From: Gemmiger sp. An120
Lineage (GTDB): Bacteria > Bacillota > Clostridia > Oscillospirales > Ruminococcaceae
Length of the DNA stretch: 64,000 nucleotides
Assembly: GCF_002160955.1 (NCBI RefSeq)
Contig: NZ_NFLN01000006.1
Coordinates: 105,581-169,580 of the forward strand
Direction of reading: 5' to 3'
The notes beneath the pieces were generated by a model. The model was not told the origin of the DNA. It saw nothing but the letters and a program-made list of their open reading frames with translations, and did not search any database. This document shows positions 1-64,000 of this stretch, in pieces. Numbering within the stretch: position 1 is the stretch's first letter; the number at the start of each line of letters is the position of its first letter. Both the position numbers and the translations under genes were made by a program.

Positions 1-1092
1 TGCTACCGTGGTTTCACTACCCCAGAACTTCGGGAGAACCCGGAACAGCCGGATTTCAGCTTTGAAGAAATTGAGCGGATGTATTACTACGAGCATTATT
101 CCGACCATGTGGATGCCCAAAATGCCCGGAACGAGAAAACACGACATACCGAGCGCAACCGCACGGTGGAAGATCTTTTGAAAAACAACAAGACCTGCCC
201 TGAGGAAAGTATTTACCAGATTGGCACCATGGAAGAATCCGTTCCACCTGGTACGCTGGCACTCATTGTCAGCGAATTTTACGAGGAGTTTGAACGGCGC
301 TTTGGTTCCCATATCCACATTCTGGACTGGGCGCTGCATCTGGATGAGGGTACACCCCACATCCATGAGCGCCATGTGTTTGACTGCAAAAACCGGTATG
401 GAGAGCTGTGTCCCCAACAGGAAAAGGCGCTGGAGGAACTGGGGTTTGAATTGCCTGATCCGAGTAAGCCCAAGGGCAAACACAACAATCGAAAACAGAC
501 TTTTGATGCAGTATGCCGGACGCTGCTCTTTGACATCAGCCGCAAACATGGGGTGCATTTGGAGCAGGAGCCGTCCTATGGTGGGCGGGCGTATCTGGAG
601 AAACAGGACTATATCCTGATGAAGCAAAAGGAGCAGTTGGCGGCGCAGGAACAAAAGCTGGAGGAGCTGACCCTAAAAATTGAAGATGTGGAAACACTGG
701 TGGAGGAGGTTTCGGATATTGCCTATGACAAGGCGGTGGAGGTTGTCACCGATACTGTCCGGCTGGAAACCCATAAGGAGGACATCCGGTTGGTGGAAGA
801 AACGAAAACCTGGGTACTCTCGCCGGAACGGAAAGCACCGCAAAAAGAGCGTGAGTATGCCGCTGCCCGGCTGGATGGAGTAATCTCCAAAATCAAAAAT
901 GCCATGCAGTCTGCGCTGACAAAAATCCAGAAGAAGCTGATGCAGCCGGAGGTCAAGCAGGCTGGTAAACAGCAGATTCAGGAAAAAGCAAAAGAATCCA
1001 TCTTGGATTTTCTGCACAAAGCAAAGCAGGACAACTCGCAGCGGGAGGAAAACCGGAAAAAGCAACAGCGAAAACAGAATATGGAGCGGTAA
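1..1092 (+). CDS. Pre/Mob-type plasmid relaxase, 5' end outside the window
   Basis: The reading frame is open to the first base, so the N-terminus is missing and 363 codons remain. The motif HLDEGTPHIHERHVF (around residues 115-130 of the visible part) fits the metal-binding His cluster of the Pre/Mob relaxase family, which nicks oriT for mobilization of small plasmids and integrated mobilizable elements. The C-terminal half is a charged coiled coil, typical of the family. It lies 55 bp upstream of a VapE-like ATPase and in the same direction as the serine recombinase at 3042, a usual mobilizable-element order. The family is clear; I cannot see the N-terminal catalytic motif because it lies before position 1. 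Confidence 0.85.
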   Translation, partial: CYRGFTTPELRENPEQPDFSFEEIERMYYYEHYSDHVDAQNARNEKTRHTERNRTVEDLLKNNKTCPEESIYQIGTMEESVPPGTLALIVSEFYEEFERRFGSHIHILDWALHLDEGTPHIHERHVFDCKNRYGELCPQQEKALEELGFELPDPSKPKGKHNNRKQTFDAVCRTLLFDISRKHGVHLEQEPSYGGRAYLEKQDYILMKQKEQLAAQEQKLEELTLKIEDVETLVEEVSDIAYDKAVEVVTDTVRLETHKEDIRLVEETKTWVLSPERKAPQKEREYAAARLDGVISKIKNAMQSALTKIQKKLMQPEVKQAGKQQIQEKAKESILDFLHKAKQDNSQREENRKKQQRKQNMER

Positions 1093-1147
1093 GGCATCTG
1101 ATTTTGCAAACAAATTAGGCGCCTTTCCCTTGAGGAGGTGAGAAACA

Positions 1148-2533
1148 TTGAACAGCGAATCGCAGAGTTTAGTGCCTGCTCCCCGGCAGGCTGAAAGTGA
1201 TAAATTGACCGTTGATGAAGTGCGGGAAAGTCTTTCCACGACAGAAAAAGGACAACCGGCCAACACCATTGGAAATTGCCGTACGGTGTTTTGCGAAGAT
1301 CCTCTTTTGCGGGGCGCAATCCGGCTAAATCTGCTGACCGACCGTGTGGATATTGTGCGGGATCTGGGCTGGCGCAGAAGCACCAGCGCCTTGACCGATA
1401 CCGATGTCAAATATCTGCTCCTTTATTTTGAGCAGAACTATGGTTTGACCAGTGAAAAGAAGCTGATGGCGGCGCTCTCCATCGTGGCAAACGAAAACTG
1501 CTATCACCCTATCCAGGATGTGCTGAATAGCCTGGTTTGGGACGACATACCCCGGATACGCTCCTGCCTGCATCATTTTCTGGGGGCAGACGAGAGCAAC
1601 TATGTGGAAGAAATGCTCAAACACTTCCTGCTGGGAGCCATCCGCCGGGTGTTCCATCCAGGTTCCAAGTATGAGGAACTGCTCTGTCTGGTGGGCGGCC
1701 AGGGAGCCGGAAAGTCCACCTTCTTTCGCTTCCTGGCTATACAGGACGAGTGGTTCTCTGATGACCTGAAAAAGCTGGATGACGACAAGGTGTTTGCCAA
1801 GCTGCAAGGCCACTGGATCATCGAGATGTCGGAGATGCTGGCCACCAGTAACGCCAAGAGCATCGAGGAGATCCGCTCCTTTATCAGCCGCCAAAAGGAA
1901 ACCTACCGCACCCCCTACGAGACCCAGCCCAAAGACCGTCTGCGGCAGTGTGTGTTTGGTGGTTCCTCCAACACACTGGATTTCCTACCCCTTGACCGGG
2001 CTGGAAATCGCCGGTTCCTGCCGGTGATGATTTACCCGGAGAAAGCGGAGGTTCACATTTTGGAGGACGAAGCCGCTTCCAGAGAATATCTGTTGCAGGT
2101 GTGGGCGGAGGCTATGACCATTTACCGCTGCGGAGAGTATTCCATGAAGTTTTCAAAGGAGATTCAGAAGCAGCTGGTGGAGGTTCAAAAGGACTTCATG
2201 CCGGAGGATACCGAAGCCGGGCAGATTCAGGGGTTTCTGGAACACTACACCGGCAATGTGGTCTGCTCCAAGCAGCTGTTCAAGGAAGCGTTGGGACACG
2301 CCTTTGAGGAGCCAAAGCGCTGGCAGCTGCACAACATCAACGAGATCATGAACACGGTGGTGACGGGCTGGAAGCCTTTCTCCAATCCCAGGATGTTTGC
2401 TGGATATGGGCGGCAGCGTGGCTGGGAACGAGAGAGTTTCGGCAACGAACTGCCCGGCAACGAAGGTGGGTTTGTGGAGCTGAGCGAGGAAGAAGTCCGT
2501 CAGTTGGAGCTGCCAAAGGAGTGGATTACCTGA
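1148..2533 (+). CDS. VapE-like replication ATPase / SF3-type helicase
   Basis: 461 residues. A Walker A loop GGQGAGKST lies near residue 184, followed by the acidic strand HWIIEMSEM and FGGSSN, as in the virulence-associated E (VapE) superfamily of phage and plasmid replication helicases. The start is a TTG, chosen because a strong GAGGAGGTG ribosome site sits 8 bp upstream and no better ATG exists. It probably unwinds DNA for replication of the excised element. The ~100-residue N-terminus shows no primase motif that I recognise. It follows the relaxase and precedes the recombinase, completing a relaxase-rep-integrase set. Confidence 0.85.
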   Translation: MNSESQSLVPAPRQAESDKLTVDEVRESLSTTEKGQPANTIGNCRTVFCEDPLLRGAIRLNLLTDRVDIVRDLGWRRSTSALTDTDVKYLLLYFEQNYGLTSEKKLMAALSIVANENCYHPIQDVLNSLVWDDIPRIRSCLHHFLGADESNYVEEMLKHFLLGAIRRVFHPGSKYEELLCLVGGQGAGKSTFFRFLAIQDEWFSDDLKKLDDDKVFAKLQGHWIIEMSEMLATSNAKSIEEIRSFISRQKETYRTPYETQPKDRLRQCVFGGSSNTLDFLPLDRAGNRRFLPVMIYPEKAEVHILEDEAASREYLLQVWAEAMTIYRCGEYSMKFSKEIQKQLVEVQKDFMPEDTEAGQIQGFLEHYTGNVVCSKQLFKEALGHAFEEPKRWQLHNINEIMNTVVTGWKPFSNPRMFAGYGRQRGWERESFGNELPGNEGGFVELSEEEVRQLELPKEWIT

Positions 2534-2545
2534 TTTACGGGGCTT

Positions 2546-2760
2546 GTTGCCCGGTTGGTTGTCGGCTGGTTGCTGACTTTGTTGCCGTAAAAATGGGGGT
2601 ATAGACACGGTGAATGCCTGTTAAAGCAAGGCTTTTTGGTGGGTAACTGTTCTCTGACAACGAAAGCAACGAGATTTCACAAGAAAATTTGAAAAGTAAG
2701 AAACGATGGCCAGACGATAGGTTACAGGTTTTTCGGAGTCCGTTGCCGGACTTCGTTGCC
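2546..2760. repeat. Phased GTTGCC repeats downstream of the VapE gene (iteron-like)
   Basis: GTTGCC/GTTGTC/GTTGCT/GTTGCC begin at 2546, 2558, 2569 and 2581, that is every 11-12 bp, about one helical turn. Two more GTTGCC lie at 2742 and 2755, the first inside a GTCC-GTTGCC-GGAC palindrome. Inverse copies (CAACG, GCAACG) lie at about 2657-2672. Helically phased short repeats beside a replication gene suggest iterons or recombinase arm sites. This 268-bp gap holds no gene. Confidence 0.4.
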
Positions 2761-2801
2761 GATGCCCTTTGTCTGGCTTTTCTGATCTATGGAGGTAGCC
2801 T

Positions 2802-2966
2802 ATGGAGAAAGCCCAAAAGCAAGAAAACAAGCAGAGCAAAAAAGTAAAATTTATCGTGATACGGGAGTTTTCAGGTGATAAAACCATGCAGGAAGCCTTT
2901 GAACAGCTCATTGAACGGCAAACCTGCGAACACTTTGAAGAATGGCTGGAACGCAAGGCAAGCTGA
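2802..2966 (+). CDS. Small conserved-type protein preceding the serine recombinase
   Basis: 54 codons, too short for most gene callers. A GGAGGT ribosome site lies 8 bp upstream of the ATG. The product is highly charged (Lys/Glu rich) with one hydrophobic strand (VKFIVI) followed by two amphipathic helices. I do not recognise a family. It occupies the slot that TnpW-like proteins occupy in front of the other two recombinases in this window (49373 and 55574), so a recombinase-accessory role is plausible but inferred from position only. Confidence 0.6.
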   Translation: MEKAQKQENKQSKKVKFIVIREFSGDKTMQEAFEQLIERQTCEHFEEWLERKAS

Positions 2967-2975
2967 GGGATTTGG

Positions 2976-3004
2976 TTGAAGAAAAAACAGGGGCATGGTA
3001 TAAT
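2976..3004 (+). promoter_or_regulatory. Sigma-A promoter for the serine recombinase
   Basis: TTGAAG at 2976-2981 and a perfect TATAAT at 2999-3004 are separated by 17 bp, 38 bp before the recombinase ATG. The same GGTATAAT context precedes the other two recombinase genes (TATAAT at 49592 and 55728). Confidence 0.6.
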
Positions 3005-3041
3005 ATGTATATCGTGTCCCTGTTCATAGAAGGAGAACACT

Positions 3042-4685
3042 ATGAGCAGGAAAAAACAAGTCAATCAGAAAATCACAGCCCTCTATTGCCGTATTTCTCT
3101 GGACGATGGCGGCGATAACGAGAGTATGAGTATCAGCAATCAAAAAATCATGCTTCGGGACTTTGCCGAAAAAAACGGGATGTTCCAGTATGAGTATTAT
3201 GTGGACGACGGTTACACAGGCCGTAATTTTAATCGCCCAGCTTTTCAGCGTATGATTGCCGATATTGAGGCCGGTAAAATCGGTTGTGTCATTACCAAAG
3301 ACCTGTCCAGACTGGGAAGAAATTATATCGAAGCCGGCAGCTATATTGAAATCTTCTTCCCCAAACACAATGTCCGTTATATCGCCATTACTGATGGTGT
3401 GGACAGTTTGACCCGTCAGGAAATGGACATCACGCCCTTCAAGAATATCCTGAATGATATGTATAGCCGGGATATTTCCAAGAAAGTGCTGGCGGGGCGT
3501 ATCACCCGTTCCCGGCAGGGAAAGTTCTGTGGCGGACAGCCTCCCCTGGGGCTGATGCGTGACCCGGAGGATCGGGGGCATTTGATCCTTGACCCGGAGA
3601 CTGCGCCGGTGATTCGCAAAATCTATGACCTGGCACTGGATGGCTGGGGCTGTATGCGGATTGCCAAGCAGCTGATGGAGGACAAGGTTCCTATCACCAG
3701 AGTAAAAGGAAATACCGCCTGTGATGTCAACTACTATGCGTGGGGCGGCGCAAGAATCAGCCATATCCTGCGTAACCCTTTTTATAAGGGCGCTCATCTG
3801 GTTTGCCGGACACACCAGAAAGGGATTCGCTCCAACACCTATGACATCATTCCCCGTGAGGACTGGGAAATCATTGAGGGCTGCCATGAAGCGATTGTGA
3901 CACCGGAGGAATGGGAACAGGTGCAGGCAATCGTAGATCGCAGGCCACCTATTATGAAAGGAAATGCCTGCCCCTTCTACAACTTGTTCCATGGCATTAT
4001 CTACTGCGCCACCTGTGGGAAATCTATGCAGGTGCGGTATGAGAAGGTTGGCAGAACTGGCAAAAACCGCTTTACCGGCGAGATGCGGGAACCGATTGAC
4101 AAGGCGTATTATATCTGCCAGACCTACAACCGGTTGGGCAAAAATGCCTGCACCAGTCACAAAATCGAAGCCAGGGATTTATATAATCTCGTCCTGAAAG
4201 ATATTCAGGAACTGGCAGCGATGGCACTCAAAGATGCAGATGCCTTTTATCAGCGGTTGAGCAGACGGATGGAGCGCCGGTATATGGCGGATGCTTCCGA
4301 GATGCAGAAAGAGCGTGAACGCCTGGAAGCCAGAAACCGAGAAATTGACGATATGTTCCTGAGCCTTTATACCGACAAGGCCAAAGGCGTGATCTCTGAG
4401 CAGCGGTTTATGAAGCTGACCGCCGCTATGGAGCAGGAGCAGGAAGAAAATCAGCGCCGTTTGCAGGAGCTGTTGCGAATGATTCAGCAGTCCGATGCTC
4501 AAGAAAGTGAAGTCTGCACCTTTATCCGGGAGATTCGACAGTATGCCACCATTCAGGAGTTGGATGAAACGGTGTTGAATCGCCTGATCAGCCGGATTCT
4601 GGTGGGTGAAGTCAAAAAGATAGACGGCCAGAAGATTCAGGAAGTCAGGATCGTTTATAATTTTGTCGGACAAATCGATATATAA
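3042..4685 (+). CDS. Large serine recombinase (integrase of the left element)
   Basis: 547 residues. The N-terminal resolvase domain starts YCRISLDDG with the nucleophile Ser19, and carries KDLSRLGRNY and a YIAITDGVDS strand. The recombinase domain follows (about 170-290), then a zinc ribbon starting CATCGKSM near residue 322 and a long coiled-coil to about residue 480. AAGGAG precedes the ATG. Such enzymes insert and excise large elements at very short core sites. The cargo operon starts 120 bp downstream. The element it moved most likely ends at about 13811-13817, inside a VirD4 gene; its left end lies before this window. Confidence 0.93.
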   Translation: MSRKKQVNQKITALYCRISLDDGGDNESMSISNQKIMLRDFAEKNGMFQYEYYVDDGYTGRNFNRPAFQRMIADIEAGKIGCVITKDLSRLGRNYIEAGSYIEIFFPKHNVRYIAITDGVDSLTRQEMDITPFKNILNDMYSRDISKKVLAGRITRSRQGKFCGGQPPLGLMRDPEDRGHLILDPETAPVIRKIYDLALDGWGCMRIAKQLMEDKVPITRVKGNTACDVNYYAWGGARISHILRNPFYKGAHLVCRTHQKGIRSNTYDIIPREDWEIIEGCHEAIVTPEEWEQVQAIVDRRPPIMKGNACPFYNLFHGIIYCATCGKSMQVRYEKVGRTGKNRFTGEMREPIDKAYYICQTYNRLGKNACTSHKIEARDLYNLVLKDIQELAAMALKDADAFYQRLSRRMERRYMADASEMQKERERLEARNREIDDMFLSLYTDKAKGVISEQRFMKLTAAMEQEQEENQRRLQELLRMIQQSDAQESEVCTFIREIRQYATIQELDETVLNRLISRILVGEVKKIDGQKIQEVRIVYNFVGQIDI

Positions 4686-4806
4686 TTGTTTTGATTAAGA
4701 CTAGACTCAGTAACATTAATTATTACAGCAGATGTAATAGAGTTGCTATATTGTTGTGCATTGGAAAATAGGACATTTGAATTAGCGCTAAATAAGGAAT
4801 ATTAAT

Positions 4807-5985
4807 ATGATAAAGTTATATAGATATTTTATGCCAAGAAAAGACATTTTTGCAGGTGTCTCAGATTTAAATATTAATTCTTCATATGATATCGAAAAAT
4901 TTCGGGACATACTTCCAAAAAACTATGATAGCCAATATATAAGACGTCGAATTGAAACAGAGAAAAAGATGTACGATCTATTCAAGGCCAAAGGAGGCTG
5001 TCCCGAAAAAAGACATCCGTATTATTTAACTCTAGGTTGTTGCAATGAATGGTTTTTTAAGAAGAAACATTTTTTTGGTAGTGTTGTATTCGATCTTAAG
5101 GAATTTGATGAGAAAACCTTGTCTTTTACATATGGTGATTCCATACCAACATTTATGGACAGATTTTATGATGGTAAAGAATATCGTCGCAATATCTACA
5201 CGTTGAAAGAAATACAGGGTATAATACAAAAATATGGCTATCCCCAACAATGGAACCCCCTTGCAGAGCATGGACCGGAAAATTATATTGAAGTTCAAGT
5301 GTGGAGTGAGCACCCTCTTATAGCATATCGACCGTGCTTCTATGCTAAAAACAGCGGGCTTGAAGAGCTTGTTCCGCTACTATCGATGCGTATGATGAAA
5401 GCTAAGAATATCCCTGAAACTGGACAACGAGATTACTGTGAATGTATTAAAATAGCAAAATCTAGTCCATGGTGGGATTGGTTCTGTGCGAATATAAGAC
5501 AGGCAAACCCCAAGGTGTTTCAGGCTAATGTGATTCATGGTATTTCACACAGCTATAAATGCGCACTTATGGCGTTTGTCTTGGCTTCGTTTCAAAGGCT
5601 AGATGAAATTGATACCAAGACGCTTGTGTTAGCTGCACTTTATCATGACATCGGGCGAAGCTATTACGATAATGGCCGTTCACACGGTCAGATTGGTGCC
5701 GATATAGTTGTTCAATACATTAATTCTAATGAACGCATTCACTGGGGAAAATTAATTCATGCCATTCGTTTTCATGATGCACCAGAGATATTTTCTCAAG
5801 ATAAAACATTACGTAACTTAAAAGATGTTGATACTTTAGACTATCTTCGCTTGGGCTTTGGTGAATATAATCCTGAATTTTTGCGAGAAGAAGAATCGAA
5901 AAAGTTGATTTTATTTTCTCTTGAGTTAAACATTTACACATTCATTGATGCAAATATGATCTTGAAATTAGTGAGCGAGGAGTAA
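4807..5985 (+). CDS. HD-domain metal-dependent phosphohydrolase-like protein, first gene of the RiPP-like operon
   Basis: 392 residues, AT-rich unlike the recombinase before it. An HD domain lies at about 240-345: His244 (VIHGISHS), His280-Asp281 (LYHDIGRSYYD), a further His in RSHGQIGAD, and an acidic DVDTLDYL near 340. That is the usual H...HD...D metal set. The N-terminal ~230 residues are not a domain I recognise. Only 4 bp separate it from the GNAT gene, so they are co-transcribed. It could hydrolyse a phosphorylated or nucleotide substrate, or control signalling for the operon. The exact role in a peptide pathway is unknown. Confidence 0.75.
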   Translation: MIKLYRYFMPRKDIFAGVSDLNINSSYDIEKFRDILPKNYDSQYIRRRIETEKKMYDLFKAKGGCPEKRHPYYLTLGCCNEWFFKKKHFFGSVVFDLKEFDEKTLSFTYGDSIPTFMDRFYDGKEYRRNIYTLKEIQGIIQKYGYPQQWNPLAEHGPENYIEVQVWSEHPLIAYRPCFYAKNSGLEELVPLLSMRMMKAKNIPETGQRDYCECIKIAKSSPWWDWFCANIRQANPKVFQANVIHGISHSYKCALMAFVLASFQRLDEIDTKTLVLAALYHDIGRSYYDNGRSHGQIGADIVVQYINSNERIHWGKLIHAIRFHDAPEIFSQDKTLRNLKDVDTLDYLRLGFGEYNPEFLREEESKKLILFSLELNIYTFIDANMILKLVSEE

Positions 5986-5989
5986 AATA

Positions 5990-6538
5990 ATGGAATTAAA
6001 TATGCGCAACTATGTTGCTGGTGCAGATTATGGAGAAGTATATAGGCTTTTCACACACATGTCTGTTAATCCTATGATCATCAATAAACCGGATCACAAT
6101 AGCATGACAGTATTTTCCAAGTGGTTTGATCGACACTTAGAAACAGACTATCATGACTTTATGATATTCACTACGTCTGAAGAGCAATTCGTTGGTTTTG
6201 CGTATTCTTACGAGTTTCAAGAGCTCAATGGCCATTGTCAATTTACAGTGGCTGTAAAGCCAGAATTTCAAATGACAGGCGTAGGGGGAATTATTTCAAT
6301 CAAGTTTTTAAATTATCTTTTTGCACACTATAATTTGCGAAAGGTTTATATCCACATTTATGAACATAATGTTCATTCTCGCCAATGCGTAGAATCTTTT
6401 GGGTTTTGTCTAGAAGGAACATTGCAAGAGTATAGATTTTATAACGGCGAGTTTGAGAATGTATTGATTTATGCAGTCACAAGGGAGCGGTTTCACGCCA
6501 TTATTAAGCAAATGAACTTTTTTAATAATGGCGTATAA
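5990..6538 (+). CDS. GNAT-family N-acyltransferase in the RiPP-like operon
   Basis: 182 residues with the GNAT fold: the acyl-CoA loop region VAVKPEFQMTGVGG at about 84-97, then VYIHIYEHNVHSRQCVESFGF, the RimJ/RimL-like late motif in which an Asn helps bind acyl donor and a GF turn follows. It sits 4 bp after the HD gene and 32 bp before the repeat-peptide gene. GNATs are known RiPP tailoring enzymes, acetylating or fatty-acylating N-termini or side chains. An acyl ligase and an acyl carrier protein lie in the same operon, so the donor may be carrier-bound acyl. A self-resistance acetyltransferase is the alternative. Confidence 0.85.
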   Translation: MELNMRNYVAGADYGEVYRLFTHMSVNPMIINKPDHNSMTVFSKWFDRHLETDYHDFMIFTTSEEQFVGFAYSYEFQELNGHCQFTVAVKPEFQMTGVGGIISIKFLNYLFAHYNLRKVYIHIYEHNVHSRQCVESFGFCLEGTLQEYRFYNGEFENVLIYAVTRERFHAIIKQMNFFNNGV

Positions 6539-6570
6539 ACCATAATCTATATTGGAAGGAGGTAATTTGA

Positions 6571-6867
6571 ATGAAAAAGTTCGATGTCTTTAAGGCACCC
6601 GCTCTTTGCCCTGCCGGTGAAGCCCCTATCAGCCGTGCGCCTATGTTCTTTGCATCCTGGAAGGATGAAGGCTACGGGAGATGGAGCAATTCTACTGCAA
6701 GTTGGAAAGATAGCGGAGGCTGGAGCAACTCTACCGCTAGCTGGAAAGATGGCGGCTACGGACAATGGAGCAACTCTACCTCAAGCTGGCGAGATAGCGG
6801 AGGTTGGAGCAACTCTACTGCGAGTTGGCGAGACAGCGGAGGCTGGAGCAATTCTGGCGGAAAGTGA
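6571..6867 (+). CDS. RiPP precursor peptide with five Trp-X-Asp / Trp-Ser-Asn repeats
   Basis: 98 residues behind a strong GGAAGGAGG site. Residues 1-28 look like a leader (KKFDVFKAPALCPAG, one Cys at 13). Residues 29-97 are five tandem units of 13 or 15 residues: SW[K/R]D, then GG or GYG[R/Q], then WSNST[A/S]. All ten Trp (30, 38, 45, 51, 58, 66, 73, 79, 86, 92) start a three-residue motif, alternating W-K/R-D and W-S-N. Aromatic-X-Asn/Asp is the substrate signature of three-residue cyclophane-forming radical SAM enzymes (established for triceptides). Two radical SAM genes follow directly. The last unit ends GGK at the C-terminus. Crosslinking is inference; the repeat is directly visible. 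Confidence 0.85.
   Translation: MKKFDVFKAPALCPAGEAPISRAPMFFASWKDEGYGRWSNSTASWKDSGGWSNSTASWKDGGYGQWSNSTSSWRDSGGWSNSTASWRDSGGWSNSGGK
6655..6861 (+). repeat. Tandem 39/45-bp repeats inside the precursor gene
   Basis: Five in-frame units begin at 6655, 6700, 6739, 6784 and 6823, alternating 45, 39, 45, 39 and 39 bp. They are nearly identical at the DNA level (tggagcaa[ct]tct and agttgg/agctgg recur), which favours expansion and contraction by slippage or unequal crossing over. Confidence 0.9.
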
Positions 6868-6883
6868 TACAATTTAATTGACG

Positions 6884-6924
6884 GAGCGACCCGTCGGATG
6901 GGGACTCCATTCGACGGGTCGCTC
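6884..6924 (+). terminator. Perfect 13-bp stem-loop between precursor and maturase genes
   Basis: GAGCGACCCGTCG (6884-6896) pairs perfectly with CGACGGGTCGCTC (6912-6924), loop 15 nt, followed by an AT-rich stretch without a clean T-run. It starts 16 bp after the precursor stop codon. A leaky attenuator or 3'-stabilising hairpin here would let precursor mRNA greatly exceed maturase mRNA, a common RiPP operon design. Confidence 0.75.
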
Positions 6925-6952
6925 ACTATTTATTATTAGGAGGAGATTAGCA

Positions 6953-8158
6953 GTGGGGGCAAATAATGCTTATCTTGCTTTGGGGTATGCCTGTAATGAA
7001 AAATGTAGGTGTTGCCCCCTAATACATAAAAATGATCGTGAAAAATTTATTCCTTTGGATCGCCTTCTGAAGGAAGCTGATCAGATAGTATCATACGGCG
7101 TACGCGATGTAACGTTGTCTGGAGGAGAGCCGACAATTCATCAAGACCTGTTTCAATTAATTACATACTTTCACACGAAAGGAATCAATGTGCATATCCT
7201 TTCTAACGGAGAGCGTTTTTCAGATAAATCATATGCAAATGAATTCTTAGAATTGCAAAAAAATGGTGTATTAACAGTTACTACTACATTTCACAGTTGG
7301 AATGCAGCAGAACACGAGTATCAAAATGGTTCACAGGGAAGTTTTTTGCGAAGTCTGCAGGGCCTCCAGTATTTAGATAGAAATGGTGTTCAGATTTCGG
7401 TAAAACATTGCATTACAGCAAATAATTATCGCCAACTTCCCCAATATATTCAGTTTGTAATAGGGGCTTTTTCTTCCCAGGCAGAAATCCAGCTCTGGGG
7501 AATTGATTTAAATGGCTTAGAGAGAAAATTTGCGCAGGCAAATTTTGTTGATTTTCAATTGGTGAAACCTTACATTGAAGAGGCCATCGATGTGTTTGAG
7601 TCATCGGGAAGAGCAAAAGATCAAATTCTTTCAATCAACAATCTTCCTCTATGTATGTGTGATTGCTATTATTGGAAATATTTTACTTCACCCAAAGCAG
7701 ATTCTTATGTTGATCACAAAAAAGGCGGTGAAATCATGGAGGCGAATTCAGGACCGCTTTCTATACACTGCCAAAAGTGTCCCTTTTATAATAGTTGTAT
7801 GGGCGCCTATTTTAGCGATTTTGACATATTTGGTAATAATATTGTGTCCGTTCCAAAAGAGGAAGCTGAAATAAATCATTTTCAGAGAAGTTTCAAGTTT
7901 TATACAGAACAAGCTATAGAAAAGATGGTGTTTTCTCCGTATTTAAACCATGAACTACGTCGAAACGGCTACACGATAACAAATTATCTATCAGGAGAAA
8001 CTATCCAAATTCGACTAAAGACAAAGGAAATTCTCCATTTGCAGAAAATGCTGTTTTATGGTGTTTCTCTCGATGAATTAATTTTGTGCTTAAATGAATT
8101 TGGCTTAAACGGAGTGACAGTAGTGGACGAATGGATGAGAAAGGGAGTGATTGAATAA
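6953..8158 (+). CDS. Radical SAM peptide maturase (first)
   Basis: 401 residues from a GTG start, chosen because AGGAGGAG lies 6 bp upstream; earlier in-frame starts would run through the stem-loop. The CxxxCxxC cluster motif is Cys14, Cys18, Cys21 (YACNEKCRCC), and SGGEP gives the SAM-binding GGE. A C-terminal Cys group (CMCDCYYW and CQKCPFYNSCMG, about 225-285) looks like a SPASM/twitch-type auxiliary cluster region. The last ~90 residues are an extra domain. Its stop overlaps the next ATG by one base, so the two radical SAM proteins are translationally coupled and may act in sequence or as a pair on the repeat peptide. Confidence 0.9.
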   Translation: MGANNAYLALGYACNEKCRCCPLIHKNDREKFIPLDRLLKEADQIVSYGVRDVTLSGGEPTIHQDLFQLITYFHTKGINVHILSNGERFSDKSYANEFLELQKNGVLTVTTTFHSWNAAEHEYQNGSQGSFLRSLQGLQYLDRNGVQISVKHCITANNYRQLPQYIQFVIGAFSSQAEIQLWGIDLNGLERKFAQANFVDFQLVKPYIEEAIDVFESSGRAKDQILSINNLPLCMCDCYYWKYFTSPKADSYVDHKKGGEIMEANSGPLSIHCQKCPFYNSCMGAYFSDFDIFGNNIVSVPKEEAEINHFQRSFKFYTEQAIEKMVFSPYLNHELRRNGYTITNYLSGETIQIRLKTKEILHLQKMLFYGVSLDELILCLNEFGLNGVTVVDEWMRKGVIE

Positions 8159-9543
8159 TGGATTACCAATATCTTTTGCCTTTTGAATGGAACGAATTTT
8201 CATTTTGTGGTGCTCATTGTTTTTTTACAGACAAATGGTCTTTTTTGTTGTCCCAAAATGGTTCATCAATAATATTACAGAATAGTCTCGTGCAGTCCAT
8301 TGAAAACAAAAAATTGTCGGAAGATCTGGCGTTTAAACTTTATCAACGTGGATTTGGATTAGTATACGGACAGGAACGTTTTTCAAATTTCTGCCATGAT
8401 ATACGACCCACATTATTCATGATCGATTTTACAACCAAATGCAACTGTAATTGCATCTACTGCCTACGCCATTTTGAGGGAGTTGGAAATGATATTTCCG
8501 ATGATATGTTGAAACAGATTACTCAGTATATAATTACATACTGTAAGCAAAACAATATTTATCATATTTCTTTTCAGCCATGGGGTGGGGAACCACTAAT
8601 TATGCTGGATCAAATATTAAAGTGTAAGCAAATGTTTGAAAAAGCTCAAATCCGAGCTGATTTTAATATTCAAACGAACGGTTTGCTACTTAATCTAACA
8701 AATTATGAGAAATTGCGAAAGTCTCATATTGCCATTGGTGTGAGTCTAGATGGAATTGAAGCTGTGCATGATGCTCACCGGTTAGACACTTCTGGAAATA
8801 CTACGCATAGCAGAGTTGTCAAAAATATAAGGGAAATACTTGCAAAATATCCTGATGCAAATATTGGGACATTGAGCGTTAACTCTGTCTATTCTTTTGA
8901 TCATGTTGAAGAAAATATAGACTATTTAGTTAATGAAATTGGATTACACAGTATTAAGTTTAATTTGGTCCATCCTAGTGGTACAAAATCATTCGATTAT
9001 TCAATGTTAATTTCGGAAAAATCATTAGAAAAATACGTGGATAAGCTATTCAACGCAGTGGTTCAACAAACTCGATGTGGCCGAAATTTCCGAGAAGCAA
9101 ATATTACTGATAAACTGAGAAACCTTCTTGATCGTTCGAATAACAACATTTGCAATTCAATGGGGTGCCGCGGAGGCATTTCCTTTATTTCCTTTGATCA
9201 GAAAGGAAATATTTACCCTTGTGAGATGATTGGGCGACCTGAATTTTGCCTTGGAAATATCGAGAATCAGGGGGATAATCTTCTGGATCTGATTCATAGC
9301 GCCCAGGAGCATAATCATTATTATGCTCCGAAAAAAACAGAAACGTGTTCTGATTGTCCGTACCTGTATTTTTGTCGGGGAGGATGTAAAGCGAATTGCT
9401 TAGCATATGGCAAAGAACCTTTCCAGATCGATCACATCGAGTGCGCGTTGAACCGGAGTTTGTATCCCCGTCTGATTGAATTGATTCTCACAGAGCCTGA
9501 GTTAGTTGAAAGAATGTCAGGCCTTCACATACAAAGGAGGTAA
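8158..9543 (+). CDS. Radical SAM/SPASM peptide maturase (second)
   Basis: 461 residues. About 85 N-terminal residues without cysteine clusters could bind the precursor leader. The radical SAM core has Cys95, Cys99, Cys102 (CNCNCIYC), followed by PWGGEP and IQTNGLLL. A classic C-terminal SPASM region follows: CNSMGCRGG, IYPCEM, FCLGNI, CSDCPYLYFCRGGCKANC and a final IEC. SPASM maturases of this form build thioether, ether or C-C crosslinks in RiPPs, and those acting on aromatic-X-Asn/Asp motifs form cyclophanes. This is the best candidate for modifying the ten Trp motifs. It ends at TAA immediately before the next gene. Confidence 0.93.
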   Translation: MDYQYLLPFEWNEFSFCGAHCFFTDKWSFLLSQNGSSIILQNSLVQSIENKKLSEDLAFKLYQRGFGLVYGQERFSNFCHDIRPTLFMIDFTTKCNCNCIYCLRHFEGVGNDISDDMLKQITQYIITYCKQNNIYHISFQPWGGEPLIMLDQILKCKQMFEKAQIRADFNIQTNGLLLNLTNYEKLRKSHIAIGVSLDGIEAVHDAHRLDTSGNTTHSRVVKNIREILAKYPDANIGTLSVNSVYSFDHVEENIDYLVNEIGLHSIKFNLVHPSGTKSFDYSMLISEKSLEKYVDKLFNAVVQQTRCGRNFREANITDKLRNLLDRSNNNICNSMGCRGGISFISFDQKGNIYPCEMIGRPEFCLGNIENQGDNLLDLIHSAQEHNHYYAPKKTETCSDCPYLYFCRGGCKANCLAYGKEPFQIDHIECALNRSLYPRLIELILTEPELVERMSGLHIQRR

Positions 9544-11319
9544 TTGGATGTGTTAGATCAATCCTTTTTTTATAAACGATTTTCCATTGGGTTGACCTTG
9601 GACACTAGTTTAAAAGAATTTAATGCATTCTTGGACAAATATTCGGATTATATTAATAATTTTTATTTTTCGCTGCCAATGGGTGATAAATTCCATGCAA
9701 GGACACAGGTTATAAAACAAATGCATGACCCTAAACTTGTAGATCGATTCTGGCAGCTTCTGGGTTGTATTCGTTCCCATAACATCAAGATGGAACTGGT
9801 ACTAAATAATGGAAGGGTAAGCCGTGATGACGTCAAAAGATCTGCTCGGATGTTATATGATCACGGAGTCAATGTTGATTTGGTTGGAATAACGGATGAT
9901 ATTTATAATGATGTAAAATCCTTTTTCCCAACACAAAGGATTGTCTATAGTTTTAAAAATCATATCCATACGGAAAAAGAGTTTGCAGCCTTGACTCACC
10001 GGTATGATGAGATCGTATTAGGGCGTCAGAATATCCGAAATACATCCCTTTTTTCATTTATCAAGCAGCATTTGCACGCTGATGTAGTCCTTCTGCTTAA
10101 TAACGGATGTTCACACGTTTGTGGTGGATGCACAACTTTGAAGAATTGCCATCGTGCTTATTATCAAGAAAAATTTCAGCATAGTCCGGAATATCTGTAT
10201 GCGCTGCAAAGTCTCATGCCTTTTGAAATTCATACCGGGCTGCTGGATGTGTCTAATGTGCACTTATTCAAAATCAGTTCCCGCAATGCGTCTCTGAAAT
10301 ATATAAAAGATTGCCTGGATAGCTATCTGTTTTGTGAGGAGGATTCGTACATCAAGCAAAACATCGAAAATTATATGCTATGGTCCAGACTAGCTTGGCA
10401 TACAGAGTATTTCAACGGTTTTTCATTGGAGCGTATCAGAGCAACAAAGGAAAAGATTTACCAAGGAATAAAATCGAGTGAATTCCCCTCCTATGTTCGA
10501 GTGATATTGGATTTACGCAATCAGTATCTGTTCCAGGGAGACCAGGTGCCGGATCTACCTGTATTGGAAGAAAAACTGAAAACATTTTTTGGCAGAATTC
10601 CCATGAAGGTAGAAGGGTACCTCATTGGCGTATCAAACTGTGCCAATCTATTAAGCCACATTTATATAAATCATATGAAGTCTCTTCTTAATACACTGAG
10701 CAGTACTGGGCGTAAAGTGTATTTTTCCGTTCCGCCTCTAACACAAAGCCAGCACTTCGCATTTGTAAATCTTTGGAATTGTTTGAAGGAATGTATCAAA
10801 GCAAAGTATCTTGATTGTTTAGTGGTTAATGATATTGACACAGAGTCTTTTTTCAAGAATTATTTTCAAGTTTCGATAGCTTTCGGAGAGAGGCTAACGA
10901 AAAGACATATCCAGACTGTAAAAAATGACTATCTGACAGGAAATGAACCAGGCTTTGGAAAAGACCTAATAGATGCATTTCTTCGGGAAGAATATGTCAA
11001 AAATGATATTTGTTTTATATTGTGCAATATGCCGGGTGGAGGTATGTGTATTAGCCCTTATGAATCTGTCCAGATTCATACTTTAGTTGGACTTGTAGAA
11101 AACTATGATGGAGCCTGTCCGCAGTCTCATGAAAAAACGTGCGATGGGAAATGCATGACCGCAATGAACACGATTCTGAAATCTGAATATGGAGATAAGT
11201 TGGTGATTTGCGCCAATTCGGTATGCGATGTTGTGAAAATCTCAGATAGTGTTCTGAAAACTGTTTTAGAAAATAGGGCTTGCGTTGTTATTCCATCAAT
11301 TTGGAGGGAGTTGCTGTAG
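9544..11319 (+). CDS. TIM-barrel-like protein with iron-sulfur-type Cys cluster, possibly a tandem U32-like duplication
   Basis: 591 residues; I do not recognise an exact family. The start is TTG at 9547 or its neighbour at 9544, with GGAGG 4-8 bp upstream. The N-terminal ~190 residues show alternating beta strands and helices (FSIGLTLD, NFYFSLPM, KMELVLNN, VDLVGITD, RIVYSF, EIVLGR, DVVLLLNNGC). A Cys set NGCSHVCGGCTTLKNC at about 188-202 follows. This resembles the U32 peptidase-like barrel with a cluster after a late strand. Residues about 355-560 look like a second, more divergent copy (EGYLIGVSN, KVYFSVPP, DCLVVNDI) with its own cluster CPQSHEKTCDGKC. CxxxCxxC in the first half could alternatively be a displaced radical SAM motif. 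It is translated in series with the maturases and ligase. Confidence 0.6.
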   Translation: MDVLDQSFFYKRFSIGLTLDTSLKEFNAFLDKYSDYINNFYFSLPMGDKFHARTQVIKQMHDPKLVDRFWQLLGCIRSHNIKMELVLNNGRVSRDDVKRSARMLYDHGVNVDLVGITDDIYNDVKSFFPTQRIVYSFKNHIHTEKEFAALTHRYDEIVLGRQNIRNTSLFSFIKQHLHADVVLLLNNGCSHVCGGCTTLKNCHRAYYQEKFQHSPEYLYALQSLMPFEIHTGLLDVSNVHLFKISSRNASLKYIKDCLDSYLFCEEDSYIKQNIENYMLWSRLAWHTEYFNGFSLERIRATKEKIYQGIKSSEFPSYVRVILDLRNQYLFQGDQVPDLPVLEEKLKTFFGRIPMKVEGYLIGVSNCANLLSHIYINHMKSLLNTLSSTGRKVYFSVPPLTQSQHFAFVNLWNCLKECIKAKYLDCLVVNDIDTESFFKNYFQVSIAFGERLTKRHIQTVKNDYLTGNEPGFGKDLIDAFLREEYVKNDICFILCNMPGGGMCISPYESVQIHTLVGLVENYDGACPQSHEKTCDGKCMTAMNTILKSEYGDKLVICANSVCDVVKISDSVLKTVLENRACVVIPSIWRELL

Positions 11320-12708
11320 ATGGAAAATTATCCGGATTACCCTGTACGCAAAGTTTTGAATCTGCTTGCATTGCTGCAAACTAGCGTTGAACTTTATGGC
11401 ACGCAGGCTGCTTTTTGTAGAACACAAGAAAAGATTACATATCATCAGTTTGAGAGAGCAGTGCTGTGTGTTGCAGGTTCTCTGATACACGATCAGGGCC
11501 GTTTTATTCTAATTCATGCAGAAGATCCTTTTTTATTTGCAGCGGCTTATTTTGCAACTGTAATTACAGGGAATATTGCAGTACTGATAGATATGGAACA
11601 TTGCCCATCTGGCGCAGTACTTCCTCCCATTGAATATACTCTGACCGATACGGACATTCTCAAACATCTGGATATCCCTCCCATTTCCTACAATAGCGTA
11701 CCCCCTCAAAACTCAGAAACGGTTTGTACTATTATTTACAGTTCTGGTACCACTAGTGCATCAAAAGGAATCATGTTATCGCAAAAAAATCTTTGTTGCA
11801 ATGTTATGAGTGGTTTGGAAAAATATCGTTTTTCCTGTGAGGATCGGTTGCTCCAATTAATTCCTTATTATCATGCTTTCGGTCTAGTGTGTGATTTGCT
11901 GGCTCCGTTGTTGTCTGGAAGTGCAATCTGCATACCGGACAGCAAAGCGCAGGCGCTATCCCAAATGGCATCTTTCAGACCGACGATGATGAATGTGCCT
12001 CCCGCTGTAGCAGAAGCGTTTTTGACTCTAGCTAGACGAACGAAAAATCTAGATATATTTACTGGCGGACAACTCCGCAAACTATTATGTGGAGGAGCAG
12101 GCCTTCGGGCAGAAACAACAAAAGCTTTACTGCAATGGAATATTAAAGCGTTAGGCTGCTATGGTGTAAGCGAATGTTCACCTTGTATTAGCGTTAACAG
12201 GGATAACTATTATAAAGCAGGTAGTGCTGGAATTCCGTTAAATTGCAATAAAGTCCGCATCGCTGAGGATGGTGAAATTATAATCCGCGGAGATAATGTA
12301 ATGCTTGGGTACTATGGTGATCCAGAGTTAACTGCGCAAGTAATTGTAGACGGAGAATACCATACTGGCGATCTTGGATATTGGGATGAAGATGGATTCC
12401 TCTATGTCAGTGGAAGAAAAAATAATATAATTGTATTCGAAGATGGAACCAAATGTTTGCCCGAAAAATTAGAAGAAGTTATTTTAAAGCACCCTGGAGT
12501 GCAAGAGGTCATAGTTTTTGCAAGGAAGACAAGCAGCGGATTACGACTATGCTCCTTAGTTTATGTTCCAGAGATAGCGAGACAGGAAGAGATAAAAAAA
12601 TATATTCTGAGCATCCCAACCTATCAGCCTTTTTTTAGCATTGAATTTACACAAAAGCCGTTACCAAAAACTAATACTGGAAAGGTGAAGAGAAATGTAT
12701 GGAACTGA
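11320..12708 (+). CDS. AMP-forming acyl/aminoacyl ligase
   Basis: 462 residues of the ANL superfamily. The P-loop is YSSGTTSASKGIM at about 140-152, followed by GCYGVSECSP, HTGDLGYWDEDGF, SGRKNNII and the C-terminal lysine motif LPKTNTGKVKR. This family activates a carboxylate as acyl-AMP and passes it to CoA or a carrier phosphopantetheine. The next gene, overlapping its end by 10 bp, is an acyl carrier protein, so acyl-ACP loading is the natural reading. It is slightly shorter than usual (about 500-550), with a compact C-terminal subdomain. An acyl donor for the GNAT at 5990 is my inference. Confidence 0.93.
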   Translation: MENYPDYPVRKVLNLLALLQTSVELYGTQAAFCRTQEKITYHQFERAVLCVAGSLIHDQGRFILIHAEDPFLFAAAYFATVITGNIAVLIDMEHCPSGAVLPPIEYTLTDTDILKHLDIPPISYNSVPPQNSETVCTIIYSSGTTSASKGIMLSQKNLCCNVMSGLEKYRFSCEDRLLQLIPYYHAFGLVCDLLAPLLSGSAICIPDSKAQALSQMASFRPTMMNVPPAVAEAFLTLARRTKNLDIFTGGQLRKLLCGGAGLRAETTKALLQWNIKALGCYGVSECSPCISVNRDNYYKAGSAGIPLNCNKVRIAEDGEIIIRGDNVMLGYYGDPELTAQVIVDGEYHTGDLGYWDEDGFLYVSGRKNNIIVFEDGTKCLPEKLEEVILKHPGVQEVIVFARKTSSGLRLCSLVYVPEIARQEEIKKYILSIPTYQPFFSIEFTQKPLPKTNTGKVKRNVWN

Positions 12709-12917
12709 AGGACTTAATTAAAGTAATTGAACGATTCATACCCGATTATAGGAATAGCGTAACAGATGAAACACTCCTAACGGATTTGGGCCTTTCTTCC
12801 TTGGACATGATGATTTTAATTTGTGAAATAGAGAAAATTTATAAAATTGATATCGATTTAACTATGTTGAAAAATATAAAAACTGTTAAGGACTTTTATG
12901 CTGCAGTTATACAATGA
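12699..12917 (+). CDS. Acyl carrier protein
   Basis: 72 residues, four-helix acidic protein with DLGLSSLDMM; Ser34 is the expected phosphopantetheine attachment site (the usual Asp before it is Ser). The gene overlaps the ligase stop by 10 bp, implying coupled translation and a fixed ligase-carrier pair. No phosphopantetheinyl transferase is in the window, so the host enzyme must activate it. Such ligase/ACP pairs deliver an acyl or aminoacyl group to a tailoring acyltransferase. Confidence 0.92.
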   Translation: MELKDLIKVIERFIPDYRNSVTDETLLTDLGLSSLDMMILICEIEKIYKIDIDLTMLKNIKTVKDFYAAVIQ

Positions 12918-12931
12918 AAGGAAGGGCTTAA

Positions 12932-13567
12932 ATGCAAAGTTTTCTGTTCACAGAATTGCTGTTTCCTGCTATTTCTACAGTAATCGGGGCGTTGGTTGGC
13001 GGATTATTTGCCTATAAAATCGCAAAAGAGAGATTTGCGTCTGATTATATAAACGAAGGGAAACTAGGGATTTCGATAGTGAGCGATTCCGCTAGGAACA
13101 TCAAAGATACGGCCAATGAGTTGTACATTATTTTAATAAATAGGACAGGCCGTTCGACGACAGAATTTCTTTCATTACTTATAGATAAAAATAATGCTTT
13201 AGAAAATTATTTGAATATCTTTACATCGGACTGGAAAAATTATCGAGAAAAAATCCTTTCTTGTACTTTTCCTTACATTTGTAAAGATTCGGATAAGCGC
13301 AAAAATTTCTGTGAGATATCTGAAACAATCAAAGAGACATATATAATTATCGGAGAATATCAAGATCTAATAAAAGATTGCTACAAGGAAATCAAGCGTG
13401 AGGACACACGCGAATTTACGGCGAAAACTATATCATTCATGGGCACACTCGATGCTCAAACAAAGCTGTCATCTGCAAAAGATCGATTGCAACAATTGGT
13501 TAAAAAATGCGAATTAATATGTAACCAACAAAGGTTAACGGATGAAAATGAAACTCGTCGGGCATGA
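12932..13567 (+). CDS. Membrane-anchored protein of unknown function, last gene of the cargo operon
   Basis: 211 residues. One N-terminal transmembrane helix (about 6-27: FPAISTVIGALVGGLFAY) is followed by a long, mostly helical cytoplasmic part with no recognised motif. It starts 14 bp after the ACP stop, behind GAAAGGAAGGG, so it belongs to the operon. Possible roles are immunity, a membrane scaffold or an unrelated defence-type effector. None is supported by a motif. Confidence 0.7.
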   Translation: MQSFLFTELLFPAISTVIGALVGGLFAYKIAKERFASDYINEGKLGISIVSDSARNIKDTANELYIILINRTGRSTTEFLSLLIDKNNALENYLNIFTSDWKNYREKILSCTFPYICKDSDKRKNFCEISETIKETYIIIGEYQDLIKDCYKEIKREDTREFTAKTISFMGTLDAQTKLSSAKDRLQQLVKKCELICNQQRLTDENETRRA

Positions 13568-13813
13568 TAGTGGCGAATAAATTATTGCATTGCCATATGA
13601 GTTGTTGGAAGTTAATAAACGCAAAAATTTATGAGTTCACTGTGGTTAAATTCAACTATATATGGTTTTTGTTTCAACTTTGACACTATTTCTATGTACG
13701 CGGTACGCGCAATAATGATTCTACATATGTATTTATCAATTCAGTCGTAACAACTCCTTCTCGGCTAAGAGAAGGGGTTGTTTTTTATGTATTTTGAATT
13801 CATCACTTGACAT
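13568..13813. other. AT-rich junction between the left element and the interrupted VirD4 gene
   Basis: About 245 bp with no gene. It contains one terminator (13751-13786) and ends where the sequence changes into VirD4 coding frame at about 13811-13817. This is where the right attachment site of the left element should be. No long direct repeat is visible, as expected for serine-recombinase cores of only a few bases. Confidence 0.55.
13751..13786 (+). terminator. Rho-independent terminator closing the RiPP-like operon
   Basis: CAACTCCTTCTC pairs with GAGAAGGGGTTG (one G-T pair), then TTTTTT. It isolates the cargo operon from the interrupted VirD4 remnant. Confidence 0.85.
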
Positions 13814-14098
13814 TATGGCAAAGAGTTGATGTCACAGGACGAGATCGCCACGATGGACGGAGGCAAGTGTATTTTGCAGGTGCGCGGTGTCAGGCCATTT
13901 TTCAGTGAGAAATACGACATTACCCGTCACCCCCGCTATAAATACCTTTCCGACGCCGACAAGAAAAACTATTTTGACGTGGACAGGTACTTGACCGCCC
14001 TGCGCCGGAAACGGCAGCGGGTGGTTTCGCAGGAGGAAACCTTTGACCTCTACGACATAGACCTGTCGGACGAAGATATGGCCGCCGTGAACGAGTGA
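13811..14098 (+). pseudogene. 3' remnant of the VirD4-type coupling protein gene, interrupted by the left element
   Basis: About 95 codons survive, reading GKELMSQDEIATMDGGKCI...VRPFFSEKYDIT...YKYLSDADK. That is the conserved C-terminus of the VirD4/TraG coupling ATPases of Clostridial ICEs, which are normally about 600 residues. An in-frame stop lies at 13808-13810, so no full protein can be made. The Walker A and B parts must lie beyond the left edge, on the other side of the inserted element. The remnant is directly followed by the rest of the transfer operon, as in intact relatives. Translation from TTG 13826 or ATG 13829 is possible but would be non-functional. Confidence 0.85.
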
Positions 14099-14125
14099 CC
14101 GGCGGACTGAAAGGAGTATCGGCCT

Positions 14126-14353
14126 ATGGAATACTCGGATAAATTGACATTTGCGGATTATTTCAGAGCAGAGCAAGAAATCTACCGGGCTATCATTTCC
14201 GCTGCGGTAATGTGCCGATGGATTGCGGAACACGACACCCCGCCGACGAAACAGGAGGCGGAACAGATGGTGTTGGAAATAAACCGCCAGATGTGTGAAG
14301 CATGGGGCGAAATGTATTCGCTGGCCGTGCTGAAATGGCTGGACGACCGTTAA
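14126..14353 (+). CDS. Small conserved-type protein of the conjugation operon
   Basis: 75 residues, mostly helical and acidic, no membrane segment, no motif I recognise. It has AAAGGAG upstream and lies 27 bp after the VirD4 remnant and before Maff2. Its place between coupling protein and Maff2 suggests a transfer accessory function. Confidence 0.7.
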   Translation: MEYSDKLTFADYFRAEQEIYRAIISAAVMCRWIAEHDTPPTKQEAEQMVLEINRQMCEAWGEMYSLAVLKWLDDR

Positions 14354-14446
14354 TCTCCGGGCCGTCTGCGGATTGTGACGCCGGTATCTGACCGGCGATT
14401 TTTCTATCAAAACAACATCACAATTTGAAATAATGGAGGTAAATTT

Positions 14447-14662
14447 ATGGCATTTTTCAATAGCGCAGTTACTACTTTGCAGACCATCGTTGTGGGCCTC
14501 GGCGGTGCCCTGTGTGTTTGGGGCGGCATCAACCTTCTGGAAGGTTACGGGCAGGATAACCCGGCCAGCAAGAGCCAGGGCATCAAGCAGCTTGTCGCGG
14601 GCGGCGGTGTCGCCCTGATCGGCGTCACTCTGGTTCCCATGCTGTCCGGTCTGCTGGGCTGA
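14447..14662 (+). CDS. Maff2-family small membrane protein (pilin-like T4SS component)
   Basis: 71 residues with two hydrophobic helices (about 8-28 and 48-70) joined by a polar loop GYGQDNPASKSQGIKQ. Size, the GG-rich helices and the position just before VirB6 match the Maff2 family of Clostridial conjugative elements, which resembles VirB2/TrbC pilin subunits. TGGAGGT precedes the ATG. The gene opens the channel-forming part of the secretion operon. Confidence 0.85.
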   Translation: MAFFNSAVTTLQTIVVGLGGALCVWGGINLLEGYGQDNPASKSQGIKQLVAGGGVALIGVTLVPMLSGLLG

Positions 14663-14780
14663 TCCCCCGGCTGTCCGCCATCCACCACCTACTACCGCAA
14701 ACTGTAATCGTTAAATCCTAACACACCACCGCGCCCTCTCGGTTCCATGCGGGAGGGCGCGGGAAAGGAGGTGTACCCGC

Positions 14781-15644
14781 ATGATAGGCGAACTCATAGG
14801 GGATTGGATCAAAGGCATTTTAATCGACGGTATCATGGGCAACCTGTCCGGGCTGTTCAGCACGGTCAATACCAAAGTTGGAGAAATCGCCTCGGATGTG
14901 GGAGCGACACCGCAGGCGTGGAACAGCGGCATATTCAATATGCTGCAATCTCTGTCGGACACGGTGATCGTCCCCATTGCTGCGGCGATCCTTGCCATTA
15001 TCATGTGCTATGAGCTGATAGACATGATCGTGGAAAAAAACAATATGCACGACTTTGACACGTCCATGTTCTTCCGCTGGATTTTCAAAAGTGCTTTCGC
15101 CGTCCTCATTGTGACGAACACATGGAACATCGTCATGGGCGTTTTCGACGCCACCCAAGCCGTCGTCAACCAGAGTGCCGGGGTGATTATCGGGGAAACC
15201 AGCATTGATTTTGACACCCTCATTCCCGACCTTGAAACACAACTGGAAGCTATGGACATCGGGCCGCTGCTGGGCTTGTGGTTCCAGACCCTTGTTGTGG
15301 GGCTGACGATGAACATTCTTTCCATCTGTATTTTCCTTGTGACATACGGCAGAATGATTGAGATTTATGCCGTGACCGCGCTGGGGCCGATCCCCCTTGC
15401 CACGCTGGGCAATGCGGAGTGGCGCGGCGTCGGCCAGAACTACTTGAAATCCCTGTTGGCGCTGGGCTTCCAAGCCTTTTTGATTATGGTGGTTGTCGGC
15501 ATCTATGCGGTGCTGATCCAGCAGATCGGACAGGCAGCGGATATATCCGGGGCCATTTGGGGCTGTATGGGCTACACGGTTCTGCTTTGCTTCTGTCTGT
15601 TCAAGACCGGCAGCATATCGAAAGCCGTCTTTACTGCTCACTGA
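14781..15644 (+). CDS. VirB6/TrbL-type membrane channel component
   Basis: 287 residues with about six hydrophobic segments (for example around 65-85, 105-125, 170-195, 205-225, 235-255, 262-280). The amphipathic N-terminus MIGELIGDWIKGILID is typical of the Gram-positive TrbL/VirB6 family, which forms the inner membrane part of the DNA transfer channel. GGAAAGGAGG precedes the start. Its TGA is followed immediately by the radical SAM gene. Confidence 0.88.
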   Translation: MIGELIGDWIKGILIDGIMGNLSGLFSTVNTKVGEIASDVGATPQAWNSGIFNMLQSLSDTVIVPIAAAILAIIMCYELIDMIVEKNNMHDFDTSMFFRWIFKSAFAVLIVTNTWNIVMGVFDATQAVVNQSAGVIIGETSIDFDTLIPDLETQLEAMDIGPLLGLWFQTLVVGLTMNILSICIFLVTYGRMIEIYAVTALGPIPLATLGNAEWRGVGQNYLKSLLALGFQAFLIMVVVGIYAVLIQQIGQAADISGAIWGCMGYTVLLCFCLFKTGSISKAVFTAH

Positions 15645-15659
15645 TTGGAGGTGCAACCG

Positions 15660-16577
15660 ATACGAATAGGACTGATTGATGTGGATTCCCACAATTTTCC
15701 CAACCTCTGCCTGATGAAGCTGTCTGCCTACCACAAGGCGCAGGGCCATCAAGTGATGTGGTGGAACCCGCTGTTTTACTTTGATGTGGTCTACAAAAGC
15801 CGGGTGTTTACGGACACCTATTCCAAAGACAAGATCACCGTCACCAACGCCGGAACCGTTATCAAGGGCGGCACGGGGTACGGCCCCGGCCCTGACCTGC
15901 CGGATGCAATCGAACACACCTACCCGGACTATTCACTCTATCCGCAGTATTCCGAAACCGCCTACGGCTTTTTAAGCCGGGGCTGTCCAAGGGGCTGCGG
16001 ATTTTGCATTGTCGGAGGCAAGGAGGGCCGCCGGAGCCGGAAAGTGGCCGACCTGTCCGAGTTTTGGCGGGGCCAGCGGGAAATCAAACTGATGGACGCA
16101 AACCTGCTGGCCTGTCCCGACCATGAAAGCCTGCTTTTGCAGCTTGCCGACAGCCGGGCGCTGGTAGACTTCTCCCAAGGGCTTGACATCCGCCTGATAA
16201 CGCCCGACAATGTGGCGCTTCTCAACCGTGTGCGGACGAAAGCCGTACATTTCGCATGGGATAACCCCAACGAGGATTTGACGGGCTATTTCCAGCGGTT
16301 CGTGGAAATGACGGCGATTAAGAATTTCCGCAATCGCCGGGTGTATGTGCTGACGAACTATGGCAGCACCCATGAACAGGACTTGTACCGCGTGGAAACC
16401 CTGCGGCGCATGGGCTTTGATCCGTTTGTGATGATCTATGAAAAGCCCACGGCCCCGCCCATTACCCGCTGTTTGCAGCAATGGGTGAACAACAAGCGGG
16501 TGTTTCACGTCGTCGAAAACTTTTACGACTTTGAGCCGGTAAAAAAGCTGCGGAACAGCAGCATGGAAACGAGGTGA
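15660..16577 (+). CDS. Radical SAM protein embedded in the conjugation operon, apparent ATA start
   Basis: About 305 residues. An N-terminal Rossmann-like part begins RIGLIDVDSHNFPN and is followed by the cluster motif LSRGCPRGCGFC (CxxxCxxC). Continuation strands are LMDANLLA and VDFSQGLDIRL. It resembles B12-binding-domain-like radical SAM proteins carried by many Clostridial ICEs; the reaction is unknown. No ATG fits: the GGAGG at 15648-15652 is 7 bp before an ATA codon at 15660, exactly where homologous proteins begin with Met. GTG 15651 or TTG 15645 are alternatives but overlap the ribosome site. Confidence 0.85.
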   Translation: MRIGLIDVDSHNFPNLCLMKLSAYHKAQGHQVMWWNPLFYFDVVYKSRVFTDTYSKDKITVTNAGTVIKGGTGYGPGPDLPDAIEHTYPDYSLYPQYSETAYGFLSRGCPRGCGFCIVGGKEGRRSRKVADLSEFWRGQREIKLMDANLLACPDHESLLLQLADSRALVDFSQGLDIRLITPDNVALLNRVRTKAVHFAWDNPNEDLTGYFQRFVEMTAIKNFRNRRVYVLTNYGSTHEQDLYRVETLRRMGFDPFVMIYEKPTAPPITRCLQQWVNNKRVFHVVENFYDFEPVKKLRNSSMETR

Positions 16578-16582
16578 TTTGA

Positions 16583-17020
16583 ATGGCTTATGTGACCGTG
16601 CCAAAGGATTTGACCCGTGTAAAATCCAAGATTGTGTTTGGCCTTACCAAACGGCAACTGATCTGCTTCGGCGGTGCGCTTCTTGTAGGCGTCCCGCTTT
16701 ATTTTTTGCTCCGGGGCCGGGTGACTGGCAGCGCGGCGGCCCTGATTATGGTTTTCGCCATGCTGCCGGGCTTGCTGCTGGCCCTGTATGAGCGCCACGG
16801 CCAGCCCCTTGAAGTGGTGGTATGGCAGATCGTCCAGTGCTGCTTTATCCAGCCCAAGGAGAGGCCCTACCAAACCGACAACGCCTATACTGCCCTCATG
16901 CGGCAGCACCAAATGGAAAAGGAGGTAAATGCGATTGTCCGAAAAGCAAAGAAACGAGCCGCCTGTAAAGCTCACCCGCGCCGAAAAGCGGGAAATACAG
17001 GCCATCATCCGCAAGTATAA
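16583..17020 (+). CDS. PrgI-family membrane protein
   Basis: 145 residues. It begins AYVTVPKDLTRVKSKIVFGLTKRQ, then two adjacent transmembrane helices (about 31-48 and 53-73) and a cytoplasmic tail YERHGQPLEVV...RPYQTDN. This is the PrgI pattern, the small VirB3-like partner encoded just before VirB4. Its 3' end overlaps the VirB4 gene by about 90 bp in another frame, so the last ~30 residues (basic) are under double coding constraint. Confidence 0.88.
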   Translation: MAYVTVPKDLTRVKSKIVFGLTKRQLICFGGALLVGVPLYFLLRGRVTGSAAALIMVFAMLPGLLLALYERHGQPLEVVVWQIVQCCFIQPKERPYQTDNAYTALMRQHQMEKEVNAIVRKAKKRAACKAHPRRKAGNTGHHPQV

Positions 17021-19328
17021 GGGCGACGGCAAGGCCCATTCCGCACAGGCCAGCATCCCGTATCAGGCCATGTACCCGGACGGGATTTGCAGGGTGACGG
17101 CCAACACGTTCAGCAAGTGTATCGAGTTTTCCGACATCAGCTATCAGCTTGCACAGGCCGAAACCAAGACGGCCATCTTTGAAAACCTGTGCGATCTCTA
17201 CAACTATCTGGACGCCTCTATCCACGTCCAGCTTTCCTTTGTCAACCGCAAGATCGACCCCAAGCAGTACGCCAAGAGCTTTGAGATCAAGGAGCAGGGG
17301 GACGACTTCGACGACATCCGGGCAGAGTATTCCGGCATCCTGCAAGACCAGCTTGTGCGAGGCAACAACGGCCTCACCAAGCGCAAGTTCCTCACATTCA
17401 CCATCGAGGCCGACAACCTGAAAATGGCCCGCGCCCGTCTGACCCGCATTGAAACCGACCTGCTGGGCTATTTCAAGACGATGGGGGCCGTGGCTCATGT
17501 GCTGGACGCCAAGGAACGTCTGGAAGTGCTGCATGGGGTACTCCACCCCGACGCCGAGCCGTTTCAATTTGAATGGAAATGGCTGGCCCCGTCCGGCCTC
17601 TCCACCAAAGATTTTATAGCCCCGTCCTCGTTCCGCTTCGGCAATTCCCGGATGTTCGGGCTGGGCGGCAAGTATGGAGCCGTGAGCTTCTTAAACATCC
17701 TGTCCCCGGAGCTGTCGGACGAAATGCTGGCCGACTTCCTCAACACGGAAAACGGCATTGTCGTCAATCTCCATGTGCAGGCCATCGACCAGAGCGAGGC
17801 CATTAAGACCGTCAAGCGCAAGATCACCGACCTTGACGCCATGAAGATACAGGAACAGAAACGGGCCGTCCGCAGCGGCTATGACATGGACATCTTGCCC
17901 AGCGACCTTGCCACCTACGGACAGGACGCCAAGGAGCTTTTGAAAACCCTGCAAAGCCGGAATGAGAGGATGTTTCAGATCACTTTTCTGGTGATGAACA
18001 CCGCCGACACCCGGCAGAAGTTGGAGAACGATGTATTTTGGGCCGCAGGCGTGGCGCAGAAATACAACTGTTCCCTTGTCCGTCTGGACTACCAGCAGGA
18101 ACAGGGCCTTATGAGCAGCCTGCCGCTGGGGGCCAACCACATCAAGATCGAGCGTTCCCTGACGACTTCCAGCGTGGCCGTGTTCGTGCCTTTTGTGACA
18201 CAGGAGCTTTTCATGGGCGGCGACGCCATGTATTACGGCGTCAATGCCAAGACCGGCAACATGATTATGCTGGACAGGAAACGGGCGCGGTGTCCCAACG
18301 GTTTGAAGCTGGGTACTCCCGGTTCTGGTAAATCCATGAGCTGCAAATCCGAGATCGTCAGTGTGTTCCTCTGTACCCCGGACGACGTGTATATCTGCGA
18401 CCCGGAAGCCGAGTATTACCCCCTTGTGAAGCGGCTCCACGGCCAAGTGGTGAAGCTGTCGCCCACCAGCAAATCCTATGTGAACCCGCTGGACATCAAC
18501 CTGAATTACAGCGAGGACGAAAACCCGCTGGCCCTGAAATCCGACTTTGTGCTGTCGTTCTGTGAGCTTGTCATGGGCGGCAAGAACGGGCTGGAAGCCA
18601 TCGAAAAGACGGTCATTGACCGGGCTGTGCAGGTGATCTACCGGCCCTATCTGGCAGACCCCCGCCCGGAGAATATGCCGATCCTGTCCGACCTGCATCA
18701 AGCCCTGTTAGACCAGCATATCCCGGAGGCCGACCGGGTGGCGCAGGCCCTTGACCTGTATGTAAACGGCAGCCTGAACGTCTTTAACCACCGCACCAAT
18801 GTGAACATCGAGAACCGCATTGTGGCTTTCGACATCAAGGAGCTGGGCAAGCAGCTTAAAAAGCTGGGGATGCTCATTGTCCAAGACCAGATTTGGGGCC
18901 GTGTGACCCAAAACCGCAGCCAAGGCAAGGCGACGTGGTACTTCTGCGACGAGTTCCATTTGCTTTTGCGAGAGGAACAGACAGCCGCTTTCTCCTGCGA
19001 GATTTGGAAGCGGTTCAGAAAATGGGGCGGTATTCCGACAGGTGCCACACAGAACGTCAAAGACCTGCTTTCTTCCCCGGAGATCGAAAACATTCTGGAA
19101 AACAGCGACTTCATTTGCCTGCTCAATCAGGCGTCCGGCGACCGGCGTATCCTTGCAGAGCGATTGAACATTTCCCCGCAGCAGTTACGGTATGTGGACA
19201 ATTCCGAACCCGGCGAGGGGCTTTTGATCTATGAAAATGTGATCCTGCCGTTCCGCAACCCCATCCCGCAGCGCAGCCAGCTCTACAAGATTATGACGAC
19301 CCGGTTAGGCGAGGGCGAAACGGTATGA
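16929..19328 (+). CDS. VirB4/TraE-type conjugation ATPase
   Basis: 799 residues. Walker A GTPGSGKS lies near 462; Walker B-type VYICDPEAEYYPLV follows shortly, then WYFCDEFHLLLRE near 670, and GATQNVKDLL as sensor region. The N-terminal ~400 residues match the VirB4 accessory domain. The enzyme powers assembly of the transfer channel. ATG 16929 is only 3 bp from GGAGGT; the TTG at 16935 (giving MSEKQRNEPP) is better spaced and may be the real start. Confidence 0.95.
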   Translation: MRLSEKQRNEPPVKLTRAEKREIQAIIRKYKGDGKAHSAQASIPYQAMYPDGICRVTANTFSKCIEFSDISYQLAQAETKTAIFENLCDLYNYLDASIHVQLSFVNRKIDPKQYAKSFEIKEQGDDFDDIRAEYSGILQDQLVRGNNGLTKRKFLTFTIEADNLKMARARLTRIETDLLGYFKTMGAVAHVLDAKERLEVLHGVLHPDAEPFQFEWKWLAPSGLSTKDFIAPSSFRFGNSRMFGLGGKYGAVSFLNILSPELSDEMLADFLNTENGIVVNLHVQAIDQSEAIKTVKRKITDLDAMKIQEQKRAVRSGYDMDILPSDLATYGQDAKELLKTLQSRNERMFQITFLVMNTADTRQKLENDVFWAAGVAQKYNCSLVRLDYQQEQGLMSSLPLGANHIKIERSLTTSSVAVFVPFVTQELFMGGDAMYYGVNAKTGNMIMLDRKRARCPNGLKLGTPGSGKSMSCKSEIVSVFLCTPDDVYICDPEAEYYPLVKRLHGQVVKLSPTSKSYVNPLDINLNYSEDENPLALKSDFVLSFCELVMGGKNGLEAIEKTVIDRAVQVIYRPYLADPRPENMPILSDLHQALLDQHIPEADRVAQALDLYVNGSLNVFNHRTNVNIENRIVAFDIKELGKQLKKLGMLIVQDQIWGRVTQNRSQGKATWYFCDEFHLLLREEQTAAFSCEIWKRFRKWGGIPTGATQNVKDLLSSPEIENILENSDFICLLNQASGDRRILAERLNISPQQLRYVDNSEPGEGLLIYENVILPFRNPIPQRSQLYKIMTTRLGEGETV

Positions 19329-19349
19329 CAGACAAGGAGGTGACGCCCT

Positions 19350-21308
19350 ATGAAGCCATTGAAGCCCCGTGACAAGGTGACGCAGCACATGACCCGCGAC
19401 GGCCTGACGCTGGACAACCAGACCACCGGCGAGAGCATCAACATTTCCAGCCGGGAGGCCGAACAGGACTATTCCGCAGCCGAGCCGGGCGGCACCGCTG
19501 AAAAGGTGCTGGAACGTGCCGGGGACATCCGGGAGCGCAGCAAGGCGAAGCGGGCCGCCAAGGATGGCGCGAATACGGCGGCGCAGGCCACCGGCCCGGC
19601 GTCCCGCCTGCAATTCACCGCCGAGGAACGGGCCAATCCCGCCCTTTCCAAGTACATCCACAAGGCGGAAAAGCGGGCGGATAAGCTGGACGCAGCCAAA
19701 GAAGCCCTGCCGAAAAAGCGCGTCGTCACCAAGGAAACCGTCTATGACGAGGCCAAGGGCAAGGCCAAAACCAAGCTGCACTTTGACAAGGTGGAGAAAC
19801 CGGCCCCCAAGCTCAAACCCAACCCGGCCAGCCGTCCGATGGAGGAAGCGGGCCTGTATCTGCATGGAAAAATCCATGAGGTTGAGCATGAGAATGTGGG
19901 CGTCGAGGGCGGCCACAAGGGGGAAGAACTTGCCGAGCGCCAAGCGGGAAAAGCCATTCGCAGCAGCATCCGGCGTCATAAGCTCAAACCCTACCGGGCC
20001 GCAGCCAAGGCCGAGAAAAAGGCCATTGCCGCCAATGCGGAGTACATCTACCAGAAATCCTTGCGGGATAACCCGGAAATGGCGCAGGCGGTGAAAAACC
20101 CGGTGGCCCGATTCTGGCAGAAACAGAAAATCAAACGGGACTATGCCAAGGCAGCACGGGCGGCGGGCCAGACGGCACAGGGCGCAGCCAGCGCCACCAA
20201 AACCACCGCCGCAGCCGCCAAGAAAGCCGCCGAGAAAAGCAAACAGGCCGCGTCCTTTGTGGCCCGGCACTGGAAAGGTGTGCTGCTGATCGGCGGCGTG
20301 GGCCTTATGCTCATGCTGATTATGGGCGGCCTGCAATCCTGTACGGCCATGTTCGGCAGCGCCGGAACCGGCGTGGCGGCCACGTCCTATCTGTCGGAGG
20401 ACAGCGATATGCTGGGGGCGGAAGCCGCCTATGCGGACATGGAGGCCGATTTGCAGTATGAGCTTGACAACTACGAAAGCCTGCACCCCGGCTATGACGA
20501 ATACCGCTACGATCTGGACGAGATCGGCCATGACCCCTATGTGCTGACTTCCATCCTGTCGGCGCTGCATGAGGGCGTCTATACGCTGGGCGACGTGCAA
20601 GGCGACCTTGCCATGCTTTTTGAAAAGCAATACACCCTGACACAGACCATTGAAACCGAAACCCGATACCGCACCGAAACCCGGACGGACAGCGAGGGCA
20701 ATCCCTACACCGTGGAAGTTCCCTACACCTACTACATCTGCAACGTGAAGCTGGAAAACTTCGACCTGTCCCATCTGCCTGTTTACATCATGGGCGAGGA
20801 TCAAATGAGCCTGTATGCGGTGTATATGCACACGCTGGGCAACCGGCCAGACCTGTTTCCCAACGGCACCTATCCCAACGCTTCCACCGTCAAGGAGCCG
20901 ACCTATTACGACATTCCCCCGGAGGCTTTGGAGGACGCCACCTTTGCCGCAATGATGGCCGAGGCGGAAAAGTATATCGGCTATCCCTATGTGTGGGGCG
21001 GCAGCTCTCCCAGCACCAGCTTTGATTGCAGCGGCTTTGTGAGCTGGGTAATCAATCACAGCGGATGGGACGTGGGGCGGCTTGGCGCACAGGGCCTTTG
21101 CAATATCTGTACCCCCGTTTCCCCGGAGCAGGTTAAGCCCGGCGACCTTGTGTTTTTTGTCGGCACCTACGACACCCCCGGCGTTTCCCACGTCGGCATT
21201 TATGTGGGCAATTCCGTGATGTTGCACTGTGGCGACCCCATTTCTTACACCAACCTCAATTCGAGCTATTGGCAGCAGCATTTCTATTGCTACGGGCGTC
21301 TGCCTTGA
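19350..21308 (+). CDS. NlpC/P60 peptidoglycan hydrolase of the T4SS (CD1108 type)
   Basis: 652 residues. A highly charged Lys/Ala/Glu-rich cytoplasmic N-terminus of about 310 residues precedes one transmembrane helix near 312-330 (VLLIGGVGLMLMLIMGG). An extracellular part ends in an NlpC/P60 domain: YVWGGSSPSTSFDCSGF with the catalytic Cys near 560, and SHVGIYVG with the catalytic His near 613. It opens the cell wall locally for the channel, like VirB1. It follows VirB4 by 21 bp and precedes DUF4315. Confidence 0.93.
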   Translation: MKPLKPRDKVTQHMTRDGLTLDNQTTGESINISSREAEQDYSAAEPGGTAEKVLERAGDIRERSKAKRAAKDGANTAAQATGPASRLQFTAEERANPALSKYIHKAEKRADKLDAAKEALPKKRVVTKETVYDEAKGKAKTKLHFDKVEKPAPKLKPNPASRPMEEAGLYLHGKIHEVEHENVGVEGGHKGEELAERQAGKAIRSSIRRHKLKPYRAAAKAEKKAIAANAEYIYQKSLRDNPEMAQAVKNPVARFWQKQKIKRDYAKAARAAGQTAQGAASATKTTAAAAKKAAEKSKQAASFVARHWKGVLLIGGVGLMLMLIMGGLQSCTAMFGSAGTGVAATSYLSEDSDMLGAEAAYADMEADLQYELDNYESLHPGYDEYRYDLDEIGHDPYVLTSILSALHEGVYTLGDVQGDLAMLFEKQYTLTQTIETETRYRTETRTDSEGNPYTVEVPYTYYICNVKLENFDLSHLPVYIMGEDQMSLYAVYMHTLGNRPDLFPNGTYPNASTVKEPTYYDIPPEALEDATFAAMMAEAEKYIGYPYVWGGSSPSTSFDCSGFVSWVINHSGWDVGRLGAQGLCNICTPVSPEQVKPGDLVFFVGTYDTPGVSHVGIYVGNSVMLHCGDPISYTNLNSSYWQQHFYCYGRLP

Positions 21309-21330
21309 CGCCAGAAAGGAGTTTTAGACG

Positions 21331-21582
21331 ATGGCAAACAAACTTGACCGTATCGAAAAGGACATTGTGAAAACCAAGGCCAAGATCACGGAGCTGCAAA
21401 AGCAGCTTCGGGAGCTGGAAGCGGCAAAGACCGAGCAGGAGAATTTGCAGATCATCCAGCTTGTGCGCGGCCTGAACATGAAGCCGGAAGATTTTGCGGC
21501 GTTCCTGCGGGGCGGCGCTTTGCAGACCGCCCCGGCCCCGCAGCCGGATTTTGAACAGGAGGACAATGCCGATGAAGAATAA
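21331..21582 (+). CDS. DUF4315 small coiled-coil protein
   Basis: 83 residues. It is a heptad-rich coiled coil (about 5-40: [19 protein letters not shown]) followed by [16 protein letters not shown], the DUF4315 signature. A transfer-operon protein of unknown function, consistently placed between NlpC/P60 and DUF4366 proteins. Its end overlaps the next start. Confidence 0.88.
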
Positions 21583-22318
21583 GATCATTCGCACGTTTAC
21601 CGTGACGCTGGCCGCCGTGCTTTGCCTGACGGCCTTTTCCACCACCGCCTTTGCCGGTGGCACCGACCCCGACCCGGAGCCTTTGCCGGAAACCACCGAG
21701 GCACCGCAGGAGGAAGAACCCACCACCGGCGGCATGGAGCCGGAGGGCGTACCTGTCACCCCGGAGGGCAACGCAACGCTGGTGGATGATTTCTATGGGG
21801 ACAAGCAGCTTATCACCGTTACCACCAAGGCGGGCAACTACTTTTATATTTTAATCGACCGGGCCAACGAGGACAAGGAAACCGCCGTTCACTTCCTCAA
21901 CCAAGTGGACGACGCCGATCTGCAAGCACTGTTGGAGGACGGCGAAGCTGCCCCGGAAACCTGTACCTGTACGACCAAGTGCGAGGCGGGAGCCGTCAAT
22001 ACGAATTGCCCGGTATGTAAAACCAATATGACCGAGTGTACCGGCCCGGAGCCGGAGCCGCAGGAGCCGGAGGAAACCGAGCCGCCGCAGGAAGATGAAG
22101 CGAAAAGCACCGGCATGGGCGGCCTTGTAGTGTTCCTTGTGGTGGCCCTGATCGGCGGCGGCGCGGCCCTTTACTTCTTCAAGTTTAGAAAGCCCAAGGC
22201 CGACACCAAAGGCGGCGACGAGCTGGACGAATACGATTTTGGCGAGGACGAGGACGACGAGGACGAACCGACCCCGGAGGACGAAGTGAACGACAGCACG
22301 GAAACGGATAAAGAGTAA
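21572..22318 (+). CDS. DUF4366 exported, membrane-anchored protein
   Basis: 248 residues. An N-terminal signal peptide ([24 protein letters not shown], cleavage near AFA-GG) is followed by a Pro/Glu-rich spacer and the conserved core [21 protein letters not shown] Cys-rich patch ([10 protein letters not shown]...[11 protein letters not shown]), a C-terminal transmembrane helix near 203-222 and an acidic tail complete it. The start at 21572 was chosen because AGGAGG is 9 bp upstream; ATG 21566 is too close. It probably acts at the outer face of the channel. Confidence 0.88.
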
Positions 22319-22321
22319 AGA

Positions 22322-22366
22322 AAAAGCGGCATTGCTTATCAAACACGAAATAGCAATGCCGCTTTT
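22322..22366. terminator. Bidirectional terminator
   Basis: AAAAGCGGCATTGCT pairs with AGCAATGCCGCTTTT; A-run and T-run on the two sides allow stopping of both the DUF4366 operon and the converging minus-strand gene. Confidence 0.85.
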
Positions 22367-22367
22367 A

Positions 22368-22946
22368 TTACGATAGTTTGGCGTTAAGTGATTTAAGCAA
22401 ATTAAGGCCAAGATCAAATACCCAGTCAAATGATTCACTTTCATATTCTTTTAGCTGGCTATGTACTGCTCTATTCAAGATGTCAACAAGGTCAAATATG
22501 ATACCTCGTTCATTATCGCTGATAAGCTGGTGTTGGCTAAGAACTCTTGCCATTTGCCCGATACCAGTACGAGAAGTATCTAATTGGTTTGCTTCGGCAA
22601 TTTTTCTTAATACACTTTCAATTTCAATCCGTAAACCAGCCAAAGCCAATTTGGGATCGCTGTACCTTAATCCATAAAAAGTATATTGTTCGTTATCCGC
22701 TGTTTCGCTTTTTAGGATTCCTGCCTCACTTACTTTTTTATCAATTTCTTTTTTCTGCTCTTTGCCAACCAGCTCAACTTTGCCAAGTCCGCTGATTTCC
22801 AGTGTTTTAATGTATTGGATAAACCACGGGACAAAAGCAAGTATAAGAAGAATAATGGAAGTAGTATCAATATTCCATTCGGGTTTAGCAATTCTTATGA
22901 TAAAGACAGCAATAAAGACAATGGATGTAAATATCTTAAAGCCCAT
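22368..22946 (-). CDS. Two-helix membrane protein of unknown function, counter-oriented guest in the transfer operon
   Basis: 192 residues. Two transmembrane helices (about 5-20 and 31-46) and a cytoplasmic helical domain ending in HSQLKEYESESFDWVFDLGL, somewhat like DUF4145-type HEPN folds. The start is placed at 22946 because GAGGTGG lies 5-6 bp upstream; an upstream TATAAT (minus strand, about 22967) is a likely promoter. It is AT-rich and opposite to all neighbours, so it was probably inserted between DUF4366 and topB. Its function is unknown; a defence or regulatory role is possible. Confidence 0.7.
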   Translation of the reverse strand: MGFKIFTSIVFIAVFIIRIAKPEWNIDTTSIILLILAFVPWFIQYIKTLEISGLGKVELVGKEQKKEIDKKVSEAGILKSETADNEQYTFYGLRYSDPKLALAGLRIEIESVLRKIAEANQLDTSRTGIGQMARVLSQHQLISDNERGIIFDLVDILNRAVHSQLKEYESESFDWVFDLGLNLLKSLNAKLS

Positions 22947-23014
22947 ACCTACCACCTCATAAATACAATTATACAACACAAATCGTAAAGAAACAACGAA
23001 AGGAGTGCGTGTTT

Positions 23015-25093
23015 ATGCAACTTGTAATTGCAGAGAAACCGAGTGTCGCCCGCAGCATTGCGGGCGTGATCGGTGCGGATCAGAAACGGGACGGCTACAT
23101 GGAGGGCAACGGCTATCTGGTGAGCTGGTGTATCGGCCACCTTGTTTCCCTTGCCGACGCCGGAGCCTATGACGAGCGTTTCAAGAAGTGGCGCTATGAC
23201 GACCTGCCGATTTTGCCGCAGGAGTGGCAGTACATCATCCCCGCCGAGAAGAAAGGCCAGTTTGCCGTGCTGCGCTCCCTGATGGAGCGCCCCGACGTGA
23301 CGGGCCTTGTGTGCGCCACCGACGCCGGGCGCGAGGGTGAGCTGATTTTCCGTTTCGTCTACCAGATGGCGGGCTGCAAAAAGCCGTTCAAGCGCCTTTG
23401 GATTTCCAGCATGGAGGACGCTGCGATTCGGGAGGGCTTTGCCCACCTGAAACCGGGGGCCGACTACGATAACCTGTATCAATCGGCCCTGTGCCGGGCG
23501 CAGGCCGATTGGCTGGTGGGGATCAACGCCACCCGGCTTTTCTCCATCCTCTACCACAAGACCCTGACCGTGGGCCGTGTCCAGACGCCTACCCTCAATA
23601 TGCTGGTTGACCGGGAGGCCAAAATCAGCAATTTCAAGAAAGAGAAATACCACGTTGTCCATATCGCGGCGGGCGGCATGGAGGCGGCCAGCGACCGCTT
23701 TATGAACCCCGACGACGCCGACGCCACCAAGACGGCCTGTGCAGGAGCGCAGGCCGTTTGTGTATCAGTGAAGCGTGAGAAAAAGACGGAGCAGCCGCCC
23801 CGCCTTTACGACCTCACCACCTTGCAGCGGGAGGCCAACCGCCTGTTTGGATTCACCGCCAAGCAGGCCCTTGACTATGCCCAACAGCTCTATGAAAAGA
23901 AGCTGCTGACCTATCCCCGCACCGACAGCCAGTACCTTACCGACGATATGCAGCCCACGGCGGAAAGCATCGTGTCCGGCCTGTGGCCGCTGCTTTCCTT
24001 TGCGGCGGGGCTGAATATTGCCCCGCAGTTTGGCCGGGTGCTGAACAGCAAAAAGGTGTCCGACCACCACGCCATTATCCCCACGATGGAGTTTGTGCAG
24101 AAAGGCTTTGACGGGCTGGCCGAGGGCGAAAAGAAACTGCTGTCCCTTGTGTGCTGCAAGCTGCTGTGTGCCGTGGCCGCGCCCCATGTGTATGAGGCCG
24201 TCACCGCCACATTCACCTGCGCCGGGAACGAGTTCACCGCCAAGGGCAAAACCGTTCTCACCCCCGGCTGGAAAGAGATTGAGCGCCGCTTCAAGGCGTC
24301 GTTCAAGACCGACGCCGACGAGGACACGCCGGAGCTGGCAAGGGAGCTGCCGGAGATCACCGAGGGCCAGACCTTTGACCCGGTGGAGGCCAGCATTACC
24401 GAGCATTTCACCACACCGCCCAAGCCCTACACCGAAGATACGCTGCTGTCTGCTATGGAACGGGCCGGGGCCGAGGATATGCCGGAGGACGCCGAGCGCC
24501 AAGGTTTGGGAACCCCGGCAACCCGCGCTTCCATTCTGGAAAAGCTGGTGCAGATGGGCTTTGTGGAACGCAAAGGCAAACAGCTACTTCCCACCAAGGA
24601 CGGCCACAACCTTGTGTGCGTCCTGCCGGATGTGCTGACTTCTCCCCAGCTCACAGCGGAATGGGAAACCAAACTGACGGCCATTGCCAAGGGCGAGGCC
24701 GACCCGGAGGGCTTTATGGTAGGCATTGAGGAAATGACCCGTAGCCTGATTTCCCGATATTCGCAGATCAGCGAGGACGCGCAGAAGTTGTTTCAGGCCG
24801 AGCGTGTTGTTATCGGCAAGTGTCCCCGCTGTGGTGAAGCCGTCTACGAGGGCAAGAAAAACTATTACTGCGGAAACCGGGCCTGCCAGTTTGTCATGTG
24901 GAAAAATGACCGATTTTTTGAGGAACGGGGCAAGACGTTCACCCCGAAGATCGCCGCCGCGCTGCTCAAAGACGGAAAAGCAAAGGTAAAGGGCCTGCGC
25001 TCCATGAAAACCAGCAAAACCTACGACGGGACGGTACTTTTGGCCGATACCGGCGGGAAATACGTCAACTACCGCGTGGAGAAAAGGAACTGA
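23015..25093 (+). CDS. topB: DNA topoisomerase III of the conjugative element
   Basis: 692 residues. A Toprim domain starts QLVIAEKPSVARSI, with TDAGREGELIFR as its acidic signature. The active-site Tyr lies in LLTYPRTDSQYL near residue 300, with SDHHAIIPT and GLGTPATRASIL as further type IA motifs. A C-terminal zinc ribbon (CPRCGEAVYEGKKNYYC) begins near 604. ATG 23015 is preceded by AAAGGAG. Such ICE-borne TopB enzymes resolve DNA during transfer or replication. Confidence 0.96.
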   Translation: MQLVIAEKPSVARSIAGVIGADQKRDGYMEGNGYLVSWCIGHLVSLADAGAYDERFKKWRYDDLPILPQEWQYIIPAEKKGQFAVLRSLMERPDVTGLVCATDAGREGELIFRFVYQMAGCKKPFKRLWISSMEDAAIREGFAHLKPGADYDNLYQSALCRAQADWLVGINATRLFSILYHKTLTVGRVQTPTLNMLVDREAKISNFKKEKYHVVHIAAGGMEAASDRFMNPDDADATKTACAGAQAVCVSVKREKKTEQPPRLYDLTTLQREANRLFGFTAKQALDYAQQLYEKKLLTYPRTDSQYLTDDMQPTAESIVSGLWPLLSFAAGLNIAPQFGRVLNSKKVSDHHAIIPTMEFVQKGFDGLAEGEKKLLSLVCCKLLCAVAAPHVYEAVTATFTCAGNEFTAKGKTVLTPGWKEIERRFKASFKTDADEDTPELARELPEITEGQTFDPVEASITEHFTTPPKPYTEDTLLSAMERAGAEDMPEDAERQGLGTPATRASILEKLVQMGFVERKGKQLLPTKDGHNLVCVLPDVLTSPQLTAEWETKLTAIAKGEADPEGFMVGIEEMTRSLISRYSQISEDAQKLFQAERVVIGKCPRCGEAVYEGKKNYYCGNRACQFVMWKNDRFFEERGKTFTPKIAAALLKDGKAKVKGLRSMKTSKTYDGTVLLADTGGKYVNYRVEKRN

Positions 25094-25103
25094 CGGAGTA
25101 ACG

Positions 25104-25205
25104 TAGCAAGCATAGGAAGTGTAGCCACACTTCCGATAAATCCCTGACCCGGCCACCCTGCCGGGCCGGGGATTTTGCTTGTTGGGGCATATCCCCAAAC
25201 CCCTG
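25104..25205 (+). repeat. oriT-like 100-bp repeat, copy 1
   Basis: Shares with 39778-39879 (opposite strand) the blocks TAGCAAGCATAGGAAGTG, TAGCCACACTTCCG, TTGCTTGTTGGGG and CCCCAAACCCCTGTT. The middle differs but keeps a GC-rich hairpin. AAGTGTAGCCACACTT is itself a stem-loop, and GGGG-N5-CCCC another. Copy 2 lies directly upstream of mobC, where oriT is expected; this copy lies between topB and the hydrolase gene. Confidence 0.7.
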
Positions 25206-25307
25206 TTTCTGTCCAGCAAGTTTACAATTCATCTATTCCCAAAGGTAGCCGGTCATAGTATAATGAAGCCAACGACAAATTGGAATTTTACAGCGAGGTG
25301 AAAAAGG

Positions 25308-26054
25308 TTGAACTATGTTGAATATGGGAAAGGAAATAGTAATGTAATTATCCTCTTACATGGAGGTGGTTTGTCATGGTGGAATTACAAAGAAATTGCT
25401 GAAATGCTACAAACGAATTATCATATAATTATACCTATATTAGACGGTCATGCAGGAAGTGATAAACGATTTACAACGATAGAAAATAACGCTTTAGAGA
25501 TTATAGAATTTATAAATGATAAACTGGATGGTTCCGTTTTATTGATTGGAGGACTATCACTTGGAGGACAGATTTTACTTGAAATTTTATCTCAACGTAA
25601 GGATATATGTAAGTATGCAATAGTGGAAAGCGCACTTGTAATACCTTCAAAATTCACATATTTTATGATTAAGCCTGCGTTTGGGAGTTGTTATGGTTTG
25701 ATAAAGTATAAATGGTTTTCAAAATTACAATTCAAATCATTACGAATAAAGCAGCATTTGTTTGATAATTATTACAAAGATACTTGTGCAATAACAAAGG
25801 GCGATATGATTGCTTTTTTACAGGAAAACTCATTATATTCCTTAAAAGATGGGCTTGAAGAGAGCGAAGCAATAGTTCATATTTTTGTCGGAGAAAAAGA
25901 AAATCACTCAATGAAAAAGTCAGCAGAACTAATTCATAAAAAACTACAGAATAGTTCTATACAAGTTCTTCCTAATATGTACCATGGAGAGTTTTCAATA
26001 AACCATGCAGATGATTATGTAAGAAGACTATTAGAAATAATAGAACAAAGATAA
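25308..26054 (+). CDS. Alpha/beta hydrolase, AT-rich guest gene
   Basis: 248 residues. HGGGLSWWNY oxyanion region near 18, nucleophile elbow GGLSLGG (Ser near 86), acidic residue in VGEKENHS and catalytic His in MYHGEFS near 225: a full Ser-Asp/Glu-His set of the alpha/beta hydrolase fold. The start appears to be a TTG behind a GAGGTG site. Base composition is far more AT-rich than topB and the giant gene that flank it. It therefore looks like a late insertion next to the oriT-like repeat. The substrate is unknown. Confidence 0.85.
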   Translation: MNYVEYGKGNSNVIILLHGGGLSWWNYKEIAEMLQTNYHIIIPILDGHAGSDKRFTTIENNALEIIEFINDKLDGSVLLIGGLSLGGQILLEILSQRKDICKYAIVESALVIPSKFTYFMIKPAFGSCYGLIKYKWFSKLQFKSLRIKQHLFDNYYKDTCAITKGDMIAFLQENSLYSLKDGLEESEAIVHIFVGEKENHSMKKSAELIHKKLQNSSIQVLPNMYHGEFSINHADDYVRRLLEIIEQR

Positions 26055-26128
26055 ATCCTGATTTATCGGGCCAGCTTGAACCGAACTTTCAAAACTGAAT
26101 ACCAGCCGCCCACCGGCGGAACCACTCA

Positions 26129-26160
26129 GCAGGAAATCATGGAAAGGTTTCCTGCTTTTC
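26129..26160 (+). terminator. Terminator before the giant gene
   Basis: GCAGGAAA (26129-26136) pairs with TTTCCTGC (26148-26155) followed by TTTTC. It would end the hydrolase transcript. Confidence 0.6.
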
Positions 26161-26191
26161 TTATGCCATTTTTTAGAAAGGAGGACTGCCG

Positions 26192-29100
26192 ATGGCAAGT
26201 CTTAGGGACGTTGTATCAGAGTATCAAGACGACCTGCGAAACGGAATTGCATGGCTGACGTTCTGGCGCGAGGGCCGGAGCTGGCAGGCCGAGGCGTTCC
26301 ACCTTGATCTGGACGACACCCTTTATCCAGAGGACAGAGCGCGGCTTGCCGAGATACAGGCCGCCGATCCACGGGCCGTTGTGGTGAATGGCTACTATTC
26401 CGGCTATCTGTCCGAGAAAATGAGCGTGGCGGAGTTGGCCGCCGGTGTGCGGCACCACTACGACAACGGCCTGAACAACATTGCCCCATTCATGGAGGCC
26501 CACAGCGACGAGCTGCCGCCGGAGGTGTTAGAGGAAGCGAGGGAAAAAGCCCATGCTGCCGGACTGCCTTTCTATGAGCGCCCCTACCGTGGGGACGACA
26601 TCGACCCATACACCTATGATGGCCACATGAGCATTGAGGACTACCAGTTAATGCAGAAATTGATGGAACAAGACAGAGAAAGGAGTGAACCCATGAGCGA
26701 AGTGTTTTCTATCCTGCTTCATAACCGACAGCGTTATGAGCAAGGCAACGAGGGCCTTTGGTTTTCTTTGCCGACCACAACCGAAAAGCTGCAAGAAGCC
26801 CTGCGGGAAATCGGGATTAGTGCCGACAACCCGCAGGACTTTTTCTTGTACGGCTACCGAAGCCCGCAGGAGCGTCCCATTAAGCTGCCCCGCAATCTGG
26901 TGCTGTCCGCCGACGTGGACGAGCTGAACTTCCTTGCCGCGAGGCTGGAAAAGCTGGACGCCGCCGAGCTTGCGGAGCTGAACGCCGCCTTGACAAGCCC
27001 GCAGAGCGACTTCCACAGTATCGGCCAGATCATCGACTACCCTGACAACGTGGACTACTATGTGCATCTGCCGGATGTCACCGGCACGGGCCAGTTGGGT
27101 GACTACTACCTGAACCGTTCCGGCATGGTGGATATGCCGGAGGAATGGAAAGCGGGAATTTTCCTGCCCCGTTTCGGCCTGCATATTGCCAATACGGAGC
27201 ATGGTGTTTTCACGGATTACGGCTATCTGGTGAAAAGCGGCGACGAGTGGCAGCGTGTCCATGAGGGCCAGCCGGTGCCGGAGGAATACCGAGTGATGGC
27301 CTATCCCGCGCCGGAAATTCTGCGGGACGAGGCCCCGGCCCGGACGGTGCAGCCGGAGGCAGCGCCCACCGCCGAAGCTGCGGCCCCGCCGCCCGTCGTC
27401 CCTATCATTCTCAACAGCCAGAACAGCGCCGACCGCATGAAAGAGATCACCGACCGGCTGGAAACCGGCATACAGGAGCTTTTCGAGAGTGAACGCTACA
27501 AAGCCTATCTCACCTCTATGGCGAAGTTCCACAGTTACAGCTTCAACAATACGCTGCTGATCGCCATGCAGGGCGGCCAGCTTGTAGCGGGCTACAACAA
27601 GTGGCGGGACGATTTTCACCGCAATGTGAAGCGGGGCGAGAAAGGTATCAAGATTCTGGCCCCCGCCCCCTACAAGGTGAAAAAGGAAGTGCCGAAGCTG
27701 GACGAACAGGGCCAGCCGGTCATGGACAAGGATGGCAACCCCGTCACCGAGAAAAAAGAAATCCAAGTTCCGGCGTTCAAGATCGTGTCTGTCTTTGACG
27801 TGAGCCAGACCGAGGGCGAACCGCTGCCCTCTATCGGTGTGGACGAGCTGGCCGGGAATGTGGAGCAATACGAGGACTTCTTCAAGGCGCTGGAACAGAC
27901 TTCCCCCGTCCCGATGGCCTTTGAGGACATCCCCGGTGGTTCTCACGGCTACTACCACCTGACAGAAAAGCGGATCGCCATACAGGAGAACATGAGTGAG
28001 CTGCAAACTTTGAAAACAGCTATCCATGAGATTGCCCATGCCAAGCTCCACGCCATTGACCCGGACGCCCCTGTGACCGAGCAGGCCGACCGGCCCGACA
28101 GCCGCACCCGCGAGGTGCAGGCCGAGAGCGTGGCCTATGCCGTCTGCCAGCACTACGGGCTGGACACGTCCGACTATTCCTTTGGATATGTGGCCGGTTG
28201 GAGTTCCGGCAAAGACCTGAAAGAGCTGCGGGCGTCCCTTGAAACCATCCGGGCCACCGCCCATGAGCTGATTACCACTATCGACGGCCACCTTGCCGAG
28301 CTTCAGCAACAGCGGCAGGCGCAGCAGGCCGTGGAGCAAACTGTGGAGCCGACTGTGGAACAGGCCGCCGAGCAGCCTGCCCCCGACAGTGTGTTTTCCA
28401 AGCTGCCCCCGGAACAGCAGCAGGAAATGACCGACAGTGTAAAGTCCATGCTGCAAACCCTGATTGACGCCGATGTGAAATCCACCGGCGAGGTGACGCA
28501 AGGCACGTTGGAAGCCATTCAGACACAGGGCTTTGTCCTTTCCGGCGACGGGACGCTACAACGGGCCGAGGCCCAGCCGGAGCCGCAGCCATGGAATGGG
28601 ATTGACGGCCTTTTGAACAACAAGCCCATTATGCCGGAGGCCACCCCCACGGAACGGGCCAACGCCCTGATCGACTGGGCCGAGCGCAACGGACAGCGCA
28701 TGGGCAACGAGGAACGCCGGTTGATCGTGGAGTACGCCGAGGCCGTGGATAACACGGACAAGGTGATTGCCCTTATCAATGAGTTTTGCGAACATGGCTA
28801 CGAAATGCAGCACGGCCATGTGGACGAGCTGGTAAAAAGCCGGATTGACCGAGAAATCGCGGAGGCCAAGGCCGCACAGCAGCCCACCCTTGACCCCACG
28901 GCAGAGCCGGTTGTGACGATCCTTTTCACCGAAAGCCCCGATCTGGAAATGGGCCAGCAAATGCCGCTGCATGAGGCCGACGCCCTGTTTGCCCGGCTGG
29001 ACGCAGAACATCGAGGCGGCGGCTACTATGACAAGACCGACTTCCGCATTGATTTTACATTCCAAGGAGAGCCGCACAGCTATTCCGGGCGGCAGGACTT

Positions 29101-32100
29101 TGGCGACCGGGACGGTTCCCTGATTGAGCATATCCGGGAGTATCAGACCTTTTATCTCAACGATGAAAAATGGAAAGACCATCTGACCCGGCAGGGCGGC
29201 CCGGAGGCATGGGCGGAGGATCACGCCAGCCGGGAAGCCTTTCTCACCGAGATCATCCCGTACATGGAGCTGCATTGCAACCTGTCACGGCTGGAACAGG
29301 AGGCGCAGACCCGTTTGGCGTCCAGCGACACCCTGACGCCGGAGGAAACCGCCTACTATGGGGCGCTGGTGGACTACGCTATGGAGTGCCGTCCGCTGCT
29401 CAACCACGGAGAGCCTTTGCCGGAAATGCCGAAACTGACCGACTTCGACCAGAGCTTGCAGGACTACAAAGCGCAGGTGGAGGCCGAAATTGCACAGGAG
29501 GCCGCCGACGCCGGTATGACCGTGGAGGAATATGCGGCGGCTGGCTATGAGGCCCCGGCCCAGCCGCAGGAGGCCCAAGAGCCGCCCCAACAGGAAGCCC
29601 CGGAACAACCGGCGAAAGAGCCTGCGGCGTCCGACTACTACTATTCCATCAATGAGGGCGCGGCCCGCCGAGCCAAGGAAATGAACAGCTTTTCCGACTA
29701 CAAGCCCGGCAGCGCCACAGCCGAGTACCGGCATTATGTGGATAAAGCCTTTGCGCTGGCACAGGAACAGAAAAAGCGCGTAGATCCCATGTACCATGAG
29801 AAGATCGACAGCCTGCTTGATACCTATGCCCGGGAACTGGCCGCCAACATGAACCACGGCTATGAGATTGACGCCCGTGTTCCGTCCATTTTGATTGCCG
29901 GTGGTTCCAATTTCCCCGTACGGAAGAAAGAGAAACAGAACGCGGCCCGCGACAGCAATATGCAGGAATGGCAGTACATCCAAGGGCTGCTTGATAAAAT
30001 CCGCAGCACCGGCATGGGCGGCATCCGGCAGGACGACCCGCAGGCCATTCCCAAGCTGCAAAAAAAGCTGGACGGTCTGGAAAAGGCGCAGGAAACCATG
30101 AAAGCGGTCAATGCCTATTACCGCAAACACGGTACGCTGGACGGCTGCCCGAACCTCTCTCCTGAAAACATCGAAAACCTGAAAGCGGATATGGCGTCCG
30201 GCTGGCACTATGAAAAGAAGCCGTTCCAGAGCTGGGAGCTGTCCAACAACAATGCGGAAATCCGCCGCGTCCGGCAGCGGATCGAAAGCCTGACCCGCGC
30301 AAATGAAGTGGCCTATGTGGGCTGGGAGTTTGACGGCGGCCATGTGGAGGCCAACAGGGATCAGGGCCGCTTGCAGGTGTTCTTTGACGGCAAGCCGGAA
30401 GCGGACGCCCGCCAGCAGTTGAAAGAGAACGGTTTCCGCTGGGCGCCGAGTGTGGGCGCATGGCAGCGGCTTTTGAACGACAATGCCTACCGTGCGTCGG
30501 ACAGGATCGCTTGTATTCAGCCCCTTTCCGGCATCAAGCCCACGGAGCTGCAACGCAACAGCAGCCGGGAGCAGCGGGCGCAGATGGCACAGGATCAGGC
30601 CGAGCCGGACTACTTCTACCGGGTACACGCCACCCCCAGCAGCGACAGCCGGGAAAACCTGTATATGCTGCAAGCCTATATTCCGCAGGACAACGGCAGG
30701 GCCAAGATCGGGGATATTCTCTACGTCGGGACGCCGGAACGGTGCCGGGAGCTGATGGATCAGCTCAATACCGGGGAGCTGACGCAGGAGGCCGTCAAGG
30801 AGCTGTATGCCAAGGAGCAGGAGCAGCCGGAACAGGAACCCACCCCGGAACAGGAACCGGCACCAGAGCCGGAGCCGGAACAAGAACCCGTGCAGGAGCC
30901 GGAGCCGGAAACCGCCCCGGCGCAGGAAGTTACTTCCGACGCCGAGCCGCAGGCGGCCCCCGCAAAAACCCTGACGGAGTTGCAGGAAAAGGCGCTGGAA
31001 ATCGCTGACCGCTACAAAGACCTGCCCTTGCAGGCCAAGATTGATGTGATCGCGCAGGCGTTTGGCTGCAAGACCGGCGAAATCCATACGTCCCCCTGTA
31101 CCGGCAAATGGCGCGGCACCAGCGACATGACAATCCGTTTCGACAACGGCGCGTCCCTGTTTATCGGCAACCACCTGACGCCGAAAGCCAAGACGGTCAA
31201 GGTGCAAACGGAATGTGTCAATAGTGCATTGGTGCATTTTAACCCGGAGATCGTGCAGGCCACCAAGGAAGCCGCCCTGCCTGTTCTGTTGCAGCGGGAG
31301 GCCAAGGACAACGAGATCGCCGCCCAAAAGGGCCTAAAGCCCTACACGCTGCTGAATGTGGAGTTTAACGACGGGGCCGACGAGCAGACCGGCGGCTATA
31401 TCGGCTGGTACTATGTGACGCTGGCCGTGGACGGAAAAATCTGCACCCATCTGGAAACGGGATTGAGCCATGATATTGCAGACGGCAAGGTGAGCGACAC
31501 CCCCTCACGGGCCGACTACTACCCGGCAGGGGCCTTGAAAGAGGCCGATGTGGACTACGTTTTCAATAACGTGGGCTTTTCCTCTGCGTCCACCCTCTAT
31601 ACGGTGCCGCTGCGGGACGACGTGCGGGAACGGGCTGAAAAGACACTGGCCGAGCGCAGCGCCGCCGCGCCGGAGGCAGGCCGGGAATGGGGCTTTTACA
31701 TCATTCCCGATCTGAAAACATGGGCCACCAATGCCGAACAGCAGACCCCGATTGAACACTTCTCAACCTTTGAGGAAGCCAAGGCCCGGTTCGACGAGCT
31801 GCGGAGCCAGCCCTATAACAGCGAGGCCAAGGATTTGAACACCGATGGCCGCCCCTACGCCCATCTGACGCTGGGCATGGAAAGCAAAGACGGCATGAGC
31901 GCCGCCGATATTCTCCATGTGCGGGCGGGCCAAAATTATCTTGTGGAGGACTTCACCCGAATGGAACGGCTGCGGAGTGATCCCGTGGTACTGGAAAGCC
32001 TCTCCCGTGTGGCAAAGGAAATCGGCTTTGACCGGGTGCGGCCCTATGTGATGGAGAACGGCAGCTATAAGGCCATGCCGGATATGCCGTTCACCCAATG

Positions 32101-32950
32101 GGAAACCCCCTATTTCACCGTCGATCCCCCGGCGCAGGAGCAGGGCGATACCTTTGCCATCTACCAGCTCAAAGGCGGGCCGGAAACACGGGATTATCGC
32201 TTTGAGGCTTACGAGAGTTTGCAGGAAGCGGGGCTGGCCGTTGACCGGCAGAATTACGATCTGGTCTACACGGCCCCGTTGGACGGCAAAATCACGCTGG
32301 AGGGCATCTACCGTACATTCAACCTTGACCGTCCCGCCGATTTCACCGGCCACAGCCTTTCCGTTTCCGACGTTGTGGTGCTGACCCGCAGCGGCAAGGA
32401 GGAAGCCCATTACTGTGACAGCTTCGGCTTTACGCCGGTGCCGGAGTTCTTCTTGCAGCGGGAAAAACAGCTTACGCCACGGGAATTGCTGACCGGCGAG
32501 AGCATCCAGACCCCACGGGGCAGCTTCCTTGTAACCGACATGAGCCGGGAGCAGTTGGAGGCCGCAGGCTATGGCTTCCACCATCAATCCGAGGACGGCA
32601 AGTATCTTATTATGGGCAACGGCACGGACGCCTTTGCCATCCCCGCCCAGCAGGAAAGCCCCATCAAGGCCGCTGAAATGACGACCGAGCAGAACTACAA
32701 CATGATCGACGGCGTTCTGAACAATGCCCCAACCATGAGTGAGCTGGAAGCCAGAGTAAAGGCCGGGGAACAAGTTTCCCTTTTGGATGTAGCCGAGGCA
32801 GCCAAGGCAGAGGCCCAAAAGCCCAAGCAGCCCCAGCGCCCGGCGCAGAAACAGAAAAAGCCGTCCATCCGGGCGCAGCTCAAAGCCGCCAAGGAGGAAC
32901 AGCAGAAGAAACCACCGCAGCGGGAAAAAGCACAGGAATTGGAGGTGTGA
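26192..32950 (+). CDS. 2252-residue multidomain ArdC/LPD/YodL/DUF4316 protein of the ICE
   Basis: Order of parts. About 1-170 is an antirestriction-type acidic domain (VVVNGYYSGYLSEK). About 170-390 is a second acidic domain. About 410-690 is an ArdC N-terminal plus zincin-like metallopeptidase region with HEIAH at 612-616. Acidic LPD-type domains follow (about 890-1100), then a region with GWEFDGGHVE near 1375. A YodL-like part lies about 1995-2090 (DYRFEAYESL, LSVSDVVVL). The DUF4316 tail lies about 2165-2252 (QNYNMIDGVLNN). Pro/Glu/Gln linkers at about 705-735, 1120-1145 and 1540-1590 separate modules. AAAGGAGG precedes the ATG. Such proteins are thought to enter or prepare the recipient and protect incoming DNA. 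Family boundaries are my estimates. Confidence 0.88.
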   Translation: MASLRDVVSEYQDDLRNGIAWLTFWREGRSWQAEAFHLDLDDTLYPEDRARLAEIQAADPRAVVVNGYYSGYLSEKMSVAELAAGVRHHYDNGLNNIAPFMEAHSDELPPEVLEEAREKAHAAGLPFYERPYRGDDIDPYTYDGHMSIEDYQLMQKLMEQDRERSEPMSEVFSILLHNRQRYEQGNEGLWFSLPTTTEKLQEALREIGISADNPQDFFLYGYRSPQERPIKLPRNLVLSADVDELNFLAARLEKLDAAELAELNAALTSPQSDFHSIGQIIDYPDNVDYYVHLPDVTGTGQLGDYYLNRSGMVDMPEEWKAGIFLPRFGLHIANTEHGVFTDYGYLVKSGDEWQRVHEGQPVPEEYRVMAYPAPEILRDEAPARTVQPEAAPTAEAAAPPPVVPIILNSQNSADRMKEITDRLETGIQELFESERYKAYLTSMAKFHSYSFNNTLLIAMQGGQLVAGYNKWRDDFHRNVKRGEKGIKILAPAPYKVKKEVPKLDEQGQPVMDKDGNPVTEKKEIQVPAFKIVSVFDVSQTEGEPLPSIGVDELAGNVEQYEDFFKALEQTSPVPMAFEDIPGGSHGYYHLTEKRIAIQENMSELQTLKTAIHEIAHAKLHAIDPDAPVTEQADRPDSRTREVQAESVAYAVCQHYGLDTSDYSFGYVAGWSSGKDLKELRASLETIRATAHELITTIDGHLAELQQQRQAQQAVEQTVEPTVEQAAEQPAPDSVFSKLPPEQQQEMTDSVKSMLQTLIDADVKSTGEVTQGTLEAIQTQGFVLSGDGTLQRAEAQPEPQPWNGIDGLLNNKPIMPEATPTERANALIDWAERNGQRMGNEERRLIVEYAEAVDNTDKVIALINEFCEHGYEMQHGHVDELVKSRIDREIAEAKAAQQPTLDPTAEPVVTILFTESPDLEMGQQMPLHEADALFARLDAEHRGGGYYDKTDFRIDFTFQGEPHSYSGRQDFGDRDGSLIEHIREYQTFYLNDEKWKDHLTRQGGPEAWAEDHASREAFLTEIIPYMELHCNLSRLEQEAQTRLASSDTLTPEETAYYGALVDYAMECRPLLNHGEPLPEMPKLTDFDQSLQDYKAQVEAEIAQEAADAGMTVEEYAAAGYEAPAQPQEAQEPPQQEAPEQPAKEPAASDYYYSINEGAARRAKEMNSFSDYKPGSATAEYRHYVDKAFALAQEQKKRVDPMYHEKIDSLLDTYARELAANMNHGYEIDARVPSILIAGGSNFPVRKKEKQNAARDSNMQEWQYIQGLLDKIRSTGMGGIRQDDPQAIPKLQKKLDGLEKAQETMKAVNAYYRKHGTLDGCPNLSPENIENLKADMASGWHYEKKPFQSWELSNNNAEIRRVRQRIESLTRANEVAYVGWEFDGGHVEANRDQGRLQVFFDGKPEADARQQLKENGFRWAPSVGAWQRLLNDNAYRASDRIACIQPLSGIKPTELQRNSSREQRAQMAQDQAEPDYFYRVHATPSSDSRENLYMLQAYIPQDNGRAKIGDILYVGTPERCRELMDQLNTGELTQEAVKELYAKEQEQPEQEPTPEQEPAPEPEPEQEPVQEPEPETAPAQEVTSDAEPQAAPAKTLTELQEKALEIADRYKDLPLQAKIDVIAQAFGCKTGEIHTSPCTGKWRGTSDMTIRFDNGASLFIGNHLTPKAKTVKVQTECVNSALVHFNPEIVQATKEAALPVLLQREAKDNEIAAQKGLKPYTLLNVEFNDGADEQTGGYIGWYYVTLAVDGKICTHLETGLSHDIADGKVSDTPSRADYYPAGALKEADVDYVFNNVGFSSASTLYTVPLRDDVRERAEKTLAERSAAAPEAGREWGFYIIPDLKTWATNAEQQTPIEHFSTFEEAKARFDELRSQPYNSEAKDLNTDGRPYAHLTLGMESKDGMSAADILHVRAGQNYLVEDFTRMERLRSDPVVLESLSRVAKEIGFDRVRPYVMENGSYKAMPDMPFTQWETPYFTVDPPAQEQGDTFAIYQLKGGPETRDYRFEAYESLQEAGLAVDRQNYDLVYTAPLDGKITLEGIYRTFNLDRPADFTGHSLSVSDVVVLTRSGKEEAHYCDSFGFTPVPEFFLQREKQLTPRELLTGESIQTPRGSFLVTDMSREQLEAAGYGFHHQSEDGKYLIMGNGTDAFAIPAQQESPIKAAEMTTEQNYNMIDGVLNNAPTMSELEARVKAGEQVSLLDVAEAAKAEAQKPKQPQRPAQKQKKPSIRAQLKAAKEEQQKKPPQREKAQELEV

Positions 32951-32954
32951 CGCC

Positions 32955-33899
32955 ATGAACAAGTTTGAGAATGTGGATGTTCTGGCCGCGCTGGAACAGC
33001 TCATGCGGCAGAACACCGCCTTTTATCGCAATGATTTTGAGATCGACAAAGAGATCATCGGGCGGACCGCTGCCAGCGACAAGGCCGAGGACAAGACGCT
33101 TTTGTGGATGTCCCGCCCGTCCGGGACGTACTGCTTCCGGGAAAGTGATGTGTTCCTGCAAGGCACCCGGCAGCACAACACATGGACGTTTTACGGGGAG
33201 CAGACCCGTGACCGGGTGCTGGCCTACGCCGTGGAGCTGACCGGCAAGGTACGGGGTGTCATTCGCGGCAATCTCTATGAGCTGGACTATCCCCAGCACT
33301 TCCGGCACGTCGCAGCCGAGGCGGTACAGGCCGACAACATCATCCTGCACTATGAAAAGGGCGACCGGGAGCAGCCCGCCGGTCTGTACTTCGACGGGCG
33401 GCCCGATCCCAAGCTGGGGGCGTTCCTGCGGTATGAGGCCAAGCCCAATGAGCCGGAACACCTGCGGGAGCTGTTGCGGCAGGAACAGAAAGGCCGGGCG
33501 CAGCTTGCGCCCGGCGACTTCAAGGCCCACGTCACGGCGCTGCATGACGGCATGATTTTGGCCGAGGCGCAGCGGATCGTGGCCGGGTTGAAAGACCTGT
33601 CCGCCCCCAACAGCCCCAACAAGACGCATTTCATGGTGGAGCTGTCCCCGTACTTCGTCCAGATCGCGTCCAGCAAGGACACCGACCGGCTGTTTTCCAT
33701 GTTGCCCTATAAATCCCTGTGCTTTACCGGCATGAAAGACCGGCACGGCCTGTATGCGGTGATCGGCAAAGACGAGAACCGGGACAAGGAAGTGCGGAGG
33801 CCCCGCGCTTCCATCCGCAGGCAGCTATCCGAAACCAAACAGGCCCAAGCCCCGAAAAAGGCTCCGGCCAGAACCAAGAAAAACGAATTGGAGGTATGA
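32955..33899 (+). CDS. Conserved-type ICE protein downstream of the giant gene
   Basis: 314 residues, soluble, no signal or membrane segment. The N-terminus (VDVLAALEQLMRQNTAFYRNDFEID) and the block TWTFYGEQTRDRVLAYAVEL look like an accessory protein of ArdC-containing ICE modules. I do not recognise a named domain. The C-terminus is a basic Lys/Ala/Pro tail ending NELEV, almost the same as the last residues of the giant protein (ELEV). The gene starts 4 bp after the giant gene stop, so the two are coupled. Confidence 0.75.
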   Translation: MNKFENVDVLAALEQLMRQNTAFYRNDFEIDKEIIGRTAASDKAEDKTLLWMSRPSGTYCFRESDVFLQGTRQHNTWTFYGEQTRDRVLAYAVELTGKVRGVIRGNLYELDYPQHFRHVAAEAVQADNIILHYEKGDREQPAGLYFDGRPDPKLGAFLRYEAKPNEPEHLRELLRQEQKGRAQLAPGDFKAHVTALHDGMILAEAQRIVAGLKDLSAPNSPNKTHFMVELSPYFVQIASSKDTDRLFSMLPYKSLCFTGMKDRHGLYAVIGKDENRDKEVRRPRASIRRQLSETKQAQAPKKAPARTKKNELEV

Positions 33900-33901
33900 C
33901 A

Positions 33902-34102
33902 ATGCAGTTTACCGTGGAAGAAGAAAACCTGATCTGTATGTATCACAAGAGCGACCGTCGCAGGACAGCGGCCAACATCCGGGCCGCCCTGCCGGACATG
34001 GACGAGGACATGGCGGCGTTGGCCCGCCAGACCGCCGACAAGTTGGACGCCATGAACGACGCTGACTTTGAGGCACGGCAGTTCCATTTCACGGACGAGT
34101 GA
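33902..34102 (+). CDS. Transposon-transfer assisting protein (TTRAP family)
   Basis: 66 residues: FTVEEENLICMYH at the start and ALARQTADKLDAMNDADFEA later are the TTRAP pattern. TTGGAGG before the ATG also encodes the end of the previous protein. A small helical protein needed for, or associated with, transfer in these elements; mechanism unknown. Confidence 0.88.
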   Translation: MQFTVEEENLICMYHKSDRRRTAANIRAALPDMDEDMAALARQTADKLDAMNDADFEARQFHFTDE

Positions 34103-34115
34103 TCCAAGCATAGCA

Positions 34116-34165
34116 AAGCGCCGGGCGCGGGGCTTCATAGCCTCTGCGTCCGGCGCTTATTTTTC
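34116..34165. terminator. Sister terminator 1
   Basis: AAGCGCCGGGCGC pairs with GCGTCCGGCGCTT around a ~17-nt loop, then ATTTTT. Nearly the same hairpin recurs at 35193 and 37620. It lies between converging TTRAP and SLOG genes. Confidence 0.8.
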
Positions 34166-34615
34166 ATGTCCGACCCGGAAAATCTGTTTGCGGCGACGTT
34201 CTGCATATTTCAGTGTTTGATAGGCTCCGCCGTGATCCCGCCATACCATAGCAATTAGGCAATCCGCCCGGTCTACCATCCAGCGATTGCAGGCGGTGAT
34301 CGCCTGTTTATAGTGGATGCCTGCAAGCTCAATGGGGATCAGGATTTCGTCAAAGCTGCTTTCGTAGTATTCCTTATCCGTGTTTAGCCGCTGCTCCATG
34401 TAGGGCAGAACCAGCACCAGCGAGATTGCCTTGTCCGGGTGCCGGTGCTTTAGAGTGCGAACCGCGCTGGCGCAGATCGCGTCAAACTCTCCCTTGCCGC
34501 CAACATAGCAGGTCATTTCCTGTTCCGCTTCCAGCAGCCTTTCCAATATCTCCACCACCTGCGACTGGCCGAGGCCAAAGACTTCCCTGTGTCCCGCAAA
34601 AGTGCAAACCATCAT
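34157..34615 (-). CDS. SLOG-family (DUF1273-like) nucleotide-binding protein
   Basis: 152 residues beginning MMVCTFAGHREVFG, the SLOG/LOG-like Rossmann start (VCTFAGHR). CYVGGKGEFD, LVLVLPY, DRADCLIAMVWRDHGGAYQTLKYA are the usual ligand-pocket segments. SLOG proteins are thought to bind or generate nucleotide-derived ligands; members are common in mobile elements. It is divergent from the XRE regulator at 34786 across a palindromic AT-rich region. Confidence 0.82.
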   Translation of the reverse strand: MMVCTFAGHREVFGLGQSQVVEILERLLEAEQEMTCYVGGKGEFDAICASAVRTLKHRHPDKAISLVLVLPYMEQRLNTDKEYYESSFDEILIPIELAGIHYKQAITACNRWMVDRADCLIAMVWRDHGGAYQTLKYAERRRKQIFRVGHEK

Positions 34616-34680
34616 CTTTGTTCCATCACTTTATAACCCCGCCCTTTAAGCTAATTCAAAACAGAAATTTGCAAATAATT

Positions 34681-34711
34681 AAACTATATAAATTTAGAAT
34701 TTATATAGTTT
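34681..34711. promoter_or_regulatory. Perfect 14-bp palindrome (operator) between divergent genes
   Basis: AAACTATATAAATT (34681-34694), 3-bp centre, AATTTATATAGTTT (34698-34711). It lies between the SLOG gene and the XRE repressor gene and contains TATA-rich promoter elements. The natural ligand is the XRE protein at 34786. Confidence 0.65.
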
Positions 34712-34785
34712 ATTATATATCAGGGCCGGGTACTTTACAATAAGGGAGGATTGATAAAACGCTGCCATACTGCGAGGGTATATAG

Positions 34786-35142
34786 ATGGAATTAGATTAC
34801 AAAGAGATTGGAAAGCGCGTGAAGATCGCAAGAATACGGGCTGATCTGACGCAGGAAGCATTGGCGGAAAAGGCCGGGCTGTCCATTACCCACATGAGCA
34901 ACATTGAAAACGGCCATTCCAAGTTGAGCTTGCCGATGGCGGTTGCGCTGGCAAACGTCCTGTCTGTTTCGGTGGATGAATTTCTGTGCGACAGCGTGAT
35001 CCACTCCAAGGAAGTTTTCTCCCATGAAGTTCAAATGCTTTTGGAGGATTGCGACGACTACGAGATACGCATACTCACCGATCTGCTCAAAGCAGCCAAA
35101 GACACAATCCGCAAGGATATGAAGCTGAAACAGCAGGAATAG
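34786..35142 (+). CDS. XRE-family transcription regulator
   Basis: 118 residues. Cro/CI-type helix-turn-helix at about 10-60 (RIRADLTQEALAEKAGLSITHMSNIENGHSKLSL). A short C-terminal helical part ends in Lys-rich sequence. Probably the local repressor acting on the palindrome at 34681. Followed by sister terminator 2. Confidence 0.92.
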   Translation: MELDYKEIGKRVKIARIRADLTQEALAEKAGLSITHMSNIENGHSKLSLPMAVALANVLSVSVDEFLCDSVIHSKEVFSHEVQMLLEDCDDYEIRILTDLLKAAKDTIRKDMKLKQQE

Positions 35143-35192
35143 CGCAGGCGGTCACAGTTGACCGTACTGCGCTACTCTTTTCTTACAATGCA

Positions 35193-35241
35193 AAGCGCCG
35201 GGCGCGGGGGCTGTATGCCTCTGCGTCCGGCGCTCTTTTTT
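35193..35241. terminator. Sister terminator 2
   Basis: AAGCGCCGGGCGC / GCGTCCGGCGCT then T-run, same design as 34116. It separates the XRE gene from the converging small HTH gene. Confidence 0.8.
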
Positions 35242-35434
35242 ATTCCTGTTCCATTGGGAAGTGTGGCAGTTCTTCCAGCAGCTTCATAATCAAGTGTTGC
35301 TTCATGTCCTCGTCAACGGCCATCTCGTCGATCATGGGGGTATAGTGTTCGATCACCTTTTGTTTGGCCCACTTCTCACCGGCGACAGCGGCCTTGATGG
35401 TAGCTGTGTCCAGCAACATTTCCTGTTCGGCCAT
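35240..35434 (-). CDS. Small HTH protein resembling the HTH_16 family
   Basis: 64 residues. TIKAAVAGEKWAKQKVIEHYTPMIDEMAV resembles the helix-turn-helix of the HTH_16 proteins of conjugative transposons (compare AATKGDPEAMSIVMQHYQSYI at 48713). The start at 35434 is preceded by AGGAG on the minus strand; the longer frame upstream looks non-coding. Probably a sigma-partner or regulator. Confidence 0.65.
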   Translation of the reverse strand: MAEQEMLLDTATIKAAVAGEKWAKQKVIEHYTPMIDEMAVDEDMKQHLIMKLLEELPHFPMEQE

Positions 35435-35513
35435 CGTGTCAACTCCTGTCGTTTTTTGTCTTATTCCAGCATACCACAGAACCGGCAGGAAAACCAGCGC
35501 CGGAAAGATTTTC

Positions 35514-35626
35514 CTACGCATTTCAAAGCCCGTTCCGGCAGGTATTGGATAAATCATTCTGCCACCCCACCGACCACCGCCGAAAAGCCTTGATTTCCGT
35601 GGGCTTTTTGCCCCCTAAATGCGTAG
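35514..35626. repeat. 113-bp structured repeat, copy A
   Basis: Begins CTACGCATTTCAAAGCCCGTT and ends AAATGCGTAG, so its ends are inverted repeats. Copy B (37677-37788) has the same ends, nearly the same length and matching internal stem positions with changed bases (GGCAG...CTGCC in A). Together they flank the GntR-ABC module as direct repeats. Confidence 0.7.
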
Positions 35627-35666
35627 ACAGGATCAATTATCTGTATAGCAATCGCTGTCTACCATC

Positions 35667-35714
35667 TTGACAACCGTTTTCGTGTGTATTATACTGTACT
35701 TGTAACAGTAATAC
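35667..35714 (+). promoter_or_regulatory. Strong promoter with GntR operator
   Basis: TTGACA at 35667 and TATACT at 35690 with a 17-bp spacer. An imperfect palindrome GTATTATACTGTAC / GTAACAGTAATAC overlaps and follows the -10 element. This arrangement suggests autorepression by the YtrA-type regulator that starts at 35742. Confidence 0.75.
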
Positions 35715-35741
35715 AGTTAAAACGGAAACGGCGGTGAGAAT

Positions 35742-36125
35742 TTGGAGATAGTCGTAAGCAATAAAGCAAGCCGACCTCTGTATGAGCAGATTTCTTCACA
35801 GATCAAGGCGGCTATTATGAGTGGCGAACTGAAAGCCGGGGAAGCCATTCCCTCGGTGCGTTCTCTGGCAAAATCATTACACATCAGTATTCTTACAGTA
35901 CAAAAGGCGTATGCCACCCTACAAGAAGATGGTTTCATTGAAACAACGGCTGGAAAAGGCTGCTATGTATCAGCACAAAACCAAGACTTCTATCTTGAAG
36001 AACAGCAGAAGAAGATAGAAGAAAAATTTGCGGAGGCAATCGAGATCGCCCGCACAAGCGGTATATCTCTCGATAAGTTGACCGGCTTACTAACACTTAT
36101 GTATCAGGAGGATGATAGAGAATGA
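35742..36125 (+). CDS. GntR/YtrA-family repressor of the ABC transporter
   Basis: 127 residues from a TTG start (GGTGAG 4-9 bp upstream). Winged helix at about 10-75 with PLYEQISSQIKAAIMSGEL, IPSVRSLAKSL and VQKAYATLQEDGFIE. The short C-terminal helix has no ligand domain, as in the YtrA subfamily that controls ABC transporters sensing cell-wall-active peptides. Its stop overlaps the ATPase start (ATGA), forming one operon with the two transporter genes. Confidence 0.92.
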   Translation: MEIVVSNKASRPLYEQISSQIKAAIMSGELKAGEAIPSVRSLAKSLHISILTVQKAYATLQEDGFIETTAGKGCYVSAQNQDFYLEEQQKKIEEKFAEAIEIARTSGISLDKLTGLLTLMYQEDDRE

Positions 36126-36973
36126 ACAATGCTTTATCAATTTCAGGTTTGACGAAAACCTATAAAGATTTTGTATTGGACGGTGTTTCATTTTCTGTTC
36201 CCAGCGGTTCGATTGTAGGACTGATTGGCGAGAACGGAGCAGGAAAAAGCACGACCATCAATGCAGTCCTTGGCCTCATTCAGAAGGAGGCTGGAAACAT
36301 TACTATTTTAGGCAAGGAACAACTTGACAACAAGACAAAGGAACAGGTTGGTGTCGTATTCGATGGCAGCAACTATCCAGAAATTCTCTCTCCCAGAAGG
36401 CTTAACCGGGTTTTGAAGAATATCTATCACTCATGGGATGAACACACCTTTCTGGGTCTGTTGAAAAAACTATCCCTGCCGATTGATAAGCCGATCAAGC
36501 AGTATTCCAGAGGCATGAAAATGAAATTGGCAATTTCTGCGGCTTTATCTCACAATTCCAAACTGCTGATTTTGGACGAAGCTACCAGCGGACTTGACCC
36601 CGTTATTCGGGACGACATCTTGGATATTCTGCTGGATTTTGTTCAAGATGAAGAACATTCTATTTTGATTTCTTCACACATTACCACCGATCTTGAAAAG
36701 ATTGCTGATTATATCGTTTTCATACACGAAGGAAAAGTCGTTTTTTCAAAGCCCAAAGACGAGCTGACAGAACAGTATGGTATTATAAAGTGCGGAGCCG
36801 CACAGTTTGATGCTTTGGATAAATCCGACATCATTGTGTATCGGAAGATGGATTATGAATGGCAGGTTTTAATTGCCGACCGAATGGCAATGCAAAAAAA
36901 ATATCCCAAGGCAATGATTGTACCGGCAACGATTGATGAAATCATGTTGCTCTATGTAAAGGGGGAAAAGTGA
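36122..36973 (+). CDS. ABC transporter ATP-binding protein (YtrB/BcrA-like)
   Basis: 283 residues. Walker A GENGAGKST, signature YSRGMKMKL (a YSxGM variant usual in antibiotic-type exporters), Walker B LLILDEATSGLDP, and ISSHITTDLEK as switch region. The C-terminal ~70 residues are an extra domain. It pairs with the permease that overlaps its stop. Confidence 0.95.
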   Translation: MNNALSISGLTKTYKDFVLDGVSFSVPSGSIVGLIGENGAGKSTTINAVLGLIQKEAGNITILGKEQLDNKTKEQVGVVFDGSNYPEILSPRRLNRVLKNIYHSWDEHTFLGLLKKLSLPIDKPIKQYSRGMKMKLAISAALSHNSKLLILDEATSGLDPVIRDDILDILLDFVQDEEHSILISSHITTDLEKIADYIVFIHEGKVVFSKPKDELTEQYGIIKCGAAQFDALDKSDIIVYRKMDYEWQVLIADRMAMQKKYPKAMIVPATIDEIMLLYVKGEK

Positions 36974-37602
36974 TGAAAGGCATCCTACTGAAAGATCTTT
37001 ATATCGCCAAAAGTGGTATTATTATTACTCTGACAAGCCTGTTTGTTTTGACCTTTGGACTTTCGTTTTTGCTTGATGTCACTGCAATTTTAATGCTCGC
37101 GCCAGCCGTTTCAACTGCTGCGGTTTATATAAGCATTACCAATGATGCAAGTTCCAAATGGAATAAAAATGTGATTACAATGCCTGTAACAAGAGCGCAG
37201 ATTATTGGAACCAAATACATTCTTTATATTCTGCTTTCAGCGGTAGGGATCATTGTAGTGTTGGTGTCACTTGGAGCTTTGTCCTTAATGGGTATAACGG
37301 TAACACTTTATTCGATGCTGTTCAATGCAGCTATTGGAATTAGCGTAGCCTTGCTTGCAGGAGGTATCAGCCTGCCTTGTGTGTACTTTTTTGACGCAGA
37401 AAAATCTCAAATCGTTTATATGATAGCTTTTGTTGCATCTACGGGCATTATTACCGTTCTGGTTCTGTTGATAAATATATTTATTCCCGTTAAAAACAAT
37501 ATTCTATTAGCGTTTTATATCGTACTGGCAATTTCGTTTGTATGGTTTGCTGTGTCCTACAAAATTGCTGCCTACGCTTATCAGAAAAAAGATATTACTT
37601 GA
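36973..37602 (+). CDS. ABC-2 type permease
   Basis: 209 residues with six hydrophobic helices (about 15-35, 38-58, 80-105, 110-135, 145-168, 175-200). It begins MKGILLKDLYIAKSG, the amphipathic entry helix of ABC-2 permeases. It overlaps the ATPase stop by ATGA. With the GntR regulator it forms a YtrA-B-C-like sensing or export module of unknown substrate. Confidence 0.9.
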   Translation: MKGILLKDLYIAKSGIIITLTSLFVLTFGLSFLLDVTAILMLAPAVSTAAVYISITNDASSKWNKNVITMPVTRAQIIGTKYILYILLSAVGIIVVLVSLGALSLMGITVTLYSMLFNAAIGISVALLAGGISLPCVYFFDAEKSQIVYMIAFVASTGIITVLVLLINIFIPVKNNILLAFYIVLAISFVWFAVSYKIAAYAYQKKDIT

Positions 37603-37619
37603 CAAGAACCAATATAGAA

Positions 37620-37664
37620 AAGCGCCGGACGCGGCGGCCTGTTGGCCCTGCGCCCGGCGTTTTC
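37620..37664. terminator. Sister terminator 3
   Basis: AAGCGCCGGACGC pairs with GCGCCCGGCGTTTT; closely related to 34116 and 35193. It ends the GntR-ABC operon. Confidence 0.8.
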
Positions 37665-37676
37665 CTATGGGTTATT

Positions 37677-37788
37677 CTACGCATTTCAAAGCCCGTTTCA
37701 GCGGGGATTGGAGCAATCCTATTGCCGCCCCGTCAATCGCTTGCCAGAAGCCCGCTATGGCGGCCTATTCAGCGACTTAACTGCGTAG
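37677..37788. repeat. 113-bp structured repeat, copy B
   Basis: Starts CTACGCATTTCAAAGCCCGTT like copy A (35514) and ends ACTGCGTAG. Its right end overlaps the last codons of the Cys_rich_VLP gene, so insertion of the module replaced or fused that gene end. Confidence 0.7.
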
Positions 37789-38140
37789 CTTGCAGGTATC
37801 TTTTCCGCTGCCTTTCGGCCTCTTGCTTCCGGCGCATCCGCACCGCGCAATCGGGACAGTATTTCGCCCGGTTGGATTTCGGTGTAAACGCAGCCCCGCA
37901 CACGGCGCACCGCTTCACGCTATCCCGGCTCTGGATGATCTCGGCATACAGCGCCCCGTCCAGCGGAAGAACAGCGGCACGAAACCACCGGCACAGCAAC
38001 GAATAGGAAATGCTCTGGACGCACACACATTCCTCGCCGTCGTCCAGCAAGAGGCAGTTCCCGTCACAGTAGTTGCAGCACTCATGCGTCAGCTTCCGGG
38101 CCTTGCGATATTGAGGGTAATTCATTCTCGGTATGCTCAT
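37769..38140 (-). CDS. Cys_rich_VLP-type zinc protein
   Basis: 123 residues. The N-terminal Cys group CCNYCDGNCLLLDDGEECVCVQ is typical of the Cys_rich_VLP family, found beside ICE relaxases. A C-terminal zinc knuckle CAVCGAAFTPKSNRAKYCPDC follows, then an Arg/Lys/Gln tail. The gene overlaps the relaxase gene by 4 bp (same operon). A role as relaxosome or regulatory partner is likely but unproven. The last residues fall inside repeat copy B. Confidence 0.85.
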   Translation of the reverse strand: MSIPRMNYPQYRKARKLTHECCNYCDGNCLLLDDGEECVCVQSISYSLLCRWFRAAVLPLDGALYAEIIQSRDSVKRCAVCGAAFTPKSNRAKYCPDCAVRMRRKQEAERQRKRYLQATQLSR

Positions 38141-39468
38141 AGCTCTTGTGCCTGCTCCTTTCCCGGCGTCACCCGCAAAATGCTGTCTACATTCTGCTTG
38201 ATAATGCCGTATTCTTTCAGCTCTCGCTTGACTTCGCCGTACTGTTCGTACAGCCGCGCTTTCTGCTTGTCCAGCTCCCGGTACTCGGCTTTCAGGGCGG
38301 CCAGATCGGGCAGCCTTGTGATTCCGGCGTCCTTGATGGCCTTTGCAGCAGCCTCGTACAAAATGAGCTGACTTTCATGTTCGCGCCGGAACGCAGCCTT
38401 GTCTTTGGCCTTGCGGTATTCCAGCACCACGGGCCGGAGCTGCTTGTAGGTGGTGAGGTTCTTTATCAGCACCGCCATGTTTCCAAGACGCCGTTCCACG
38501 TCTTTGAGGGCCGCAGCAGTCTCGTCGTTGGCCGCGCTGATCTCCGCGACCTTGCTTTCCAGCTCGGCATATTGCTCTATGCCATGCTCGGTAAGAAAGT
38601 TCATTGTCTTTGCGGCCTGCTTCAAATTTTCGAGCTTCGCCCAACGTGCATAGCCCTCGCTCTGCTGGGCCTTGATGTTGTTCTCCAAGGCGATCCGCAG
38701 GGTGATACCCTTGCGCTGCCGGTTCGGGCCTCTGTCCACGGCCAGCCTTTTGATCCGGCGGGTGATGGCTTCCTCGGTGTAGTTCTCACCCAGCGTCTTG
38801 CAGCGGGTGAAGCGTTCCTGTCCGGGGGCGCGGAACGAGATAAATTTGCCCTGCTTGATCTCATAGCCCTGCGCCGCCATGAGCCGGAGAAAATCGTCAA
38901 AGTCTTTGGCCTGCGGGATTACGGCGTCGATGGCAGCTTTCAGTTTGGCTTTCCAGCTCTTGCCCTTGCGCCCGGCATCCCATTCCGCATAGCTCTTGCC
39001 TTTATCCCGGCTGGGCTGTACCACCGACAAACCGTGTTCCCGGCACAGCCGGTCACTGGTACGCCGGATATAGGCGTAGCTCTGCCGGTTGGAATTGTAC
39101 TTGCGGTGGTTCACCATATCCACGGCGCAGAAAATCAGGTGATTGTGGACGTGGCCCTTGTCGATGTGGGTTGTCAGCACATAGGAGTATTTTCCTTGCA
39201 GCACTTCGTCGGCAAGCTGCTTGCCGATCTCATGGGCCTGTTCCGGCGTGGCCTCGCCGGGGGAAAAGGATTGGATCAGATGGTGGGCCAGATTGTTGCC
39301 TTTCTGGATGGCCTGCGCCAACAGCATTTCAAATTCTATGTCCGCTGTTTCATAGGAGCAGCCAAAAGAGGACACCAGCATTTTGTCCTCGGTCTTGTCC
39401 GGGTTCTCGATGTAGTCCAGCGCCTTTTTCAGCGTTGACTTGATAGGATGTATCTTTGTAACTGCCAT
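38137..39468 (-). CDS. MobP-type relaxase (VirD2/MobA mobilization nuclease) of the ICE
   Basis: 443 residues. The candidate catalytic Tyr is Tyr19 in KALDYIENPDKT. HIDKGHVHNHLIF at 101-113 is the metal-binding histidine motif (His106, His108, His110) of the relaxase family. The C-terminal half is helical and charged. It nicks oriT and pilots the strand. It overlaps mobC by 40 bp. Expected target: the repeat at 39778-39879, upstream of mobC. Confidence 0.94.
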   Translation of the reverse strand: MAVTKIHPIKSTLKKALDYIENPDKTEDKMLVSSFGCSYETADIEFEMLLAQAIQKGNNLAHHLIQSFSPGEATPEQAHEIGKQLADEVLQGKYSYVLTTHIDKGHVHNHLIFCAVDMVNHRKYNSNRQSYAYIRRTSDRLCREHGLSVVQPSRDKGKSYAEWDAGRKGKSWKAKLKAAIDAVIPQAKDFDDFLRLMAAQGYEIKQGKFISFRAPGQERFTRCKTLGENYTEEAITRRIKRLAVDRGPNRQRKGITLRIALENNIKAQQSEGYARWAKLENLKQAAKTMNFLTEHGIEQYAELESKVAEISAANDETAAALKDVERRLGNMAVLIKNLTTYKQLRPVVLEYRKAKDKAAFRREHESQLILYEAAAKAIKDAGITRLPDLAALKAEYRELDKQKARLYEQYGEVKRELKEYGIIKQNVDSILRVTPGKEQAQEL

Positions 39469-39758
39469 ATCTTCGCCAGCTCCCCTTTGATGTCCTCAAT
39501 GTCCTGCGCGTACACAGTCCCGGTACTGTTGATACGCCGGGCAATCTGATTGACATTGACGCCGATCTTTTGCAGCTCGGCAGTCTGCGCCCGGATGTCG
39601 CTGGTGTCCATGTGGACGATATACCCGTCAATGAGCATTTTCCGGGCATAGGCGGAAAAGTTTTTCGTGTGGAGCTGGGCCATTTTCTGCTGGATCAAGG
39701 CCCGTTCTTCCGGCGTCACAGGGACGCGCAGCACAATGTTTCGTGTTCGGTTTGCCAT
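39429..39758 (-). CDS. mobC: MobC-type relaxosome accessory protein
   Basis: 109 residues. A ribbon-helix-helix N-terminus (NIVLRVPVTPEERALIQQKM) and the MobC signature GVNVNQIARRINSTG. It helps open oriT for the relaxase. The 3' end overlaps the relaxase gene, so both are translated together. Confidence 0.92.
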   Translation of the reverse strand: MANRTRNIVLRVPVTPEERALIQQKMAQLHTKNFSAYARKMLIDGYIVHMDTSDIRAQTAELQKIGVNVNQIARRINSTGTVYAQDIEDIKGELAKIWQLQRYILSSQR

Positions 39759-39777
39759 TCATTCACCGTCCTTTCTG

Positions 39778-39879
39778 AACAGGGGTTTGGGGTTTTCCCC
39801 AACAAGCAACCGGCCACGGCCCGCAGGGACAGGGACGGGCCGGTTTTCGGAAGTGTGGCTACACTTCCTATGCTTGCTA
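39778..39879 (-). other. Putative oriT of the ICE (repeat copy 2)
   Basis: Immediately upstream of mobC on the minus strand. Reading on that strand: TAGCAAGCATAGGAAGTG, hairpin AAGTGTAGCCACACTT, a GC-rich imperfect hairpin, TTGCTTGTTGGGGAAAACCCC and AAACCCCTGTT. Conserved with 25104-25205 although non-coding. Position, hairpins and conservation support oriT; no nick site is proven. Confidence 0.65.
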
Positions 39880-40001
39880 TTCATCTTTTCGTATTCTCCC
39901 ACGATGAAAGCGCAGATTTGCCGAACACTTCCACAGAAAAAGAAAAACGCCATAGAAACAATGCGTTTCCATAGCGTCCTTTTGCCTGTTTTGCTTTGTG
40001 C

Positions 40002-40352
40002 TTACTCTTTTTCGACTTCCGTAATTTCCCTTGCCGTTGCGGTTACAATCCGTATGCCCTTATCGCTCATACCGTCCAGCAGCGCGTCAAGCTGCCGACG
40101 ATTGGTGGATTTCTCCGCGTCGCTGTTCGGAAAGAAAAATTGATCTACGGAAATATGATACCGGGTTACAAGGTCATAGAACACCTGTAAACTCGGCTGT
40201 TGTCCCTTGTTCTCGATATTCGCAAGGTAGCGCGGGGAAATATATAGCTCGTCGCTTACCTTTTTCCGGCTCTCGCCGTATTCTTTTCTCGCGGCTTTTA
40301 TGGCTGCCCCGAAAGCCTTAAAATCGTATAACGGTACAGGTCGTTTCGCCAT
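40002..40352 (-). CDS. XRE-family regulator
   Basis: 116 residues. Helix-turn-helix at about 14-65 (FGAAIKAARKEYGESRKKVSDELYISPRYLANIENKGQ). The C-terminus ends in GIRIVTATAREITEVEKE. It lies upstream of, and divergent from, the excisionase-like gene at 40526 and may control it or the mobilization genes. Confidence 0.9.
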   Translation of the reverse strand: MAKRPVPLYDFKAFGAAIKAARKEYGESRKKVSDELYISPRYLANIENKGQQPSLQVFYDLVTRYHISVDQFFFPNSDAEKSTNRRQLDALLDGMSDKGIRIVTATAREITEVEKE

Positions 40353-40525
40353 TTTTATTCACCCTATTACATTCTACTGTTCACCTTTCCTTTTGGATAT
40401 GTCTACATAATTCATAGCATTAGCTTAAATAATTCCCGTTATTCACGCTTTGTTTATTGCTATTATTCGTTCGACCGTATATAATATATCATGGTAGGTT
40501 TTAAGTAGAAAGGACGGGTGCTTGT

Positions 40526-40702
40526 ATGGAATATATATCTTGCGCGGAAGCGGCGGCAAAATGGGGCATTTCCGAAAGGCGGGTACAGAAACTTTGCGAG
40601 GGCGAGCGCATATCCGGCGCGGTAAAGTTCAGCCGGGTTTGGCTGATACCCAAAGACGCGGAAAAGCCCGTTGACGGGAGAAGAAAAAATAATACTTTGT
40701 GA
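40526..40702 (+). CDS. Small excisionase-like HTH DNA-binding protein
   Basis: 58 residues. EYISCAEAAAKWGISERRVQKLCEGERISGAVKF and VWLIPKDAEKPVD match the MerR/excisionase-type winged helix used by small helix-turn-helix proteins of mobile elements. The ATG follows AAAGGACGGG by 9 bp. Its stop overlaps the first regulatory box of the two-component operon. It may be an element control protein or a directionality factor. Confidence 0.8.
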   Translation: MEYISCAEAAAKWGISERRVQKLCEGERISGAVKFSRVWLIPKDAEKPVDGRRKNNTL

Positions 40703-40730
40703 GATTTCTGCGACATTTTACTGATAAACT
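40698..40730 (+). promoter_or_regulatory. Response-regulator box and promoter 1 (two-component operon)
   Basis: TGTGAG-N5-TGCGAC (40698-40714), then exactly 10 bp, then a -10 element TAAACT (40725-40730). The same geometry occurs at 42524, 45890 and 47797. The first base pairs overlap the preceding gene stop. Confidence 0.7.
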
Positions 40731-40757
40731 AAACAGTGAAAGGATGTGAACTTGCTT

Positions 40758-41441
40758 ATGAGAATATTAGTGGTTGAGGATGACCGCCTTTTGAATAACA
40801 CACTTTGCTATAACTTGTCTGCCTATGGTTATCAAGTTGATGCCGCTTTAACAAAAAATGCAGCAGAACACCTTTGCAAAAAACAAGGATATGATTTGAT
40901 TGTTCTCGATGTAAATCTTCCAGACGGGAACGGTTTTGACTTTTGTAGGGATATAAAAGATCGTTATCCAGATGTTGCGGTAATATTTCTGACAGCAAAT
41001 GATATGGAAAGTGATATGCTAAAAGGCTTTGAGTTAGGGGCTGATGATTATGTGACAAAGCCTTTTCCTATGAGCGTATTTCAAAAGAAAGTAGCTGCTT
41101 TGTTGGCACGAATGAAAAAAATCTCAGGTGGCGATTGCTACAATGACGGTAACCTGTCTATTGATTTTTCGGAGATGAGCGCAAAGCTATCCGGGGAAGT
41201 AATTTCTTTCACGCCAATGGAATATCGGCTTTTGAAAATACTAATCAAAAATCCCAAGATAGTTTTAACTCGTCAGACATTGTTAGAAAAGCTATGGGAT
41301 ATTGACGGTAATTTCGTAGATGAACACGCTTTGACTTCAACGATCAGCCGCATACGCAATAAATTAGAAACGCCGGATAGATCATATATCAAAACTGTTT
41401 ACGGTATGGGATATATGTGGATTGGGGGCGTGGGCAGATGA
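40758..41441 (+). CDS. OmpR-family response regulator
   Basis: 227 residues. Receiver domain with Asp8-Asp9, phosphoacceptor Asp51 (LIVLDVNLPDG) and Lys near 100 (DYVTKPF). A winged-helix DNA-binding domain follows, ending YIKTVYGMGYMW. ATG 40758 gives the standard receiver N-terminus (MRILVVEDD). It overlaps the kinase start. It is the expected reader of the TGTGAG-N5-TGCGAG boxes at the promoters downstream. Confidence 0.95.
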   Translation: MRILVVEDDRLLNNTLCYNLSAYGYQVDAALTKNAAEHLCKKQGYDLIVLDVNLPDGNGFDFCRDIKDRYPDVAVIFLTANDMESDMLKGFELGADDYVTKPFPMSVFQKKVAALLARMKKISGGDCYNDGNLSIDFSEMSAKLSGEVISFTPMEYRLLKILIKNPKIVLTRQTLLEKLWDIDGNFVDEHALTSTISRIRNKLETPDRSYIKTVYGMGYMWIGGVGR

Positions 41442-42505
41442 AAATGGGAAAATTGACAATCAATAAAGGGTGCATTGCTATCGGCGTGGTATTTCTCGCA
41501 TTTTCACTTTCAATGCTACTCGCTATTTATCATTTGACACATAACATTAAGCTATTATTCTGCGGAATAATTTATGTAGCAAGTACAATTCTATGTGCTA
41601 TTATTTTCTTGATTTTTATCCGAAGAAAATTAACTTTATTTTCTGATTTATTGTGTAAGTTATTAGATGATATGATGTCGTCTGATATGGAGCCACCGCA
41701 ATGTTCAGAGGAAGAAAGTCTGTTTTACAAAATCCAGCATAGGATTTCCCGGCTATACGAAGTGTTGCGGGAAAGCGAACTTAGTGTTTCAAAGGAACGG
41801 GCAGATTTGCAAGAGTTAATATCGGATATATCTCACCAAGTAAAAACCCCGATAGCAAACCTAAAAATGATTGACGCTACGTTACTTGAACAGGTTGTTA
41901 CCCCGGAAAAGCAGAAAGAATTTCTATTAGCTATGGACGGACAATTAAATAAGCTGGACTTTCTTATGCAGTCTATGATTAAAACGTCAAGGCTGGAAGC
42001 CGGTGTTATTGCATTAGAACCGAAACCGCAGATGATATATGACACACTTGCGACAGCGTTAGGCGGCATTTTGTTAAATGCAGAGCAGAAAAACATTGCA
42101 ATTACAGTAGATTGCCCGGAAACCATTTCCGCAATCCATGATCGTAAATGGACAAGTGAAGCTTTGTTTAATATTTTGGATAATGCAGTAAAATACACAC
42201 CAATAGGCGGTGAAATCAGAGTATCAGTTGTAGGTTGGGAAATGTATGCTAAAATTGATATTTCCGATACAGGCATTGGCATTTTAGAACAACATCAAGG
42301 AACAATCTTTAAACGATTTTACAGGGAGGAAACCGTACACAATGTTGAGGGTATTGGAATAGGACTATATCTGGCTCGTGAAATCATCACTCGTCAGCGT
42401 GGCTTCATTCGGGTATCTTCAGAAGTCGGAAAAGGCTCAACATTTTCTGTATTTTTACCTTGTTCGGAAATGTCACAGGATTGTGACATTCCAGCAGAAT
42501 ATTAA
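41438..42505 (+). CDS. Intramembrane-sensing histidine kinase
   Basis: 355 residues. Two transmembrane helices (about 11-31 and 38-61) with almost no extracellular loop, the intramembrane-sensing design of BceS-type kinases that are driven by an ABC transporter. HisKA with His133 (SDISHQVKTPIA); ATPase with N-box NILDNAVKYTP, DTGIGI and GIGLYLAREI. The start overlaps the regulator stop (ATGA). The last codons contain the palindrome TGTCACA-GGAT-TGTGACA of the next promoter. Confidence 0.94.
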   Translation: MKMGKLTINKGCIAIGVVFLAFSLSMLLAIYHLTHNIKLLFCGIIYVASTILCAIIFLIFIRRKLTLFSDLLCKLLDDMMSSDMEPPQCSEEESLFYKIQHRISRLYEVLRESELSVSKERADLQELISDISHQVKTPIANLKMIDATLLEQVVTPEKQKEFLLAMDGQLNKLDFLMQSMIKTSRLEAGVIALEPKPQMIYDTLATALGGILLNAEQKNIAITVDCPETISAIHDRKWTSEALFNILDNAVKYTPIGGEIRVSVVGWEMYAKIDISDTGIGILEQHQGTIFKRFYREETVHNVEGIGIGLYLAREIITRQRGFIRVSSEVGKGSTFSVFLPCSEMSQDCDIPAEY

Positions 42506-42556
42506 GCTCATTTAAGGAGTTACCGTGACAATCCTGCGAGAATTGAGCTTTATAAT
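42471..42556 (+). promoter_or_regulatory. Composite response-regulator promoter 2 (first ABC transporter)
   Basis: A palindrome TGTCACA-GGAT-TGTGACA (42471-42488) is followed after ~36 bp by CGTGAC-N5-TGCGAG (42524-42540), 10 bp and TATAAT (42551-42556). It drives the gene at 42588. The box replaces the -35 element, as expected for an activator-dependent promoter. Confidence 0.75.
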
Positions 42557-42587
42557 AGTGCCATCAAAAAGAAAGGTGGTAGATTAA

Positions 42588-43253
42588 ATGCCTATTTTAC
42601 AAACGATTGATCTTAAAAAATACTACGGAGTAAAACCAAACATTACAAAGGCTCTGGACGGTATTTCTCTTTCTGTTGAAGCGGGCGAGTTTGTCGCTAT
42701 TGTGGGAACATCTGGTAGCGGAAAATCCACATTGCTGAATATGATCGGTGGATTGGACGTACCGACTTCTGGCAAGGTAATTGTTGACGGAAAGGACTTA
42801 TCGAAGCTAAAAGACGAACAACTTACAGTCTTTCGTAGAAGAAAGATTGGCTTTGTTTTTCAAAACTATAACCTTGTTCCAGTGCTAAACGTATATGAGA
42901 ATATTGCTTTGCCCGTGGAACTGGACGGGGATAAGGTAGATAAGAAATTCATGCTGGAAGTTGTTAAAATGTTAGCTTTGGAAGATAAGCTAAATAATAT
43001 GCCTAACAATCTTTCGGGAGGTCAGCAACAGCGTGTTGCGATTGCCCGTGCCCTTGTATCTAAACCCGCAATCGTACTTGCGGACGAGCCAACAGGCAAC
43101 CTTGACAGCCATACAAGTAATGATGTTTTGAGCTTATTAAAAGTAACCAGTCAAAAGTTTCATCAAACCCTTGTGATGATTACACATAACAATGAAATTG
43201 CCCAACTTGCAGACCGCATAATCCGTATTGAGGACGGAAAGATTGCAAAGTAA
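42588..43253 (+). CDS. ABC transporter ATP-binding protein (BceA/MacB type)
   Basis: 221 residues. Walker A GTSGSGKST, Q-loop FQNYNLVPVLNVYEN, signature LSGGQQQR, Walker B IVLADEPTGNLDS. It pairs with the FtsX-like permease 13 bp downstream. The combination of two-component system plus BceA-like ATPase and large FtsX permease is the standard peptide-antibiotic detoxification module of Firmicutes. Confidence 0.95.
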   Translation: MPILQTIDLKKYYGVKPNITKALDGISLSVEAGEFVAIVGTSGSGKSTLLNMIGGLDVPTSGKVIVDGKDLSKLKDEQLTVFRRRKIGFVFQNYNLVPVLNVYENIALPVELDGDKVDKKFMLEVVKMLALEDKLNNMPNNLSGGQQQRVAIARALVSKPAIVLADEPTGNLDSHTSNDVLSLLKVTSQKFHQTLVMITHNNEIAQLADRIIRIEDGKIAK

Positions 43254-43266
43254 GGGGGTGGCATAA

Positions 43267-45789
43267 ATGAACGATATTCTTTTCGGGAACAATAATGGGA
43301 AAATACTAAAAAAATTAGCAAATCGTTCTTTGAAATCCGGCAAAAATTATATTGCTGTTCTGGCGATTATGCTTTCAACTTTGCTGTTTACCAGCTTATT
43401 TACAATAGCTATCAGTTTACAATCTTCTATTCAAGATAATGAAATGAGGACAGTCGGCACATCTGCTCATGCCAATGCAAAACTTATTACTGAAAACGAA
43501 TACGAGGACTTGATTTCCGATGAACGAATTAAGGAGTATGGAAAATCGGTCGTCTTTGGATATGCTGTTGGCGATTGCTTCAATAAACTGCCGACAGAAG
43601 TACGGTATGCTGATGAAAATTATGCGGTATGGGGATTTCACAATCCTAACCAGGGTACCTTGCCGCAAGCGGATAATGAAATGGCTACCAGCCAGATTGT
43701 TTTAGACGCAATGGGATTACCTGATGCAAAAGTTGGTACACAAATCGAATTGACTTTTTCAACCGATACGCAAATTATCACAGAAACTTTTGTGCTATCG
43801 GGTATTTGGGCTGGCGATACGGTAACACCAAGTCAGATGATATTTCTTTCAAAAGACTATATGGAACAAGTGGCTCCACCCGTTTACGGTGTATCAACGG
43901 GTGATACATCGAGAATTACCGGCTATATTGACTGCGCGATTATGTTTTCTTCTGCGTGGAATATTCAGAAACAGGTTGAAAGTCTTGCTATCGACTATGA
44001 TTTTGGTGACCGTATAGGTGTCAATGGTGCTTATACTACATCAACTGTCAGCATTTCCGGTGTAATTCCGGTATTAGCTGCCATTTTGGTAATTTTTATT
44101 GCCGGGTATCTGCTGATTTATAATGTATTTTATATCTCAATCGCTCAGGATATACGTTTTTATGGAATGTTAAAGACACTTGGGACAACCGCCAGACAAA
44201 TACGAAAAATTGTTTATAAAAAGGCGATCCGGCTTTCAGTAATCGGTATTCCTTTGGGATTGTTATTGGGGTGGCCTATTGGACGTGTGCTTATTCCGTC
44301 AATCGTCCGTATGCTTTCGGGAAATATGGCTGTAATTACCACGATAAATCCAATCATTTTCTTTGTCGCTGTACTTTTTGCCTTGATTACAGTATTCATA
44401 AGCTGTCGCAAACCAGCGTCAGTGGCAGCAAAGGTGTCCCCGATTGAAGCATTAAAATATGTGGAGCAAGAGCCAAGTATTAGTCAAAGGAAACGCAGAC
44501 ATACCAAGCGTATAAATCCGTCAATGATGGCAAAACAAAATTTTGGACGGAATAAGAAAAAAGTTATTATTGTAACCTTGTCCTTTTCATTAAGCCTTGT
44601 TTTGTTGAATAGCGTCTATACCTATGTTACTTCGTTTGACTTTGATAAGTTTGTATCAAATTATAGTCTTGCAGATTTTACGGTTGCTGACGCTACGGTT
44701 ATCAATAGTTCTTTACCGCTTAACACATCGGGTGTAAGTAAAGAGTTTATTCAAGAAGTAGAAACACTTGACGGGTTAGAGAGCGTTGCTAATATTTATA
44801 TGCAAACTTCTACGCAGCCTTTTGCCGCTTCCGCAGAAAGAAACATAACAGAGCTTTCTTCAACTTCTGAAAATTTTGCCGCTGATTTTCAAAATTACAA
44901 AATACGTGGCGGGCATGGTGTTAATATTTATGGATTTGATGAATGGCCAACCGAATATTTACAAGTGGTGGAAGGTAATTTATCAATCGAGCAATGGAAA
45001 GCGGGTAACGGAATTTATGTAACAGCAATGAAAATGATTGGCGATGGAACAACGGCATTGTACCACCCCGGAGATCAAATTGACGTAGTATGCTCAGACG
45101 GAACAAGCAGGACGTATATTGTTTTAGCCGTTGTTGATATTCCAGAAGCCTTGCGTTCACCTATGAGTGTTGATATGGGCGTGGAATATGTACTTCCTGC
45201 AAATGAATATTTCAAGATAGTAGGCGATGAAAACATATTGCCAATGAAAACAATGTATAATGTTGACGACGCACATATCAATGCTGCGGATCGTTGGCTT
45301 CAATACTATACTGCAAACATAGAAACCTCTCTTGATTACTATTCAAAAGTGACCTTACAGGACTCATTTCATGGGCTGACTACTATGTATCGTTTAGTTG
45401 GTGGAGTTTTGTGTGCTGTCCTTGCTTTGATTGGCATTTTGAATTTCATTAACTCCATGATGACCTCTATTCTCTCCCGATATCGGGAGATTGCTATGCT
45501 GCAATCGGTAGGAATGACCGGGAAGCAAGTAAAGAGTATGTTGATATATGAAGGGTTAGGATATTCTGTTTTGGGATTGGTTTGTTCCTTTATTCTTTCA
45601 ACGATTGCGAGTATTACGGTTGTAAAAATGATGGGCGCAGAACTTTCCTATTTTACATGGCATTTTTCTTTGTTGCCTGTTATGTTATGTGCTATCCCTC
45701 TGATAGCAATTACTGCCCTTGTTCCCTTGCTCTGTTATCACAAAATGTCAAAGCAAACTGTTGTAGAAAGATTGCGGATTGCAGAATAA
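43267..45789 (+). CDS. FtsX-like ABC permease, BceB/MacB type
   Basis: 840 residues. One transmembrane helix near 25-45, a periplasm-side domain, helices at about 265-375, a second large external domain (about 440-690) and three C-terminal helices (about 700-720, 755-775, 790-815). The C-terminal FtsX motif includes SRYREIAMLQSVGMTGKQ. It likely works with the ATPase to remove, or sense, a cell-wall-active peptide and signal to the kinase. Its size (840) is larger than typical BceB (about 650). Confidence 0.9.
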   Translation: MNDILFGNNNGKILKKLANRSLKSGKNYIAVLAIMLSTLLFTSLFTIAISLQSSIQDNEMRTVGTSAHANAKLITENEYEDLISDERIKEYGKSVVFGYAVGDCFNKLPTEVRYADENYAVWGFHNPNQGTLPQADNEMATSQIVLDAMGLPDAKVGTQIELTFSTDTQIITETFVLSGIWAGDTVTPSQMIFLSKDYMEQVAPPVYGVSTGDTSRITGYIDCAIMFSSAWNIQKQVESLAIDYDFGDRIGVNGAYTTSTVSISGVIPVLAAILVIFIAGYLLIYNVFYISIAQDIRFYGMLKTLGTTARQIRKIVYKKAIRLSVIGIPLGLLLGWPIGRVLIPSIVRMLSGNMAVITTINPIIFFVAVLFALITVFISCRKPASVAAKVSPIEALKYVEQEPSISQRKRRHTKRINPSMMAKQNFGRNKKKVIIVTLSFSLSLVLLNSVYTYVTSFDFDKFVSNYSLADFTVADATVINSSLPLNTSGVSKEFIQEVETLDGLESVANIYMQTSTQPFAASAERNITELSSTSENFAADFQNYKIRGGHGVNIYGFDEWPTEYLQVVEGNLSIEQWKAGNGIYVTAMKMIGDGTTALYHPGDQIDVVCSDGTSRTYIVLAVVDIPEALRSPMSVDMGVEYVLPANEYFKIVGDENILPMKTMYNVDDAHINAADRWLQYYTANIETSLDYYSKVTLQDSFHGLTTMYRLVGGVLCAVLALIGILNFINSMMTSILSRYREIAMLQSVGMTGKQVKSMLIYEGLGYSVLGLVCSFILSTIASITVVKMMGAELSYFTWHFSLLPVMLCAIPLIAITALVPLLCYHKMSKQTVVERLRIAE

Positions 45790-45802
45790 ACCGTTAATGA
45801 TG

Positions 45803-45832
45803 AAGCGGCTGCCTTTATAGGCGGCCGCTTTT
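45803..45832 (+). terminator. Terminator after the FtsX permease
   Basis: AAGCGGCTGCC pairs with GGCGGCCGCTT (small mismatches), then TTC-AATT. It separates the two transporters. Confidence 0.65.
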
Positions 45833-45838
45833 CAATTA

Positions 45839-45922
45839 TCACAGCTTTGTGACAATTACCCCTGTTTTTATATTTCCTTTTCCCTTATCGGTGACATTTT
45901 CGTGAGATTTGTACTTTATCAT
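45839..45922 (+). promoter_or_regulatory. Composite response-regulator promoter 3 (second ABC transporter)
   Basis: A palindrome TCACA-GCTT-TGTGA (45839-45852), ~37 bp later GGTGAC-N5-CGTGAG (45890-45906), 10 bp, then TATCAT (45917-45922). Same layout as at 42471. Confidence 0.72.
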
Positions 45923-45972
45923 ATTCAATAAAGGCTACTGTATAATATGGCTTTTAGAAAGGAGAAATCGTC

Positions 45973-46887
45973 ATGAACGATGTGTTAAATACAACCGATT
46001 TGACAAAAATCTATGGCAATTTTAAGGCTTTAGACAAGCTGAATATGAGTGTCCCCAAACAAGCTATTTATGGATTAGTAGGAAAAAACGGAGCAGGAAA
46101 GACTACATTGCTTCGCATTATCTGCGGATTACAGAACACGACATCAGGTGAATATAGACTTTATGGTATTAGTAGCAAAGATAAAAAAATTGTAAAAGCA
46201 CGTCAAAAAATGGGGGCTGTTATTGAAACGCCAGCGATATACCCGGACTTATCCGCAACAGGAAATTTGAAAGAGCAATTTCGGATTACAGGGGAACGGA
46301 CTTTCAAGAAGATACCAGACCTTTTGCAGCTGGTTGGTCTTGAACGCGTAGGTCATAAAAAAGCGGGTAATTTTTCGTTGGGTATGAAGCAACGTCTTGG
46401 GATAGCTATGGCATTAGCCAACAACCCGAATTTTTTAGTGCTGGACGAGCCTGTTAATGGACTTGATCCGCAGGGAATTGTAGAAATGAGAGAAACCCTG
46501 CTAAAACTAAACCGCGAATATGGGATTACTATTTTAATTTCAAGTCATATCCTCGATGAACTGTCCCGCATTGCTACATACTATGGATTTATTGACAACG
46601 GAAGAATGGTAAAAGAAATTAGTGCAGTTGATCTGAAAAAAGATTTTGAAAAGCGTATTGTGCTTGAAGTATCAAATATATCTGTACTCATTGAGATATT
46701 AAAAAAACAAAATATCAGACATCAAATTACATCATCTAACCGTGTCGAAATCTTTGATAGCATAAACATTTCACAGCTTACGCTTGCGCTTGCAGAACAA
46801 GGCTGTAATGTCAACTCTATACATGAACAAGATGAAAATCTTGAAAACTATTTTATGAGTTTAATAGGAGGTACCCATCATGAGTAG
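45973..46887 (+). CDS. ABC transporter ATP-binding protein (BcrA/lantibiotic-immunity type)
   Basis: 304 residues. Walker A GKNGAGKTT, signature FSLGMKQRL (a variant typical of BcrA/LanF transporters), Walker B FLVLDEPVNGLDPQG, and ISSHILDELSRIA. The C-terminal ~80 residues resemble the BcrA accessory domain. It overlaps the permease by 8 bp. BcrA/LanF-like transporters give resistance or immunity to bacitracin and lantibiotics. Confidence 0.94.
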   Translation: MNDVLNTTDLTKIYGNFKALDKLNMSVPKQAIYGLVGKNGAGKTTLLRIICGLQNTTSGEYRLYGISSKDKKIVKARQKMGAVIETPAIYPDLSATGNLKEQFRITGERTFKKIPDLLQLVGLERVGHKKAGNFSLGMKQRLGIAMALANNPNFLVLDEPVNGLDPQGIVEMRETLLKLNREYGITILISSHILDELSRIATYYGFIDNGRMVKEISAVDLKKDFEKRIVLEVSNISVLIEILKKQNIRHQITSSNRVEIFDSINISQLTLALAEQGCNVNSIHEQDENLENYFMSLIGGTHHE

Positions 46888-47734
46888 GCTTATCATTTCT
46901 TCTCTAACCCGCTTGTTCCAAAGGGTTATTTTCTGGATTTGTTTTATTGGTATGTTTTTATACGGTGTATTCATGGCGTTTGCTACCACCCCGGAAAACG
47001 TATTATCTTTTTCATTTGAAAGCTGTTTCTTTGGTTTTGCTCCAATTATGGGGCTTGTTTCTGCAATTTTTATCAGTTTGTTTGTCGGCTCTGAATACAG
47101 TGATGGCACTATGCGGAATAAAGTGGCAGTTGGACACACTCGCTTTTCTATTTATCTATCAAATTTTATTGCTTGTTCGATTGCCAACATTTTTTTCTGT
47201 CTTGCTTATATCCTTGCAGTTATGGTAATTGGAAATATGCACAGTGGAACATTTTTAAGCGCTCACAACAGAATTGCTTATCTTATTATTTGTGCATTTG
47301 GCGCTGTAATTGCCTTTACAAGCATAATGACATTTTTAGCTATGCTAAATCGAAATAAAGCAGCGAATGTCGTTGTTAGTATGTTATTAGCTATTACTAT
47401 GCTTGCTTCCGGTTCGTTCATTTATCAACGCCTTTGCGAGCCGGAAATGTACGATCAGTATATAAGTGTAGATAGCAATGGCGTTCCTACCGACGTTGAT
47501 CGTGTACCAAATCCACAATACGTTGGAGGTACAGAGCGAGAAGTTTTAGAATTGCTTAATAATTTCTTGCCATCAGGTCAAACTATTCAGCTTGCAGATA
47601 TGTTCAATTCAGAGGGAGAAGATACCTCGTATGATTTTTCGCATACAGAACAATGGCTGTTCTATTCATTGGGGATTACAATAATTACTACGGCAATCGG
47701 TATAGGATTATATCGTAGGAAAGAGATAAAATAA
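46880..47734 (+). CDS. ABC-2 permease (BcrB/LanE-like)
   Basis: 284 residues. Six hydrophobic segments (about 14-34, 48-72, 95-125, 135-160, 165-185 and 250-275), with a ~70-residue external loop between helices 5 and 6 (EPEMYDQYISVDSNG to DYSFSHTEQW). SEYSDGTMRNKVAVGHTR is the conserved cytoplasmic loop of bacitracin-type ABC-2 permeases. It forms the transporter with the ATPase before it. Confidence 0.9.
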   Translation: MSRLIISSLTRLFQRVIFWICFIGMFLYGVFMAFATTPENVLSFSFESCFFGFAPIMGLVSAIFISLFVGSEYSDGTMRNKVAVGHTRFSIYLSNFIACSIANIFFCLAYILAVMVIGNMHSGTFLSAHNRIAYLIICAFGAVIAFTSIMTFLAMLNRNKAANVVVSMLLAITMLASGSFIYQRLCEPEMYDQYISVDSNGVPTDVDRVPNPQYVGGTEREVLELLNNFLPSGQTIQLADMFNSEGEDTSYDFSHTEQWLFYSLGITIITTAIGIGLYRRKEIK

Positions 47735-47744
47735 TTTTTGAAAT

Positions 47745-47829
47745 CTCACAGCTTTGCGAGAATTTACCCTGTTATTTTGTCGAAACATATATTTGTTGTG
47801 AGATTTCTGCGAGAATTGAATTTTATAAT
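47745..47829 (+). promoter_or_regulatory. Composite response-regulator promoter 4, with no protein gene downstream
   Basis: A palindrome CTCACA-GCTT-TGCGAG (47745-47760), ~37 bp, TGTGAG-N5-TGCGAG (47797-47813), 10 bp, TATAAT (47824-47829). It is the best match of the four to the shared pattern, yet no open frame follows within 400 bp. Confidence 0.7.
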
Positions 47830-47835
47830 ACAAAA

Positions 47836-47946
47836 CAGATAGAAGCTGCCGGACGACGGCAAAAGAAAAAAAGCCGTCGTGCAGCAGTCCTATTAACACG
47901 CCTATTGGAAACGGCGGCTTTGAAAAATCGAAGCCGCCGTTTCTTT
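47836..47946 (+). ncRNA. Candidate regulated small RNA with two stem-loops
   Basis: Predicted from the promoter at 47824. Stem 1 ACGACGGC (47853-47860) with GCCGTCGT (47873-47880); stem 2 ACGGCGGCTT (47911-47920) with AAGCCGCCGT (47931-47940) followed by TTCTTT, which looks like a terminator. Predicted length about 110 nt. No start codon with a ribosome site was seen. It could instead be a decayed gene copy. Confidence 0.4.
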
Positions 47947-48291
47947 GTGTCCCATACAAACGAATGACGACTTATTGAGATTACGGCGGTATCTGGGAGG
48001 TATCGCCGTGTTTCTTTTCTTGCGACATAATCCGACAAACTTTTACCTGTTAAAAAAAGCTCTTGCGCCGCAAGGGGATATTCCGGCTATGAGTATGAAC
48101 TGTCAATACATCTAAATACTTCTTACATTTCCTTTGCGCTCGTCCGCGTTTTGCGGGCGGGCGCATTTTGCTGTTCTCAAAAGTTTTTTCAAAAACTTTG
48201 CTTTTCCATTTGGCATAGACACGGCACGTCCGTGGAAGGCAGCCGAAAGGGGATAAATAACCCGCCCCCGGGAACGAGAGGGGGTGAGAAC
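47947..48291. other. Gene-free region with terminator-like hairpins
   Basis: About 345 bp without a gene. ACGGCG...CGCCGT followed by GTTTCTTTTCTT (47982-48020) and a GC-rich hairpin GCGGGCGGGCGC/GCGCTCGTCCGC ending ATTTT (about 48136-48173) look like terminators. The right end carries the GGGGGTGAG ribosome site of the sigma gene. Confidence 0.55.
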
Positions 48292-48732
48292 ATGGATTAC
48301 CCTGCTCGGTTTGAATGGCAAACGAGATGTGAGTTTAATGCGTACTGCAAACGCACGTTACGCAACGAACTGATTGACGCTTGCCGGGAACGCAAAAGCC
48401 GCAAGCGGCACGAAGTGAGCTTTGCAGACCTTACCCCGCAAGAAGAAAAGCAGCTTTATACCGTTGACAGATATTTTGTCAACGAGGACGAAGAAGCCTT
48501 TTGCGCGGGTGGCTTGAAGATCACCGCGAAACTGCTTGCCGAAGCTCTGCACTCCCTGCCGGACGAAAAGCGTCAAGTCGTACTGCTGTACTACTTTTTC
48601 GACATGACAGATGTTGAGATCGCGGAGCTGATGAAAGTACCCCGCAGCACAGTACAGTACCGCCGGACAAGCTCTTTTGAACTGCTAAAACGATACTTGG
48701 AGGAACGCGCCGATGAATGGGACGAATTGTAA
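48292..48732 (+). CDS. Small sigma-70-like factor of the ICE
   Basis: 146 residues. The C-terminal half has sigma region 4: ALHSLPDEKRQVVLLYYFFDMTDVEIAELMKVPRSTVQYRR. The N-terminal half resembles a short region 2 (YCKRTLRNELIDACRERKSRKR). The start is chosen for GAGAGGGGGTGAG 5-9 bp upstream. Its end overlaps the HTH_16 gene by 20 bp. Such pairs precede the recombinase in Tn916/Tn1549-like elements and probably control excision genes. Confidence 0.88.
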   Translation: MDYPARFEWQTRCEFNAYCKRTLRNELIDACRERKSRKRHEVSFADLTPQEEKQLYTVDRYFVNEDEEAFCAGGLKITAKLLAEALHSLPDEKRQVVLLYYFFDMTDVEIAELMKVPRSTVQYRRTSSFELLKRYLEERADEWDEL

Positions 48733-48964
48733 CACCGACGAGCGCGGCTTATTGCCCTACCCGGTCATTTTAGCCGCGACAAAGGGCGACCCGGAAGCCA
48801 TGAGCATTGTCATGCAGCACTACCAAAGCTACATAGCCCACCTGTCTATCCAAAAAATCCGCGACGAGCGCGGCAATACCTACTACGGTGTAGACGAGGA
48901 CTTGCGGGAACGGCTGCAAGCAAAGCTCATGCGGGCTGTCCTATCCTTTAAGGCAGATAAGTAA
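48713..48964 (+). CDS. HTH_16-family conjugative transposon protein
   Basis: 83 residues: LPYPVILAATKGDPEAMSIVMQHYQSYI and YYGVDEDLRERLQAKLMRAV are the HTH_16 signature. It is usually encoded directly after the element sigma factor, as here (20-bp overlap). Confidence 0.9.
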   Translation: MNGTNCNTDERGLLPYPVILAATKGDPEAMSIVMQHYQSYIAHLSIQKIRDERGNTYYGVDEDLRERLQAKLMRAVLSFKADK

Positions 48965-49372
48965 ACGCGAAGCGTTTAACCCCTTTCCGCTTTGCGTAAA
49001 TCTGCCCCATTCGCTCCTTGACAAATATGCCCGCAAGATAACGGCGGCGCATCATAGGGCAGCGGACACATTCTGCAATTTCCGCGTCGGCGTGGTGCGC
49101 CATGACCTCATATCCTATGAGAGAGCGAGAAACACCGGGCCGAGGGCAAGGCAGCTCTTAAACAGTGGTATTGCGATAATGATACTCCCTTATAGCTAAA
49201 CGAAACTCCGTTTTTTCCGGGGCTTCCAAGTCCGAGCGTTAAAAGCGTCGCAGGCAATAGGTAGGGCCGTGTGAGAACCACGCGGGGGTGAAATTCCCGT
49301 GGAGCTGCGCCAACAGCCGTCCATACTGCCCATTTCGTTTTACACCAATGTAAGCGAAAGGGGGATTACTGT
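48965..49372 (+). ncRNA. Gene-free 408-bp region with strong stem-loops (candidate structured RNA)
   Basis: No open frame with a ribosome site. Clear helices include AAACGC/GCGTTT around 48963-48978, CTCATA...TATGAG (about 49107-49122), AACTCCG...CGGGG (about 49203-49225) and CCACGCGGGG...TCCCGTGG (about 49276-49303). The region leads into the TnpW-like gene at 49373, so a long structured leader is plausible. No known class was identified with confidence. Confidence 0.35.
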
Positions 49373-49540
49373 ATGAGTGCAGTAACAAGTCGGAAACAGA
49401 CCGCCCCCGTAGTACGTCAGTACGAAATCGGAGGCGTTCGATATATTGTGAAAGCGACCGTCAAAGACGGCGCGAAAGAAACCGCAGTCAAGAAAATCCG
49501 TCGGCTGCTTCAAAATGATTTGAGCAAGGCAGCCACTTAA
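49373..49540 (+). CDS. TnpW-like small protein
   Basis: 55 residues. QYEIGGVRYIVKATVKDGAKETAVKKIRRLLQND matches the TnpW layout (beta hairpin, then KIxRLI/L helix), compare IGNTTYKVRVYLSETAEETMEDKILRLIRND at 55574. AAGCGAAAGGGGG precedes the ATG. It stands directly before the ICE recombinase gene. Confidence 0.8.
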   Translation: MSAVTSRKQTAPVVRQYEIGGVRYIVKATVKDGAKETAVKKIRRLLQNDLSKAAT

Positions 49541-49644
49541 AAATTAAAGTTTTTTCATTTCCTACAAGCAGACGGATGGGGCATGATATGGTATAATATA
49601 CTTGTATCATGCCTCGTTTTCCGGCTGCGGAATAGGAGGAACTT

Positions 49645-49983
49645 ATGAGCAAACAGCCGGAAATGGTGATTGCACGGAACTCCCGTGCGACACGGAATAA
49701 CGATACTACTTTGAACCTTGACAATCAAATGTACCAACAGCCAGTCACTTCCTTTCAGCGCGTGTCCAACGACGCGCCGTTGAGCGAGGAAACCAAGACG
49801 GCCATCCAAAACACGGTGCTGCAATTCTATATCCACAGCCAGCCGCAGGAGGACGCCGAGGGCATTACCGCCTGCTATGAGCGTCTTTCCCAAGAAGATA
49901 AGCTGGACGGCGAGAGCAACAGTATCAGCAACCATGATGTAATGTATAGAGGGTGGATTACACCAAAAAACATTACATCATGA
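49645..49983 (+). pseudogene. Truncated large serine recombinase of the ICE (only the N-terminus)
   Basis: From the ATG (AGGAGGAAC upstream) an ~80-residue extension leads into ITACYERLSQEDKLDGESNSISN, the start of a resolvase domain with the catalytic Ser. In intact relatives this is followed by QKR/QKK and ~450 more residues. Here the homology stops at about 49932 and the frame runs into unrelated sequence to a stop at 49981-49983. No catalytic domain or DNA-binding part remains in the window, so the ICE has lost its own integrase, either by deletion or by insertion of the right-hand element. Confidence 0.85.
49933..49982. repeat. 13-bp perfect inverted repeat at the recombinase breakpoint
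   Basis: CATGATGTAATGT (49933-49945) and ACATTACATCATG (49970-49982), 24 bp apart. It begins exactly where recombinase homology ends, so it marks the end of an inserted element or an attachment/terminus site. Confidence 0.65.
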
Positions 49984-50011
49984 CTGGCGGCTCATTTGTG
50001 GCGAATGAAAA

Positions 50012-50058
50012 GACAGTTATGATAAAGGAGGGATGCCCTCAAACCTACCGTAACTGTC
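50012..50058. repeat. Nested inverted repeats upstream of tnpV
   Basis: GACAGTTA (50012-50019) with TAACTGTC (50051-50058), enclosing GAGGG-ATG-CCCTC (50028-50040). A possible operator or leader hairpin. Confidence 0.5.
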
Positions 50059-50086
50059 AACCACATTCCCACGAAAGGAGCCTTGT

Positions 50087-50437
50087 ATGGAACTGATTTA
50101 CACCAAATGCGGCGATTATCTCATTCCTGACCTTGTGTTATTGGACACCAAAGAGTACCATATCGGGAAATATGGCCGGTTGCGCCGTGCCTACTTAAAA
50201 GAACACCGGCCCATTCTGTATACCGATCTCATTGTCGCTGAAAAACTGTTTCCCCATTTGGAGGAAATCGACACCGCCTGTCGGAAGCGGCTGGAAATCA
50301 TTGAAAAAGCCATGATACAGCAAGAGGGTGTCACAGAAGCCCTGAAAGCTGCCGACCAGATGGCATGGGTGCGCTCCATGAACTCCATCCACAACAGAGC
50401 CGAGGAAATCGTCCTGGCGGAGTTGGTCTACTGCTGA
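50087..50437 (+). CDS. TnpV-family transposon protein
   Basis: 116 residues: MELIYTKCGDYLIPDL, YGRLRRAYLKEHRP, LFPHLEEIDTACRKRLE and GVTEALKAADQMAWVRSMN are the TnpV pattern. Function unknown; it regularly accompanies serine-recombinase elements. GAAAGGAG precedes the start. Confidence 0.85.
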   Translation: MELIYTKCGDYLIPDLVLLDTKEYHIGKYGRLRRAYLKEHRPILYTDLIVAEKLFPHLEEIDTACRKRLEIIEKAMIQQEGVTEALKAADQMAWVRSMNSIHNRAEEIVLAELVYC

Positions 50438-50450
50438 GGGAGGGAACGCA

Positions 50451-50726
50451 ATGATTTTGGAAGCTATGTATAACGGGGAGTTTTATCCCTGTGAAACCGT
50501 TGTTCCCACGTCCCCGGAATACCGCAAGGCAGTCCAAACCTGTGCGGCGTTGATGGAGCAGTTATCCCAGCGGCTCAGTAAAGAGGACTATGCTCTGGTG
50601 GAGGAGCTTCGGGCGCAGAACGCTATCGCCCAGTGTGAGGAAAGTGAGAGCCATTTCAAGTATGGCTTTTCAGCGGGGCTGATCGTCCAGCAGGAAGCCC
50701 ATGAACAGCTGCAAAACAAGAAATAA
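50451..50726 (+). CDS. Small conserved-type protein after tnpV
   Basis: 91 residues, helical. EYRKAVQTCAALMEQLSQRLSKEDYALVEELRAQ and HFKYGFSAGLIVQQEAHEQL resemble DUF6809-type proteins common in these elements. GAGGGAGGG lies upstream; 13 bp separate it from tnpV, so they share an operon. Confidence 0.75.
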   Translation: MILEAMYNGEFYPCETVVPTSPEYRKAVQTCAALMEQLSQRLSKEDYALVEELRAQNAIAQCEESESHFKYGFSAGLIVQQEAHEQLQNKK

Positions 50727-50739
50727 GCGATTGCCGAAA

Positions 50740-50782
50740 AAGCCCACACAGCCGGAAAGAGAACCGGTGGCGTGGGCTTTCT
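50740..50782. terminator. Bidirectional terminator
   Basis: AGCCCAC-ACA-GCCGG pairs with CCGGTGGC-GTGGGCTT. It lies between converging genes at 50726 and 50793. Confidence 0.75.
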
Positions 50783-50792
50783 GCGTATATGG

Positions 50793-51821
50793 TTATTCTG
50801 TCAGATCATCCGAAGTTTCCGCAACCAGCCGGTCAAAGTCGCTCTGATAGGTCCGATCCTGCAAAACCCGGAACTTTTCAAACTCTTTCTCGGCAAAGGC
50901 TTTGGCAATGGCGGCGGTCACCTTGCCCTTATCATGCAGAATATCTTCCTCGTTGAACTGTAAAAATGCGTCAAGCCGCTTGACCCAATCGGCCATATAC
51001 ATGACATTTCCACGGCGGGCCTGCCGTTCCGCATAGTCCAGGTACATGGTGACAATCTCGTTCAGGTTACGCATTTCCGTTTCGTTCAGATAGTTTTTAG
51101 CAACGGTGACATCCGATTTGCGGATGCGGCCTTTGGGGGCGTTTTTCCATGTGGTCAGCCCCATGTTGGGCTTGGTGCTGTCGGCACGGCCGTATACGAT
51201 CTCAGCGGCGGTATGATGGGTGACCGCATAGTGGAGCTTATTCTGCACCGTGGCGAAAAACTCCTTTGTAATAGGGCTTTCCACATCGTAGTCGGCGCTG
51301 CACTGGGAATAGATGTCCGTGATTTTCTGGTAGAATCTTCTCTCGCTGGCCCGGATGTCCCGGATACGCTCCAGTTGTTCCTCGAAATAATCCTTGCCGA
51401 AAAAGTTTTCCGGCTCCCGCAGCCGTGCGTCATCCATCACATAACCTTTGATGATGAACTCTTTCAACACCCGGTTTGCCCAAATGCGGAACATGGTCGC
51501 CTTTTTGGAGTTCACTCGATACCCCACAGCGATGATGGCGTCCAGATTATAATAATTGGTCTGATACCGTTTCCCGTCCGCCGCAGTTGTTTCCATTTTG
51601 GAAACAACTGAATCCTCGCTCAGTTCGCCGGATTCAAAGATTTTTTTCAGATGCTTGGAAATGGCCGCTTTCTGCACCTCGAACAGCTCTGCCATTTTTG
51701 CCTGCGTCAGCCAGAGATTTTCCTGAAAGAGCAGGATTTCCACCCGCACCTCTCCGTTTTCGGTCTTGTAAAAGAGGATTTCTCTGGTTTCATACGGGGT
51801 CAGCCCCTGTTCCTCGCTCAT
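50793..51821 (-). CDS. RhuM-family protein (virulence RhuM/Fic-like toxin-related family)
   Basis: 342 residues. ETREILFYKTENGEVRVEILL and LWLTQAKMAELFEVQKAAISKHLK match the RhuM family, with NYYNLDAIIAVGYRVNSKKAT and FRIWANRVLKEFIIKGYVMDD. The C-terminal part (about 200-300) has YAVTHHTAAEIVYGRADSTKPNMGLTTW, a Fic/DOC-like region lacking an obvious HPFxxGN motif. RhuM proteins occur on pathogenicity islands and mobile elements; activity is uncertain. GAGGTGACGAGGAATG (minus strand) contains the start. Confidence 0.9.
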   Translation of the reverse strand: MSEEQGLTPYETREILFYKTENGEVRVEILLFQENLWLTQAKMAELFEVQKAAISKHLKKIFESGELSEDSVVSKMETTAADGKRYQTNYYNLDAIIAVGYRVNSKKATMFRIWANRVLKEFIIKGYVMDDARLREPENFFGKDYFEEQLERIRDIRASERRFYQKITDIYSQCSADYDVESPITKEFFATVQNKLHYAVTHHTAAEIVYGRADSTKPNMGLTTWKNAPKGRIRKSDVTVAKNYLNETEMRNLNEIVTMYLDYAERQARRGNVMYMADWVKRLDAFLQFNEEDILHDKGKVTAAIAKAFAEKEFEKFRVLQDRTYQSDFDRLVAETSDDLTE

Positions 51822-51898
51822 TCCTCGTCACCTCCATATCGTTTTGGTAAGTTTGGATTGTATTTTGTAATTCATTTACAAAATGCCAGGTATTCCAT

Positions 51899-52378
51899 TT
51901 ACTTCTTTCGATGAATCGTATTGGATTCCCATAGTAAGTTCTTTTCCAAATATACCATATCAATAAGCTGAACGCCGCATTCAAAGATAGGATGATCATA
52001 ATTGTCCGTGAAAAAGTTTTTGATACGATGGCTTTCTATAAAACCGCATTTCTTATAAAAAGGGAGCGTCAGCTGACTGTCACCCGTCCCCACACGAAGA
52101 ATACGAAAATTATCACGGTATGTCTGCTCAATAAACTCAATCATTCGTTTTCCGTAGCCCATGCGCTGGCATTCCGGCAGAACAGCAATATTCTTGATTT
52201 CAAGAACTTTGCTGCCTTCGTCAGTAACAACACATTCCGCTTTTACGCCATTTTCCTCCAAAACATACATCGTACCTTTTTCAAGATACCGGTCGATCAT
52301 ATCTTCCTGCTCGTCCGCAAGAAAAAGCAGGCTCATGTATCTCTTTTTATTATCCTCAATTTTGCTTATTTTCATCAA
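51899..52378 (-). CDS. GNAT acetyltransferase 1
   Basis: 159 residues. IKNIAVLPECQRMGYGKRMIEFI is the acetyl-CoA binding segment (Q-R-x-G-x-G/K form) and LPFYKKCGF the C-terminal motif. It overlaps the next upstream gene by 4 bp (ATGA), showing one operon with GNAT 2. The substrate is unknown; antibiotic or toxin acetylation is one option. Confidence 0.9.
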   Translation of the reverse strand: MMKISKIEDNKKRYMSLLFLADEQEDMIDRYLEKGTMYVLEENGVKAECVVTDEGSKVLEIKNIAVLPECQRMGYGKRMIEFIEQTYRDNFRILRVGTGDSQLTLPFYKKCGFIESHRIKNFFTDNYDHPIFECGVQLIDMVYLEKNLLWESNTIHRKK

Positions 52379-52923
52379 CTGTCATCCTCACATACTTTAC
52401 ATTCCAACTGGCAGTCATACGGCTCGGCTTCTACATGAGACTGATTGTAGACAGCCGCCTCTGCACAGCCCATTTTGTGATAGAATGCCTGGCTTTCAAC
52501 GGCTGAATGGGCTGAGATGTACAACTTTTTTGCTCCATGTGCCTTTGCCCATTCTTTCGCTGCTCGAAACAGTGCAGTGCCAACCCCTTTTCCTCGCATA
52601 TCCTCTGACACATGGATACTTGAGAGGTCAAGGTATCTGTGATTTCCCCCAAAAAGTTTCGGTTCAACTGACACGAAACCTTTCAACACCCCTTCGCAGA
52701 AAGCAGCATATACCAATCCACCTGTTGCTGCTGTGTTTCTCAGGCAGGAAACCAGGAATTTATAATCCGTTTCGCTCCAATCGTCAATAAACGGATCATC
52801 TTTGATAATCCATTTTCCGTTTTCTTTTCGCCTACATTTAACAACAGTTTGATGCCGTACAAAATGTCTAAATAGCTCTCGGCTTATCTCATTCTCTTGT
52901 AAGTTTTTATATATAATCTCCAT
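52375..52923 (-). CDS. GNAT acetyltransferase 2
   Basis: 182 residues. LSSIHVSEDMRGKGVGTALFRAAKEWA is the acetyl-CoA loop; KKLYISAHSAVESQAFYHKMGC completes the fold. The N-terminal ~80 residues form a longer substrate-binding part. AGGGAGCTGCATGG lies 10-20 bp upstream on the minus strand. AT-rich compared with 53517-62908. Confidence 0.9.
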   Translation of the reverse strand: MEIIYKNLQENEISRELFRHFVRHQTVVKCRRKENGKWIIKDDPFIDDWSETDYKFLVSCLRNTAATGGLVYAAFCEGVLKGFVSVEPKLFGGNHRYLDLSSIHVSEDMRGKGVGTALFRAAKEWAKAHGAKKLYISAHSAVESQAFYHKMGCAEAAVYNQSHVEAEPYDCQLECKVCEDDS

Positions 52924-53057
52924 TTCTATTATCCATGCAGCTCCCTTTGGTGTTTACTTTATTTTCAAATTCTGGATTCCAATAAATGCCGCTCCAATCG
53001 AACGCAAAATGATTTATCGGGTCTCTCCAAATGTCTAATTTTTAACGATAACCGTTT

Positions 53058-53510
53058 CTATTTCAAATCATAAACATACATCCTCGACAAATCTACCTCA
53101 CCATCGCCCTGCTCCATACACAGGAACTTCCATCCGTAGCGCTCATAGAAGCCTGTGTGGTCTGTAATGAGATATAAGGTTTCCAGACCAAATGAACGCA
53201 TATCCTCACAAACATATTCCAGCAGCTTTCCTGCAATTCCCTGACAACGGTAGTTTTCCTCAACATATACCGCGCAGACATTTGGCGTCAAATCCTTGCG
53301 GTTATGAAAATCGTTTTCGATGACCCCAATACCACCAATAATCTGCTGATTCTCGACTGCAACATACCACTGCGGAACAATGCTTTTGCCCGTCAAGCAC
53401 TCCTGTATGCTTCCCGCATATTCTTCAACTGGAATATCCCACTTGGAATGAAACCACTCTGCGGCCTCCGATGCCAGTTCGCTGTGTTCCCTGAGTTTCA
53501 GAATTTCCAT
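53058..53510 (-). CDS. GNAT acetyltransferase 3
   Basis: 150 residues. NVCAVYVEENYRCQGIAGKLLEYV (acetyl-CoA loop) and LYLITDHTGFYERYGW. It stands 135 bp upstream of GNAT 2 and ends a run of three different GNATs in tandem; their sequences are not close duplicates. Confidence 0.9.
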   Translation of the reverse strand: MEILKLREHSELASEAAEWFHSKWDIPVEEYAGSIQECLTGKSIVPQWYVAVENQQIIGGIGVIENDFHNRKDLTPNVCAVYVEENYRCQGIAGKLLEYVCEDMRSFGLETLYLITDHTGFYERYGWKFLCMEQGDGEVDLSRMYVYDLK

Positions 53511-53516
53511 AGCGTA

Positions 53517-54431
53517 TCATTCCTCCTCATCTCCGCCCTTTTTAGAACGGCTCTTGTAGACATTGTACTGGTTCTTGCACCGTGGGCTGCAAAAGGCAGC
53601 GTTGGATCGGCTGCCCAGGAACACCTTCTGGCAATGCTTACACAGGCGCAGGGGCTGGTCGCCGTCCACCAGCATGAAGCTGAACATCATCTGAATACCC
53701 AGCAGCAGCGAATGGAAATCCCAATAGATGGTGGGCTTATCCAGCAGCTCAATGTGGTAGCTGGGGGCGATCCCGCCGAACGCAGCCATGGCCTTGCGAT
53801 ACAGCCCCCGTGCGTCCTCGTCGATGGAATCATAGTCATTGTAGTACAAAATGGCCGTGGTCAGCGTAAAAGCCCAGTCCTTAAGCTGCTGGGCAACCCA
53901 CTCGTAGGGTTCCGCATATTCCCGCTGGAAACTCATGTTTTTCGCCATCGGCTCGTCCATAAAGGTCATGGTCAGGGCAATCATCGTCCGGTCACCGGAC
54001 ACATTCCATGTGGATTCAATGCCCTTTTTCACCAAGTCCAGCTGGTCAAAAGGATAAAACAGGGACAGGTATTTGTCTGTCGCCATGGATTCCTCCTTGA
54101 TGAAGTGGTTTTTGGGCAGGTACACCGCCTCATAGTCCATAAAGGACGGTGTGGTAGGCAGGGCGGTCATCAGCCCCAGCAGGCCGTACCGGGTGATAAA
54201 CTCCATTACCGCCTTTTCCACTTCTGCTTCCGGCTTGCGCCCCATCATCAGCATCCCCACATTCAGCGCATCCAGCACAATGTTGGGGACCTCTTTCAGC
54301 GGATTGTAGACGTCCGGCTTTGCGCTCTTGCTGGGGGTGATGTACCGCTTGCCATCTTCCGCTGTTTTCAACTCATAATGATCGTACCGCACCCAATGGG
54401 AACGGGACTGTTCAAATAAATTTTTCATCAT
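53517..54431 (-). CDS. Zinc-knuckle protein of unknown function
   Basis: 304 residues. A mostly helical body with no recognised domain, and a C-terminal zinc knuckle (about 266-296) LCKHCQKVFLGSRSNAAFCSPRC followed by a basic tail. Abi-like or CGNR-like proteins have such an arrangement. It follows the gene at 54463 by 31 bp and precedes GNAT 3 by 6 bp. It lies in the same minus-strand operon as the sigma-like protein. Confidence 0.75.
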   Translation of the reverse strand: MMKNLFEQSRSHWVRYDHYELKTAEDGKRYITPSKSAKPDVYNPLKEVPNIVLDALNVGMLMMGRKPEAEVEKAVMEFITRYGLLGLMTALPTTPSFMDYEAVYLPKNHFIKEESMATDKYLSLFYPFDQLDLVKKGIESTWNVSGDRTMIALTMTFMDEPMAKNMSFQREYAEPYEWVAQQLKDWAFTLTTAILYYNDYDSIDEDARGLYRKAMAAFGGIAPSYHIELLDKPTIYWDFHSLLLGIQMMFSFMLVDGDQPLRLCKHCQKVFLGSRSNAAFCSPRCKNQYNVYKSRSKKGGDEEE

Positions 54432-54462
54432 ACACGCCCTTTCTCCTTAATCGTCCCAATTA

Positions 54463-55311
54463 TCAGGGGCGGTTTTTCTTTTTTCTGCGTTTGGTCTTAT
54501 TCTCCCGCCGGATCACGGCGTCCTTGCCTCGTTTCCTTGCAATTTTCGAGTATTCCTCCAAAAACTGGCGTTCCCGCAAGGTCAGGCTGCCGCCATGCTC
54601 CTGTTTGCCGCACAGATGGTCATACATCTGGCGCTGCAATTTCTTGTGGATGGTCTTTCGCAGCTTGCGGATATTGCGGTCAGACTGCCCACGCACAGCG
54701 GCAAGCCTGGTGGTGCTGTACAACCGCAAAGAGAGGAAATACAAAACTTCCTTGTGTTCCTCGCTTAGTTCCTCCACCATGCGGGAAATAAAGGGATCAG
54801 CGGTCAGGTTGTGCATCTCATAGGGGCAGTCAAACAGGATGTCCAGAAAGTTCCCGGCCATCAGCTGCCGGTATGCGGGGTTGTTCATCCAGCGGGGAAT
54901 GAGCTTCGGTTCCGGCACCGCCTGATATTCCAGCGGCACATCCCCACGAAGGTTTTCGTGGTCCCGTTCCCGGCGCTCCCGGTTCCGGTCCAGCTTGTTC
55001 CATTCCTCCACCACGGCCCGGAAATCCTTTTCGGTGCGGGCCGCTTCCTCCAGCCGCCGTATGGCCTCGGCCCGCATCTCCCGTTTGAGCCGTTTATCAC
55101 TGACCGGGGCAGCTTCTTCTTCCTCGGTTTCCAGTTCGGCATCATAGTCAATGGGATGCTCGTCCTGCTCCAGCTCATTTTCCAGCTCGGCCAGACGTTC
55201 TTCCGCAAGCGCCTGTTCCAGCGTTTCTTCCGCCCCTGCGCCTGTCCCATCGTCCCATCCGGTGAAGCCACCCTCGGTATCCAGAAGCTCGTCATCAGAC
55301 AGATACGCCAT
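54463..55311 (-). CDS. Acidic protein with sigma region 4-like helix-turn-helix
   Basis: 282 residues from the start at 55311 (AGAGGTGGGG upstream). A very acidic N-terminus (about 10-75) is followed by a helical centre. A C-terminal part, EELSEEHKEVLYFLSLRLYSTTRLAAVRGQSDRNIRKLRKTIHKKL, is a sigma-70 region 4-like motif with recognition helix SDRNIRKLRKT. The Lys/Arg-rich end (KTKRRKKKNRP) may bind DNA or RNA. Divergent from the TnpW-recombinase genes, so probably an element regulator. Confidence 0.75.
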   Translation of the reverse strand: MAYLSDDELLDTEGGFTGWDDGTGAGAEETLEQALAEERLAELENELEQDEHPIDYDAELETEEEEAAPVSDKRLKREMRAEAIRRLEEAARTEKDFRAVVEEWNKLDRNRERRERDHENLRGDVPLEYQAVPEPKLIPRWMNNPAYRQLMAGNFLDILFDCPYEMHNLTADPFISRMVEELSEEHKEVLYFLSLRLYSTTRLAAVRGQSDRNIRKLRKTIHKKLQRQMYDHLCGKQEHGGSLTLRERQFLEEYSKIARKRGKDAVIRRENKTKRRKKKNRP

Positions 55312-55573
55312 GACCCCACCTCTTTTCAAAAAAATATTTTGCGATTTTTCAAAAATGGTTCCGTTTTGCACCCCGGATTCCTCCTATTAGTGAAAGAGTA
55401 ATCTAAAAACAAGTTACTTGGGTTACATTTGCTTTTTCACGCAGGAGAAAGGGGGCTTTCGCCATGTTCAGGCTTGACACAAAAAAGAAGTAACACAATC
55501 GCAGGTTACAAACAACGGAACTATAACAACAGTATACACCGGATGCGCCGAAAGCGCAAGAAAGAGAGGTTCT

Positions 55574-55777
55574 ATGGCAGATAAAAACGCCGTGTTTCTG
55601 ACCCGGCACATTGGCAACACCACCTATAAAGTTCGTGTCTACCTCAGTGAAACCGCCGAGGAAACGATGGAAGATAAAATTTTGCGGCTGATCCGCAACG
55701 ACGGGCTGGCAAACCAGCCGAAATGTGGTATAATGGAACTGCCACAAATGAGCCGTCCGTCTGAAAGGAGCGCCTAA
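55574..55777 (+). CDS. TnpW-family small protein
   Basis: 67 residues. FLTRHIGNTTYKVRVYLSETAEETMEDKILRLIRND is the TnpW pattern. AAAGAGAGG precedes the ATG. The 3' part encodes TATAAT at 55728 as the promoter of the recombinase that starts 1 bp after its stop. Confidence 0.85.
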   Translation: MADKNAVFLTRHIGNTTYKVRVYLSETAEETMEDKILRLIRNDGLANQPKCGIMELPQMSRPSERSA

Positions 55778-55778
55778 T

Positions 55779-57701
55779 ATGGCAAACAGACAGACGGAAG
55801 AAAAAATCACTGCGCTCTATGAGCGCCTGTCCCGTGACGATGACCTCACGGGTGACTCGAACTCCATTCTGAACCAGAAACGTTATCTCGAAAGTTATGC
55901 AGCACAGCGGGGCTACACCAATATCGTCCACTACACAGACGATGGGTGGTCCGGCGGCAACTTTGACCGTCCCGCATGGAAGCGCCTTGTGGCGGACATT
56001 GAGGCGGGCAAGGTGGCCCATCTGCTGTGTAAGGACCTAAGTCGGATCGGCAGAAACTACCTGCAAACCGGCTTTTACACCGAGGTAATGTTCCGGCAGA
56101 ATGGGGTTCATTTTGTTGCTGTCGCCAATAACATTGACAGCGAGGAACAGGACAGCGGCGAGTTTGCACCCTTTCTCAATATCATGAACGAATGGTATCT
56201 GCGTGACCAGTCCAAAAAGGTTTCGGCAGCATACCGTGTCAAGGGCAAGGCGGGCAAGCCCACCACCAACAACGCCATCTATGGCTACAAAAAAGACCCG
56301 GAGGACAAGGACCACTGGCTGGTGGACGAGGAAGCTGCCACTGTGGTGCGGCGAATTTTCCGGCTTGCGGTGGAGGGACACGGCCCCTATGAGATTTCCA
56401 AAATGCTCACAGCCGAGAAGGTGGAGTGCCCCGCCTATTATCTGGCCCGCAACGGCAGGGGCAGCCGGAAGAATACCGTGGACACCAGCCGCCCCTATGA
56501 CTGGTACGGCTTTACGGTCAGCTCCATGTTGGAGAAACCGGAATATATGGGGCATACCGTGAATTTCCGTTCCTCCAAAAAGTCCTACCGGGATAAGCGG
56601 GTAAAAAATGACCCGTCCGACTGGCTGATTTTTGAGAATACCCACGAGGCCATTGTTGACCCGGAAACCTGGCAGCTGGCCCAGCAGGTGAAGCGGACGG
56701 TGCGCCGGACAGATACCACTGGCGTCGCCAATCCCCTGACCGGCCTTGTGTTCTGTGCCGACTGCGGAGCAAAGATGTATAACCACCGGGGCAAACACAC
56801 ACGGGCAGATGGCAAGGAGTACAGAAACGACACCTATAACTGTTCCACCTACTGCTTGACCATCGAACGAGAAACCCAGATGTGTTTTTCCCACAGCGTC
56901 AGCACCAAGGCTCTGAACGCCCTGATTCTGGAAACCATCCGCACTACCGCCAGCTATGCCATCCAGAACAGGGAGGAATTTATTCAGAAGGTTCGCAGCA
57001 TTTCACAGGTTCGCCAGCAGGAAGCAGCCAAGGAGCTGAAACGCAAGGTCGCCAAGGAGCGCAGGCGCAGCGCCGAGCTGGACGTGCTGATTAAAAAGCT
57101 GTATGAAACCTATGCCATGGGCAAGTTGGAGGAAAAACGGTTCGAGCTGCTGTGTGCCGAATATGAGAAGGAACAGGCCGAGCTGGAACAGCTGCTTGCC
57201 TCCGAGCAGGCGCAGCTGAACCAGTTCCATGAGGACACGGACCGTGCCAGTCACTTTCTGGCGCTGGCACAGAAATATACAGATTTCACCGAGCTGACCG
57301 CCCCTATGATCCATGAATTTGTGGAGAAGATTCTGGTCCATGCCCCGGACAGAAGCACCGGGGAACGGGTTCAGGAAATCGAGATTTACCTGAACTTTAT
57401 CGGGAAATTTGAAGTGCCCATGCCCGAACCCACCGAGGAAGAACTGGCTGCGGAGGAAAAGCGCCGCCAGAAGCGCATCCGTGACCATGAAAAATATCTG
57501 CGCCAGAAGGAGCGCAAACAGAAGATTGCCGAAGGGCTGATCGTTCCGGGTGAACCGTACCAGCTGGTGTGCCAGTGCTGCGGAGAGTCGTTCCAGTCTA
57601 TCCGCCCCAACGCTAAATTCTGCAAACCCGCCTGCCGGGAGAAGTTCTACCGGCAGGAAAAGCGGAAAGCCAAAGAAACGGAAGCATCACAAACTGCATA
57701 A
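55779..57701 (+). CDS. Large serine recombinase with C-terminal zinc knuckle
   Basis: 640 residues. Catalytic Ser18 in ITALYERLSRDDDLTG, then NSILNQKRYLESYA, CKDLSRIGRNYLQ. The recombinase domain covers about 170-300. A zinc ribbon starts CADCGAKMYNHRGKH near 327; a coiled-coil covers about 410-490. An extra C-terminal zinc knuckle CQCCGESFQSIRPNAKFCKPAC lies near 603-625. AAGGAG precedes the ATG. About 90 residues longer than the recombinase at 3042 because of the knuckle. It is complete and probably active. Confidence 0.94.
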   Translation: MANRQTEEKITALYERLSRDDDLTGDSNSILNQKRYLESYAAQRGYTNIVHYTDDGWSGGNFDRPAWKRLVADIEAGKVAHLLCKDLSRIGRNYLQTGFYTEVMFRQNGVHFVAVANNIDSEEQDSGEFAPFLNIMNEWYLRDQSKKVSAAYRVKGKAGKPTTNNAIYGYKKDPEDKDHWLVDEEAATVVRRIFRLAVEGHGPYEISKMLTAEKVECPAYYLARNGRGSRKNTVDTSRPYDWYGFTVSSMLEKPEYMGHTVNFRSSKKSYRDKRVKNDPSDWLIFENTHEAIVDPETWQLAQQVKRTVRRTDTTGVANPLTGLVFCADCGAKMYNHRGKHTRADGKEYRNDTYNCSTYCLTIERETQMCFSHSVSTKALNALILETIRTTASYAIQNREEFIQKVRSISQVRQQEAAKELKRKVAKERRRSAELDVLIKKLYETYAMGKLEEKRFELLCAEYEKEQAELEQLLASEQAQLNQFHEDTDRASHFLALAQKYTDFTELTAPMIHEFVEKILVHAPDRSTGERVQEIEIYLNFIGKFEVPMPEPTEEELAAEEKRRQKRIRDHEKYLRQKERKQKIAEGLIVPGEPYQLVCQCCGESFQSIRPNAKFCKPACREKFYRQEKRKAKETEASQTA

Positions 57702-57705
57702 GGAT

Positions 57706-57744
57706 TGCGGCCTGCCCAAATAAACCGGGCAGGCCGCATTTTTT
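57706..57744 (+). terminator. Terminator after the second intact recombinase
   Basis: TGCGGCCTGCCC pairs perfectly with GGGCAGGCCGCA, then TTTTTT. Confidence 0.92.
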
Positions 57745-57769
57745 ATGCCCTGAAACGGAGGGATTTTTT

Positions 57770-58390
57770 ATGACACTCTTTGAACTGGTAAAACAGAATA
57801 TTTGTGTGCCCGATGCGGCTGAACACTATGGGCTGCAAGTCAGCCGAAACGGGATGTGCAGCTGTCCGTTCCATGAGGACCGGCACCCCAGCATGAAGCT
57901 GAACGAGCGTTATTTTTACTGTTTCGGCTGCGGAGCCACCGGCGATGTGATCGACCTTGTGGCGAAGCTGTTTGACCTGAGCAGCTACGAGGCAGCACAG
58001 AAGCTGGCCCAGGATTTTGGGATTGGCCCGGACAAGCCGCCTGCGGCAGCTGCCCTGCCCAAACCGGAGCGTCCCCTGCTGAAAGCATACCGGCAGGAGC
58101 AAGTGCGCTGCCTGCGGGTATTGTGCGATTATCTGCATCTTCTGGAACGCTGGAAGGTGCAGCACACACCCAAGACACCGGAAGATGTTCTGGATGACCG
58201 GTTTGTGGAAGCCTGCCAGATGCTGGACTATGTGGAGTATCTGGCAGATTTGCTCATTGCCGCCGAGCTGGAACAACGGGTAAAAATCGTAGAAATGCTG
58301 AACAAGGATGGTCTGATCGCCGGTTTGGAGGAACGGCTGGACAGGCTGAAAAAGGAGGACGATGCCCATGAAAAACAAAGCGCAGCTTGA
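57770..58390 (+). CDS. CHC2 zinc-finger primase-like protein
   Basis: 206 residues. The N-terminal zinc finger of DnaG-type primases: CSCPFHEDRHPSMKLNERYFYCFGCGATGDVIDL (C, H, C, C ligands at about 28-55). No Toprim catalytic domain follows; a helical C-terminal domain is present instead. In such elements it works with the P4-type helicase-primase encoded next, which overlaps its end by about 23 bp. Confidence 0.9.
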   Translation: MTLFELVKQNICVPDAAEHYGLQVSRNGMCSCPFHEDRHPSMKLNERYFYCFGCGATGDVIDLVAKLFDLSSYEAAQKLAQDFGIGPDKPPAAAALPKPERPLLKAYRQEQVRCLRVLCDYLHLLERWKVQHTPKTPEDVLDDRFVEACQMLDYVEYLADLLIAAELEQRVKIVEMLNKDGLIAGLEERLDRLKKEDDAHEKQSAA

Positions 58391-59747
58391 CGGGATGCCC
58401 GTCTGGTTTGATGGAAAAAGCATCAACGAAGCCCTGTTTTGTGAGGAGTTCTTGCAGACGCACAAGATCATCTTCACAAACGGGGCTTTTTTCACGCCCG
58501 AAGGCCGTGTGACAGACGAACTGCCCCTGCGGGGAGAGATTTTTGAGGAGCTGAAATGCTGTGCGGTCAGCAACATTCCCCGCAAAATCAGCAACATTGT
58601 GGAGCTGATGAAGCTGGCGGCGCTGGTGGAGGATTTTCCCCCGGAGCCGGACCGGATTCACCTTTCCAACGGGACGCTTTTTCTGGATGGAACCTTTGCG
58701 GAGGGAAAGCCGGAAAACGTCCGCAACCGTTTCCCCGTGGCCTACAACCCCAACGCCCCAAAGCCTGTTCTCTGGCTGCAATTTCTGGATGGTCTGCTCT
58801 ACCCGGAGGATATTCCCACCTTGCAGGAATATATCGGCTACTGCCTGATCCCCAGCAATAAGGGACAGCGGATGATGGTGATTAAGGGCAGCGGCGGCGA
58901 AGGAAAGTCGCAGATCGGCGCTGTGCTGGGAACTTTGTTCGGTTCCAACATGAAGGACGGCAGCATCGGGAAAATATCCGAGAACCGGTTTGCCCGTGCT
59001 GATCTGGAGCATATCCTCCTGTGCGTGGATGACGATATGCGGATGGAGGCTCTGCGCCAGACCAACTATGTAAAATCCATCGTCACCGCCCAGGGCAAAA
59101 TGGATTTGGAGCGCAAGGGCAAGCAGAGCTATCAGGGATGGATGTGCGCCCGGCTGCTGGCTTTCTCCAACGGAGATTTGCAGGCGCTGTTTGACCGGAG
59201 CGACGGATTTTACCGCCGTCAGCTGGTGCTGACCACAAAAGAAAAACCGGCTGGCCGTGTGGATGATCCCGACCTGGCCGAGAAGATGAAAGCCGAGGTG
59301 GAGGGTATTCTGCTGTGGGCTTTTGAGGGATTGCAGCGGCTGGCCGCCAACAACTTCAAGTTCACCGAAAGTGACCGCACCAGAGAAAACCGGGAGGCAG
59401 TCAAACGGGACAACAACAATGTCTATGATTTTCTGGATTCTGACGGGTATGTTCGCCTGAAAGCCGATCTATCTGCCAGCTCCAAAGAACTGTACGAAGC
59501 ATACCAGATTTACTGCACCGAGAACAACCTGCCTGCCCTGAAACCACGCAGCTTCAGCGAAGCTCTGATCGCCTGCCAGAGCCGCTACAATCTGGAATAC
59601 TGCAACAATGTGACCAACGCAGCCGGACGGCGGGTGCGTGGTTTTCTGGGGGTTGAAGTATTGGTGAGAAATCATATATCAGTGTTTTCCGGCGATTCGA
59701 TGCGTACGTACGTACCGGAAGATGTGCCGGAGGAATGGCGGCGTTAA
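58368..59747 (+). CDS. P4-type phage/plasmid primase-helicase (D5-like)
   Basis: 459 residues from the ATG at 58368, 9 bp after GGAGG. Walker A KGSGGEGKSQIG (about 167-178) and Walker B ILLCVDDDMRM (about 213-223) of the SF3/D5 helicase family, with the D5 N-terminal part before it. It should unwind and prime the circular form of the right-hand element. The 3' end holds a CGTACGTACGTAC palindrome (about 59703) that recurs in the following intergenic region. Confidence 0.9.
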   Translation: MKNKAQLDGMPVWFDGKSINEALFCEEFLQTHKIIFTNGAFFTPEGRVTDELPLRGEIFEELKCCAVSNIPRKISNIVELMKLAALVEDFPPEPDRIHLSNGTLFLDGTFAEGKPENVRNRFPVAYNPNAPKPVLWLQFLDGLLYPEDIPTLQEYIGYCLIPSNKGQRMMVIKGSGGEGKSQIGAVLGTLFGSNMKDGSIGKISENRFARADLEHILLCVDDDMRMEALRQTNYVKSIVTAQGKMDLERKGKQSYQGWMCARLLAFSNGDLQALFDRSDGFYRRQLVLTTKEKPAGRVDDPDLAEKMKAEVEGILLWAFEGLQRLAANNFKFTESDRTRENREAVKRDNNNVYDFLDSDGYVRLKADLSASSKELYEAYQIYCTENNLPALKPRSFSEALIACQSRYNLEYCNNVTNAAGRRVRGFLGVEVLVRNHISVFSGDSMRTYVPEDVPEEWRR

Positions 59748-60247
59748 TACTGGGGCCCCAGCGGAACCCTGTAAAGCGGTTCCGTTGGGGAAAGGACGAG
59801 CAGCGGAACGAGTGAGCTTTCGGCTTTAGCCGGAAGCGAAGGATGTGGAGTTTGTGAGGACGCTGTACGTACGTACGCTTTGATTGACAGTTGTTCTCCC
59901 TTTTATAGCAATTCAGCGGTTGTATATCAAAAATCGCTGGCAAAATCGGAGGGGTAAATCAAGGCAAGTGGGAATCGGAAAGTAGTTGACGATTGGCAGA
60001 AATCATTTCCCGAAACCGTGCTTCTCGAACCAGCGAACCGGGTGTATGGAACCATGGGAAAATGCACGGTTTCGAGCCAAGTCACATGGAACGGAAAAGT
60101 CGGAAAGTGCGACCTATGGACAGCACATCATACCGGCGATTCTGAACGGATTTGGTGACAAGGGAATTTTTCACGATACAGCGAAGCGGTTATGCCAGAG
60201 GGCATACCGGCTTCGCTTTTTTATCAAGTAAATTTAGGAGGATTTTT
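59748..60247. other. Gene-free 500-bp region with candidate origin structures
   Basis: No supported gene. It holds a hairpin repeat GCTTTCGGC-TTTA-GCCGGAAGC within 59793-59850 (shared with 60487-60535), GTACGTACGTACG at about 59866, an 11-bp perfect inverted repeat CGAAACCGTGC (60011-60021) / GCACGGTTTCG (60064-60074), and a terminator at 60180-60223. Lying after a P4-type primase-helicase, it is a reasonable replication-origin candidate. Confidence 0.5.
60180..60223 (+). terminator. Terminator
   Basis: AGCGAAGC...ATGCC pairs with GGCAT...GCTTCGCT around loop AGAG, followed by TTTTTT. Confidence 0.8.
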
Positions 60248-60565
60248 ATGATGACGGTACGCAACGAAATTAAGGCACAGATCGTCCGGGCGGGATACAC
60301 CATGCAGGAGGTAGTTGACCGGCTCCATGAGGAATACGACTGGTCGGACAGCGTTTCCAACCTGTCGGCCAAGCTCCAGCGGGAATCTATCCGCTATAAA
60401 GAAATTGTGGAGCTGGCTGATGTGCTGGGCTATGACATTTATTGGGGTCCCCGCAAAGGCGATGCCTTTGTGGGGAGAGGAGGAGCAGCGGAGCGAGTGA
60501 GCTTTCGCACCTGTGCGGAAGCGAAGGATGCACAGCTTGCGACGACGAGGCAGAAACGGAGGTAA
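60248..60565 (+). CDS. Small HTH-like element protein with a repeat-derived C-terminus
   Basis: 105 residues. The first ~70 residues (VRNEIKAQIVRAGYTMQEVVDRLHEEYDWSDSVSNLSAKLQRESIRYKEIVELADVLGYDI) look like an XRE-like helix-turn-helix. The rest (about 75-105) is encoded by the hairpin repeat also found at 59785-59850, so the natural C-terminus was replaced when the repeat was inserted. TTAGGAGG precedes the ATG (a second ATG follows directly). Confidence 0.75.
   Translation: MMTVRNEIKAQIVRAGYTMQEVVDRLHEEYDWSDSVSNLSAKLQRESIRYKEIVELADVLGYDIYWGPRKGDAFVGRGGAAERVSFRTCAEAKDAQLATTRQKRR
60487..60535. repeat. Hairpin repeat, second copy
   Basis: AGCAGCGGAGCGAGTGAGC, TTTCG..CGGAAGCGAAGGAT, nearly the same as the copy at 59793-59850 (AGCAGCGGAACGAGTGAGC). 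The hairpin loop differs (CACCTGTG versus GCTTTAGC), keeping base pairing. Confidence 0.7.
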
Positions 60566-60569
60566 ATCT

Positions 60570-60776
60570 ATGACAAGTGAAGAAAAGAAACTGTTGCAGG
60601 CAAAGCACCGCTTGGAGGAAGCCCAGGCACGGGATCGGGTGAAGGAGCGAAAAGCCCGGACAAGGCGGCTCATTCAGGAGGGCGCAGTGCTGGAAAAAGT
60701 GCTGCCGGAAGTACAGGCGGTAGGGCTTGACAATCTGGAAGAATACCTGCGGCGGAAGCTGGCAGGGCACGATTGA
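60570..60776 (+). CDS. Small coiled-coil protein (DUF3847-like)
   Basis: 68 residues, Lys/Arg/Glu-rich single long helix (EEKKLLQAKHRLEEAQARDRVKERKARTRRLI) with LDNLEEYLRRKL at the end. GGAGGTAAATCT precedes the ATG. Resembles DUF3847-type proteins encoded near MobA/MobL relaxases; possible relaxosome part. Confidence 0.7.
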   Translation: MTSEEKKLLQAKHRLEEAQARDRVKERKARTRRLIQEGAVLEKVLPEVQAVGLDNLEEYLRRKLAGHD

Positions 60777-61213
60777 AAACGGCTGGGAGGTCTCCGGGGA
60801 ACCGGGGGCCTTCCTCTTTTTTATCCCGAAGGGCGCACTTACTCACCACCTGCTAAAGCAGGAGGTGGTAGCCCTCCCGTTGGTCGGGCACGTGCGCTCT
60901 CCGAGGGGGATTGCGACTCCTGCGGGAGCCGCTGGACAAGGCTGCATTTCTGCCAAACTGCCAGCCTTGCCCATGCAGTCGCGCAGGGGTTTCCGTTTTG
61001 GAAGCCCCTGTTCATGGGGTGGTATGTTGCCACCCCATCCCGCCGCCTGCCTGCGTCAACCTGCCACCGGCAGCTTGACACAGATACAGGGGTGGAACAA
61101 ATCGTTCCACCCGTGCTGGTGGTACGTCGCATTTCACGACGTACCTGTTGCAATCGAGTACAGAAGAAGGGCTGCTGCGTTTCACAGTAGTCCTTCAGAA
61201 AGGACGGTAGACA
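60777..61213. other. oriT region of the MobQ relaxase
   Basis: On the minus strand, GTAAGTGCGCCCT (60830-60842) is identical to the nick region of RSF1010/R1162. It is flanked by an imperfect inverted repeat (ACCACC-TGCT / AGCA-GGA-GGTGGT, 60845-60869) in the same relative place as in RSF1010. More hairpins follow: GGGGTGG...CCACCCC (61017-61037), GGTGGAAC...GTTCCACC (61091-61111) and GGTACGTCG...CGACGTACC (61121-61145). Confidence 0.85.
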
Positions 61214-62908
61214 ATGGCAATTTATCATTTGGAGGCCAAGATAGTCAGCCGTGGAGCTGGACGCTCCGCCGTGGCTGCTGCGGCCTATCTGAGCTGTTCC
61301 CGGATACTCAACGAGTACGACGGGGTGCAGCACGACTACACCCGTAAACAGGGCCTTGGGTGGCGGCAGGTTTTTCTGCCAGCCACCGCCCCCGCAGAGT
61401 GGCAAGATCGGGAAATCCTGTGGAATGCCGTGGAGGAAACCGAAACCGCAAAGGACAGTCGCCTTGCCCGTGAATTTGTGGCGGCGCTGCCCATAGAACT
61501 GAGCCGGGAGGAACAAATCCAGCTCCTGCAAGATTTCATCAAGGAGCAATTTGTGGCAGACGGAATGTGCGCCGATGCTGCCATCCATGACCCATATCCT
61601 CCCGGACACAATCCCCATGCCCATATTCTGCTGACGGTGCGCCCACTGGATGAAAAGGGGAAATGGCAGTACAAGACCGAGAAAGAATATCTCTGCGTCA
61701 AAGACGGCGAGGAACGGGGCTTCAACGCTGCTGAGTTCAAACAGGCACAGGGCGATGGCTGGGAGAAGCAGTATCAGTACAAGATGGGCAAAAAGAAGGT
61801 GTATATGACCCCGTCCGCAGCGCAGGCGCAGGGCTATGAACGGGTGTCCAAGTACCCTAAAAGCACCAAATTTGGCAGACAGAACCCCATCACGGAACGA
61901 TGGAACAGCGACGAGCAGCTTGTCCTGTGGCGGGCTGCATGGGCTGATGTGGCAAACCACTATCTGGAGCGCACCGGGCACGAAGAACGCATCGACCACC
62001 GCAGCCATGCCGAACGTGGCCTGCTGGAGCGGCCTACGGTCCATGAGGGGGTGGTTGCCAGAGCCATGGAGAAAAAGGGCATTATCTCTGACCGGTGCGA
62101 ACTGAACCGGCAGATCAAGGCCGACAATGCCCTGCTCCGGGAACTGAGAGGACAGGTCAAAAAGCTGGCGCAGGCAGTTAAAAGCACCCTACCGGCGCTT
62201 GCCGAGGCCATGGAAAATCTGCGAAAAAATCTGTTGCTATTCTGCTATCAGCTGGGGTATCTCCGCAAAGGCAAGGAGCGTCTGAACACTTCACTGAATA
62301 CACTGCGCCCTGCCCTCGCACAGTACAATCAGCTTGCAAAGGACATTCGGGATAAGACGAAGGAGCGCCGCAGTCTGCTTTCCGAAAAAAAGGCGCTCTC
62401 TGCTGTCCATGTATTTCGACACCGGGAGCTGGCGGCTAAGATAGCGGTTCTGACAGAGGATTTGGAGGAACTGCGTTCGGAGAAAAATCTGCTTCTGGCA
62501 TCGCTGGCATATACCGAGGAAGATGCCGCCGATAAATTTCCCAAAGACATTGTAGCTATGGAACAGAGCCTAAAACGGTTGGAAGAACAGGAACAGAAAT
62601 ATTCTGCCGAGTTGGACGCTGCCCTGAACGAGTATGCCGGACTTCGGGAGCAGGCACAGAGCGTTGATCCGGTGCAGCTGTATGAAGCAAGGCAGGCTAT
62701 CCGCCCCGGTAAGGAGCAGGAAGCGGAGAGCCGGGCACAGCAGGTCTACGGCGAGAAGTACAGCCCGCTGCTGATGTTTGACAGCAAAAAGGCGGTTTCC
62801 CGTATGCTTCATGAGGATATGGAGCGACAGGCGGTACGGAGAATGATGCGACAGGCGCAGAAGGAGCAGCAGACTCTTCAAAAGAAAAAGGGTGAGCAGG
62901 AACGGTAA
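61214..62908 (+). CDS. MobQ-family relaxase (MobA/MobL)
   Basis: 564 residues. It begins AIYHLEAKIVSRGAGRSAVAAAAYLS; the candidate catalytic Tyr is Tyr25. PPGHNPHAHILLTVRPL at 129-145 is the histidine motif (His132, His135, His137). The C-terminal half (about 290-560) is a long coiled coil. MobA/MobL enzymes nick RSF1010-type oriT; a matching site lies 370 bp upstream. It likely borrows the secretion channel of the ICE. Confidence 0.94.
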   Translation: MAIYHLEAKIVSRGAGRSAVAAAAYLSCSRILNEYDGVQHDYTRKQGLGWRQVFLPATAPAEWQDREILWNAVEETETAKDSRLAREFVAALPIELSREEQIQLLQDFIKEQFVADGMCADAAIHDPYPPGHNPHAHILLTVRPLDEKGKWQYKTEKEYLCVKDGEERGFNAAEFKQAQGDGWEKQYQYKMGKKKVYMTPSAAQAQGYERVSKYPKSTKFGRQNPITERWNSDEQLVLWRAAWADVANHYLERTGHEERIDHRSHAERGLLERPTVHEGVVARAMEKKGIISDRCELNRQIKADNALLRELRGQVKKLAQAVKSTLPALAEAMENLRKNLLLFCYQLGYLRKGKERLNTSLNTLRPALAQYNQLAKDIRDKTKERRSLLSEKKALSAVHVFRHRELAAKIAVLTEDLEELRSEKNLLLASLAYTEEDAADKFPKDIVAMEQSLKRLEEQEQKYSAELDAALNEYAGLREQAQSVDPVQLYEARQAIRPGKEQEAESRAQQVYGEKYSPLLMFDSKKAVSRMLHEDMERQAVRRMMRQAQKEQQTLQKKKGEQER

Positions 62909-62929
62909 CCCACCGTTTCCTGCTCACCC
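62890..62929. terminator. Bidirectional terminator overlapping the relaxase stop
   Basis: GGGTGAGCAGGAA-CGGT pairs with ACCG-TTTCCTGCTCACCC; it lies between converging relaxase and integrase genes and includes the relaxase stop codon. Confidence 0.85.
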
Positions 62930-62938
62930 AAGATGACC

Positions 62939-63886
62939 TTATAAAAGATCATTTAACAAATTCATACACTTTACCTTTTGCTGCAAGTTGGCACTGCCAT
63001 ATACATTGAGAGTAAAAGACACATTTTTATGTCCGAGAATTTCAGAGAGAGATTTCACATCAAACTCTGGTATTTCAATGGCTCTTACGGCAAATGTATG
63101 CCGTATCTCGTGGAACTTTACCTTTTGCAGCCCATTTCGTTTCAAAAAACGGGAAAAGAACTGCCTGTAAGTTCGAGGCTCTGTCGGCTTTGTTTTGCCA
63201 GTCAAGAAGTAATGGTTGGGGTTTTCCGTATAAAACTTCTTGATAATGTTCATGAGCAAAGACGGTACGGGAATTGTTCGAGTTGATGTCTTGGTCTTCG
63301 GCGGCCCTATGTGCAGATAGGACTCTCCCTTTTTCTTGTCATAGATGCGTTGAACGGTTTTGTTGATGCTGATGGTTTTATCTGTCAACGAAATGTCCTT
63401 CATCTGTAAGCCGCAGAGTTCACCAATCCGCACACCGGTAAACAGTGCAATGAGTATGCCGGCGGTCTTCCGGTTCAGGTTCATGTATATACACTGAATT
63501 AAAGCCTGCTCTTGATCCTTGGACAGAGAAACCACCTTTTTTATTCCCAACTCTTTGGGGTATTCTATCAAGTCCCAGTTGAGCAGTGGTATTGCTCTTT
63601 CCTTGTAGGCATATTCCATAGCAAGCCGCAGCACGAGAATCACATCTCGTATGGTCTTCACAGTGAGACCGCCGGACTTATCCAGCCGCCCGGACTCGTA
63701 AAGATACGATATGTAGCTCTGAATGTCCGGCTCGGTAATGCTGCCGATCTTCCGCTTACCGAAGTGAGGTATTAAGTGATTTTCGGCTATCAGCGTAAAA
63801 CTGGCATGGGTTGACGGTGTGATCATCGGCTTCTTTTGATTTAGCCAAGTGTTCAATAGCGTCTTGAATTGTGTATTGTTAGTCAT
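62939..63886 (-). CDS. Tyrosine recombinase/integrase
   Basis: 315 residues from ATG 63886 (GGAGGTGG 6 bp upstream). Core-binding N-terminal domain (about 1-100), then catalytic ALFTGVRIGELCGLQ (Arg), Lys-containing beta hairpin, HEIRHTFAVRA (His-x-x-Arg), a later GHKNVSFTLNVYG with the His and the Tyr nucleophile. All of R...K...HxxR...H...Y are visible. It integrates an element by site-specific recombination, probably at the region near the right edge. Confidence 0.95.
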   Translation of the reverse strand: MTNNTQFKTLLNTWLNQKKPMITPSTHASFTLIAENHLIPHFGKRKIGSITEPDIQSYISYLYESGRLDKSGGLTVKTIRDVILVLRLAMEYAYKERAIPLLNWDLIEYPKELGIKKVVSLSKDQEQALIQCIYMNLNRKTAGILIALFTGVRIGELCGLQMKDISLTDKTISINKTVQRIYDKKKGESYLHIGPPKTKTSTRTIPVPSLLMNIIKKFYTENPNHYFLTGKTKPTEPRTYRQFFSRFLKRNGLQKVKFHEIRHTFAVRAIEIPEFDVKSLSEILGHKNVSFTLNVYGSANLQQKVKCMNLLNDLL

Positions 63887-63942
63887 GTTGACCACCTCCA
63901 CGATTATTATCACGTGGAGGACGAAGATGTGCATTTCCATCC

Positions 63943-63999
63943 TCAAGTAACGGTCTCGAAAAGCGTCCGAAACTCCGCTTCCCTGGCTTTGATGAGCCG
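63943..63999 (-). CDS. Possible end of a gene running off the right edge
   Basis: On the minus strand a short open frame ends with RLIKAREAEFRTLFETVT and a TGA (63943-63945). It is open to the window edge but too short to identify. It lies just upstream of the integrase and could be a host or next-element gene. Confidence 0.25.
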   Translation of the reverse strand, partial: RLIKAREAEFRTLFETVT

Positions 64000-64000
64000 T

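Follow-up and report, generated by a model that had tools for sequence, protein, structure and literature searches.

A recurring operon with a Trp-motif peptide and an Hxs-like radical SAM pair, a candidate pathway for a triceptide-type RiPP

An AT-rich operon at positions 4807–12917 of the window (the whole 64,000-nucleotide stretch of Gemmiger sp. An120 DNA that was analysed) encodes, in this order, an HD-domain protein, a GNAT acyltransferase, a 98-residue peptide, two radical SAM enzymes (RS1 and RS2), a U32-like Fe-S protein (ORF6), an ANL ligase and an acyl carrier protein (ACP). All eight genes recur, in a different order and orientation, on a contig binned as Methanomethylophilaceae, a methanogenic archaeon (locus L002), which argues against a chance cluster; the set is a recurring and, it seems, undescribed peptide pathway. 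From the sequences we propose, with moderate confidence, that an Hxs-like pair of enzymes makes a RiPP of triceptide type, which likely receives hydroxyl groups in an O2-independent reaction and likely carries an acyl group on its C-terminal Lys.

Organization and setting of the operon

The features of the operon and its surroundings are as follows.

4807–5985, plus strand: HD-domain protein, 392 aa (PF01966, 1.2e-8), with an uncharacterised N-terminal region of ~230 aa and the HD domain
5990–6538, plus strand: GNAT acyltransferase, 182 aa (PF13420, 7.7e-10; PF13302, 9.6e-10), with QMTGVGG
6571–6867, plus strand: precursor peptide, 98 aa; leader MKKFDVF, W-K/R-D alternating with W-S-N, C-terminal GGK
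6884–6924, plus strand: 18-bp hairpin in the gap between the peptide and RS1 genes (z -6.27 for 6865–6955)
6953–8158, plus strand: RS1, HxsC-like radical SAM protein, 401 aa (PF04055, 1.5e-16; alignment A1)
7889–8155, plus strand: predicted RiPP recognition element (RRE), RS1 residues 313–401
8158–9543, plus strand: RS2, HxsB-like radical SAM/SPASM maturase, 461 aa (PF04055, 2.8e-9)
9550–11319, plus strand: ORF6, U32-like Fe-S protein with two domains, 589 aa; probable fusion of a U32 pair
11320–12708, plus strand: ANL acyl-/aryl-adenylating ligase, 462 aa (PF00501, 1.8e-48; PF13193, 6.9e-6)
12699–12917, plus strand: ACP, 72 aa (PF00550, 2e-8), serine motif GLSSLDMM
12932–13567, plus strand: 211-aa protein with an N-terminal hydrophobic stretch; no Pfam match over cut-off and no NCBIfam match
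13749–13787, plus strand: intrinsic terminator, hairpin and U run (z -5.29 for 13740–13800)

All nine plus-strand ORFs of the original prediction are present, and the AT-rich composition and closing terminator that it described were likewise found. The GC content is 0.34–0.43 (1-kb steps, 4 to 14 kb of the window), with 0.49–0.53 in the preceding 4 kb and 0.53–0.60 in the following 8 kb. Carriage on a mobilizable element, also predicted, held in part: VapE-like and serine-recombinase proteins are encoded upstream, and the 3' part of a gene for a VirD4-like coupling protein remains downstream, but the word 'mobilizable' could not be confirmed because the supposed relaxase ORF (79–1092) has zero Pfam matches. 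Within the operon, none of the products was recognised as a transporter or a leader peptidase. The RS1 start is GTG 6953, preceded by taggagga, which corrects TTG 6878 of the mechanical ORF. The hairpin upstream of it (-39.5 kcal/mol over a 91-nt stretch, matched by 0/200 shuffles) is possibly an attenuator or an mRNA stabiliser.

A search of genome contigs yielded at least 80 loci, among which L002–L016 were taken as relatives; L017–L081 were left out as general radical SAM matches, and of 20 viral loci only L082 was kept. Viral contigs searched with the alignments of ORF6 and of the U32 partner protein (see below) gave no loci. The HD protein has a 35% identical relative in L002 and no match in the remaining 15 relative loci, while the ninth ORF (12932–13567), probably encoding an accessory protein, had no tblastn match in the retrieved relative loci, so that the expected recurrence of nine genes was borne out for eight of them.

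The precursor peptide and its Trp motif

The ten Trp residues of the peptide are arranged in five double repeats, agreeing with the five Trp-rich repeats noted earlier. Each Trp opens a W-X-D/N motif, with D/N at i+2 for 10/10 Trp. The same spacing was seen for 63/68 Trp in nine divergent precursors, whereas shuffles of the same residues gave a mean of 19 and a maximum of 31, and 0/5000 reached 63; at other offsets the counts for these precursors were 18/68 (i+1) and 6/68 (i+3). Among 36 closer relatives of the peptide, 323/327 Trp have D/N at i+2. The fit was poorer in L012 (1/4 Trp), L010 (3/4) and L005 (5/6).

A leader of the form [FL]x[IV][FL] followed by a W-motif core was found in the 36 relatives and in eight loci (L002, L005, L007, L008, L009, L010, L012 and L016). 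The peptide gene has been kept next to the maturase genes. The core pairs an aromatic residue with a partner at i+2, as in triceptides, and its repeats vary between loci in X2 and in spacing. A screen for precursors with at least three W-X-D/N motifs found none in L003, L004, L006, L011, L013, L014, L015 or L082, L004 being covered by one of its two passes only. The window peptide matched no NCBIfam model with an E value of 1 or less, and the L007 precursor reached the GrrA/OscA1 model at E 0.42 only (11 of 31 bits). The window peptide contains no His, hence no His-X-Ser repeats.

The radical SAM pair and its recognition element

RS1 carries CX3CX2C at residues 14–21 and CX2CX5C at 273–282, and RS2 has CX2CX5CX3C at Cys 397–410. 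The C-terminal part of RS1 is predicted to fold as an RRE, a separate gene in the relatives: RRE-bearing PDB chains dominate the top structural rows (best Foldseek E 1.2e-3), although the NRPS oxidase BmdC and the halogenase CmlS also appear there (VIA rows) and the rows are therefore not exclusively RiPP proteins. A possible RRE in the RS2 N-terminus was also considered; in profile comparison this part matched the RRE set at 16% (P 0.0016). The retention of the peptide beside the maturases, together with the predicted RRE, supports the proposed RiPP with two radical SAM maturases.

None of the best 25 of 58 NCBIfam families for RS1, nor of the best 25 of 68 for RS2, reached its cut-off, in line with the earlier view that the set matches no named class. 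HxsC (TIGR03977) was the best family for RS1, with 118 bits against a cut-off of 268. The top score for RS2 was that of sulfatase maturases (130 bits), followed by HxsB and DynA (both 119 bits). Cyclophane families within these best 25 of 68, which do not include the XncB model, scored lower against RS2: 81 bits for GrrM/OscB (cut-off 310), 92 for YhhB (445), 72 for AmcB (425) and 69 for FxsB (370). Membership in the Hxs family itself was rejected because the scores (HxsB 119 of 370 bits, HxsC 118 of 268) lie under half of the cut-offs and His-X-Ser repeats are lacking.

These comparisons leave some room for a diverged Hxs-like RiPP with another radical SAM chemistry (crosslink, epimerisation or oxidation), in which W-X-D/N is a binding motif, a reading that we regard as unlikely but worth weighing. 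HxsC is the best family for RS1, HxsB joint second for RS2 behind the sulfatase maturases, and pairwise comparison matched Mesorhizobium HxsC to RS1 (2e-18) and HxsB to RS2 (7e-17); moreover, HxsB and HxsC are themselves described as putative maturases in the available part of PMC9062424. However, the i+2 spacing to D/N is that of the triceptide enzymes, with other offsets far behind, and we favour triceptide-type crosslinking on this ground.

ORF6 is probably a fused U32-type pair

For ORF6 the start GTG 9550 is more likely than TTG 9544 (591 aa), since 589 aa is the size of the closest relatives and aaaggagg lies upstream. The U32-like barrel suggested for this protein was only partly confirmed: the predicted structure has two domains with a TIM barrel and relatives link it to U32 proteins, but ORF6 has no Pfam match over cut-off. 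PF01136 was not matched by ORF6 and reached 13.0 of 22.4 bits with its relative P0173, while the counterparts in L007 (86.9 bits, 1.6e-24) and L016 (97.4 bits, 1e-27) passed it. In 5/5 loci with U32 genes (L007, L009, L010, L012 and L016), a UbiU-like U32 protein adjoins a second U32-like partner.

In profile comparisons, the relatives' U32 proteins matched E. coli UbiU/TrhP/RlhA at 99.3% and the partner protein matched the four E. coli U32s at 93%, with decoys (n=11) at no more than 0.5%; against E. coli UbiV alone the partner was not significant by BLAST or profile (0.5%). The second half of ORF6 matched the partner family at 97.5–98.1% and E. coli UbiU/TrhP/RlhA at 69.6%. Its first half gave 35% in one direction of comparison and 7% in the reverse direction against the relatives' U32 family, 4.6% against the E. 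coli set and 0.2% against E. coli UbiU alone. With two-sequence sets, the ORF6 comparisons gave 5% (U32) and 41% (partner), and values were higher with five sequences each. By structure, the U32 type tied with pyruvate kinases as a match of ORF6, whose profile found two matches among PDB sequences, the best at E 1.

The first half of ORF6 has Cys in the pattern CX3CX2CX5C in 46/46 rows; in the second half, C366 lies far upstream of C525, C533 and C537, UbiV-like in layout only. ORF6 fits none of the published U32 patterns (CX6CX15CX3/4C; UbiU, CX6CX16CX38C; UbiV, CXnCX12CX3C). CX3CX2C could also indicate a radical SAM enzyme, a candidate set aside because in the model these Cys come after strand seven and not after strand one. 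Judged by its sequence relationships, ORF6 is probably a fused version of the two-protein U32 unit seen in the five relatives.

Acylation genes and the C-terminal Lys

GNAT relatives are found in L002, L005, L007, L011 and L016, and in the same loci the ACP adjoins the ligase, so that GNAT, ANL ligase and ACP occur together in six loci including the window. The L011 ACP does not reach the cut-off of PF00550 (15.2 of 20.8 bits), and the C-terminal lysine motif NTGK, present in the other ligases, is missing from that of L002. The window GNAT is over the PF13420 and PF13302 cut-offs, and its QMTGVGG fits the acyl-donor P-loop motif [Q/R]XXGX[G/A] given in the available text of PMC13060382. L002 also encodes a phosphopantetheinyl transferase (PF01648, 1.9e-12). 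A GK terminus is present in 5/5 precursors found in loci with all three acylation genes and in 0/4 elsewhere (L008, L009, L010 and L012), a correlation over nine related loci of which L008 begins near the cluster and L009 is 7.7 kb long; 33/36 close relatives of the peptide also end in GK.

Ligase, ACP and oxidase genes resemble small-molecule chemistry. PQQ is a small molecule cut from a peptide scaffold, and the peptide here might likewise release small Trp-derived molecules, as for PQQ and mycofactocin, to be finished by the ligase, ACP, U32-like protein and GNAT; its repeats could yield many copies, and no exporter was recognised in the operon. We consider this improbable, given that the precursors of five loci keep the whole GK-ending core, that X2 and the spacing of the repeats change from locus to locus, and that neither the operon nor L002 has a recognisable peptidase.

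Recurrence of the gene set

RS1 lies near RS2 in 15/16 relative loci, and the sixteenth, L004, stops 180 bases beyond the RS1 match. On longest contigs of equal size, 8 contig-sharing pairs were counted for RS1 and the peptide, 16 for RS1 and ORF6, and 6 for the peptide and ORF6, with the RS1 side taken from 120 of 173 matches; the corresponding means with jittered sizes were 0.25, 0.36 and 0.07. In distant relatives, the core is an RRE, two radical SAM enzymes and a peptide, with U32, HD and acylation genes optional. L005, L008 and L011 gave no U32-like genes, which are therefore not tied to the other modules, and acylation genes are missing from 3/5 loci with the U32 pair (L009, L010 and L012).

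Seven loci have the radical SAM pair and neither the U32 nor the acylation module in the retrieved stretch (L003, L006, L008, L013, L014, L015 and L082), as might be expected if the ligase, ACP, GNAT, HD and U32-like genes were unrelated cargo beside a radical SAM RiPP, but this is very improbable. It is largely refuted by L002, where the eight genes stand together in another order and orientation; in addition, contig sharing of peptide, RS1 and ORF6 is far above chance, the three acylation genes recur in five further loci, and as many loci have the U32 pair.

In whole genomes, RS1 was found only in the source genome (1/61; 1/394 of the order; 1/391 of the class; overlapping draws), and the L016 RS1 only in its own genome among 398 of the phylum; the L016 partner protein was found in 0/391 genomes, a set without a positive control. 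The gene set is described in no title or abstract among the best matches of the literature searches.

Proposed pathway and its meaning

We propose that the leader MKKFDVF would bind the predicted RRE at the RS1 end. Judging from the motif and the enzyme families, RS1 and RS2, perhaps one per motif register, would bond a Trp ring carbon to Cbeta of Asp or Asn at i+2 in the manner of triceptides, and the core would become a rod with three-residue rings, ten at most. ORF6, with two fused U32-like Fe-S domains, would act like UbiU/UbiV and TrhP and hydroxylate without O2; we favour the peptide as its substrate, and not the acyl group, because three loci that lack acylation genes have the unfused pair next to W-motif precursors. 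The co-occurrence of the acylation genes suggests that the ligase would charge the ACP with a carboxylic acid, from which the GNAT would move the acyl group to the terminal Lys. The scheme gives the HD protein no step, and leader removal and export would rely on host functions.

A more far-reaching version is conceivable, though we incline to doubt it: a new RiPP class in which each of the two radical SAM enzymes reads one Trp motif to give a ten-ring cyclophane rod, the fused UbiU/UbiV-type Fe-S enzyme is the first O2-free peptide hydroxylase, the ligase, ACP and GNAT acylate the C-terminal Lys, and the pathway passed from bacteria to a methanogenic archaeon with a phosphopantetheinyl transferase that activates the ACP.

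Four kinds of enzyme are combined here around one repeat substrate, namely an Hxs-type radical SAM pair, an RRE joined to the C-terminus of its HxsC-like member, a U32-like pair in fused form and an acylation line of ligase, ACP and GNAT, a combination not described in the literature searched (titles and abstracts of the best matches). Because the repeat is simple, the chemistry should be readable by mass, at 2 Da per ring and 16 Da per hydroxyl. The substrate offers a handle on the function of Hxs-type pairs and would test the action of U32 oxidases on peptides, to which the unfused pair beside W-motif precursors points in loci that lack acylation genes. The archaeal copy, with its own phosphopantetheinyl transferase, would clearly exemplify the transfer of an entire pathway from one domain of life to another.

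Comparison with known systems

The paired radical SAM enzymes are of the same two types as in Hxs systems. In Mesorhizobium a small gene, hxsB and hxsC stand in a row, resembling the order RRE–RS2–RS1 in L016; that small gene was considered as an RRE and gave no match to the RRE profile.

Triceptide enzymes, according to the available part of PMC11002830, form their bond between Trp and the Cbeta of the residue at i+2, an Asn, Asp or Arg. The window shares with triceptides, the three-residue cyclophanes of the XncB, OscB and MscB systems, the aromatic-X-X motif with Trp and Asn/Asp at i+2 and a radical SAM/SPASM enzyme beside the precursor. Unlike them, it has a pair of radical SAM enzymes, of which one has an incomplete SPASM Cys set and a predicted C-terminal RRE, ten motifs of two alternating types, and acylation and U32-like genes, and its maturases are under the cut-offs for GrrM/OscB, YhhB, FxsB and AmcB.

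The U32 oxidases UbiU/UbiV, TrhP and RlhA are TIM-barrel Fe-S proteins that act as pairs, as described in the accessible text of PMC6747719 and PMC11574389. The relatives' U32 proteins match the TrhP and UbiU models (42–69 bits to UbiU in L009, L010 and L012), though far under their cut-offs (UbiU 440, TrhP 534 bits). Their Cys pattern, CX6CX11CX39C, is close to that of UbiU, and that of the partner, CXnCX18CX3C, is close to that of UbiV. In contrast to these oxidases, both parts are fused in the window, the first half has CX3CX2CX5C and ORF6 lacks PF01136; the substrates of known U32 oxidases are quinone precursors or RNA, not peptides.

Finally, a GNAT within a RiPP cluster recalls the selidamides and goadvionins, in which, according to the available part of PMC13060382, the acyl group is placed on a side-chain amine or the N-terminus; the characterised GNAT-acylated RiPPs named there are lanthipeptides. 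The GNAT described here differs in having its own adenylating ligase and ACP, and its predicted site is the C-terminal Lys.

Organization and recurrence of the operon

Nine ORFs, all on the plus strand, occupy 4807–13567 of the window and encode an HD protein, a GNAT, a 98-residue peptide, an HxsC-like radical SAM protein with a predicted C-terminal RRE (RS1), an HxsB-like radical SAM/SPASM protein (RS2), a two-domain U32-like protein (ORF6), an ANL ligase, an ACP and a ninth product. The original prediction of nine AT-rich plus-strand genes ended by a terminator was borne out, as GC is 0.34–0.43 across this stretch against 0.49–0.60 in the flanking DNA and a terminator lies 3' of the last ORF. 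Pfam search revealed HD, GNAT, AMP-binding, PP-binding and two radical SAM families, while the peptide, ORF6 and last ORF had no match over the cut-off. The start codon of RS1 is GTG 6953, and that of ORF6 is most likely GTG 9550. RS1 overlaps RS2 and the ligase gene overlaps the ACP gene; the remaining gaps among the eight genes up to the ACP are 0–85 bases. An 18-bp hairpin between the peptide gene and RS1 could leave more precursor mRNA than enzyme mRNA.

RS1 and RS2 relatives lie close together in 15 of the 16 relative loci considered (L002–L016 and L082; the genome-contig scan gives a lower bound on such loci), and in the other, L004, an ORF6 relative precedes RS1 and the sequence stops 180 bases beyond the RS1 match. 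When a shared contig was taken from identical size of the longest contig in the protein tables, we found 8 RS1–peptide and 16 RS1–ORF6 (15 sizes) pairs among 120 listed of 173 RS1 matches, as well as 6 peptide–ORF6 pairs, compared with means of 0.25, 0.36 and 0.07, respectively, for jittered sizes. Among the relative loci an HD protein relative occurred only in L002, and searches of related genomes found RS1 in its own genome alone. L003 (9995–12289, one 764-aa open frame) and L082 (9995–17864) place RS1 and RS2 relatives in a different gene set, which includes a NUDIX protein similar to IPP isomerase and additional SPASM-like proteins (names beyond NUDIX by inspection). A third radical SAM protein lies between the peptide and a pair of U32-like proteins only in L007 (4678–5697) and L016 (11542–12567).

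Acylation genes and the precursor C-terminus

Six loci carry all three of GNAT, ligase and ACP (window, L002, L005, L007, L011 and L016). The ACPs of L002, L005, L007 and L016 passed the PF00550 cut-off, and that of L011 fell under it yet matched the window ACP at 6e-5; in the L002 ligase the usual Lys motif at the C-terminus is missing. Five of these loci yielded a precursor, and all five precursors end in GK, while in L008, L009, L010 and L012 a precursor not ending in K is present and the three acylation genes are absent from the fetched stretch (chance 1 in 126, unadjusted for kinship of the loci). Close peptide relatives end in GK in 33 of 36 cases and in K in 34. The terminal Lys is the predicted acylation site because the cores of L005, L007 and L016 contain no, or almost no, other Lys. 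In other RiPPs, GNATs acylate side-chain amines or N-termini (PMC13060382). In L011 (2726–4162), a GNAT–GT2 glycosyltransferase fusion adjoins the GNAT/ligase/ACP genes.

L002, a contig assigned to Candidatus Methanomethylophilaceae archaeon, holds relatives of the peptide, RS1, RS2, GNAT, HD protein, ligase, ACP (PF00550, 1.8e-6) and ORF6, in a different order from the window and on two strands. An organism without a fatty-acid ACP would need a phosphopantetheinyl transferase for such a pathway, and L002 has one at 7546–8235 (PF01648, 1.9e-12). GC is 0.42–0.47 in the cluster and 0.62 and 0.66 in the two 1-kb steps outside it, and the flank carries HcyBio (8e-149) and a NIL/ferredoxin gene, which we take to fit a methanogen chromosome. 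The archaeal assignment may yet be a binning error.

Mobile context

Directly upstream of the operon are genes for a VapE-like protein and a serine recombinase. Window 13817–14098 encodes the C-terminal part of a coupling protein of VirD4 type, which shares 82% identity with Enterococcus records across 84 of 93 residues, and another piece with a foreign-looking end lies at L103 592–2178 (contig coordinates C48:90091–91677), stopping at C48:91677. The two pieces are ~27.7 kb apart with the operon in between; therefore, the coupling-protein gene of an integrative element seems to be interrupted by an insert of that size with the operon inside it, although the exact ends of the insert were not found. 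The same insert (L102 1–5636, C48:93000–98635) carries a UvrD-type helicase beside an OLD-type ATPase with TOPRIM, followed by a DNA methylase that also has a nuclease domain of Mrr type; these genes look like phage-defence cargo, with a likeness to Gabija. Among the conjugation genes, a 310-aa protein with SRGCPRGCGFC (15645–16577) is apparently a radical SAM protein. Farther along the element (36122–47734), inspection shows apparent genes for ABC transporters and for a two-component pair, of a kind that accompanies peptide resistance.

The precursor and its W-X-D/N motif

All ten Trp of the 98-residue window peptide have Asp or Asn at i+2, in alternating W-K/R-D and W-S-N motifs. A search of 5.8 billion proteins gave 36 relatives. 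Of their 327 Trp that are followed by two residues, 323 carry N or D at i+2 (WSN 158, WKD 91, WKN 41, WRN 18, WRD 6; all rows pooled, including P0153, whose frame changes past the first motif). Since these are close kin, we recounted nine divergent precursors (window, L002, L005, L007, L008, L009, L010, L012 and L016) and found D/N at i+2 for 63 of 68 Trp, compared with 18, 6 and 2 at i+1, i+3 and i+4. Shuffling non-Trp core residues gave a mean of 19.1 and a maximum of 31, and none of 5000 shuffles reached 63. The poorest fits were L012 (1/4), L010 (3/4) and L005 (5/6). Because the registers (variable X2, then S/N) alternate also in L016 and L008, we guess that each radical SAM enzyme may act on one register.

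In L008 (2739–3404) the W-motif peptide runs in frame into a ~115-aa region beginning CYITTA, for which Pfam gave nothing at E 0.01. Precursors of a second type terminate in W-D/E-x-x-W, not GK (L009 3662–3874, L010 5034–5273, L012 11013–11252), and their loci have the U32 pair, a UbiU-like protein and a second U32-like partner, and no acylation genes.

Triceptide enzymes bond Trp to Cbeta of Asn, Asp or Arg at i+2 (PMC11002830), and window-type precursors share this i+2 Trp–D/N spacing with the triceptides.
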